This document shows, one piece after another, positions 1 through 36,834 of a DNA stretch of 36,834 bases (positions within the stretch are counted from its first letter, which is position 1; each line of letters starts with the position of its first letter). This stretch comes from Dehalococcoidia bacterium (lineage in GTDB: Bacteria; Chloroflexota; Dehalococcoidia; GIF9; AB-539-J10). The position numbers and the translations under genes were made by a program. The DNA lies in assembly GCA_030606165.1 (NCBI GenBank), contig JAUWGZ010000003.1, forward strand, positions 1-36,834. Reading direction: 5' to 3'. The notes under the pieces are model-generated. The model worked only from the letters and a program-made list of their open reading frames with translations. It searched no databases and was not told where the DNA came from.

Positions 1-223
1 ATTTCCAGGTTTCGTTAGTGCTGAGCATATCAGAAGCGTGAAAGGCAGTCCTATTGCCGCTCTGTTATACAATTGGGCGGGACTTGAGGATTGGGATATA
101 TGGGAGAGTTCAAAGCTTAGAGAACAGCTACTACACGAGGCAGAGGCACTCTGGGTATCAGAGCCGAGGATAACAGTATATGAGGTAATACCCACATCAG
201 CATGGACAAGTATCATAGGTTAG
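1..223 (+). CDS. 3' end of an unidentified gene (partial)
   Basis: An open frame runs from the left edge (codons begin at base 2) to a TAG stop at 221-223, giving about 73 residues. The frame stays open upstream of the internal GTG at 38, so the real start is probably outside the window. The peptide is rich in Trp, Leu and Glu, with a WDIWESSKLREQLLHEAEALW stretch likely to be helical. I recognise no family, cysteine motif, membrane segment or signal. A short spurious frame is the alternative. Confidence 0.4.
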   Translation, partial: FPGFVSAEHIRSVKGSPIAALLYNWAGLEDWDIWESSKLREQLLHEAEALWVSEPRITVYEVIPTSAWTSIIG

Positions 224-306
224 GTAACCGAAAATCTATGATAGCAAGGATTCTATCCCTCGCAGTTGTGGGTGTCAATCACAGCAAGGCAGAGCTTTCC
301 AAGCCA

Positions 307-335
307 TTGACTATGCCTGGGTGATACAGTATGCT
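307..335 (+). promoter_or_regulatory. Sigma-70-type promoter for the DUF4177-like gene
   Basis: TTGACT (307-312) and TATGCT (330-335) are separated by 17 bases, and the expected start near 342 lies just before a ribosome site (AGGAGG, 350-355). An inverted repeat TATGC-N7-GCATA (330-346) covers the -10 box and start site, so it could be an operator. This is a sequence match only. Confidence 0.45.
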
Positions 336-364
336 TAAGTTGCATAAGCAGGAGGTACAATTAA

Positions 365-553
365 ATGAGCCAGTGGCATTATCATGTAGAAAAATACACC
401 TTTAGAGAGTTAGTAAAACCAGGGTATTTAAATTCTCTTGGAGAAGAGGGCTGGGAACTGGTTGGTTTGAAGAGACTATCAGAAACTCAGAAAGCAACTC
501 AGCAGCAATGGTTGGCAGTGTTTAAGAAGCAGCTTGGGAAAAAAGAAGGGTGA
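365..553 (+). CDS. Small DUF4177-like protein
   Basis: A 62-residue protein with an AGGAGG ribosome site nine bases before the ATG. It has the usual shape of the DUF4177 family: an N-terminal WHYHVEKY strand, a LNSLGEEGWELVGL core and a C-terminal WLAVFKKQ strand. Members of this family are small soluble proteins of unknown role, and no catalytic residue is evident. It stands alone between the partial gene at the left edge and a long non-coding stretch. Family assignment is fairly safe because of the EEGWELVG signature; function is unknown. Confidence 0.65.
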   Translation: MSQWHYHVEKYTFRELVKPGYLNSLGEEGWELVGLKRLSETQKATQQQWLAVFKKQLGKKEG

Positions 554-1026
554 CCACGATTTCAGTGTTACTGCCTTTCGTGTAGTCCAAGGCGTAGGTA
601 GCACCAATGCCCAGGGGCATACCCCCATATCAATATGTGAACATCCAGCTTTGCCTTGTAAACAATCTAGCTTTGAATACCTGCTACTTAGACATCCCTG
701 CTCACAACCTCCGATAAAGCCTCAAGCTATCCTCAAACCTCGCTGACCGAGTGAGTGGTATAATTAGGTTTAGTTGACGAACTGCACCCCTTTGCCTGAT
801 GAGTAGGCTAGCAAGCCTGCTTAGAGAGGTAACATTTTGGCTCATAGTGGTGGCAGTACTTTGGATAAGGGGTTTTTCAGCATGGGTGACGGCGTACTAC
901 ACAGCAAAGGAGGTCTAAAAAAGGATTGAGAAAGGGGTAATCGTGGATTAAAGCATCTACTAACTGAAGAAATCTAATATCGAAGCACAGAACTTGACAA
1001 GAAGTGTGCGTTCAAAGGAGGGATAA
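554..1026. other. 473-bp stretch without a convincing gene; holds one repeat copy
   Basis: The open frame at 534-746 has no ribosome site, overlaps the DUF4177-like gene and runs through a dispersed repeat, so I do not call it. The stretch contains the first copy of the 45-bp repeat (590-634). An isolated TATAAT (759-764) has no matching -35 box. Near the right end AAAGGAGG precedes the GTG of the next gene. Confidence 0.5.
590..634 (+). repeat. 45-bp dispersed repeat, copy 1
   Basis: This 45-base segment matches 2475-2519 at 42 of 45 positions in the same orientation. Its centre is a perfect small hairpin, TGCCC-AG-GGGCA. The two copies lie on either side of the acyl-CoA dehydrogenase gene. 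No terminal inverted repeats or transposase are visible, so the mode of spread is unknown. Confidence 0.8.
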
Positions 1027-2337
1027 GTGTTGAATCAGACCAGTCATTGGTACAAATTACAGTACCCCGAGTGTTTCGTTAATGAAGAGCTACGAATGAT
1101 GCAAACCACGCTTGCCGATTTTGTCGACAAGGAGATTATGCCGGTTCGTGATAAGATTGATGATGATGTAACCCACGAAGAAATAATTACTCCCATCCTG
1201 AAGAAATTACAGGTAGGCCTGGGCTACCAGAAAAACAAGATACCCCAAGACTTCGGCGGCAACCAGCAGCTTTCCATGGTCGGGGATGCCCTAATACAGG
1301 AGCAGCTTTCCCGCGCTGACTACGGCATAAGCCTCCACAGCGCCTGCACCGACTGGGGGCTGGTACCAGCTGCCCTTGCCTACTTCTCACCATCGCCAAC
1401 AGGGAAGGCATGGGGAAAAGCAGTGTTCAGGGAATTTGCCCCCAGGTTCACCGGCAATGAGCTAGCCGTTGCCTGCATGAACTTCAGTGAAGAAGACTCC
1501 GCCTGTGATGTTGAGAACCCGCTTAACGAGGGCAGGACGGTAAAGGTGAGGGCAGAGCTTAAGGGCGACGAATGGGTGGTAAACGGTAATAAGTTATGGG
1601 CATCCAATGCCGGCATTGCCGACCTCAACTGTGTGGTCTGCAATATGGACCCGAAGCTGGGAATAGCTGGCTTTGCCCTGGTCTATGTTCCTGAACCGTG
1701 GACAGGGGTCTCCCATGGTAAATTCGAGGTCAAGTGCGGGGCTAACGCTGACAGGAATACTCCCACCTATTTTGACAACGTCAGGGTGCCCAAGGAGTGG
1801 GGAATACAGGGGCCTGAGGCCTGGGCCATTTTCACCAATACCGTGTCTGCCCCCATGTCCCTGAATGCCGCCAACGCCATTGGTACTCTGCAGGGGGCCT
1901 TTGACCTCCTGGTTGAGTATACCGGGCAGAGAGTGGCTGGGGGCAAACCGGTCAACCAGCACCTCCATGCGGCCATGATACTGGGCGAGATGGCAGCGTT
2001 TATATCCGTGGGCAGAGCCGCCGTTCTGGAGCTAGCTCACCAGTATGACCATCAGGATATCTATGGTCCGTGGAACTCGGAAAGCATGATGGCTAAAGGA
2101 CATGCAGTGCACGCCTATATTACCCGCACCGTGCCCGACCTGGTATCAAGGGGCTTAGAACTGATGGGTTCCTTTGGCCTTGTCCGGGAAAACGGTTACG
2201 AGAAGTATTACCGTGATGCCGTAGTGCTGAAAATAGTCCTGGGCGGCTCACACTTGGGTTACTTTGAAACCTGCAAGCAGTTCTATGACCTGGACTACTC
2301 CTCGTTTGGCCTGGGAAAGCTTCACGAGCCAGCTTAA
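1027..2337 (+). CDS. Acyl-CoA dehydrogenase-like flavoprotein, possibly lacking the usual catalytic Glu
   Basis: A 436-residue protein starting at GTG with a strong site (AAAGGAGGG) upstream. It follows the acyl-CoA dehydrogenase fold order: N-terminal helical domain (about 1-130, including PQDFGG and QEQLSRADYG), middle beta domain (about 140-260, with ACMNFSEEDSACD and VNGNKLWASNAG) and C-terminal helical domain with LELMGSFGLVRENGYEKYYRDA near the end. These enzymes bind FAD and oxidise acyl-CoA thioesters in the cytosol. Where many family members have YEGT with the catalytic Glu, this protein reads VLGGSHLG, so that Glu is absent; it may lie elsewhere, or the reaction may differ. No etfAB or beta-oxidation genes are nearby, so the substrate is unknown. 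A 45-bp direct repeat lies on each side. Confidence 0.85.
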   Translation: MLNQTSHWYKLQYPECFVNEELRMMQTTLADFVDKEIMPVRDKIDDDVTHEEIITPILKKLQVGLGYQKNKIPQDFGGNQQLSMVGDALIQEQLSRADYGISLHSACTDWGLVPAALAYFSPSPTGKAWGKAVFREFAPRFTGNELAVACMNFSEEDSACDVENPLNEGRTVKVRAELKGDEWVVNGNKLWASNAGIADLNCVVCNMDPKLGIAGFALVYVPEPWTGVSHGKFEVKCGANADRNTPTYFDNVRVPKEWGIQGPEAWAIFTNTVSAPMSLNAANAIGTLQGAFDLLVEYTGQRVAGGKPVNQHLHAAMILGEMAAFISVGRAAVLELAHQYDHQDIYGPWNSESMMAKGHAVHAYITRTVPDLVSRGLELMGSFGLVRENGYEKYYRDAVVLKIVLGGSHLGYFETCKQFYDLDYSSFGLGKLHEPA

Positions 2338-2474
2338 CTCCACTCCCGCCTCTTTAAGTCAGGTCTTAGTGATACCTCGCAAGACCAAGAAGTATCGAGG
2401 AGGAGCTACGAGAGGCCTTAGTCTAGATATTAGCCAAACCTGAGATTTTTATGAGAAGGCAACTTCAGGTGGCT

Positions 2475-2519
2475 AGGCGTAGGTAGCGCCAATGCCCAGG
2501 GGCATACACCCATACCAAT
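2475..2519 (+). repeat. 45-bp dispersed repeat, copy 2
   Basis: Second copy of the element at 590-634, same orientation, with three mismatches (A/G, C/A and T/C). It carries the same TGCCC-AG-GGGCA hairpin. It lies in the 232-bp gap between the acyl-CoA dehydrogenase gene and the convergent small membrane protein gene; I see nothing else clear in that gap. Confidence 0.8.
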
Positions 2520-2569
2520 CCTGAGCAAAAACAGCTAAGGACACCAGGCGTTGTGAAATCAGGATCGCC

Positions 2570-2833
2570 TTACTCTTTACCTTCCGTTTCCCTGACGTGT
2601 AAATAAATGCCAACTGCCCAGCCAAGCCAGCAACCCAAGCCGAATATCAAGCTGGCGATTGCCAGTAGAAACCAGGATGTCGAATAAAGCCCGATAACAA
2701 ATTTGCCACTTGCCTCGGCAATAATTCCGACTATAGCGAATGCAACGCCGAGCCAGGTCGCAATACTGCCCATAATTCCCATACGCCCGCGATTGCGCTT
2801 GGTGAATCCAGGTCCCGTCCACATTTCCATCAT
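2570..2833 (-). CDS. Small membrane protein, unknown function
   Basis: About 87 residues from the ATG at 2833. That ATG has an AAAGGGGG ribosome site at normal spacing, whereas the in-frame GTG at 2842 would overlap the site. Two hydrophobic segments are visible: one near TWLGVAFAIVGIIAEA and one near FLLAIASLIFGLGCWLGWAVGIYL. The N-terminus is basic (TKRNRGRMG) and the C-terminus is charged. It follows the methyltransferase-like gene on the same strand after about 25 bases, so the two are probably co-transcribed. I do not recognise the family. Confidence 0.6.
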   Translation of the reverse strand: MMEMWTGPGFTKRNRGRMGIMGSIATWLGVAFAIVGIIAEASGKFVIGLYSTSWFLLAIASLIFGLGCWLGWAVGIYLHVRETEGKE

Positions 2834-2858
2834 GGTTATCACCCCCTTTCTTTTGTAT

Positions 2859-3419
2859 TCAGGATTTCGGTAATCCTATCCATCTTGGCGTTCTCTCCAT
2901 GTATTCTCGGTAAGCATCACCGTACTTCTCAAGGCACATTTGCTCCTCCGAGCCTGCATATATGAGGCTAAGAGCTGTATATGCAATGGTTAGCAGCAAG
3001 AAAAGCCACGAAGCTGAGGCTATACCCACCCCGATGAACATTACTAACTGGCTGATGTACATGAGATGTCTGGAGTAGCGGTATAGTCCCGTGGTTATTG
3101 GTTTCTCACCAATCGAGGTAGTAACGAAGGACACTATAACTATGATGTAGGTAACTACGCCGACCAGGGCAATGGGAAGACCTGCGTAAAACCATATCGT
3201 ACCCAGCCGCAGCGGCAGGAAGATAGAGTACACGAAGGCCAAAGCCCAGAGTATCCACTCCATATAGTATACAGCCTTATGAACCCCGCCATACGATTTC
3301 AATGAGTCTTCTACCAAACCTTTATGAACTCTCATAATTATGGGCATGGGCAAGAAATTGATAAGCATGAAAATCCAGGCATTCCAGACACCTATTTCAA
3401 AGACTGGTATAGCTGACAT
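2859..3419 (-). CDS. Membrane methyltransferase of the isoprenylcysteine/phospholipid methyltransferase type
   Basis: 186 residues with about five hydrophobic segments. The C-terminal part carries the family pattern: TTGLYRYSRHLMYIS, then EEQMCLEKYGDAYREYMERTPRWI. In this family the His and paired Glu/Arg residues help bind S-adenosylmethionine at the membrane face. Known members methylate isoprenylcysteine, phosphatidylethanolamine or other small substrates, and the substrate here cannot be read from sequence. The start at 3419 has GGAAG upstream. The next gene on the same strand begins 25 bases after its stop. Family placement is good, the exact reaction unknown. Confidence 0.75.
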   Translation of the reverse strand: MSAIPVFEIGVWNAWIFMLINFLPMPIIMRVHKGLVEDSLKSYGGVHKAVYYMEWILWALAFVYSIFLPLRLGTIWFYAGLPIALVGVVTYIIVIVSFVTTSIGEKPITTGLYRYSRHLMYISQLVMFIGVGIASASWLFLLLTIAYTALSLIYAGSEEQMCLEKYGDAYREYMERTPRWIGLPKS

Positions 3420-3645
3420 GATTTACTTCCTTTTTACAACATTTTTGAGGTTAACATATACGTTGGAGACTGAGTGTAGTCCTCTGTGATTTTATTGTCA
3501 ACAGGCACCTGGTTACCGGCTCAGAGGAATACCACCTTGCAGGACAAGGTAATTCAAATACCAAACCTTGAACCTGAAAAATGATTGAAGAGTTTCGAGA
3601 AATGGGTTACCTGTATCTCCAGAATGGTAATACCATTACCTATGG

Positions 3646-3718
3646 TGGGCGGTAGAGGACTTGAACCTCTGACCTCCTGTGTGTAAGACAGGCGCTCTCA
3701 CCACTGAGCTAACCGCCC
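3646..3718 (-). tRNA. tRNA-Val (anticodon TAC)
   Basis: A complete cloverleaf is visible: acceptor GGGCGGT/ACCGCCC, D-arm GCTC/GAGC, anticodon stem CCTGT/ACAGG with loop CTTACAC, and T-arm AGAGG/CCTCT around TTCAAGT. The discriminator base is A, and CCA is encoded at 3645-3643. It is last in a minus-strand tRNA cluster, four bases after tRNA-Arg. Confidence 0.95.
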
Positions 3719-3722
3719 ATGG

Positions 3723-3796
3723 CACGCCTGGCGGGATTTGAACCCGCGACCTCAGCCTCCGCAGGGCTGCGCTCTATCCAGCTGAGCTACAGGCGC
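3723..3796 (-). tRNA. tRNA-Arg (anticodon GCG)
   Basis: Cloverleaf with acceptor GCGCCTG/CAGGCGT (first pair G-U), D-arm GCTC/GAGC, anticodon stem CAGCC/GGCTG with loop CTGCGGA, and T-arm GCGGG/CCCGC. The discriminator is G and CCA is encoded at 3722-3720. The anticodon is GCG, with the first base read as G rather than A or inosine. Confidence 0.93.
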
Positions 3797-3816
3797 ATGC
3801 ACACCCATTAAATTGG

Positions 3817-3899
3817 TGCCGAAGGAGGGATTTGAACCCTCACGTCCTTAAGGACACTACGCCCTGAACGTAGCGCGTCTGCCTTTCCGCCACTTCGGC
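3817..3899 (-). tRNA. tRNA-Leu (anticodon CAG)
   Basis: An 83-base class II tRNA with acceptor GCCGAAG/CTTCGGC, anticodon stem CTACG/CGTAG with loop TTCAGGG, a long variable arm (TGTCCTTAAGGACGT) and T-arm GAGGG/CCCTC. The discriminator is A, and CCA is encoded at 3816-3814. It lies only 14 bases after the stop of the small membrane protein gene. Confidence 0.94.
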
Positions 3900-3913
3900 A
3901 TCTAATCCTCTGT

Positions 3914-4309
3914 CTAAAATTCTCTCTTTCCCAGGGAGACAAAAATAACTGCCAATAACCCCAATAGATTGAGGGGAATAAGGGCACAGATAGCCCCGGC
4001 TAAGGACAGGCCAAAACTTTTCCTTCTTATGGCCGAGATGCCACCTGCTATGGCTATTATACCCAGGACAAGAAGAAGTCCTCCTATAATAATCAACCAA
4101 ATTGGGACGACAGCTATGCTATGTTCAAACCAAGACCAACCGCCTGGAATGCCTGGCAAGAATGAAGAAAGCCACAGCCTGAGCGGTATGCTGAGGCTTA
4201 CTAAAGCCACCATTATCCCTCCACCAATTACCTCAAATGCTCCCACTACTATACTTAAGACTCCGCCAGCGCTAAGTAACCCGCCCCTGTCATTACCATT
4301 ATATGCCAT
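3914..4309 (-). CDS. Small membrane protein (DUF4064-like), inside a tRNA cluster
   Basis: 131 residues from an ATG preceded by AGGAGG. Three hydrophobic, glycine-rich segments are visible: LSAGGVLSIVVGAFEVIGGG near the N-terminus, VVPIWLIIIGGLLLVLGIIA in the middle, and LAGAICALIPLNLLGLLAVI near the C-terminus. A basic AIRRKSF turn precedes the last segment. The layout resembles DUF4064-type small membrane proteins, whose function is unknown. It lies between tRNA-Val(CAC) and tRNA-Leu(CAG) with only 24 and 14 bases to spare, so it may share their transcript. Confidence 0.6.
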   Translation of the reverse strand: MAYNGNDRGGLLSAGGVLSIVVGAFEVIGGGIMVALVSLSIPLRLWLSSFLPGIPGGWSWFEHSIAVVPIWLIIIGGLLLVLGIIAIAGGISAIRRKSFGLSLAGAICALIPLNLLGLLAVIFVSLGKREF

Positions 4310-4333
4310 TTCCTTTTCCTCCTCATTTTATGG

Positions 4334-4406
4334 TGGGCAGTACTGGACTTGAACCAGTGACCTCTTGCGTGTGAAGCAAGCGCTCTAACCGCTGAGCTAA
4401 CCGCCC
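4334..4406 (-). tRNA. tRNA-Val (anticodon CAC)
   Basis: Cloverleaf with acceptor GGGCGGT/ACTGCCC (one G-U pair), D-arm GCTC/GAGC, anticodon stem CTTGC/GCAAG with loop TTCACAC, and T-arm ACTGG/CCAGT. The discriminator is A and CCA is encoded at 4333-4331. It is the first gene of the cluster, with the same acceptor 5' strand as tRNA-Val(TAC). Confidence 0.94.
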
Positions 4407-4790
4407 ATGCTTATTATTTATTAAGATATATTAACTTTACCATACACGCAAGCGGCATCTCAATTCAATCACTACACCTATTTGATAATTCAACTTCCAA
4501 CACCAGAACGGCATTTACTGGATTAGCAATTACATATATCTTCTCTTGCTTCTTCTCTTTCGGTAGCTTGTCGCAAGCGACCACCATCGCCTGTCGCTTT
4601 GCACTACAATGGCCTCAAAGGCACTTCAGAGCCCCTGGAGGCCTTATCAATCACTCCATCCATGGTTTACCCTACCCCCTAGTTCACCCCCAAAACTTCG
4701 TTTTCTCCATTCATGGGACTAAATAATCATGGAGGGGATATTTCATCCTCAGCCGAGCCAGGAGCAGAGGGTAATTATGAAATGCTTAAA
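4407..4790. other. 384-bp non-coding gap
   Basis: The left part (4410-4445) is AT-rich and probably holds the promoter of the minus-strand tRNA cluster, but I cannot fix its boxes. The rest, downstream of the loader gene, shows no open frame with a ribosome site. A weak CTCCAT/ATGGAG inverted repeat near 4707-4736 has no T-run. I see nothing else of note. Confidence 0.4.
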
Positions 4791-6137
4791 TCAGTAGCGT
4801 TTAGCTTGCCGTGTAGGCTTTACATTGCCCCGGTAATCGGGAGCGGTGATGTTGAATACCAGGCTTATCATTGGGTCCACCATTCGTGAACTGATTCGTG
4901 TTTCAATCTCGTCTAAAGAGAGACATGTAGTGACCACCATTGGCAACTTGGCATTATAACGGTAGTTTATCAATTGGTATAGCTTCTCCTGAGCCCAGGG
5001 CGTGGCCGATTGTTCCCCGAAGTCATCGAGTATCAGCAATGGAACTTCTTTGATCCTCTCAGAAAACTCGTCGTAGGATATTTTGCTATCCGGACTGAAT
5101 GTAGAACGTAAATGGTCGAGAAGGTCAGGAACAACCACAAAAAAGACTGGTTTTCCCTGCGCCAGCTGAAAATTAGCGATAGCCGCTGCCAGATGAGTTT
5201 TGCCACAACCATTGATACCGTGGAATATCAACCAGCCTTCCGGGGAGCGAGCGAATTCTACTGCTAAGTTGAAAGCCTGGCGCAAGTTTTGCCGCTGTTC
5301 CAGAGGAAGTTCCAGTCTTTTGTGGTCAAAATTATCAAAGGTCATATTCCGTAATAGCTCTAATTTTAAGCCACCCTGGGATTCCAGGGGCGATGCTGGC
5401 TCAATCGTCCATACCTGGCAGAACTCATTATTGGCAAGATGGCCGCGTAAGCGTTCATCCATTCTTTCCAGCGGTATATCGGTGATAATTACCGTGGCCA
5501 GCCTGGCATTGAAGCGATGATGAAGGAGTTGCTCTAGCTTCTCTTTAGCCCAGGTAGTAGCGCTTCCCAGAGTAAGGTCATCAAGCACTAATAGAGGCAC
5601 ATTCTTTACTCGCTCAAACAGCTCGTCATAAGTGGTGTCACTTGTGGGGCTGAAAGCGGAGCGGAGGTGGTCAAGGAGGTCAGCAGCACCGATATAAAAC
5701 ACAGGTTCCCCCAAGCTGAGACGGTGATTAGCGATAGCACAAGCCAGGTGTGTTTTACCAGAGCCGCTGGGACCTAAAAATACCAGCCAACCCTCGGGAT
5801 TATCAGCAAAGACTTTGGCAGCCTGGTAAACCTGAGCAAAGTGCTCCTGAGATTCTTCGCTTCGCTCAGAATGACGGGTAGTCCTTCCTTTAGGAGATAA
5901 ATTGTCAAAGGTAAGCTGCGACAGGGAACCCAAATTGCTGTATTTCTCAAGATACTCTGTTTTTTTCTTTCTCAGCTCCCCCTTACTGCATTGGCAGGGT
6001 ACCACCCGGCTGAAATCAACTTGCCCTGAATCCAGAGCAGGATGAACAAAGCCCGCCCCTTTGCAAACAGGGCAGATTTCACCTGCGCCTTCTTCTATCG
6101 AGGGCAAGGGAGCATTACCTTCTGACCATGTGTCCAT
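4791..6137 (-). CDS. DnaC/IstB-like helicase-loader ATPase with two tandem AAA+ domains
   Basis: About 448 residues from the ATG at 6137, which has AAGG upstream; an in-frame TTG at 6227 would overlap dnaD much further. The N-terminus has a CPVCKGAGF...CQC zinc-ribbon-like motif as in DnaC/DnaI loaders. Two AAA+ modules follow: GPSGSGKTH with LLVLDDL, and HGINGCGKTH with LLILDDFG. The two modules align along their length (GEPVFYIGAADLLDHLRS against GKPVFFVVVPDLLDHLRS), so one arose by internal duplication. Loaders of this family normally have one AAA+ domain and place DnaB on DNA. The gene closes the rplI-dnaB-dnaD run, which supports this role. A dispersed repeat encoding HSERSEES sits in frame in the first module. 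A transposition-type IstB is unlikely, as no istA is present. Confidence 0.82.
   Translation of the reverse strand: MDTWSEGNAPLPSIEEGAGEICPVCKGAGFVHPALDSGQVDFSRVVPCQCSKGELRKKKTEYLEKYSNLGSLSQLTFDNLSPKGRTTRHSERSEESQEHFAQVYQAAKVFADNPEGWLVFLGPSGSGKTHLACAIANHRLSLGEPVFYIGAADLLDHLRSAFSPTSDTTYDELFERVKNVPLLVLDDLTLGSATTWAKEKLEQLLHHRFNARLATVIITDIPLERMDERLRGHLANNEFCQVWTIEPASPLESQGGLKLELLRNMTFDNFDHKRLELPLEQRQNLRQAFNLAVEFARSPEGWLIFHGINGCGKTHLAAAIANFQLAQGKPVFFVVVPDLLDHLRSTFSPDSKISYDEFSERIKEVPLLILDDFGEQSATPWAQEKLYQLINYRYNAKLPMVVTTCLSLDEIETRISSRMVDPMISLVFNITAPDYRGNVKPTRQAKRY
5850..5876 (-). repeat. Short dispersed repeat inserted in frame in the loader gene
   Basis: The plus strand reads GATTCTTCGCTTCGCTCAGA followed by ATGACG, which matches a short repeat common in intergenic DNA of many environmental bacteria. 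Here it is translated as RHSERSEES between the DNL and QEHFAQ segments of the first AAA+ module. The second module has no such insert at the equivalent place. Confidence 0.65.
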
Positions 6138-6762
6138 ATCGGCCCTTGATGTATTTGTCAGGGTCAATCTTCTTAATACGTCTCCTATGTTCTCCACTGT
6201 CCTTACCTTCGCTAGCCCATCTTTCAAGGATGCGGGCGATATATTTCCAACTGCGCTTATTCAGCGTAACTGCTTCCTTAAAGGCTTCTTCAATCCACTG
6301 GGGTGGATAAAGCTTCTCCGCTTCCTTAAGTTCTTCAACAATCAGGGGCGTTATCATGCCGATATTCTGCTCGTAGAGAGCAAAGATGTTGACAGCCTGC
6401 CCGCCAGGGCTTGGCAGGCGGGCCGGCGGCTGATGGCTATCAGCGGTCAGAGAGTAAACATCCTCGAGCACTCCATTTATATTTAAAGTCGAGTGTAATA
6501 GAGCACCGTGCTCTACAGCCGAGTTCAAAGCCTGGCGGAGTGTCTTCTCGCCCATCGTAGCCAATAGTTCATGGGATAGCAATTCCTTATAAGTGACAAA
6601 ATAGGGACGCTCTTGCTTTCGCAGGATAAGATAAGAGACATATAACACTATCTTAAGTTCAGCCAGGTCTTGAATTTTAGGTATCGCCTGGGTAAAGAAA
6701 GAGTCAGGCAAGGAGATAAAATCTGTTTTCCTTTGAGAGCTTGCTAATTGCCGGTTAGGCAT
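6115..6762 (-). CDS. DnaD-like primosomal protein
   Basis: 215 residues from an ATG with AGGGTG upstream. The N-terminal part (about 1-100) resembles the winged-helix half of DnaD/DnaB(Bsu) proteins: LPDSFFTQAIPKIQDLAELK, then TLRQALNSAVEHGALL. The C-terminal part (about 125-190) has the DnaD helical signature NIGMITPLIVEELKEAE, PPQWIEEAFKEAV and SWKYIARILERWASEG, with the YIxxILxxW core. Family members help build the primosome and recruit the loader. Its location between dnaB and the DnaC-like gene fits. Residues PPARLPSPGGQ in the linker come from a GC-rich palindromic insert. Confidence 0.8.
   Translation of the reverse strand: MPNRQLASSQRKTDFISLPDSFFTQAIPKIQDLAELKIVLYVSYLILRKQERPYFVTYKELLSHELLATMGEKTLRQALNSAVEHGALLHSTLNINGVLEDVYSLTADSHQPPARLPSPGGQAVNIFALYEQNIGMITPLIVEELKEAEKLYPPQWIEEAFKEAVTLNKRSWKYIARILERWASEGKDSGEHRRRIKKIDPDKYIKGRYGHMVRR
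6395..6430 (-). repeat. GC-rich palindromic element inside dnaD-like gene
   Basis: GCCTGCC (6395-6401) and GGCAGGC (6413-6419) form a stem around an 11-base loop, followed by more GGC-rich sequence. It is far richer in GC than the flanking gene and encodes a Pro/Gly-rich linker. This looks like an inserted mobile palindrome, but no second copy is seen in this window. Confidence 0.5.
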
Positions 6763-6772
6763 CTTTTCACCC

Positions 6773-8149
6773 TTAAGAGGCGGAAATCAGCTCAGCCTCT
6801 AAATTATCAAATTTGACAACCCTGCTCAGGAAGCGCAGCTTAATTTGTCCTAAAGGACCATTGCGGTGTTTGGCTATGTTAATATCGGCGATGCCGCGGG
6901 GATAAGGTTCCTTTTCAATATCATGCACCTTGCTCCAGTCTTCGGCGGAAAAATACATGTCGTCTCGATAGATGAAAAGAACGACATCAGCATCTTGCTC
7001 GATACTGCCACTTTCGCGCAAGTCAGCAAGCTGAGGTACATGGGAGGCTCGCCATTCTACGGCTCGACTGAGTTGGGACACCGCTAGTATGGGCACATTT
7101 AGCTCCCTGGCCAGGGTTTTTAAGGCACGGGTTATCTTGCTAATTTCCTGGACCCGAGTTTCATTCTTGCCATCGCCTTGTATCAGTTGTAGATAATCCA
7201 CGATAATCAGGTCGATGTTGCGTTCGAAGTGAAGGCGTCGTGCCTTACTTCTTATATCCAAAGCGCGAAGTTGAGGCGAATCATCAATATAAATCGGCGC
7301 CTCGGATAAGACGCCGCTGGCTTCCATAATTTTTATCTCATCTTTCTCACCAAAGCGCCCAAGACGAACCTTTCTAGAATCCACCCCAGATTCGCTGGAC
7401 AGAAGCCTCTGCACCACCGCGTCTCGGGACATCTCTAAGCTGCATAAAGCAACGCAAGCCTTCTGGTTAATAGCGGCATTTCTGGCAATATTCAGGGCCA
7501 GGCTCGTTTTGCCCAAGCTAGGCCTGGCAGCCAAAACAATTAAGTCAGACCTCTGTAATCCTCCCAAAAAATCATCCAGGGCGGCAAAACCAGTCAGAAT
7601 ATGAAGTATTTCCCCTTCCCGCGGTGCGGTAGACGAACCAGCCTCCTCGAAGTATTGGCCCAAAGCATCCCGAATGGGGACGAAATCCCGGGGTTCCCGC
7701 CTCATTCGCACTTGAAACAGGATATCTTCAGCTTTATTGAGGCTAGCCTCAACCTCCGGGCTGGCTTCGTAGCCAAGAGCTTCGATTTGCCCAGCGGCAG
7801 CGATCAGCCGCCGCATTATTGCTGCATTGGATACTATTTGAGCATAATATTCAACATGGAGGGATGTGGGCACATTACTTATTAAATGGCTCAAGAAGGC
7901 AGCACCGCCGATTTGCTCCAGCTTGTCCTGACGCATTAGCTCATGAGCCACTGTAATCTGGTTTATAGCTTCGTTGCGCTGATAAAGAGAGAGACACGCC
8001 TGGTAAATCACCCGATTTGTTTCTGAAAAAAAATCCTCGGCCTTGAGGGAAACGGCGACTTTCAATATGGCCTCAGGGTCAATAAGCAGAGACCCAACTA
8101 CTGCCTCCTCAGCTTCAATATCATGGGGTGGTAATTTTTCCTCTGCCAT
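6773..8149 (-). CDS. dnaB: Replicative DNA helicase DnaB
   Basis: 458 residues, the normal length. The N-terminal domain starts with the typical LPPHDIEAEEAVVGSLLIDP. The RecA-like C-terminal domain carries Walker A ARPSLGKTSLA, Walker B LIIVDYLQLI, the QLSRAVEWR motif and the SGSIEQDADVVLFIYRDD segment. As a hexamer it unwinds DNA at the replication fork. It starts two bases after the stop of rplI on the same strand and is followed by the DnaD- and DnaC-like genes, so helicase, primosome protein and loader are probably made from one transcript. No intein is present. Confidence 0.97.
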   Translation of the reverse strand: MAEEKLPPHDIEAEEAVVGSLLIDPEAILKVAVSLKAEDFFSETNRVIYQACLSLYQRNEAINQITVAHELMRQDKLEQIGGAAFLSHLISNVPTSLHVEYYAQIVSNAAIMRRLIAAAGQIEALGYEASPEVEASLNKAEDILFQVRMRREPRDFVPIRDALGQYFEEAGSSTAPREGEILHILTGFAALDDFLGGLQRSDLIVLAARPSLGKTSLALNIARNAAINQKACVALCSLEMSRDAVVQRLLSSESGVDSRKVRLGRFGEKDEIKIMEASGVLSEAPIYIDDSPQLRALDIRSKARRLHFERNIDLIIVDYLQLIQGDGKNETRVQEISKITRALKTLARELNVPILAVSQLSRAVEWRASHVPQLADLRESGSIEQDADVVLFIYRDDMYFSAEDWSKVHDIEKEPYPRGIADINIAKHRNGPLGQIKLRFLSRVVKFDNLEAELISAS

Positions 8150-8151
8150 GC

Positions 8152-8760
8152 CTAATCTTTCTCTTTCTTCTTCCCTGGCTTTTTCTCTGCCTTCTTCTCT
8201 GCCTTCTTCTCCGCCTTTTTCTCTTTCTCCTTCTCTGCCTTCTTCCCTGGCTTTTTCTCTGCCTTTTTCTCTGTCTTCTTCTCCGCTTTTTTCTCTGTCT
8301 TCTTCTCTTTCTCTTTCCCTTCTTCGATAACCACCGTAATTTGCGGATTAAGGTCGCTGGCTAACTTAACAGCTACTTCATAGCTGCCTGTTTTGCGTAA
8401 AGATTCCCCTATGTCTATTTTCTTCTTATCAATAACAGACCCTATGGCCTGACTTAATTCTTCAGCTACGTCGGCAGCGGTAATAGAGCCAAACAAGCGC
8501 TCTCCGGCACCCATGCGAGCTTTAAAACGAATTTCCTTTCCCTCAATTTGCTGAGCCAGTTCAACTAGTTTATCCCGGTCAATACTTTCCTCAAGCTTCT
8601 CCTTCTCTAGACTGGACTCTACTTGTTTAATGACCGCGGGGGTGGCTAGCAAAGCTAAACCCCGAGGCAAAAGGAAATGCCTGGCATAACCTTTGCTTAC
8701 CTCCTTTATCTCTCCAGCCTTTCCCTTTCCGGGGAGGTCTTCTAGTAAAACAACTTTCAT
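8152..8760 (-). CDS. rplI: Ribosomal protein bL9 with a long Lys/Glu/Ala-repeat tail
   Basis: 202 residues from the ATG at 8760, which has GAGGAGG upstream; the frame continues 18 bases further but lacks a better start. The first 150 residues are ordinary bL9: [32 protein letters not shown], then the C-terminal domain with [20 protein letters not shown]. About 50 extra residues follow, made almost only of Lys, Glu and Ala in KKAEKK/KKTEKK/KKPGKK units. bL9 binds 23S rRNA near the L1 stalk and affects frame maintenance. The tail resembles histone-H1-like or nucleic-acid-binding basic tails. dnaB follows after two bases. Confidence 0.96.
8153..8325 (-). repeat. Low-complexity purine tandem repeat (bL9 tail)
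   Basis: About 170 bases are almost pure purine on the coding strand, with repeated units encoding KKAEKK and KKPGKK. Such tracts slip easily and can adopt triplex structures. Units differ at the codon level, so the repeat is not freshly expanded. Confidence 0.7.
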
Positions 8761-8772
8761 AAAATTCCTCCT

Positions 8773-8796
8773 CAGCACTCAGCGCGCTGAGTGCTG
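8773..8796. repeat. 24-bp perfect palindrome between trxB and rplI
   Basis: CAGCACTCAGCG followed directly by its reverse complement fills most of the 38-bp gap between the trxB stop and the rplI start. On the minus-strand transcript its 3' arm ends against the rplI ribosome site (CTGAGGAGG). There is no T-run, so it is not a standard terminator; RNA processing, mRNA protection or translational control are options. Confidence 0.75.
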
Positions 8797-8798
8797 GG

Positions 8799-9743
8799 TC
8801 AAAACGACAGAGATCTCTCTGCTGATATGGCAGCAGTAGCGCCGTCTCCAGCAGCAGTTACCGCCTGCCTGGCTGAATTGTGGCGGATATCTCCAGCAGC
8901 AAATATTCCTAGAATCTTCGTTTCCATGAGTTCATTGGTGATTATGTAGCCTACTTCGTCCAAAGGCAACAACCCCCGCCACTGAGCACTATTGGGCTCC
9001 GAGCCGATAGCCACAAAAACACCAGCCAGCTCTAATGTTGATATTTTATCATTTTTGGTGTTTTTTAGCACGAGTTGCTTAACTAACCCATCACCTTCAA
9101 TTTGGGTTACTACAGTACCCCAAATAAACTCTATCTTTGGTTCGCCCATAGCTCTTTCCTGAAATATCTTGCTGGCTCGAAGCTGGCTGCGACGGTGAAT
9201 GACCTTAACCGAGGAAGCAAACTTACTCAAGTAGAGAGCCTCAGTTATGGCAGCGTCGCCGCCACCTACTACAGCCACTGCTTTACCTTTGAATAAAGGG
9301 CCGTCACAGGTAGCACAATAGGAAACTCCCTTGCCCAAAAGTTTATCTTCCCCAGGCACGCCTAGTTTGCGAAATTGCGAGCCAGAGGCAATGATTATCG
9401 ACTCAGATACAAAATCGCCTTCACTGGTGCTGACCAGATTACGCTTCTGGCTGGGCACTGCTTTGGTAACCTCGGCAAGCAAGGTTTCCAATCCATAGCT
9501 AATGGCTTGCTCATGGATAAGTTGTCCTAAATCAATACCTGAGATACCCTTGGGAAAGCCAGGGTAATTCTCAACTCGCTCAGCATTGGTTATTTGCCCG
9601 CCAATTATTCCCTTTTCGATAAGCAAAGTATTAAGCCTCGAGCGGGCGCAATATAGCCCGGCAGCGAGTCCCGCCGGTCCACCACCAATGATGACTACTT
9701 GATAAGTCTTTTCGGGATTGCTTCGTTTCACTCGCAATAACAT
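8799..9743 (-). CDS. trxB: Thioredoxin reductase
   Basis: About 314 residues using the ATG at 9743; an in-frame GTG at 9779 is also possible. It has the FAD motif GGGPAGLAAGLYCARS, the redox pair CATC in SYCATCDGPLFKG, the NADPH-binding GGGDAAITEALYLS and the C-terminal FAD motif GIFAAGDIR. It uses NADPH (or another donor) to reduce thioredoxin in the cytosol. The usual start would be close to YQVVIIGGG; the 15 or so residues before it (LLRVKRSNPEK) derive from a short dispersed repeat at the 5' end of the gene. It lies between the M20 hydrolase and rplI on the same strand. Confidence 0.93.
   Translation of the reverse strand: MLLRVKRSNPEKTYQVVIIGGGPAGLAAGLYCARSRLNTLLIEKGIIGGQITNAERVENYPGFPKGISGIDLGQLIHEQAISYGLETLLAEVTKAVPSQKRNLVSTSEGDFVSESIIIASGSQFRKLGVPGEDKLLGKGVSYCATCDGPLFKGKAVAVVGGGDAAITEALYLSKFASSVKVIHRRSQLRASKIFQERAMGEPKIEFIWGTVVTQIEGDGLVKQLVLKNTKNDKISTLELAGVFVAIGSEPNSAQWRGLLPLDEVGYIITNELMETKILGIFAAGDIRHNSARQAVTAAGDGATAAISAERSLSF
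9716..9743 (-). repeat. Short dispersed repeat at the 5' end of trxB
   Basis: The plus strand reads GGATTGCTTCGTTTCACTCG followed by CAATAACA, close to the ATTGCTTCG...CTCGCAATGACA repeat common between genes in many environmental bacteria. It supplies the first codons of trxB, including LLRVKRSNP. Recognition is from memory of the motif, not a search. Confidence 0.55.
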
Positions 9744-9800
9744 TACTTTAACCTGTAGCTGCTCCCTCCCACAAATCACAGCGTGCCTACCCTAACCACT

Positions 9801-10958
9801 TTAGAATTCCTGCTTAATCCTATCAAGCATTCCTGGTTGGAGGATATCAGCCACAGTCATAGCCATTGCCTTGGCTGCATCCATTAAGCCTTCGTGTCCT
9901 GCTTCAGAGGCGGCTGCGGAGGCAAACTCCTGTGTATGTATGAACACCCCAGGCGAAGCTATGGCTATCGTAGGATGTATGCTCGGTACCACTTGACTGA
10001 CGTTTCCCATATCTGTGCTGCCAAAGCCAAAACGAGGGTCGAAGGCTTCGACATGTCGCCCCAGCGATTCTAGATTTTGCTTGAATAGCCCGGCTAAAGT
10101 CGCATTGTTTTTCATCGGAGCATAGGCCCTGTCTCTCCACCTATATTCTAATCTTGCCCCGCTGGCTACAGATGCTCCTGTAAAACAGTTTAAAACCTTA
10201 TCCTTCAACTCAGCAAGATACTCATTATCTGGAGCACGTACCAAAAACACGGCAGCGCTGTGAGCAGGCACTACGTTAGGAGCTTCACCTCCGTCTGTGA
10301 TTATGCCATGGATGCGTGCTTCACTCCTTATGTGTTGACGCAATGAATTTATAGAAGTGAAAGCTAATACCATAGCTTCAAGGGCATTTATACCCTCGTA
10401 AGGTTGGGCAGCAGCGTGGGCTGGCCGGCCAAAAAATTCCACCTCCAGGGAGCTGCAGGCAAGCGCTTCTATGTCTACCATATTTCGGAGATTGGGATGT
10501 ATTATCATAGCCACATCTATTTCTTTGAAGGTTCCCGCTTTCACCATGTCTATCTTGCCACCGAAGACTTCCTCTCCAGGAGTGCCCAGAACCACAACAC
10601 TGCCTCCTAACTGGTCAATTATAGATTTACTGGCCACAGCAGCCCCGACTGCCGAAGTAGCTATTATATTATGCCCACAGCCATGTCCTATTTTGGGTAA
10701 AGCATCATATTCGGCAAGCAAGGCAATTCTCGGGCTACCCTGGCCATACGTCGCTCGAAAGGCTGTAGCCAAGCCGGCAATGCCTCGTTCTACATGAAAT
10801 CCATTGTCTTCAAGATAGATAGCAAGCCAAGCCGATGCCTTTTCCTCTTCGAAGCCCAACTCTGGGTTATCATGGATATTAAGGCTCAACTGAATAAGTT
10901 GCTGCCTTTGCAATTCGACGCTATCTTTTACCTTTAGCTTCAGTTTTCCTATCTCCAA
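9801..10958 (-). CDS. M20-family amidohydrolase/peptidase (AbgB-like)
   Basis: 385 residues from a TTG at 10958, with GGGAGGG eleven bases upstream; no ATG lies in a better place. Metal-binding motifs of the M20 family are present: LLAEYDALPKIGHGCGHN, GTPGEEVFGGKIDMV and IHPNLRN, with a C-terminal FGSTDMGNVSQVVPSIHP segment. M20 enzymes use one or two metal ions to cut amide bonds in the cytosol. The sequence looks closest to the ACY1L2/AbgB group (p-aminobenzoyl-glutamate hydrolases and related amidases). The substrate is not shown. It is first in the minus-strand run with trxB and rplI. Confidence 0.88.
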   Translation of the reverse strand: MEIGKLKLKVKDSVELQRQQLIQLSLNIHDNPELGFEEEKASAWLAIYLEDNGFHVERGIAGLATAFRATYGQGSPRIALLAEYDALPKIGHGCGHNIIATSAVGAAVASKSIIDQLGGSVVVLGTPGEEVFGGKIDMVKAGTFKEIDVAMIIHPNLRNMVDIEALACSSLEVEFFGRPAHAAAQPYEGINALEAMVLAFTSINSLRQHIRSEARIHGIITDGGEAPNVVPAHSAAVFLVRAPDNEYLAELKDKVLNCFTGASVASGARLEYRWRDRAYAPMKNNATLAGLFKQNLESLGRHVEAFDPRFGFGSTDMGNVSQVVPSIHPTIAIASPGVFIHTQEFASAAASEAGHEGLMDAAKAMAMTVADILQPGMLDRIKQEF

Positions 10959-11034
10959 GGTTGTTTAGCCCTCCCTTCTGTCATTCTGACACTTCCGCTC
11001 AGGTGACAAAATAATCGTTTTCTATTCCCAATAC

Positions 11035-11063
11035 TTGAACCTCTTATGAATAGTTATTATACT
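11035..11063 (+). promoter_or_regulatory. Sigma-70 promoter of the yceD-rpmF-fabD-nusB operon
   Basis: TTGAAC (11035-11040) and TATACT (11058-11063) are spaced by exactly 17 bases. The predicted start is near 11070, giving a leader of about 27 bases with no clear ribosome site before the yceD ATG. Confidence 0.7.
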
Positions 11064-11096
11064 TTGTACTTGATCTAAATTTCTAGGCTATGACAG

Positions 11097-11537
11097 ATGG
11101 AAAAAGAACCTCTGAGGGCTTTGATAAATGTAGCTCAGTTGTTGAAAGAGCCCATTGGCTCTAGCCAGAGCCATGATATAAGTGGGACGATTGGTGAGGA
11201 AGTTGAAGGTTTTGTTGAAGGAAAGGCAAATGTGATTCGTATCGGTCGGGGAGTTTTAGTTCAGTGTAAATTAACTGCTGAGGTAAAACTCATATGTAGC
11301 CGCTGCCTCAAGACATTCTTATGCCCAATAAGTTTCACCGCCGAAGAAGAATTTCTTCCGATATCCGATGTGTCTGGTGATGTAGCACGCTCTTTGCCGG
11401 AACAATCAGAAGGGTTCACCATTGATAATAAAAATGTACTTGACCTGAGCGAGCTAATACGGCAATATATCTTGATAAATTTGCCCATGAAACCACTATG
11501 TCGACCTGAATGCCCAGGAATGAAGGAGGCGAATTAA
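11097..11537 (+). CDS. yceD: YceD-family (DUF177) protein
   Basis: 146 residues. It carries the DUF177 pattern: a middle segment LTAEVKLICSRCLKTF with the CxxC pair, a LDLSELIRQYILINLPMKPL helix and the terminal CRPECPG cysteine pair. YceD proteins affect 23S rRNA maturation and are nearly always encoded next to rpmF, as here. The rpmF ATG follows the stop by one base. No strong ribosome site precedes the ATG, although the promoter is good. Metal binding by the Cys pairs is likely but not proven. Confidence 0.9.
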   Translation: MEKEPLRALINVAQLLKEPIGSSQSHDISGTIGEEVEGFVEGKANVIRIGRGVLVQCKLTAEVKLICSRCLKTFLCPISFTAEEEFLPISDVSGDVARSLPEQSEGFTIDNKNVLDLSELIRQYILINLPMKPLCRPECPGMKEAN

Positions 11538-11538
11538 C

Positions 11539-11727
11539 ATGGCGTTACCTAAGAAAAAAACTGCTAAATCTCGCCAGGGAAAAAGGCGCAGCCACCTTAA
11601 ACTAACTCCGCCTGCCACGGATGTGTGCCCACATTGTCACAGTCCTAAGCTACCTCACCATGTTTGCCCTAACTGTGGCTGGTACAATGATAGAGAAGTA
11701 ATTGAGGTCAAACCCGCCAAGAAATAG
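11539..11727 (+). CDS. rpmF: Ribosomal protein bL32
   Basis: 62 residues, full length. The N-terminus MALPKKKTAKSRQGKRRSH is typical, followed by the zinc ribbon CPHC...CPNC. bL32 is part of the large ribosomal subunit. AAGGAGG lies upstream inside the yceD end. All four zinc-binding cysteines are kept, so this is the zinc-binding form. fabD begins five bases after the stop. Confidence 0.97.
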   Translation: MALPKKKTAKSRQGKRRSHLKLTPPATDVCPHCHSPKLPHHVCPNCGWYNDREVIEVKPAKK

Positions 11728-11732
11728 TTCGC

Positions 11733-12683
11733 ATGTCTGAGTTACCCAAGGTAGCTTATGTTTTCCCAGGGCAGGGCTCCCAAAGCCCTGGTATGGGGCT
11801 GGACCTGTACAAAAGCTATCCTTCAGCCAAGGAAGTCTTTGATGGAGCTGATGCTTCTTTAGGCTTTTCCCTCTCTAGTTTATGCTTTGAAGGTCCAGAG
11901 AAGGAATTGACGAAGACGCATAACGTCCAGCCAGCGATACTAGTCGTCAGCATCGCCTGCCTTAAAGCGCTTGAAGAGGCAACCATAGCTAATTTCCCCT
12001 CTCCCACGTTTGTTGCTGGACATAGTTTGGGTGAATATACTGCTCTGGTTGCTGCTGGTGCGCTGGGCTTGACTGATGCTGTTTTGCTTGTCAGGGAAAG
12101 AGGGAGATTAATGTATGAAGCTGGGCTAAAAAATCCCGGGAGCATGCTGGCTGTAATAGGGCTTGGTGAAGAAACAGTTAGGGATATAAGCTTTCATAGT
12201 GGAACTGAAATCTCCAATATAAACTGTCCCGGGCAGATTGTAGTCAGTGGTGCTGCCCAGGCTCTGGCTGAAGCTGATAAATTAGCCAGGATAAAAGGTG
12301 CTCGTGCCGTTATTCCTTTGAAGGTTAGCGGGGCCTTTCATTCTGCCTTAATGGAGCCAATCATAGCTGAATTCAGTAAAATAGTCTCGAGCTTTGCGTT
12401 CCATCCACCAGTCATCCCCATAATATCTAATGTGGCTGCTCGGCCGTTAACCGATGTTGATTCGATAAAAGAAGAGCTGGTGAAGCAGCTTCGTAATTGC
12501 ATCCAATGGCAAAGGTCGGTGGAATATATGATGCAAGGTGGGGTCACCACCTTTTATGAGATAGGTCCAGGGAGAGTGCTCAGCGGTTTACTCAGGCGAA
12601 TCAATTCAGAACTCCAAACTTTCAATATATCGGGACCTGAGGATATAGCGCAGCTAGCATCTAAAGAGGGACCAACTAACTAA
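11733..12683 (+). CDS. fabD: Malonyl-CoA:ACP transacylase
   Basis: 316 residues. Motifs: [12 protein letters not shown] at the N-terminus, the nucleophile in [11 protein letters not shown] (Ser98), the oxyanion Gln near [10 protein letters not shown], and the catalytic His in SGAFHSALM (about residue 203). It moves malonyl groups from CoA to acyl carrier protein for fatty acid synthesis in the cytosol. Length is normal. The TAA stop overlaps the nusB ATG by one base, so translation is coupled. Confidence 0.97.
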
Positions 12684-13099
12684 TGGCTGGCACCAGGCGA
12701 AAAGCGAGAATCGTTGCTCTCCAAACGCTTTATGAGCTTGATTGCACGAAGCATAAGGCGGAGGAAGCTTTGGCTCACCTGAGAGCGGGGGAAACGCTGC
12801 CCCAAGAAGCACTTAGCTTCAGTGAGGAGCTTGTGAAAGGAGTGCTACAGAACAAATCTGAGCTTGATGCCCTCATTAAAAAGTTTGCTCCAGCTTTTCC
12901 CCCGGAGCAAATGTCGGTCATTGATAGAAATATTTTGCGCTTGGCTATTTTCGAAATTTTATTTAGCGATAAAACTCCGCTCAAGGTAGCTATAAACGAG
13001 GCTATAGAGTTAGCCAAGGAATTCGGAGGCGATTCTTCCCCCCGATTAATCAACGGAGTATTGGGCTCAATAACAACTGAACGCGGCGTAGAACGATAA
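12683..13099 (+). CDS. nusB: Transcription antitermination factor NusB
   Basis: 138 residues of the normal all-helical NusB type. It starts [17 protein letters not shown]-like (here [17 protein letters not shown]), contains [24 protein letters not shown], and ends with [30 protein letters not shown]. With NusE it binds boxA RNA and supports rRNA transcription and processing. It is last in the yceD operon. A structured stretch and a new promoter follow. Confidence 0.96.
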
Positions 13100-13103
13100 A
13101 GAC

Positions 13104-13165
13104 TCCCTAAGGGACATGAGAGCCTTGTCTGCTCTCCGGTAACCTCTTAACCGGGGTGATGTCCC
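13104..13165 (+). promoter_or_regulatory. Candidate three-way-junction RNA element
   Basis: An outer stem GGGACAT (13111-13117) / ATGTCCC (13159-13165) encloses two adjacent hairpins: GAGAGC/GCTCTC (13118-13123 / 13131-13136) and CGGT/ACCG (13137-13140 / 13150-13153). A short alternative hairpin TCCC-TAA-GGGA (13104-13114) would compete for the 5' arm. It would be part of the nusB transcript and lies before the next promoter. I recognise no known riboswitch class. Confidence 0.4.
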
Positions 13166-13182
13166 ACAAAAGATAAATTTTC

Positions 13183-13212
13183 TTGACAGTACAATTAAAT
13201 GTAATGTAAAAT
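13183..13212 (+). promoter_or_regulatory. Sigma-70 promoter of the sigma-54-like gene
   Basis: A consensus TTGACA (13183-13188) is followed after 18 bases by TAAAAT (13207-13212). The predicted start, about 13218-13220, falls only a few bases before the ATG at 13222, so the message would be leaderless or nearly so. No ribosome site is present before that ATG. Confidence 0.65.
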
Positions 13213-13221
13213 ATTTATACA

Positions 13222-14337
13222 ATGGCTAGCATGGAGATTCAACAAACACAATCCTTGCAGGCACGGCAAGAGTTCAAATTGATTATGCGACTGGAACAGG
13301 CTGGTTTGCTGGAGATGCCCGAAGAGGAGTTCAACAGGCTTACCACCGAGGTAGAAAGCAGCCCCTTGTTTAAAAAGTTATATCGGAAGGAGAGAATAAT
13401 TCGCTATCAGAGATATCCTAAGACGGATATTTCTCCTCGCTTTTATCAGCTTAATGAAGAGATTGCCGCCGGGACAGGCACTCTTGATATCGAATCCCTT
13501 TTATCTGACAAAGAAGATGTACTTCGTCGGATAAAGAAAATAGGTAGGGAGAATTTTGAGCGATATTTCTTATATCCTGAACCTGGGGTAAGCGTAGGAG
13601 AGGTCGCTAAAGAGTGCAATTTGGAGCTTGCAGAGGTTGAGGAGATAAATAGGCTCATTAACGAATTCTCCATTATGAACGAGTTTTACAACCCTTCTGC
13701 TCTCAGTTCAGAACATGGAATTTACTACTCCAAGGTCGCTTCGATAGAAAGGGGGGCTGAGGGTTTTATTATCGGCTATCTCTCACCTTCTTATGCTCGG
13801 GGAAGATATTCGATTGACTATGAGAGATTTGAGGAATTGAAGGGCAGCGGAGTTGTCAGTGGTGCTGAGGCAAAAGAAATCAGGCAGCTATTTAAGAGGC
13901 TAGAGCTAATCAATAGCCGTAAGGACACGGTAACTCGGATATTGCAAGGGATTGTGGAAAAGCAAGCACCCTATTTCGAATCCGGTAACGGCAAAGCTGT
14001 CCTGCCATTTAGCCAAAAGGAGCTAGCTGAAAGGATTGGGGTCGTTCCAAGCTCAATTAGCCGCGCCATTGGCGGCAAAAGCCTTGAGACGCCCTGGGGT
14101 GAAGAGAAAGCTCTTAAGGATTTCTTTCCTCGGCCGAGAATGTTCAGGAAGGAACTGGTCAGGCAGCTTCTTGAAACAGGGGAGGAATTCCCCTCTGATG
14201 AAGCGATTAAAGCTAAACTTGAACAAACATTTGGCGTTTCTATTTCCCGTCGCTCAATAGCAGATTTAAGAAAGGAGTTGAAATTTCCCTCGGCTTGGAA
14301 GAGAAAACAAGCTTTGCCTCAGCAGAGGAAACTATGA
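13222..14337 (+). CDS. Divergent, short sigma-54 (RpoN-like) factor
   Basis: 371 residues, against about 430-500 for typical RpoN. The N-terminus (QQTQSLQARQEFKLIMRLEQ) resembles the Gln/Leu-rich activator-interacting region I. The C-terminal half follows RpoN order: a LQGIVEKQAPYFE helix (about 231-243), a helix-turn-helix with LAERIGVVPSSISRAIGG (about 258-275), the LETPWG and ALKDFF segment (RpoN: TPRG, ELKYFF), and an RpoN-box-like SRRSIADLRKEL near residue 342 (consensus ARRTVAKYRE), ending PSAWKRK. It would direct RNA polymerase to -24/-12 promoters and need an AAA+ activator. Such an activator is encoded two genes on, and a -24/-12 match lies at 16990. The ATGA overlap links it to the kinase gene. 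The middle region is poorly conserved. Confidence 0.78.
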   Translation: MASMEIQQTQSLQARQEFKLIMRLEQAGLLEMPEEEFNRLTTEVESSPLFKKLYRKERIIRYQRYPKTDISPRFYQLNEEIAAGTGTLDIESLLSDKEDVLRRIKKIGRENFERYFLYPEPGVSVGEVAKECNLELAEVEEINRLINEFSIMNEFYNPSALSSEHGIYYSKVASIERGAEGFIIGYLSPSYARGRYSIDYERFEELKGSGVVSGAEAKEIRQLFKRLELINSRKDTVTRILQGIVEKQAPYFESGNGKAVLPFSQKELAERIGVVPSSISRAIGGKSLETPWGEEKALKDFFPRPRMFRKELVRQLLETGEEFPSDEAIKAKLEQTFGVSISRRSIADLRKELKFPSAWKRKQALPQQRKL

Positions 14338-15560
14338 CTGATCATCCCACTCCAAAGAGTACATGGCAGCGCTGGAAGGATAGCATTGCAATGAAAACCA
14401 TTAAATGGTTACCGGAGAACCAGGTGTCTAGGGGTGTGCGAAGCCCACACTTCTGGATAATCGCTGCGCTAATGGCAGTTCTTACGCTCGTTTACTATGC
14501 GGGATACACTCCCTTAGCCCAATTCGGAAGCTTTTTCACCGATGCTTTTCCTCACGATTTGCATCGAACTCTGTTTTTAATTCCCATAATCTACGCAGCT
14601 CTAACTTTCAGAGTGCGGGGGGCCCTGGGTGCTTCGTTTGTTTTCTTGTGTGTTGTGTTGCCACGTACCTTTTACTCCCCATACACTGACCCGCTAGTCA
14701 GGCCGCTTCTCCTTGTCCTGTTTACCGCTTTCCTCGGGGTATTAACTGCAATGCTGATAGATCGAGTTGAGAAAGAAGAAAAGGCTCACGTCGAGCTAAA
14801 TATAGCTCACCAAAAGCTTAGCACCTATGTTCAGCAGCTAAAGGAAAGCCAAGATCAACTCATCCAGGCTGAAAAGCTGACCTCCCTGGGTCAGATGGCT
14901 GCCTCCATCGCTCACGAAATCAATAATCCTCTGGCCGGTGTCCTGGTCTACACAAGGTTGCTATCAAAGAAATTAACTGAGGATACTGCTAGGAAGGAGG
15001 AATCCTTAGATTACCTTGCCAAGATGGAATCAGAGGTGAGTCGTTGCTCAAGGATAATCCGAAACCTCCTGGATTTTGCTCGGCAGACGCAGCCAACCTT
15101 GAGGCTTGTGGACATTAACCAGGTTATAGAACAGGTCTTGGCCATGGTAGGCCATCAAGCTCAACTTCAAAACGTTGAGGTTGTGAAAGAGTTTAGCCCA
15201 TCCTTGCCTAAGGTCATGGCTGACTTCGACCAGCTTCAGCAGATATTTACCAATCTCACTCTTAATGCTATCCAGGCAATGCCTGATGGGGGCAGGCTGA
15301 CCATTCGCAGCTCAGCGGTGGATAGCGAGGTCAGGATCGATGTCCAGGATACAGGCTGTGGTATATCAAAAGAGAACATGGGCAAACTTTTCACCCCTTT
15401 CTTCACCACCAAGGCAAAAGGCAAGGGTGTAGGGTTAGGATTAGCTGTAGTTCATGGGATTATTGAGAGGCACAAGGGAAGAATCAAAGTACAAAGTGAG
15501 GTGGGGAAGGGAACCACCTTCAGCGTCTACTTGGGAGGCCACGACGATGAAAAGGGTTAA
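14334..15560 (+). CDS. Membrane sensor histidine kinase (NtrB/AtoS type)
   Basis: 408 residues from an ATG that overlaps the sigma factor stop by four bases and has AGAGGAAA upstream. About four hydrophobic segments span residues 35-145, with no large outside domain, so the signal may be sensed in or near the membrane. A coiled-coil follows (VEKEEKAHVEL to QLKESQDQL). The kinase part has the H-box SIAHEINNPL (His194), N-box NLTLNAIQAMPDGG, DTGCGIS, LFTPFFTTK and GVGLGLAVVHGII. It should phosphorylate the NtrC-type regulator that overlaps its 3' end by 14 bases. Confidence 0.92.
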   Translation: MTDHPTPKSTWQRWKDSIAMKTIKWLPENQVSRGVRSPHFWIIAALMAVLTLVYYAGYTPLAQFGSFFTDAFPHDLHRTLFLIPIIYAALTFRVRGALGASFVFLCVVLPRTFYSPYTDPLVRPLLLVLFTAFLGVLTAMLIDRVEKEEKAHVELNIAHQKLSTYVQQLKESQDQLIQAEKLTSLGQMAASIAHEINNPLAGVLVYTRLLSKKLTEDTARKEESLDYLAKMESEVSRCSRIIRNLLDFARQTQPTLRLVDINQVIEQVLAMVGHQAQLQNVEVVKEFSPSLPKVMADFDQLQQIFTNLTLNAIQAMPDGGRLTIRSSAVDSEVRIDVQDTGCGISKENMGKLFTPFFTTKAKGKGVGLGLAVVHGIIERHKGRIKVQSEVGKGTTFSVYLGGHDDEKG

Positions 15561-16893
15561 AATACTCGTGGTTGATGATGAGGCTATTGTCCGCGAGTCG
15601 CTAGGCGACTGGCTCAAGGATGTTGGCTATCAGGTTTTCACCGCTGAAAACGGTCACAAGGCGTTAGAGGTAATTGAGAAGGAAAAGCCAGGCATCATGA
15701 TTGCCGATCTGGTGATGCCAGGTATGGATGGTATTGAGTTGATGAAAAAAGCTAAAGCACAGCAACCCAAGATTGAGGTTATTATCATCACAGCCTATGC
15801 CAGCATTCCCACCGCCATCACTGCCATGAAGGAAGGGGCATACGATTACATTGAAAAGCCTTTTTGTCCCGAGAGAGCCGAATTCCTGGTCGAAAAATTA
15901 GCTGAACATCAGGAACTAGTTGAGGAAAACCTCTCCCTGCGGCAGAGATTGGAAGACCGTTACCGCTTTGAGAATATCATCGCGAAAAGCTCCAAGATGC
16001 AGCGGCTGATTGAGCTAATAAAGGTTGTGGGCAAAAGCAACGCCACCATATTGATCACAGGCGAGAGTGGCACAGGGAAGGAGTTGGTGGCACGTGCCAT
16101 TCACTCTCAGAGCCATCGCCGGAACAAGCCCTTTGTCGCTGTTAGTTGTGCCGCTTTGCCTGAAAGCCTCTTGGAAAGTGAGCTATTTGGCCATGAGAAA
16201 GGTTCCTTCACGGGAGCTTATGCTCAAAAGAAAGGTAAATTCGAGTTCGCCAATGGGGGGACACTGTTTTTGGACGAAGTCGGCGAGATGAGTGCCAATA
16301 TCCAGGTCCACCTGTTAAGGGTCTTAGAAGAGAAAGAATTTACTCGTGTCGGTGGCAATGAGCCAATCAGGGTTGATGTAAGAGTTATTTCAGCGACTAA
16401 TAAGGACTTAAGAAAGGCCATAGAAAAGCAGGAATTCCGGGAGGACCTTTATTACCGGCTCAATGTAGTTAACATTGAATTGCCTCCCTTAAGGGAAAGA
16501 AAGGAGGACGTCCCTCTATTAGCTGAACATTTCTTGCATAAGTTTGCAATGGAGAATCAGAAGGAGATCACAGGGTTCTCTCTCGAGGCCATGGAGCTTG
16601 CGCTTGATTATGACTGGCCGGGCAATGTCCGTGAGCTGGAAAATGCTATTGAAAGGGCAGTCATCCTGGCTAAGGATAGCATTATCACTATTGCTGACCT
16701 GCCTCAGGAAAATCTGTCGCCGGCTCGTTTAGCTTCAACAGGGAAAAATCTGAAGGAAATAGAGAGGAACCATGTCTTGAATATTCTCCGTGAAACCGGC
16801 GAGAACTACAGTAAGGCAGCTAGAATTTTGGGAATCAGTAGAATGACACTCTACAACAAGGCAAAGGAGTATGGTTTTGATGTAAAAAAATAG
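15547..16893 (+). CDS. NtrC-family sigma-54-dependent response regulator
   Basis: 448 residues starting at the ATG before KRVKILVVDDE; a longer frame upstream lies wholly within the kinase gene. Domains: receiver (1-120, phosphoacceptor Asp54 in IADLVMPGMDG), AAA+ activator domain (about 145-375) with Walker A GESGTGKE, the sigma-54 contact loop GSFTGA, FLDEVGEM and the PLRERKEDVPLLAEHFL segment, and a Fis-type helix-turn-helix (NYSKAARILGISRMTLYNKA) at the C-terminus. The contact loop has Ser for the usual Ala of GAFTGA, a known mild variant. It needs sigma-54, which is encoded two genes upstream. A terminator follows 60 bases after the stop. Confidence 0.95.
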   Translation: MKRVKILVVDDEAIVRESLGDWLKDVGYQVFTAENGHKALEVIEKEKPGIMIADLVMPGMDGIELMKKAKAQQPKIEVIIITAYASIPTAITAMKEGAYDYIEKPFCPERAEFLVEKLAEHQELVEENLSLRQRLEDRYRFENIIAKSSKMQRLIELIKVVGKSNATILITGESGTGKELVARAIHSQSHRRNKPFVAVSCAALPESLLESELFGHEKGSFTGAYAQKKGKFEFANGGTLFLDEVGEMSANIQVHLLRVLEEKEFTRVGGNEPIRVDVRVISATNKDLRKAIEKQEFREDLYYRLNVVNIELPPLRERKEDVPLLAEHFLHKFAMENQKEITGFSLEAMELALDYDWPGNVRELENAIERAVILAKDSIITIADLPQENLSPARLASTGKNLKEIERNHVLNILRETGENYSKAARILGISRMTLYNKAKEYGFDVKK

Positions 16894-16897
16894 ACGC

Positions 16898-16908
16898 CGA
16901 GTGACTCG
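16898..16908 (+). promoter_or_regulatory. Candidate activator-binding palindrome
   Basis: CGAGT-G-ACTCG lies about 80-90 bp upstream of the -24/-12 promoter, a normal distance for an enhancer site of an NtrC-family activator. It is short, and only one copy is seen, so this is a weak call. Confidence 0.2.
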
Positions 16909-16952
16909 TTTCTTTACATAGTTAGAGAGACAGTAAATTTTCAGCATTGGTG

Positions 16953-16986
16953 AAAAAGGCTACCCGGAAATTCGGGTAGCCTTTTT
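16953..16986 (+). terminator. Strong intrinsic terminator after the NtrC-type gene
   Basis: AAAAAGGCTACCCG pairs perfectly with CGGGTAGCCTTTTT across a six-base loop. The A-run on one side and T-run on the other make it work in both directions. It ends four bases before the -24/-12 promoter and so insulates that promoter from upstream transcription. Confidence 0.93.
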
Positions 16987-16989
16987 ACT

Positions 16990-17006
16990 TTGGCAAGAAA
17001 ATTGCG
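16990..17006 (+). promoter_or_regulatory. Sigma-54 (-24/-12) promoter
   Basis: TTGGCAAGAAAATTGCG matches the consensus YTGGCACGRNNNTTGCW except at two positions (A for C, G for W). GG and GC are exactly ten bases apart. The predicted start is near 17016, leaving a leader of about 16 bases that contains AAGGAG before the ATG at 17032. A sigma-54-like factor and an NtrC-type activator are encoded just upstream. Confidence 0.75.
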
Positions 17007-17031
17007 ACACCAAAGGGTGAAGGAGATAAAA

Positions 17032-18108
17032 ATGAATAAACAAACAATGCCAGCAAAACAACAAAAGGAGGTGAAAGAAATGAAACCAGTGTTAATCGTT
17101 GAAGACGAAACCATCATGCGGGAGTCGCTCCGAGACTGGCTTAAGGAGGAAGGCTATGAAGTGGACACTGCTGAGTCGGGTGAAGAGGCGCTGCAGAAGA
17201 TCGGAGAAAAGGAATTTGGTGTTGCCGTGCTCGACCTAAAGCTGCCGGGGAAAAATGGGCTCGAGGTGTTAAGAGAGGCTACAGCTCAAAATCCAAAGTT
17301 TAAGGGGGTTATCATTACTGCTTATCCTTCAGTGGAGACGGCAGTGGAGGCGATGAAAATCGGGGCAGTGAGTTACATGGTCAAGCCCTTTGCCCCCGAC
17401 GCCTTGGAGAAAGCGATTGAGGAGGTTCTCGGCCCTGTTCAGGCGGAAGTAAAACCCAAGGAGGGTAAGGTTGAGGAAGCCGCAGCGAAACTCCCGGTAG
17501 TTGAGGAGGCTGAGGTTGAGGAAGCTATAGCAATAACTGAGGAGGAAGTTCCTGCCCACCTGGAGCAAGGCCAGACTTACTTCCAAGCAGGCCACTATAA
17601 GGAGGCACTGAGAGAATTTCAGTCCATTTTACACATCGCTCCAGGACACATAGAAACTCGAGTCTGGGTCCGAAAGGCGAAGGAAGAAATGGTGAAGCCC
17701 AGGGTTGAGGTGCCTGAAGGTGAGGGTGCTGTTGAAGAAGCGGTGAAAATCAACGAGTGTCTCTGGTCAAAGATGGGAGTGGTCTCTTACAGGATCTGCA
17801 CCCGGAATTATGACTGCCTTACCTGCGAGTTTGACCAGACGATGCAGGATAAAATAGCCGCTGGTGAAGCGTCAGAGCTCGACGAGGCTCTGGAGAAGTT
17901 TAAGGAGCTACCGGGACCACAGAGGATTTGCCGTTATGCCCTCAAGGGCGATGTCTCCTATCGGCTTTGCACGCGTTTGTTCCAATGTGCAACCTGCGAA
18001 TTTGGTCAGTTTATGCAGGATGCCCTAGAGCAAAAGATGGCCAAGCTAGCAGCTCGTCGGGAGGCCCTGCGTAAAAAGGAAACAAGCGCTAAAGGCGAGG
18101 TTAGTTAG
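17032..18108 (+). CDS. Receiver-TPR protein with two four-cysteine modules
   Basis: 358 residues. The receiver domain (about 17-140) has Asp68 in VLDLKLPG, ITAYPS and MVKPF. An acidic Glu/Ala linker follows, then one TPR (HLEQGQTYFQAGHYKEALREF). The C-terminus has two copies of a module: Cys243/256/262/265 and Cys300/313/319/322, each C-x12-C-x5-C-x2-C with VSYR(I/L)CTR and CEFxQxMQD in common. The spacing suggests a metal or Fe-S site in each. No DNA-binding or enzyme domain is present, so it may act through partners. A second ATG at 17080 with AAGGAGGTGA gives a bare receiver start; I chose 17032 because it has its own AAGGAG and fits the predicted sigma-54 transcript. Terminators lie on both sides. 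Confidence 0.85.
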   Translation: MNKQTMPAKQQKEVKEMKPVLIVEDETIMRESLRDWLKEEGYEVDTAESGEEALQKIGEKEFGVAVLDLKLPGKNGLEVLREATAQNPKFKGVIITAYPSVETAVEAMKIGAVSYMVKPFAPDALEKAIEEVLGPVQAEVKPKEGKVEEAAAKLPVVEEAEVEEAIAITEEEVPAHLEQGQTYFQAGHYKEALREFQSILHIAPGHIETRVWVRKAKEEMVKPRVEVPEGEGAVEEAVKINECLWSKMGVVSYRICTRNYDCLTCEFDQTMQDKIAAGEASELDEALEKFKELPGPQRICRYALKGDVSYRLCTRLFQCATCEFGQFMQDALEQKMAKLAARREALRKKETSAKGEVS

Positions 18109-18145
18109 TATTGCGGCAAAATAGCGGTACAGGTCTGACTGGCAT

Positions 18146-18183
18146 AAAGGGGTCAGGTATCTAATAAGGCATCTGACCCCTTT
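18146..18183 (+). terminator. Intrinsic terminator after the Cys-module gene
   Basis: AAAGGGGTCAG pairs with CTGACCCCTTT across a 16-base loop and is followed by T-rich sequence (TTTTCTTT). It starts 38 bases after the stop codon. Confidence 0.88.
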
Positions 18184-18342
18184 TCTTTACCAGCTAGCGA
18201 CTTGTGGTAGGCCTAGTTTAGCCGAGAAGATGGCCACACAATGTTGGCATCATAAGAAATTCTCTCATCTGCTCCCGAACCCAATTTAAGAAAAGCTCTT
18301 AGAAAATCACTAACCATTTTGCCAGAAGGCTAGCACAGAGGT

Positions 18343-18371
18343 TTGTCTTTCTTGCCGGGGTTTGTTATACT
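18343..18371 (+). promoter_or_regulatory. Sigma-70-type promoter of the hdr cluster
   Basis: TTGTCT (18343-18348) and TATACT (18366-18371) are 17 bases apart. A start near 18378 would give a leader of about 100 bases that contains the hairpin at 18403-18444. No -24/-12 match was found in this gap. Confidence 0.5.
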
Positions 18372-18402
18372 TCGCAGTCGTGCTTCAATCTATATTCCGG
18401 AG

Positions 18403-18444
18403 AAAAAGAGTGGCTGCAACGCTTTTGTAAGGCCACCCTTTTTT
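18403..18444 (+). terminator. Terminator-like hairpin in the hdr leader (possible attenuator)
   Basis: AAAAAGAGTGGC (18403-18414) pairs with GCCACCCTTTTT (18432-18443) with one mismatch and a 17-base loop, followed by T. It lies between the predicted promoter and the first gene, so read-through would be needed for expression. It could also be a second terminator for the upstream gene. Confidence 0.6.
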
Positions 18445-18479
18445 GTAACCAATTCTGAAGAGTCGAGGTAAATATTAAA

Positions 18480-19628
18480 ATGGAAGTGCTAAGTCCTTAC
18501 AAGGAAGCCACAGATGTGATACTCGAGGCTGGTGGCGAACCACTCAAATTGTGTTACCAGTGTGGTCTTTGCACCGGTATTTGTCCCTGGAACCTGGTCC
18601 GAAGTTTTGTCGTTCGCCGCATCATGCATGAAGCTCAGCTTGGGGCAACTGATTTTGGCAGCGAAGATGTCTGGACTTGCGTCACCTGTCGAGCTTGTGT
18701 TCAGCGCTGCCCCCGAGGCGTCGAGATAATAGATGTCATGAGGGCTATGCGCCGAGCCGTAGCTAGCCTGGGCATCGGCGTTGTCCCTGATGCCCTGAGA
18801 ATTTCAGCTAAGAACATCGCTGGCGTAGGTAATCCACTTGGTGAGGCACCAGAAAAGCGAGATGACTGGGCCAAAGAACTTAAGGTGAAAAGTTTTTCCT
18901 CGGGTACTGAAATACTTTATTTCCCTTGCTGTATTCCGTCCTATGATCCTGATGTAAAAACAGTGGCTCGATCTACCGCCACAATCTTCAATAAGCTTGG
19001 GATTAATTATGGCCTTATAGGCACTGAAGCAAAATGCTGCGGTGAGGCAATTAGAAAAGCCGGGTATGAAGATACGTTTCAAAGTCTGGCCCAAAACAAT
19101 ATTAATCTCTTTACCAGTAATGGTGTCAAAACCGTGGTAGTTTCCTCACCGCACTGCTACCACACTTTCAAAAATGAGTATCCCGAGCTCGGAGGCAAAT
19201 TTGAAGTAATTCATATCACCCAATACCTGGCTTCACTTATCGAGCAGGGGAAATTGAAGCTCTCTAAAAAGATAAACAAAAAGGTAATCTATTCCGACCC
19301 CTGCTATTTGGGGAGACACAATGAGGTCTATGACGAGCCAAGGAGAGTTTTGCAAAGCATTCCCGGCCTGGAATTAATAGAATTTCCCGATGCTCGTGAG
19401 GATGCTCTTTGTTGTGGTGGTGGTGGCGGTAGAATCTGGATGGATACGCCGAAAGGGGAAAGGTTCTCTGATATAAGGGTGGAGCAAGCGGTTGAAAGGG
19501 GCGCTGATATTATAGCTCTGGCCTGCCCTTACTGCTTCCTAAACTATAGGGATAGTGTGCTCTCCATGGGCAAGGCAGAGACCATGCAGGTTAAAGATAT
19601 CGCTGAGCTTGTTGCTGAGGCAATGTAA
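18480..19628 (+). CDS. HdrD-like iron-sulfur protein (two CCG domains)
   Basis: 382 residues. Two [4Fe-4S] motifs open the protein: CYQCGLCTGICP and CVTCRACVQRCP. Two cysteine-rich CCG domains follow. The first has FPCC, KCCGE and SSPHC; the second has DPCYLGRH, LCCGGGGG and ACPYC. This is the HdrC-HdrB fused layout of HdrD/GlpC-type proteins, whose CCG domains hold non-cubane clusters that reduce disulfides or pass electrons. In the first CCG domain the usual CxxC is SPHC, so one ligand is missing. The start is weakly supported by GAGG twelve bases upstream. It is the first gene of the hdr cluster, 16 bases before the HdrA fusion. The substrate is unknown; methanogen-type CoM-CoB disulfide is not expected. 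Confidence 0.9.
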   Translation: MEVLSPYKEATDVILEAGGEPLKLCYQCGLCTGICPWNLVRSFVVRRIMHEAQLGATDFGSEDVWTCVTCRACVQRCPRGVEIIDVMRAMRRAVASLGIGVVPDALRISAKNIAGVGNPLGEAPEKRDDWAKELKVKSFSSGTEILYFPCCIPSYDPDVKTVARSTATIFNKLGINYGLIGTEAKCCGEAIRKAGYEDTFQSLAQNNINLFTSNGVKTVVVSSPHCYHTFKNEYPELGGKFEVIHITQYLASLIEQGKLKLSKKINKKVIYSDPCYLGRHNEVYDEPRRVLQSIPGLELIEFPDAREDALCCGGGGGRIWMDTPKGERFSDIRVEQAVERGADIIALACPYCFLNYRDSVLSMGKAETMQVKDIAELVAEAM

Positions 19629-19644
19629 TAATGGAGGAATCAAA

Positions 19645-22600
19645 ATGGCAGATGTAAAGATTGGCGTTTACATCTGCCACTGCGGCTTAAACATCGCTGG
19701 CGTAGTGAATGTGGAAGAGGTAGCCAGGTATGCTGGAACTCTACCCAATGTAGTGGTCTCTCGTGACTACAGGTATATGTGTTCTGATCCAGGGCAGGAT
19801 CTCATAAAGAAGGACATCAAAGAGCTAGGGCTCAATCGAGTTGTGGTTGCTTCTTGCTCGCCAAGAATGCATGAGCCTACATTTCGTAAGGCTTGTCAGG
19901 ATGCTGGGCTAAATCCTTATTTGTATGAACATGCTAACATCCGGGAGCACTGCTCCTGGCCCCATGCTACAGAAAAGAAGCGAGCTACAGAGAAAGCCAA
20001 GGATCTTGTGCGTGCTGCAGTAAGGCGTGTTTACTGGCATGAAGCTCTAGAGGTTAAGGAGGTTCCAGTTAATCCTAACGTCTTAGTTGTTGGTGGGGGG
20101 ATCGCTGGCATTCAGGCTGCTTTAGATATTGCTGATGGGGGTAAGAAAGTCTATATGGTAGAACGCGACCCATCCATCGGCGGACACATGATCCAGCTCG
20201 ATAGGACCTTCCCCACTTTGGACTGTTCGGAATGCATTCTCACACCAAAAATGACTGACGTTGGTCACCATCCTAATATTGAATTAATGACCTCAAGCGA
20301 AGTGGAGGAGGTTTCAGGCTATATTGGCAATTTCAAGGTCAAAGTGAGAAAGAAGCCTAGATATGTCGACCTTGACAAATGTAACAGCTGTGGAGACTGT
20401 GCTAAGGCATGTCCTGTTGAGGTGCCTGATGAGTTTGAAATGAATTTGCACATGAGAAAGGCAGCGTATCTTCCTCTCCCCCAGGCTGTCCCTGCTGCTT
20501 TTGCCATTGACAAAAGAGGCATCTCATCATGTCGCATTGCTTGCCCAGCTGGGGTCAACGCTCATGGCTATGTCGCCCTTATTTCGCAGGGCAAGTTTAA
20601 GGAGGCTTTGGAGCTAGTTAGACGAACTATGCCATTTGCCGGGGTTCTTGGGCGGGTCTGCACCCACCCCTGTGAGCTAGACTGTGAGCGGGGGAAGCTT
20701 GATGAATCTATTAGCATCCGTGCTTTGAAGCGCTTTGTAGCTGACTATGAGCTGAGGGTGGGTAGAGAAAAGGCAACCCCAATTGAAAGGACGAAAGAAG
20801 ATAAAGTGGCTGTTATTGGCTCTGGGCCTGCTGGGCTTGCCTGTGCTTACGATTTGATAAGAGAAGGTTATGCCATTACCGTTTTCGAGGCCCTCCCTCA
20901 GGCAGGCGGTCTTCTGAGTTATGGTATCCCTGATTATAGATTGCCCAAAGAGGTAGTGGATAACGACATCAGTTACATACAAGAACTAGGGGTGGAAATC
21001 AAGACAAAGACCCCGGTGAAAAATCTTACTGAAATCTTCAATCAAGGATATAAAGCCATTTTCCTGGGCACAGGTGCTGGCGTCAGCCAAAAGATGGGAA
21101 TTCCTGGTGAGGAAACCAAAGGGGTGATCCATTCCCTTGACTTTCTAAGGATGGTGAATTCTGGAGTGGAGATGAAATTGGGGAGCCGGGTGGCGGTTAT
21201 TGGTGGCGGCAACGCAGCTATTGATGCTGCCAGAGCAGCATTACGCCTCGGGGCAAAAGAAGTTGCCATCGTTTATCGTCGTTCTCAAGTTGAAATGCCC
21301 GCTATAAGAACAGAAATTGAGGAAGCCGAGCGAGAAGGAATCAAATTCCACTCCTTGGCTGCTCCAGCTAAAATCCTGTCCAAAGATGGTCAATTATCTG
21401 CAGTGGAATGTATCAGGATGGAATTAGGCGAACCCGACGCTAGTGGTCGCCGACGTCCCGTACCTATCAAGGGTTCGGAGTTCACCATGAATGTCGACAA
21501 TTGCGTAATCGCCATTGGTCAGGCCGTGGATAAAACAATGCTGCCTAAGGAGTTAGACTACACCGGTTGGGGCACACTTGAGGTCGACCCCGTTACTTTA
21601 CAAACAAATATTGATAGTGTTTTCGCTGGCGGCGATTTAGTCTCTGGACCTGCTGATGTTGTTGCCGCGGTTGCTGCTGGCAAGGAAGCAGCTATTTCCA
21701 TCGATCGCTATCTAAGAGGCATTAGCCTGACGGAGGAAAGGCAAATAACGCCGAAAAAAGTAGAGAAGGTATCAACGGAAGGAGTCAAGCCAAAAGCAAG
21801 AGCTGCCATGCCACTACTTCAAATTAGTGAGAGAAAAGGCTCCTTTGCCGAGGTTGAACAAGGCTTTGATGAAAAAACAGCCATTGAGGAGGCTAAGCGT
21901 TGTCTCAATTGTGGCGTGTGTTCGGAATGCTTTGAATGCGTGAAGGTGTGTGAACAGGAAGCGATTAACCACGAAATGAAAGAGGAGACGGTTGAGATAG
22001 AGGTAGGTTCAGCCATTCTGGCTACTGGTTACGATCAGTTTGATCCTAGTGTCATAACCCACTACGGATACAAGAAGTACGATAATGTTCTAACTGGACT
22101 TGAATTTGAGAGGATAACCTGTGCTGGAGGACCAACCCAGGGACAAATTCAACTTAAAGACGGTAGAGAACCAGAAAGTGTAGCCATAGTCCATTGCGTA
22201 GGCAGCCGCGATAAGAATTACCATGAGTATTGCTCCAGAGTGTGCTGCATGTATGGTCTCAAATATGCGGAATTGATAAAAGAATTTACCAAAGCCGAGG
22301 TATATGAATTTTATATTGACATGCGCTGCTTTGGAGAAGCCTATGAGGAATTTTACCAACACGTTTCGGAGATGGGAGTCAATTTCATCAGGGGCAAAGT
22401 TGCCAAAATAACCGACCAAGCTATAACTGAAGAGGAAAAGGGGAAACTGGTTGCTGTGGCTGAGGATACCTTACTGGGGAAGATAGTCCGTGTCCCAGTA
22501 GACATGGTTATCCTCTGTGCTGCCCTGCAAGCTCGGTCTGATGCCAGTGAGGTCGCTAGCCGTTTTACCATAGGTCAAAGAGGCGACAAATTCTTCTTGG

Positions 22601-23010
22601 AAACCCATCCTAAACTTGCTCCGGTAAACACGGCGACAGACGGAGTTTTCATCGCTGGTTGCTGTGAAGCACCAAGGGATATTCCCGATACCGTAGCCCA
22701 GGCATCCGCGGCAGCATCTAAGGCTTTGTCTTTGATAAGCAAAGGGAAGGTCACCACGGAAGCAGCTGTATCCCACGTTGATGAAACAATTTGTCATGGA
22801 TGTGGACGTTGTGAGGAAATTTGCACTTTTCACGCCCCCACAATCATTAGCAAGAATGGAGGCGTGGTTTCCAGTATAAATGAAGCCCTATGTAAAGGAT
22901 GCGGAGCATGTGCTGTTGTCTGTCCCACGGGAGCAATATCCATTAGGCATTTCAATATGCAGGAAATAGAGAGTTTGGTTGATGGCTTATTGGAGGTGTA
23001 CCATGGCTGA
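19645..23010 (+). CDS. HdrA with an inserted NfnB/GltD-type flavoprotein
   Basis: 1121 residues from the ATG at 19645 with GGAGGAAT upstream; HdrA alone is usually about 650. Order: HdrA N-terminal domain (1-140, VYICHCG), FAD domain (145-235) with [12 protein letters not shown] and the Cys motif LDCSECILTPKM, a ferredoxin-like CNSCGDCAKACP (246-257), then an inserted NfnB/GltD unit (about 290-695) with its own Fe-S cysteines (CRIACPAG, CTHPCELDC), FAD motif GSGPAGLACAYDL and nucleotide motif GGGNAAIDAARAAL. HdrA then resumes (about 750-1030: CLNCGVCSECFECVKVC, HCVGSRD, CSRVCCMYG) and ends in two [4Fe-4S] motifs (CHGCGRCEEIC, CKGCGACAVVCP). HdrA flavins bifurcate electrons; the insert suggests NAD(P)H as a direct partner. 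MvhD overlaps by eight bases. Confidence 0.93.
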   Translation: MADVKIGVYICHCGLNIAGVVNVEEVARYAGTLPNVVVSRDYRYMCSDPGQDLIKKDIKELGLNRVVVASCSPRMHEPTFRKACQDAGLNPYLYEHANIREHCSWPHATEKKRATEKAKDLVRAAVRRVYWHEALEVKEVPVNPNVLVVGGGIAGIQAALDIADGGKKVYMVERDPSIGGHMIQLDRTFPTLDCSECILTPKMTDVGHHPNIELMTSSEVEEVSGYIGNFKVKVRKKPRYVDLDKCNSCGDCAKACPVEVPDEFEMNLHMRKAAYLPLPQAVPAAFAIDKRGISSCRIACPAGVNAHGYVALISQGKFKEALELVRRTMPFAGVLGRVCTHPCELDCERGKLDESISIRALKRFVADYELRVGREKATPIERTKEDKVAVIGSGPAGLACAYDLIREGYAITVFEALPQAGGLLSYGIPDYRLPKEVVDNDISYIQELGVEIKTKTPVKNLTEIFNQGYKAIFLGTGAGVSQKMGIPGEETKGVIHSLDFLRMVNSGVEMKLGSRVAVIGGGNAAIDAARAALRLGAKEVAIVYRRSQVEMPAIRTEIEEAEREGIKFHSLAAPAKILSKDGQLSAVECIRMELGEPDASGRRRPVPIKGSEFTMNVDNCVIAIGQAVDKTMLPKELDYTGWGTLEVDPVTLQTNIDSVFAGGDLVSGPADVVAAVAAGKEAAISIDRYLRGISLTEERQITPKKVEKVSTEGVKPKARAAMPLLQISERKGSFAEVEQGFDEKTAIEEAKRCLNCGVCSECFECVKVCEQEAINHEMKEETVEIEVGSAILATGYDQFDPSVITHYGYKKYDNVLTGLEFERITCAGGPTQGQIQLKDGREPESVAIVHCVGSRDKNYHEYCSRVCCMYGLKYAELIKEFTKAEVYEFYIDMRCFGEAYEEFYQHVSEMGVNFIRGKVAKITDQAITEEEKGKLVAVAEDTLLGKIVRVPVDMVILCAALQARSDASEVASRFTIGQRGDKFFLETHPKLAPVNTATDGVFIAGCCEAPRDIPDTVAQASAAASKALSLISKGKVTTEAAVSHVDETICHGCGRCEEICTFHAPTIISKNGGVVSSINEALCKGCGACAVVCPTGAISIRHFNMQEIESLVDGLLEVYHG

Positions 23011-23437
23011 GTTTGAGCCAAAGATTGTTGCTTTTGCCTGTAACTGGTGTACTTATGCTGCAGCCGATTTAGCCGGGACAGCCCGGCTTCAATATCCTCC
23101 CAATGTCTATATTGTGAGGCTGATGTGTAGCGGGATGATAAATGCCGATTATATCTTAAGAGCGTTTGAAAAAGGAGCTGATGGAGTCATAGTCTCTGGT
23201 TGTAAGTACACAGATTGCCATTATATCGATGGCCCGGTAAAGTGCGATGCCATGTTTGCCAAGCTAAAGAGGCTAGTCCATATTCTTGGTTTGGAGGACG
23301 AAAGACTAAGGCGCGAAATGATATCTACTTCCGAGGGAACGGTGTTTGCCAGAGTAGTCAAGGAATTTGTCGATCAACTTAAGAAGCTAGGGCCTTCACC
23401 CTTTTCATCTTTAAGAAAGGAGAAGGTAGCGGTTTGA
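23003..23437 (+). CDS. mvhD: MvhD-like [2Fe-2S] electron-transfer subunit (copy 1)
   Basis: 144 residues from the ATG at 23003, with GGAGGTG upstream. It has the MvhD pattern: KIVAFACNWCTYAAADLAG, VRLMCSGMI, VSGCKYTDCHYIDG and the RREMISTSEGTVFA segment. In known complexes MvhD carries a [2Fe-2S] cluster and passes electrons from hydrogenase or formate dehydrogenase to HdrA. It lies between HdrA and the HdrCB fusion, overlapping both (eight and four bases), so these three are probably one complex. A paralogue lies at 33161 next to the hydrogenase genes. Confidence 0.93.
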   Translation: MAEFEPKIVAFACNWCTYAAADLAGTARLQYPPNVYIVRLMCSGMINADYILRAFEKGADGVIVSGCKYTDCHYIDGPVKCDAMFAKLKRLVHILGLEDERLRREMISTSEGTVFARVVKEFVDQLKKLGPSPFSSLRKEKVAV

Positions 23438-24582
23438 GTTTAGAGGACATTATTCAAGAAACTAAGACCTATTACTGCCTGGAGTGTGGCAAATGTACTA
23501 GTGTATGTCCTGTCGCCAAATATGATCCAGCCTTCTCTCCGCGGATGATGATTGAAAATGCTCTACTGGGATTTGAGAATGACTTGATCTTCAACCGAGA
23601 ACTTTTCTCCTGCTTAACTTGTTACACTTGTCAGCAGAGATGCCCCTCTGATGTTGATTTTCCTGTTTTCATCCGCAAAGCCCGCGCTATGGCCCAGGAT
23701 AATGGACAGCATGGAATTTGTGCCCACTCGGGGCAACTACAATCTCTGGCACGACTTATGACAAGTCTTGACATTAAGCAAAGAAGATTGGAATGGCTAT
23801 CTGATGAATATCGTACTTCTGATGACTCCGATGTTCTTTTTTGGGTTGGGTGTGCTCCATATTTTGAACCCATCTTTGAGGATATCGAATTCAATGCTCT
23901 GGACATAACCAAGGCCAGCCTCAAGACCTTGAACTTGCTGGGGATCGAGCCCAAGCTGCTTCCTAATGAGAAATGCTGTGGTCATGATGCGCTTTGGACT
24001 GGCGATATAGAGACATTTAAGAAACTAGCCGAGCACAATGCCACCCAAATAAAAGAGGCCGGCGTGAAGAAAATAATATTCTCCTGCCCTGAAGGCTACC
24101 GAACATTCAAGCTGGATTATCCAAATTACGGCTTTGATGTAGGTTGTGAGTTACAACATATCTCTGAATTTCTGGCGGAGAGAATAGAAAAGGATGGGTT
24201 GAAGTTTAATGAAGTGAAAAAAAAGGTGACCTACCAAGATCCATGCAGGTTGGGAAGGCATCTGGGAGTCTATGATGCCCCTCGAAAGATACTTGAATCT
24301 ATTCCCGGCATAGAACTTGTCGAGATGCAATATAGTAGATGGGATTCTATTTGCTGTGGCACCAGTGCTTGGACTAATTGTGACTCGTGCTCCAACATGC
24401 TCCGGGCGGAAAGGTTGTCTGAGGCAACTGCAACCGGGGCTGAGACGCTCATAACCTGTTGTCCCAAATGTCAAACCCATTTTAGATGTGCCATGATAGA
24501 TAAGGGAGAGGAAAAGCGATCAATGCCAAATATTGAGATAATGGATTTGGCAAACCTGGTAGCAAGCGCTATGGGAGACTAA
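23434..24582 (+). CDS. Fused HdrC-HdrB (HdrD-like) subunit
   Basis: 382 residues from a TTG that overlaps the mvhD stop by four bases, with AAGGAG upstream. Two [4Fe-4S] motifs ([24 protein letters not shown]) make the HdrC part. The HdrB part has two CCG domains: VGCAPYF, KCCGHD and SCPEG, then [16 protein letters not shown] and CCPKC. In the first CCG domain the final CxxC is CPEG, so one ligand is lost. It is a paralogue of the protein encoded at 18480, with the same length but different Cys changes. It is the likely acceptor-side subunit of the HdrA-MvhD complex. The physiological disulfide or other acceptor is unknown. Confidence 0.91.
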
Positions 24583-24584
24583 TA

Positions 24585-25580
24585 ATGAACGGAGAGAACG
24601 GACGTAAATCGGTATTAGTAATCGGTGGTGGCATCGCTGGAATTCAGTCCTCACTTGACCTGGCCAATATGGGCTTTAAGGTGTATTTGGTGGAAAAGAC
24701 GCCCAGCATCGGGGGGAGGATGTCACAACTAGATAAGACCTTTCCCACTAATGATTGTGCCATGTGTATTCTCGCTCCTAAGATGATAGAGGCAAGCCAG
24801 CATCCTAATATAGAACTTCTGACCTATTCCGAGGTCGAGGGAGTCTCGGGAGAGGTAGGAAATTTCAGGGTCAAGGTTAAGAAGAAGGCGACGTACGTTG
24901 ATTGGGATAAGTGCACCGGCTGCGGGGAATGCTCTCAGATGGAGTTAACTGACACAAAGGAGTTTGAGGGTGAAATTTGGGTTGACAGGATTAGGATAGA
25001 CGAGGCGAGTTGCATCCAGTGTGGTGAATGCGCCCAAGCCTGTGTTGAAGAGAATAAGGAAAAGCATGCGATGACCAACATTGTGCTTGAAAGGCGAAAT
25101 TTCACTGAGCTTCCTCCAGAAGAACGAGAAGGAAGAGAACCTGAAACGTTGGCGCAGCGGATAGCTTTAATGGACGAGAAATCACGGATGGATTTTTGGC
25201 AGAAAGAACTCAGCAGATGCATAAAGTGCTTCGGATGCCGTGATGTTTGCCCTGTATGGATTTATGACAAAACTGAACTAGAAGATCCAGAGTGGATCAC
25301 GCCCGGGGAAATACCTCCTGCTGTTCCTCTCTTTCACATAATAAGGGCTTATCGCGTTGGCGATAACTGCATTAACTGTGGTATGTGCGAAGAGACTTGT
25401 CCTATGAGTATACCTCTGCGTACTATCCAGCAGCTTATGCAGCGTCAACCTCCTGAGTCAATTTTTGAAATCACTCCGGGCTTAGATGCGGAGACGAAAA
25501 AGAAACTCGTGCAAGCAGTGCGCAAGCAACCCAAAGCCGAGAAGAAACAACCTGCAGCCAAGAGGGAGGGAAGGAAATGA
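24585..25580 (+). CDS. N-terminal half of HdrA fused to FdhB-like iron-sulfur domain
   Basis: 331 residues from an ATG with GGGAG upstream. It begins directly at the HdrA FAD domain ([18 protein letters not shown]), includes the Cys motif [12 protein letters not shown] and [18 protein letters not shown], then leaves HdrA. The second half has [17 protein letters not shown] and [17 protein letters not shown], which resembles the C-terminal part of FdhB/FrhB-type subunits. A basic [12 protein letters not shown] tail ends it. The HdrA N-terminal domain and the whole C-terminal half are missing; the latter is encoded beyond fdhA at 27622. The stop overlaps the fdhA ATG. It probably links formate dehydrogenase to a split HdrA. 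Confidence 0.83.
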
Positions 25581-27616
25581 ATAGTGACTTTGTATTAACC
25601 GTATGTCCTTTCTGTGGCTGTGGCTGTCAGTTTTATCTCCAGACTATGGATAATGAGATAGCTGGAGTGGTTCCTTGCAAGACCGACGAAATAAGTGAAG
25701 GAAAGCTTTGTATAAAGGGAAGAAATGCAGCAGATTTTGTCAACCACCCTGACCGGCTCAAGTCACCCTTGGTAAAAAGAGATGGCAAATTTGAACCGGC
25801 AAGCTGGGATGAAGCTTTAGACATCGTGAGTAAACAGCTAAGCCAGATAAAGCAAATACACGGCCCTGATTCCGTAGGTGTCCTTTCATCTGCTAAGTGT
25901 ACCAATGAGGAAAATTTTGTCCTGATGAAATTTGCCCGGGCGGTCATTGGCACAAATAACGTTGACCATTGTGCTCGACTTTGTCATGCCTCGACGGTGC
26001 TGGGTTTAGTCAAGTCTTTTGGCAGTGGAGCGATGACAAACAGCGTACCAGAAGTGGAAGGTGCGGATTGTATTTTCGTGATAGGAAGCAATACGATAGA
26101 GCAGCATCCCCTCATAAGCTCAAGGGTTCTACGGGCCAAGGAAAAGGGAGCCAAGTTGATTGTGGTTGACCCGCGCCGTACACCTCTAGTTGAGTTTGCT
26201 GATGTTTATCTTCAGCATAAGCCAGGAACGGATGTTTGCCTGCTTAATGGCATTATGAATCTCATCCTTTCTTGGGATTTGGCTGACAAGGATTTCATTG
26301 CCCAGCGTACCGAAGGGTTTGAGGAATTGGAAAGGAAAGTGAAAGAATACCCACCAGAGAGAGTGTGCGAAATAACCGGAGTTGACCAAGCTGCTTTGGA
26401 GGGGGCAGCTCGAACTTATGGCGAAGCCAAAAAAGCGAGCATCCTATATGCCATGGGTATAACGCAGCATACCACCGGCACTGATAACGTGGAATCTTGC
26501 GCCAATCTGGCAATGCTCACCGGGAATGTTGGTCGCGAGTCAACAGGGGTAAATCCGCTTCGCGGGCAAAACAATGTCCAGGGTGCCTGTGATGTGGGCG
26601 GCTTGCCAAATGTTTACTCGGGCTATCAATCAGTTACAGATGGGACGGCAAGAGCCAAATTTGAAAAAGCCTGGGGGGTTAAGCTGCCACAAGAGGTAGG
26701 GCTCACTGTTACTGAGATGCCAGATGCTGCTCTTAATGGTTCGCTTAAAGCAATGTATATAATGGGAGAGAATCCCATGCTTTCTGACCCGGATATAAAT
26801 CACTTAAAGAAGGCTCTCAGTTCTCTCGATTTCATGGTGGTACAAGATATATTCCTGTCTGAGACGGCACAGTTCGCCCATGTGATATTGCCAGCCTGTT
26901 CCTTCGCTGAGAAGGAAGGCACTTTTACCACAACGGATAGAAGAGTTCAAAGAGTAAGGAAGGCAATAGAGCCCATAGGTGATTCTAAGCCGGACTGGCT
27001 CATAGTGGGTGAGCTTGGCCAAAAAATGGGGGGCAAAGGATTTGATTATAAGTCAGCTCAAGACATTATGAAGGAAATCGCACAGCTTACCCCCAGTTAT
27101 GCCGGTATTTCCTATGAGCGATTGGATGATGGAGAGGTTCTGGCTTGGCCATGCCCTTCGAAAGGACATCGCGGAACTAAGTTCCTTCACAAGGATGCCT
27201 TTACCAGAGGTAAGGGAAAGTTCTTTGCCATTGAGTATAAAGAGCCTGCTGAATTACCAGATAAGGAATATCCTTTTATCTTGACTACGGGTAGGTTAAT
27301 GTTTCAGTTTCATACTGGGACTATGACTCGCAGGATTCCTATCCTGGAGAGGGAACTCCCTACCGGTTTTGTGGAACTCAATACTGAAGATGCGAAAAAA
27401 CTCTCGATAGCACAGGGGGAAAAGGTAAAAGTAAAATCACGGCGAGGCGAAATTGAGATAAAGGCTTTCGTTACGGATGGAATTCTCCCAGGAGTGGTAT
27501 TCATACCTTTTCACTTTGCTGAATGTCCCGCCAATGAGCTTACCAGCAGCAACCTTGACCCTGAAGCTAAAATCCCCGAGTTTAAAGTCTGCGCTGTGAA
27601 AGTCTACAAGGGGTGA
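25577..27616 (+). CDS. fdhA: Formate dehydrogenase catalytic subunit (Mo/W-bis-MGD, Cys type)
   Basis: 679 residues, the length of cytosolic FdhA. The N-terminal [4Fe-4S] motif is CPFCGCGC with Cys45 in KLCIKG. The active site reads ARLCHAST, so Cys136-His137 stand where selenocysteine-His are found in other enzymes; there is no in-frame TGA. Further FDH marks are [29 protein letters not shown] and [17 protein letters not shown]. It oxidises formate or reduces CO2 using a molybdenum or tungsten bis-pterin cofactor. There is no Tat signal, so it is cytosolic. The flanking genes carry the two halves of an HdrA, suggesting formate-driven bifurcation. moaC at the right edge fits the cofactor need. 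Confidence 0.94.
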
Positions 27617-27621
27617 TAAAC

Positions 27622-29064
27622 ATGGCTGAAAAGGAAACAACCGTAATAACGGAAGCAGAGAAAATTTTAGATAGGGAAAACATAATAGCGAAAGCAGAGG
27701 AGGTCTTAGACCAAGGCTATGATGGCATCATTGGGCTTCGAAAAAGATGGGGACATGTAAGCCCTTATCTTTTTACAACTAAGGACGAGCTTAAAGAACT
27801 GGAACTGGAGCCCCGATATAACCTGGCAACTTTTGTTCGTCAACTCAAAAATAAATGGCCTGATGCAAGATTGGGGATTGTTTCTAGAGGATGTGACGAA
27901 AGGGCTTTAGATAAACTTGAAGAACTAGGTGTTTTTAGTAAAGAGGGCGTGGTTTTTATAGGTATAACCTGTTCCATGGAGCAGGCGGAGGAATGTAACT
28001 GTGAGAAGCCAATCTATACTCCCTTGGATTGCACCGGCTGCTGGAAGTGTATGGAAGAGTGCCCGAAGGATGCTATCACACGGATAAATGTTTGCCCCAT
28101 CCTGGTGCCTGATCAGTTTAACTTGGGCCTGGGGCAGAGAAAGGCCATCTATTTACCCTTCCCTCAGGCAGTGCCTAAGAAAAACGTCAGAGATCCCAAT
28201 CACTGCCTACGAATCACAGAGAAGCTCGAATGTAAGGGATGTGAAAACGCTTGCGAAGCTAAGGCAATCGTTCATGACATGGCTGACCAGATTGTGGATC
28301 TGGATGTTGGCGCCATTATAGTCGCCACTGGCTTAGATTTCTACGATGTCTCAGGACTGGAAGAGTATGGCTATGGAAAGATAAAGAATGTCGTCACGGC
28401 TATGGAATATGAGAGATTAACCTCAGCATCAGGACCCACTTTGGGATCGCTTGACCGACCATCAGATGGCAAGGTCCCTCACAATATAGCCTTCATTCAA
28501 TGCGTTGGCTCCCGCGATTTTAGGTGTGAACCATATTGTTCTAGCGTCTGCTGCATGCATGCCACTAAGGAAGCCATGATGGCATATGAGCATGAGCCAG
28601 GGACGAAGTCCACTGTCTTTTATATGGATATGAGGGCTGTAGGCAAAAGGTTCCAGGAATATATTGCCAGGGCTAAAAGCGACTATAATGTGACTTATAT
28701 CAGGAGTCGCCCGGGCAGGATCGAAGTTAACCCTGAGAATGATAACCCTATTATCTGGTATGAGGATACAACTACTGGGGAAATAAAGAAATTTGAGGCA
28801 GAAATAGTGGTTCTTGCTCAAGCGATGATTCCTCAAATCACAAAGGACCTAGCAGAAATATTAGGTATAGAGTTAGATGAAAATGGCTTTGTGAAGACTC
28901 CAGGTGGATTCTTGCAACCTCTGGATACTACAAAGCCTGGCATCTTTGCTTGCGGCTATGTCCACAGTCCACGTGATATCCCGGATTCTGTAACCCAGGC
29001 CTCGGGGGCAGCGGGCAGAGCTGCTGAAGAGATTGCTTCGCTCCACTCGCAAGGAGGCAAGTGA
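27622..29064 (+). CDS. FdhB/FrhB-like domain fused to the C-terminal half of HdrA
   Basis: 480 residues from an ATG with GGGGTG upstream; the fdhA stop lies just before. The N-terminal part (about 1-125) resembles FdhB/FrhB beta subunits (GIVSRGCDERALDKLEELG, VVFIGITC). Next come CTGCWKCMEECPKD and CKGCENAC, then the second half of HdrA (YLPFPQAVP, GAIIVATGLDFYD, QCVGSRD, CSSVCCMHA, YMDMRAVG, GYVHSPRDIPDSV). There is no HdrA FAD N-motif and no C-terminal ferredoxin pair. With the protein encoded at 24585 it completes one HdrA chain. In the intact HdrA at 19645 these two halves are one polypeptide. Confidence 0.84.
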   Translation: MAEKETTVITEAEKILDRENIIAKAEEVLDQGYDGIIGLRKRWGHVSPYLFTTKDELKELELEPRYNLATFVRQLKNKWPDARLGIVSRGCDERALDKLEELGVFSKEGVVFIGITCSMEQAEECNCEKPIYTPLDCTGCWKCMEECPKDAITRINVCPILVPDQFNLGLGQRKAIYLPFPQAVPKKNVRDPNHCLRITEKLECKGCENACEAKAIVHDMADQIVDLDVGAIIVATGLDFYDVSGLEEYGYGKIKNVVTAMEYERLTSASGPTLGSLDRPSDGKVPHNIAFIQCVGSRDFRCEPYCSSVCCMHATKEAMMAYEHEPGTKSTVFYMDMRAVGKRFQEYIARAKSDYNVTYIRSRPGRIEVNPENDNPIIWYEDTTTGEIKKFEAEIVVLAQAMIPQITKDLAEILGIELDENGFVKTPGGFLQPLDTTKPGIFACGYVHSPRDIPDSVTQASGAAGRAAEEIASLHSQGGK

Positions 29065-29065
29065 A

Positions 29066-30745
29066 GTGGAAGAACCTCGTATCGGAGTCTTTGTCTGTCA
29101 TTGTGGCAGGAACATAGGGGCATATGTAGATGTTCCTGGAGTGGTGGAATACGTAAAGGGATTGCCTAATGTCGTGCATGCTGAGCGTAATCTCTACACC
29201 TGCTCTGAAGAGGGGATATCGGCGATTAAGAAGGGGATTCAGGAGCACAATCTGAACCGCGTCATAGTAGCTTCTTGTACACCTAGGACTCACGAGCCGC
29301 TCTTTAGGTCTGCCTGCGAAGCTGTAGGCTTAAACAAATATCTTTTTGAGTTTGTTAACATAAGGGATCAGTGCTCTTGGGTGCATATGCATGAGCCTGA
29401 GAAAGCTACGGAAAAGGCTAAAGACCTCATCAGGATGGGAGTAGCCAAAGCGAGGCTGCTTGAGCCGCTGGAGGAGATTGAAATCAAGGTAACTCCTTCT
29501 GCCTTAGTGATTGGTGGCGGAGTTGTAGGCATGGGCGCTGCCTTAAATTTGGCAGCGCAAGGTTTCGAAGTCCATGTGGTGGAAAAGGAGCCAGAACTTG
29601 GAGGAACTCTTCGCAGTGTTTATAAGCTTTACCCCACGAATGAAGAGGCAACAAAGGTAACCAATCCACTTATTGAAAAAGTCAAGAATGATCCTAAGAT
29701 TAAGACTTATCTTTCGGCCAAAGTAAAAGAAGTCAGCGGGTTTATAGGGAATTTTGATGTCGTTGTGAATCAAGACGGAGAAGAGAGTAAGTTCAATGTA
29801 GGTACTATCATAGTAGCCATCGGGGCTGATAAGTTAAAACCGACGGGGCAATATGGCTATGGTGAGATGCCTAATGTCCTCACTCAATTAGAGCTGGAGG
29901 AACGGATGAAGAAGGGTGAGCCGGTAGGTCAGAATGTTGTAATGATCAATTGTGTGGGAGCCCGGGTTCCGGAGAGAACTTATTGCAGCAGAATCTGCTG
30001 CATGACGGCAATTAAAAATGCCTCCCTTATTAAAGAATCGAACCCAAAGGCAAAGGTCTGGATATTGCACCGAGACCTCATGACTTATGGTGTGGACTTC
30101 GAGAACTATTATCGAAAAGCCATGGAACTGGGAGTTAGATTCATCAGATATAGCTTGGAAAGGCCTCCTCAAGTTATTGGGGATGGGAAAGCTGAGGAGA
30201 TAAAGGCATACCATGAACTACGAAGAGAGGAGATAGAACTTCCCTGTGATATGCTCGTTCTAACTACTCCCCTTATCCCTGCCGAGGATAACCAAGATAT
30301 CTCTAAGATGCTTAAAGTCTCCTTAGATGAGTTTGGTTTCTTCCTGGAAGCGCACCTAAAACTCCGACCTGTGGAATTTGCTATGGATGGTATTTACATC
30401 TGTGGCTCAGCAAAGTGGCCTACAGATGTGACCGAAGGAATCTCTCAAGCCTACGCTGCTGCTTCAAAAGCGGCCGGTCCCCTGAGAATGGGTTATGTCA
30501 AGCCTGAGGCGATAAACGCCTTGGTTAATGAGGATAAGTGCTCAGGCTGTGGCATTTGCGAACTTTTGTGCCCCTTTCAGGCTATTGAGCTTCAGCCTAG
30601 AGATGGGAAGAGAGTGTCCCATGTCAATGAAGCAGTATGCAAGGGTTGTGGCACCTGCGGTGCTGCCTGCCCTTCAGGAGCCATCGCCATGCACTACTTC
30701 ACTGATGAGCAAATTCTAGCTCAGGTAGAAGCTTTATTTAGCTAA
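29066..30745 (+). CDS. Second HdrA, short form lacking the DCSxCIL motif
   Basis: 559 residues from a GTG two bases after the previous stop, with AAGGAGG upstream; the longer frame has no site. It has the HdrA N-terminal domain (VFVCHCG, ASCTPRTHEPLF), FAD motif GGGVVGMGAALNLA, NCVGARVP, CSRICCMTA, CGSAKWPTDVTEG and two C-terminal [4Fe-4S] motifs (CSGCGICELLCP, CKGCGTCGAACP). Where other HdrAs have DCSxCILxPKM, this one reads YPTNEEATKVTNPLI, and the internal ferredoxin motif is also absent. It therefore lacks one cluster next to FAD and may not bifurcate. nfnA follows directly, so it may connect Nfn with the Hdr system. Confidence 0.9.
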   Translation: MEEPRIGVFVCHCGRNIGAYVDVPGVVEYVKGLPNVVHAERNLYTCSEEGISAIKKGIQEHNLNRVIVASCTPRTHEPLFRSACEAVGLNKYLFEFVNIRDQCSWVHMHEPEKATEKAKDLIRMGVAKARLLEPLEEIEIKVTPSALVIGGGVVGMGAALNLAAQGFEVHVVEKEPELGGTLRSVYKLYPTNEEATKVTNPLIEKVKNDPKIKTYLSAKVKEVSGFIGNFDVVVNQDGEESKFNVGTIIVAIGADKLKPTGQYGYGEMPNVLTQLELEERMKKGEPVGQNVVMINCVGARVPERTYCSRICCMTAIKNASLIKESNPKAKVWILHRDLMTYGVDFENYYRKAMELGVRFIRYSLERPPQVIGDGKAEEIKAYHELRREEIELPCDMLVLTTPLIPAEDNQDISKMLKVSLDEFGFFLEAHLKLRPVEFAMDGIYICGSAKWPTDVTEGISQAYAAASKAAGPLRMGYVKPEAINALVNEDKCSGCGICELLCPFQAIELQPRDGKRVSHVNEAVCKGCGTCGAACPSGAIAMHYFTDEQILAQVEALFS

Positions 30746-30769
30746 ATGAATTGGGATGGAGTTCACCAA

Positions 30770-31609
30770 ATGTTTCGGATTATTTCTAGAGAGACTTTAG
30801 GGACGAAAATTCATCTGTTCAAAATCGAAGCACCGGCAATTGCTAGAAAAGCGCTGGCGGGGCAGTTTGTTGTCATCAGGATTGATGAAAGGGGCGAGCG
30901 TATTCCTCTGACGCTTGCTGACTGGAATGGGAAGGAAGGCAGTGTTACCCTGGTGTTTCTGGAAGCGGGAGCGACAACCTTTAGGCTGGCGTTGCTGAAA
31001 GCCGGTGACTTCATTGCTGACTTTGTTGGTCCCCTTGGTGTACCATCGCATATTGACAAATTTGGTACTGTAGCCTGTGTGGCGGGAGGGGTTGGTGCTG
31101 CGTCAATAACGCCTATTGCCAAGGCACTGAAGGAGAAGGGAAACAAGATTATCTCCATTTTGGGGGCACGGAGCAAGGACTTGCTCTTTTGGGAAGATAA
31201 ACTACGCAGTGTCAGCCAGCGACTAATAGTTACTACTGATGATGGCACGTATGGTCGCAAAGGGGTAGTAACTGAGCCACTGAAGGAGCTGCTTGAGAGT
31301 GAGGAGAAGGTTGACCGAGTCATTGCCATTGGCCCGAGCATCATGATGAAGTTCTGTGCCCAGACCACCCTGCCTTTCGGGGTGAAGACTATTGTTAGCC
31401 TGAATCCAATAATGGTTGATGGCACCGGGATGTGTGGCTGCTGCCGGGTATCCGTTGGTGGCGTAACCAAGTTTGCCTGCGTGGACGGGCCTGATTTTGA
31501 CGGGCATCAGGTAGACTGGGACTTGCTCTCAGCCCGACTGCGTATTTATCTTGATGAAGAAAAACGCTCTTTTGAGCAGTGGCAGGCTCGGATGGGCAAG
31601 CGTTCTTGA
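30770..31609 (+). CDS. nfnA: NfnA-like ferredoxin:NADP reductase alpha subunit
   Basis: 279 residues from the ATG at 30770, which has GGAG at good spacing; another in-frame ATG at 30746 directly follows the HdrA stop. It has the FAD-binding GQFVVIRIDERGERIPLT, the NAD-binding VAGGVGAASITPIAKAL and the C-terminal [2Fe-2S] motif in GTGMCGCCRVSVGG with CVDGPDFDGH. NfnA pairs with NfnB to couple NADH and ferredoxin to NADPH. nfnB follows 21 bases on. Since the HdrA at 19645 carries an NfnB-like insert, NfnA could also bind there; that is inference. Confidence 0.93.
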   Translation: MFRIISRETLGTKIHLFKIEAPAIARKALAGQFVVIRIDERGERIPLTLADWNGKEGSVTLVFLEAGATTFRLALLKAGDFIADFVGPLGVPSHIDKFGTVACVAGGVGAASITPIAKALKEKGNKIISILGARSKDLLFWEDKLRSVSQRLIVTTDDGTYGRKGVVTEPLKELLESEEKVDRVIAIGPSIMMKFCAQTTLPFGVKTIVSLNPIMVDGTGMCGCCRVSVGGVTKFACVDGPDFDGHQVDWDLLSARLRIYLDEEKRSFEQWQARMGKRS

Positions 31610-31630
31610 ATGGAGGCCTAAGCAACATAC

Positions 31631-33028
31631 ATGGCTAAGCTGAATCTCAACAGAGAGCCAATGACAAAGCAGGACCCCAAGACGCGGGGTAAAAACTTTA
31701 ACGAGGTTGCCTTGGGTTACAGCGCCGAGCAGGCTAAAGCCGAGGCAAGCCGTTGTATCCAGTGTCCCAAGCATTCCTGTACCGATGGCTGCCCGGTGGA
31801 GATAGATATCCCCGGTTTTATCAAGGCTGTCCTTGATGATAATATGCCCGAAGCGGTAAGGATACTCAAGGATAAGAACAGCCTGCCCGGCATCTGCGGG
31901 CGGGTCTGCCCGCAAGAGACACAGTGTGAACAAGCATGCTCGCTAGCTAAGAAAGGAGCGCCTATTGCCATCGGACGCTTGGAGCGTTACGTGGCTGACT
32001 GGGAGCGGACTAATATAGGGGCGCTGAACCCCAAGGCCGAGCCGCCCAGACCAACTGGTAAACAGGTGGCGGTGGTCGGCTCCGGACCAGCCGGACTGGT
32101 TGCCGCTGCCGATTTAGCCAAGCTCGGCCATAGCGTTACTCTTCTTGAGGCATTGCATGTAGCTGGCGGGGTGCTGATGTATGGCATCCCCGAGTTCAGG
32201 CTACCCAAAGAAATTGTGCAGGCTGAGGTTGCCTACGTCGCTTCCCTGGGGGTGAAGATTGAGCTGGATTCGGTAGTGGGGAAGGTGGTGACGCTGGATG
32301 AATTGCTGGAGAGCGGCTACCATGCTATTTTCTTGGGTACTGGTGCCGGAGCACCCATGTTTATGGACATTCCCGGCGAGAACTTAAATGGCATCTATTC
32401 AGCGAATGAGTTCCTGACCCGGGTTAATCTGATGAAGGCGTACCAGTTTCCTGAATATGATACGCCGGTGTTTGTGGGCAGAAGGGTGGCAGTGATTGGT
32501 GGTGGTAATGTGGCTATGGACTCAGCCCGGTGTGCTCTCCGACTTGGTACTGACGAGGTTTACATTATCTACCGTCGCTCAGAGGTAGAGATGCCTGCCC
32601 GCCGTGAGGAAGTTGAGAATGCCAAGGAGGAAGGAATCCAGTTCAAGCTGCTGACCAACCCAAAGAGGTATATCGGCAGTGAGTCGAACTGGGTAGTTGG
32701 TATAGAGTGTTACGAGATGGGGCTGGGTGAGCCTGATGAGAGCGGTCGGCGGCGCCCCATTGCCAAAGAGGGAAGTGAGTTTATCCTGGATGTGGATATG
32801 GTGGTAGCTGCCTTGGGCACCCGTCCCAATCCCCTTATTGCTCAAACTACTTCCGATTTGAAGACAACCAAGTGGGGTACGGTAGTGGCTGATGATACTA
32901 CCGGCAAGACGATGAAGGACAGAGTCTGGGCTGGTGGGGATATAGTTACCGGCGCCGCTACGGTAATAAGCGCTATGGGCGCTGCCCGCCGCGCAGCAAG
33001 GGATATAGATGAGTATTTGAGGGGGTAG
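31631..33028 (+). CDS. nfnB: NfnB/GltD-type NADPH-dependent flavoprotein
   Basis: 465 residues. The N-terminus has the cysteines of two [4Fe-4S] sites (CIQCPKHSCTDGCPVEI, GRVCPQETQCEQAC). FAD motif GSGPAGLVAAADL, the GVLMYGIPEFRLPKEI segment, NADP motif GGGNVAMDSARCALRLG and C-terminal AGGDIVTGAATVISAMG follow. It is the bifurcating flavin subunit of NfnAB, or a glutamate synthase small subunit; the adjacent nfnA favours Nfn. It is a paralogue of the insert in the HdrA at 19645 and shares nearly the same YRRSEVEMPARREEVE and LGEPDESGRRRP blocks. Its third-codon positions appear richer in G/C than those of the upstream hdr genes. Confidence 0.94.
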   Translation: MAKLNLNREPMTKQDPKTRGKNFNEVALGYSAEQAKAEASRCIQCPKHSCTDGCPVEIDIPGFIKAVLDDNMPEAVRILKDKNSLPGICGRVCPQETQCEQACSLAKKGAPIAIGRLERYVADWERTNIGALNPKAEPPRPTGKQVAVVGSGPAGLVAAADLAKLGHSVTLLEALHVAGGVLMYGIPEFRLPKEIVQAEVAYVASLGVKIELDSVVGKVVTLDELLESGYHAIFLGTGAGAPMFMDIPGENLNGIYSANEFLTRVNLMKAYQFPEYDTPVFVGRRVAVIGGGNVAMDSARCALRLGTDEVYIIYRRSEVEMPARREEVENAKEEGIQFKLLTNPKRYIGSESNWVVGIECYEMGLGEPDESGRRRPIAKEGSEFILDVDMVVAALGTRPNPLIAQTTSDLKTTKWGTVVADDTTGKTMKDRVWAGGDIVTGAATVISAMGAARRAARDIDEYLRG

Positions 33029-33051
33029 TGTCGAATAGTTTAGCGTATAGA

Positions 33052-33081
33052 TTATTTAGTCACCTGCAAAATTAGTATAAT
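33052..33081 (+). promoter_or_regulatory. Possible promoter of the mvhD-mvhG-mvhA unit
   Basis: A perfect TATAAT (33076-33081) lies in the 132-bp gap after nfnB, with only a weak TTATTT 18 bases upstream. A start near 33088 would give a 70-base leader with AGGAGG before the mvhD ATG. This suggests that the hydrogenase genes can also be transcribed separately. Confidence 0.35.
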
Positions 33082-33160
33082 GGTATTAGTTATCCGTGCT
33101 ATTGAGCTGGCAAGTAAGGGTGGATTGGCACTACTCTTTTTGTTTAATTTAGGAGGATAG

Positions 33161-33604
33161 ATGGACAACTTTGAACCAAAAATAGTAGCTTTTTGCTGTA
33201 ACTGGTGCTCTTATGCCGGTGCTGACCTGGCTGGCACTTCTAGAATGCAATACCCCCCTGCTATCAGGATAATCAGGGTGATGTGCAGCGGCAGAGTAAG
33301 CCCTTTTTTGGTCCTTAAGGCCCTTAGCGTTGGTGCTGATGGCGTGTTAGTTCTTGGTTGCCATCCCGGTGATTGCCACTATATTGAAGGGAATTACAAG
33401 ACAATGCGCCGCATCCCGTTACTTAAGAAGGTGTTGAAGCAGTTTGGGATAGAGGAAGAAAGAGTTCGGCTGGAGTGGGTTTCTGCATCTGAAGGAGCAA
33501 AATTTGCGGAGGTAGCTAATAGTTTTACGCAATCCATAAAAAACTTGGGGCCAAGTACATTGGACAATTTAAAGCAGAGTTCTAAGGGGGCAAAGCATGG
33601 CTAA
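33161..33604 (+). CDS. mvhD: MvhD-like [2Fe-2S] electron-transfer subunit (copy 2)
   Basis: 147 residues from an ATG with AGGAGG. Motifs match those of copy 1: [40 protein letters not shown] and [16 protein letters not shown]. Its role is to pass electrons from the hydrogenase to an HdrA. The mvhG ATG overlaps its stop by eight bases. Copy 1 sits within the hdr genes, so the two copies may serve different donors (formate dehydrogenase and hydrogenase). Confidence 0.94.
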
Positions 33605-34556
33605 ACTTAAGATAGCTCTTTACTGGGCGGCTAGTTGTGGTGGTTGTGACATCGCCACCCTAGCAATAGGCGAAAAGATTTTGAAGCTAGCTGAGGCCGC
33701 CGACATCGTGTTCTGGCCGATAGGCCTGGATTTCAAGTATGCTGATGTAGAGAAGATGCCAGATAAAAGTATTGATGCCTGTCTATTTAATGGTGCTATT
33801 CGGACTTCGGAGAATGAGCATGTTGCCAAGCTCTTACGAGCCAAATCTAAAATAATGATCGCTTATGGCTCTTGTTCCTATGAAGGCTGTATCCCCGGGC
33901 TGTCTAACTTCTACAATCGGCAGATGACATTCGAGCACGTCTACATAGAAACCCCAACGACTGATAATCCTGGGAAAATTTTCCCTCAGACGAAAGTTAA
34001 GGTGCCCGAGGGTGAGCTTGAGCTCCCTGAGTTCTATGATACGGTTAAGACTCTGGCCCAAACCGTGGATGTCGATTATTTCGTCCCCGGTTGTCCCCCG
34101 GAAGAAAAGACTACCTGGCTTGCCCTTGAAGCTTTGATTACAGGCAAGTTACCACCGAAAGGGACTGTCATAAGTCACGCGGTAAAGGCTGTTTGTGATG
34201 AGTGTCCTCGTAAGAAAGGGGAAAAGAAAATCAAAAAATTCTATAGACCTTACGAAATAGTCCCTGACCCGGAAATATGTCTACTGGAGCAGGGATTGTT
34301 GTGCTACGGCATAGCTACTCGGGGCGGCTGTGGTGCTCTCTGCCCTCAAGCCAATATGCCTTGCACCGGCTGTTATGGACCAGTGGAAGGAGTAATTGAC
34401 CAGGGGGCTCATTTTTTGAGTGCTCTTTCGTCTATCATTGACTCCAACGACCCTGAGGAAATCCAAAAAATAATTGATGATATTCCTGACCCGGCAGGCA
34501 CTTTTTATCGCTACAGTCTGCCAGATTCATTACTCAGGAGGGCGAGGATAAAATGA
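33597..34556 (+). CDS. mvhG: [NiFe] hydrogenase small subunit (group 3c, MvhG)
   Basis: 319 residues with no Tat signal, as in cytosolic group 3 enzymes. The proximal-cluster cysteines are in [22 protein letters not shown] and [11 protein letters not shown] second part has [26 protein letters not shown] for further clusters. It passes electrons from the NiFe site to MvhD. It overlaps mvhD at its start and mvhA at its end (ATGA), so the three are co-translated. Confidence 0.95.
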
Positions 34557-36022
34557 AAAAAATAATGATAGACCCCATCACCCGACTTGAAGGGCACGGT
34601 AAAATTGCCATCTTCCTCAATGACGATGGCGGGGTAGCCAATGTTTATTTCCAGGTTCCCGAGCTCAGAGGCTTCGAGAAATTTTCCGAGGGCCGCCCGG
34701 CTGAGGATATGCCCCAGATAACTCAGCGTATCTGCGGCGTCTGCCCTGAAGCCCACCATATGGCATCAACCAAAGCCTTAGACGCCCTGTTCCATGTCGA
34801 ACCAACCAGCACAGCCAAAAAGCTGCGTGAGCTTCTTTATAGCGCGTTCTATGTGACTGACCATACTACCCACTTTTATATCCTTGCTGCCCCCGATTTC
34901 GTTATGGGACCGGATGCTCCTCCTGCTGAGCGCAATATACTTGGAGTAATCGCCAAGGTAGGATTGGAGCTGGGAGGCGCTGTAATCAGGACACGCCATG
35001 AAAATCACTGGGTTATCCAGACAATTGGTGGCCGTCCAATACACCCCTGCTTCGGATTGCCCGGCGGTGTAAGCAAGGCCATAAATGAAGAGGAAAGGGC
35101 AAAGATAGAAGAAATAGCCAAATCGTCGGTGGAGTTCGGCAAATTATCGCTCAAAGTCTTTGATGACGTGGTTCTCAAGAACAAAGAGTATTTGGACATG
35201 GTCCTGAGCGATACTTTTACCCACCGGACTTATTCTATGGGGTTGGTTGATGAAAATAATAAGGTCAATTTCTACGATGGCAAAGTTCGTGTGGTTGACC
35301 CTGAGGGCAAAGAGTTCTGTAAGTATGCCCCTCGGGACTATCTGGAGCATGTGGCGGAACATGTCGAGCCCTGGACATATCTCAAGTTCCCTTATCTTAA
35401 GAATGTCGGCTGGAAAGGTTTTGTTGACGGCAAAGATAGTGGAGTTTATCGATGCACACCTCAATCACGGCTAAATGCTGCCGATGGTATGGCAACTCCT
35501 CTAGCTCAGGAAGAATATGAAAAGATGTATTCCACTCTTGGTGGCAAGCCAGCCCACTATACTCTGGCAACCCACTGGGCACGCCTGATTGAACTTCTTT
35601 ACGCCGCTGAAAGAATGGTGGAGCTTGTTCGAGATCCGGAGATAACCAGCCCGGATATTCGTACCATTCCTACGGCAACGCCTGACGAAGGGATAGGTAT
35701 TGTTGAAGCCCCGCGAGGTACACTTACCCATCATTACATAACTGACGAAAGAGGGATTATAAAGAAGTGCAACTTGATTGTCGGCACTACCAATAACCAC
35801 GCGGCTATCTCCATGTCTATCAAAAAGGCAGCCGTAGACCTGATAAAACCTGGTAAAGAGATAACTGAAGGTTTGCTCAACCGCATCGAGATGGCATGGC
35901 GTCCCTACGATCTCTGTCTTGCCTGTGCCACTCACTCTCTCCCTGGGCAAGCGCCTCTGGAAGTGACCATCTATGACGCCCAGGGCAACGAGCTTAAGAA
36001 ACTGAGCCAGGGCATCTCATAA
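34553..36022 (+). CDS. mvhA: [NiFe] hydrogenase large subunit (group 3c, MvhA)
   Basis: 489 residues. The N-terminal motif PITRLEGHGK and nickel ligands RICGVCPEAHH are present, and the C-terminal ligands lie in YDLCLACATH. The usual DPC reads DLC here; both Cys and the final His are kept. The last 28 residues after that His would be removed by the maturation protease encoded next door. It splits H2 or makes it in the cytosol. The unit mvhD-mvhG-mvhA matches the Mvh part of the Mvh-Hdr complex of methanogens. No hyp genes are in the window. Confidence 0.95.
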   Translation: MKKIMIDPITRLEGHGKIAIFLNDDGGVANVYFQVPELRGFEKFSEGRPAEDMPQITQRICGVCPEAHHMASTKALDALFHVEPTSTAKKLRELLYSAFYVTDHTTHFYILAAPDFVMGPDAPPAERNILGVIAKVGLELGGAVIRTRHENHWVIQTIGGRPIHPCFGLPGGVSKAINEEERAKIEEIAKSSVEFGKLSLKVFDDVVLKNKEYLDMVLSDTFTHRTYSMGLVDENNKVNFYDGKVRVVDPEGKEFCKYAPRDYLEHVAEHVEPWTYLKFPYLKNVGWKGFVDGKDSGVYRCTPQSRLNAADGMATPLAQEEYEKMYSTLGGKPAHYTLATHWARLIELLYAAERMVELVRDPEITSPDIRTIPTATPDEGIGIVEAPRGTLTHHYITDERGIIKKCNLIVGTTNNHAAISMSIKKAAVDLIKPGKEITEGLLNRIEMAWRPYDLCLACATHSLPGQAPLEVTIYDAQGNELKKLSQGIS

Positions 36023-36041
36023 CAAGTTTTCACGAATCGAA

Positions 36042-36497
36042 ATGAAAACCCTGGTTTTAGGGACGGGAAATCCTATTTTATCTGATGACGGAGTGGGGAT
36101 TAAGGTGGCGCAAGAGGTGGGGGAGAAGCTCAACGACCCCCAAATAACTGTGGCTGAAACAAGTGAAGCTGGCCTTCGTCTCTTAGATTCTATCGTGGGC
36201 TATGATAAAGTTATTATCATTGATGCCATCCAAACCAAAAAAGGAAAGGCAGGTCAAATATATCGTATGAAGCCTGAAGATTTTTCCTACGCCAAACATC
36301 TTTCCTCACCTCATCAAATAAACTTGGTTACTGCTCTAGAATTGGGGAAGATGCTTAACTTAATGATGCCCCAAAAGATCACGATATTCACTGTAGAAGC
36401 CAAAGATATTACTAACTTCAGCGAGAAATGCACGCCTGAGGTGGAGCAGGCAATTCCCGAAGCGGTTAAGATGGTGCTGGAAGAGTTAGTCGGCTAG
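36042..36497 (+). CDS. Hydrogenase maturation protease (HycI/HyaD family)
   Basis: 151 residues. The family start [20 protein letters not shown] carries the first nickel-sensing acidic residue, and [11 protein letters not shown] and [12 protein letters not shown] carry the second acidic residue and the His. It clips the C-terminal tail of the large subunit after NiFe assembly. It lies 19 bases after mvhA and would act on it. No ribosome site is strong. Its 3' end overlaps moaC on the opposite strand by 12 bases. Confidence 0.93.
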
Positions 36498-36834
36498 GTA
36501 AAGCCCGCTTTTGCCTCCGCTCTTCCTTACTAAGCGAATCTCTCCAATGGTCATGTTTTTGTCCACTGCTTTGCACATGTCATAAATAGTCAAAGCACTT
36601 ACAGATACCGCTACCAGCGCCTCCATTTCGAATCCTGTTTTCCCAACTCCCTTGGCGCTGGCAGTAACCTCAACAAAATTACCATTTTCGAGGAGCTTAA
36701 ATTCAACTGCAATGTGGGTGAGCTGGAGAGGGTGACACAGAGGTATGAGACGGTGAGTTTCTTTCGCGGCCATGATTCCGGCTGTTTTTGCTACGGCCAA
36801 GACATCTCCTTTTGCTAGTTCCCCTTTACGGATA
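36486..36834 (-). CDS. moaC: Cyclic pyranopterin monophosphate synthase MoaC (5' part outside the window)
   Basis: The frame is open to the right edge; about 116 residues are visible, including [57 protein letters not shown] and DMCKAVDK. MoaC makes the pterin precursor of molybdopterin together with MoaA. FdhA encoded nearby needs this cofactor. The gene is convergent with the hydrogenase protease gene, overlaps it by 12 bases, and no terminator lies between them. Confidence 0.94.

Follow-up and report, generated by a model that had tools for sequence, protein, structure and literature searches.

The gene at 29066-30745 is predicted to encode one side of an asymmetric HdrA heterodimer, the arm half (A''), a reading given a probability of roughly 0.8. 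Its partner A' would be encoded in two pieces (24585-25580 and 27613-29064) lying around fdhA, and the flavin of A' would be the one that splits electrons. Judged from sequence, the 29066 product is most likely neither a damaged nor a simplified enzyme, its missing parts being found in the upstream partner genes. The domains and cluster ligands of the two partners are complementary, their genes are linked, natural fusions occur and the fold matches that of known HdrA. The role of Cys197 as a ligand in trans and the arm mechanism across the dimer come from the literature. Heterodimer assembly, the direction of electron flow and the link to formate are proposed.

The window is the whole stretch of DNA analysed (36,834 nucleotides). 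The following features were predicted for the two partners and the gene between them:

24585 to 25580 (+): N half of HdrA', the Rossmann part of the FAD domain with Cys194/Cys197 and without an N-domain, joined in one polypeptide to the C-terminal dicluster half of an FdhB/FlxC-like protein
24756 to 24767 (+): DCAMC of the HdrA' N half, carrying Cys194/Cys197
25577 to 27616 (+): FdhA, formate dehydrogenase alpha (TIGR01591, 910 bits)
27613 to 29064 (+): C half of HdrA', with the N-terminal half of an FdhB/FlxC-like protein, the inner ferredoxin and the C half of the FAD domain (CCCC, E356, K409), without a C-terminal ferredoxin
29066 to 30745 (+): HdrA'' (predicted arm half), with N-domain, FAD domain lacking both Cys194/Cys197 and the inner ferredoxin, and two C-terminal [4Fe-4S] motifs
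29066 to 29485 (+): N-terminal cluster domain with Cys 11, 13, 46 and 71
29642 to 29674 (+): NEEATKVTNPL, a Cys-free stretch where DCSxCILxPKM is expected
29951 to 30001 (+): proximal-cluster Cys (CVGARVPERTYCSRICC), kept
30524 to 30685 (+): C-terminal ferredoxin pair, two CxxCxxCxxxC motifs, kept

The ORF at 29066-30745 encodes 559 amino acids, and its GTG start is preceded by AAGGAGG. The product aligned to HdrA of M. thermolithotrophicus (5odc_A) without gaps over residues 1-234. In this alignment Cys194 and Cys197 of 5odc_A are replaced by Glu194 and Lys197. The alignment resumes at 5odc residue 311, the inserted ferredoxin of approximately 75 residues being missing. The original prediction of a Cys-free replacement, a lost inner ferredoxin and remaining C-terminal ferredoxins was thus borne out. 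It had also placed the motif in two other HdrA pieces of the window, where it reads DCSECILTPKM (19639-23010) and DCAMCIL (24585-25580). The cysteines of the 29066 product are at positions 11, 13, 46, 71, 84 and 103 (N-domain), 296, 307, 311 and 312 (proximal cluster), 394 and 446, with eight more in the C-terminal ferredoxins. No replacement cysteines around the Cys-free stretch were found in this inventory. The equivalents of E356/K409 are E278/K317 and are kept, as is the proximal [4Fe-4S] Cys quartet (386/399/403/404 in 5odc).

Orthologs at 74-87% identity also have a Cys-free stretch (PTNQEAVKLIKP and similar), and a sequencing error, which the original prediction had named as a possible refutation, or a frameshift was therefore ruled out. 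Selenocysteine encoded by TGA at position 197 was ruled out as all codons are sense codons. Two full-type HdrA genes at other loci (L074 and L081) do have TGA at the Cys197 position, probably encoding selenocysteine, and PDB 9sfi_A has X there.

Among the features of a canonical homodimeric HdrA, the 29066 product has the N-domain Cys, E356/K409, the proximal quartet and the two-cluster C-terminal ferredoxin; it lacks the Cys197 trans ligand (Lys instead) and the inserted ferredoxin domain. It resembles a heterodimeric half of the HdrA12 type in having an N-domain and a C-terminal ferredoxin but no Cys197. It is adjoined by a partner with Cys197 and without an N-domain, made up of 24585-25580 plus 27613-29064. 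The GltD/NfnB domain at the inner ferredoxin that marks Type III HdrA is absent from 29066 and present in 19639-23010.

In each HdrA, the N-terminal cluster takes one of its ligands, Cys197, from the dimer partner (PMC9012536). The motif described in the original prediction as lying next to FAD is therefore a trans ligand, and no ligand set for a cluster near the FAD of its own subunit. ANME archaea encode tandem or fused HdrAs with complementary loss of Cys197 and the N-domain, for which heterodimers were proposed (PMC9012536). In the arm mechanism derived from cryo-EM, each FAD receives electrons from the opposite chain's arm and drains into the inner ferredoxin within its own polypeptide (PMC12350162). 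Electrons exit through HA4' to the heterodisulfide side and, carried by the C-terminal shuttle cluster HA3, through HA5' (PMC12350162).

HdrA modules were surveyed in 80 loci, one genome per species, together with own-genome paralogs and the window (83 loci, 246 HdrA FAD modules). Because A'' served as the query, the sample is biased toward loci holding A''. Modules with an N-domain and without Cys197, as in 29066, were classed as A'', those with Cys197 and without an N-domain as A', and those with both as full type (homodimer type). There were 121 A'', 104 A' and 19 full-type modules. The two modules with neither trait were both cut by a contig start. An A'' was present within 6.5 kb downstream of 103 of the 104 A' modules, the remaining one being at an edge. 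Sixty-one A'' modules were fused to A', 42 had A' just upstream, 17 were cut by the sequence start and one (L049), the single apparent exception to A' partnership, had a run of N at the expected place of A'. The order was A'-A'' in 61/61 fusions. The inner ferredoxin was found in 92/92 A' and 3/117 A'' modules; the C-terminal ferredoxin was found in 0/92 A', while two motifs were found in 115/117 A''. N-domain Cys 11/13/46/71 were near-invariant across A'' modules of bacteria and archaea, so the cluster is maintained despite the loss of each module's own Cys197. E356/K409 were kept in 105/117 and the proximal cluster in 115/117 A''. Pairs of A' and A'' were found in many phyla of both domains.

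In a tree of the FAD C-half 29066 fell in a clade of 116 rows with 97% local support, of which 113 rows were A'', archaeal ones included. The two module types formed largely two old clades with 3-4 type changes. The counts therefore reflect one ancient split, and many independent losses were ruled out; the Fisher value obtained in the survey does not count as independent evidence.

The stop and start codons overlap at both fdhA borders and both cassette junctions are in frame. The active-site motif of the window FdhA is CARLCH, with Cys where its relative in L137 has TGA (Sec). The same cassette is present in L136, from the same genus, and L137, and in both the counterparts of 27613 and 29066 form a single polypeptide. 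This fusion is the strongest single argument for pairing of 29066 with the 27613 product. The cassette (FdhB-C/FdhA/FdhB-N) is in frame within A' in the window and in genomes G364 and G143, and within a full-type HdrA, with N-domain and Cys197, in G409 (L165). An assembly chimera as the source of the split partner is unlikely given the in-frame junctions, the overlapping codons and the same cassette in G364, G143 and G409. When the FdhB-N/inner-ferredoxin piece was searched in 400 genomes of the phylum the window was the sole match, so the cassette is rare.

The structure model of the 29066 product had a pLDDT of 89.6 and matched the whole of the arm-bearing HdrA 8rvu_A with a TM of 0.90. A natural A'-A'' fusion from the window's own genome was modelled with a pTM of 0.89. 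The chain that this model covered best was 8rwn_A, a shorter HdrA core of 428 residues (TMt 0.93, 2.0 A); the match was read as the A' half by its length and 44% identity. No A'/A'' heterodimer chain was among the best PDB matches.

The remaining genes around the pair were predicted as follows, the start of the HdrA-NfnB fusion being taken as 19639 and its end as 23010:

18480 to 19628 (+): HdrBC-like subunit 1 (CCG domains)
19639 to 23010 (+): separate HdrA of homodimer type (N-domain, Cys197 and C-terminal ferredoxin present), with an NfnB/GltD domain at the inner ferredoxin
22979 to 23437 (+): MvhD (FlpD) subunit
23434 to 24582 (+): HdrBC-like subunit 2
30746 to 31609 (+): NfnA-like (DHODB Fe-S binding)
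31631 to 33028 (+): NfnB/GltD-like
33161 to 33604 (+): MvhD
33597 to 34556 (+): MvhG-like hydrogenase small subunit
34553 to 36022 (+): MvhA/VhuA-like [NiFe] hydrogenase large subunit

Elsewhere in the window, 4791-6227 (-) encodes a DnaC-like protein that carries two ATPase repeats and, as an insert, the peptide RHSERSEES, which resembles a translated repeat element.

Cys197 of A' would complete the N-domain cluster of A'', so a Cys197 copy of its own would be useless to A''. Together A' and A'' would provide one full HdrA domain set, compared to two sets in a homodimer. Electrons from H2 would pass through MvhAGD to the A'' arm and on to the FAD of A'. From there, one electron would reach an HdrBC-like subunit by way of the A' proximal cluster, and the other would leave through the inner ferredoxin of A', which would be joined to the formate dehydrogenase module. 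The division fits the arm mechanism: the arm domains are found in A'', the inner ferredoxin and trans Cys in A', and FAD, E356/K409 and the proximal cluster in both. As a counterpoint, a pure arm would have no use for the last three, which are nevertheless retained in A''. Conservation of E356/K409 and the four proximal Cys in most A'', 29066 included, would suit a heterodimer with two bifurcation sites, the FAD of A'' bifurcating too, as both FADs have been suggested to do in two-module (type II) HdrA (PMC12054007). This was considered unlikely, since the arm mechanism (PMC12350162) needs the arm of the other chain and A' is armless, with neither N-domain nor C-terminal ferredoxin; the mechanism also drains each FAD into its own inner ferredoxin, which A'' does not have.

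The original prediction was of a plain electron carrier that had lost bifurcation and passed electrons from ferredoxin or hydrogenase to NfnAB. Part of this stood. The 29066 product has neither inner ferredoxin nor Cys197; without the former it lacks its own route out to ferredoxin, and it is probably the side that delivers electrons. The nfnAB genes also directly follow it in the window. As a whole a plain carrier is very improbable, given that the FAD-site markers E278/K317 and the proximal cluster are retained and that an A' partner was beside or fused to every A'' with enough sequence. The position before nfnAB, whose conservation had been named as a check, proved variable among relatives. 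While nfnAB is directly beside HdrA'' in the window, L016, L017, L020 and L142, it is displaced by hdrA-mvhD:hdrBC in L018, L019 and L025, and in L022 and L038 its place is taken by mvhDGA. A decaying HdrA, or a homodimer whose N-domain cluster is incomplete or has other ligands, was given hardly any weight. Ligand loss alone is compatible with decay and the single-chain fold is intact in the model, but the 74-87% conservation in relatives, the near-invariance of the other Cys in bacteria and archaea and the constant presence of a complementary A' partner all speak against this reading. As a separate observation, NfnA (30746-31609) has 94% identity to that of L017 and 52% to that of L016, compared to 86-87% to both for 29066, and nfnA seems to have been exchanged between close relatives.

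Other members of the genus encode A' in a single gene, with an NfnB domain within the inner ferredoxin. The outer A' pieces of the window have 80-86% and 73-79% identity to this NfnB-type A'; against the Fdh-type A' of L136 the values are 63% and 44%. For the inner pieces (FdhB-C, FdhA and FdhB-N) identity to L136 is 62-79%, and NfnB-type A' genes lack them. The switch in identity falls at approximately residues 110-130 in the product of 24585 and at approximately residues 200-220 in that of 27613. This pattern suggests that the Fdh cassette took the place of an NfnB insert. Relative to the intact fdhB-fdhA of L166, L167 and L170, the cassette is circularly permuted. A circle carrying fdhBA may have recombined into the ferredoxin sequence, a route expected to give such a permutation. 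At two loci of the window's own genome, L013 (8738-14752) and L014 (11732-17862), nuoE and nuoF lie within A', whose C half is fused to NuoG-N; L166 is arranged likewise. In these three loci the HdrA N fragment is a separate small gene upstream. It is tentatively suggested, at somewhat less than even odds, that the inner-ferredoxin site is an exchangeable socket in these Dehalococcoidia, taking an NfnB insert, NuoE-NuoF-NuoG or FdhB-C/FdhA/FdhB-N while A'' stays constant. The window would have changed from NfnB to Fdh by recombination inside the ferredoxin coding sequence, and the low-potential electrons of A' would pass directly to or from CO2/formate and not NAD(P)H.

An apparent loss of function is thereby recast as a testable division of labour, in which ligand and domain losses in one HdrA module are matched trait by trait in its partner in bacteria and archaea. 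The A'/A'' asymmetry fits the cross-dimer arm mechanism from cryo-EM and offers natural mutants for testing it, as an arm could serve only one flavin. That Fdh, Nfn and Nuo plugs share a single site suggests a route by which anaerobes may rewire bifurcating complexes to new electron carriers.

Heterodimeric or fused HdrAs without these parts have already been described (PMC9012536, PMC9430772, PMC12054007), and 29066 is a member of this group, here in Chloroflexota. What appears new is an A' partner split by an in-frame, circularly permuted FdhB/FdhA cassette, apparently replacing the NfnB insert of the nearest relatives. No description of an Fdh-split HdrA or of plug exchange at the inner ferredoxin was found in the literature search. 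The ANME HdrA 12/13 and 5/6 tandem pairs (Chadwick 2022, PMC9012536) likewise place an HdrA with N-domain and without Cys197 beside one with the opposite traits. The window pair differs in being bacterial and in having its Cys197 partner split in two genes around fdhA. For ANME HdrA 3/4, an order opposite to that of the surveyed fusions is stated in PMC9012536. HdrA of the Moorella thermoacetica MetVF-HdrABC-MvhD complex (PMC9430772) also has two FAD modules, the C-terminal one without the inserted ferredoxin and with the C-terminal ferredoxin. Its N-terminal module is likewise interrupted, by a GltD/NfnB domain where the window partner has Fdh, but it is one polypeptide and the window has separate genes. 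The homodimeric HdrAs of HdrABC-MvhAGD (5odc), Elp-Hdr (8rvu) and Fdh-Hdr-Fmd (7bkb) share the fold, FAD site, proximal cluster, N-domain and C-terminal ferredoxin with 29066, but have Cys197 and the inner ferredoxin in each chain, both of which it lacks. The full-type HdrA at 19639-23010 with its NfnB/GltD insert is as in ANME-1 HdrA 9-11. Type III HdrA (PMC12054007) carries its GltD insertion at the inner ferredoxin, as do 19639-23010 and the A' of relatives, while 29066 is free of an insert and its window partner carries the Fdh cassette.
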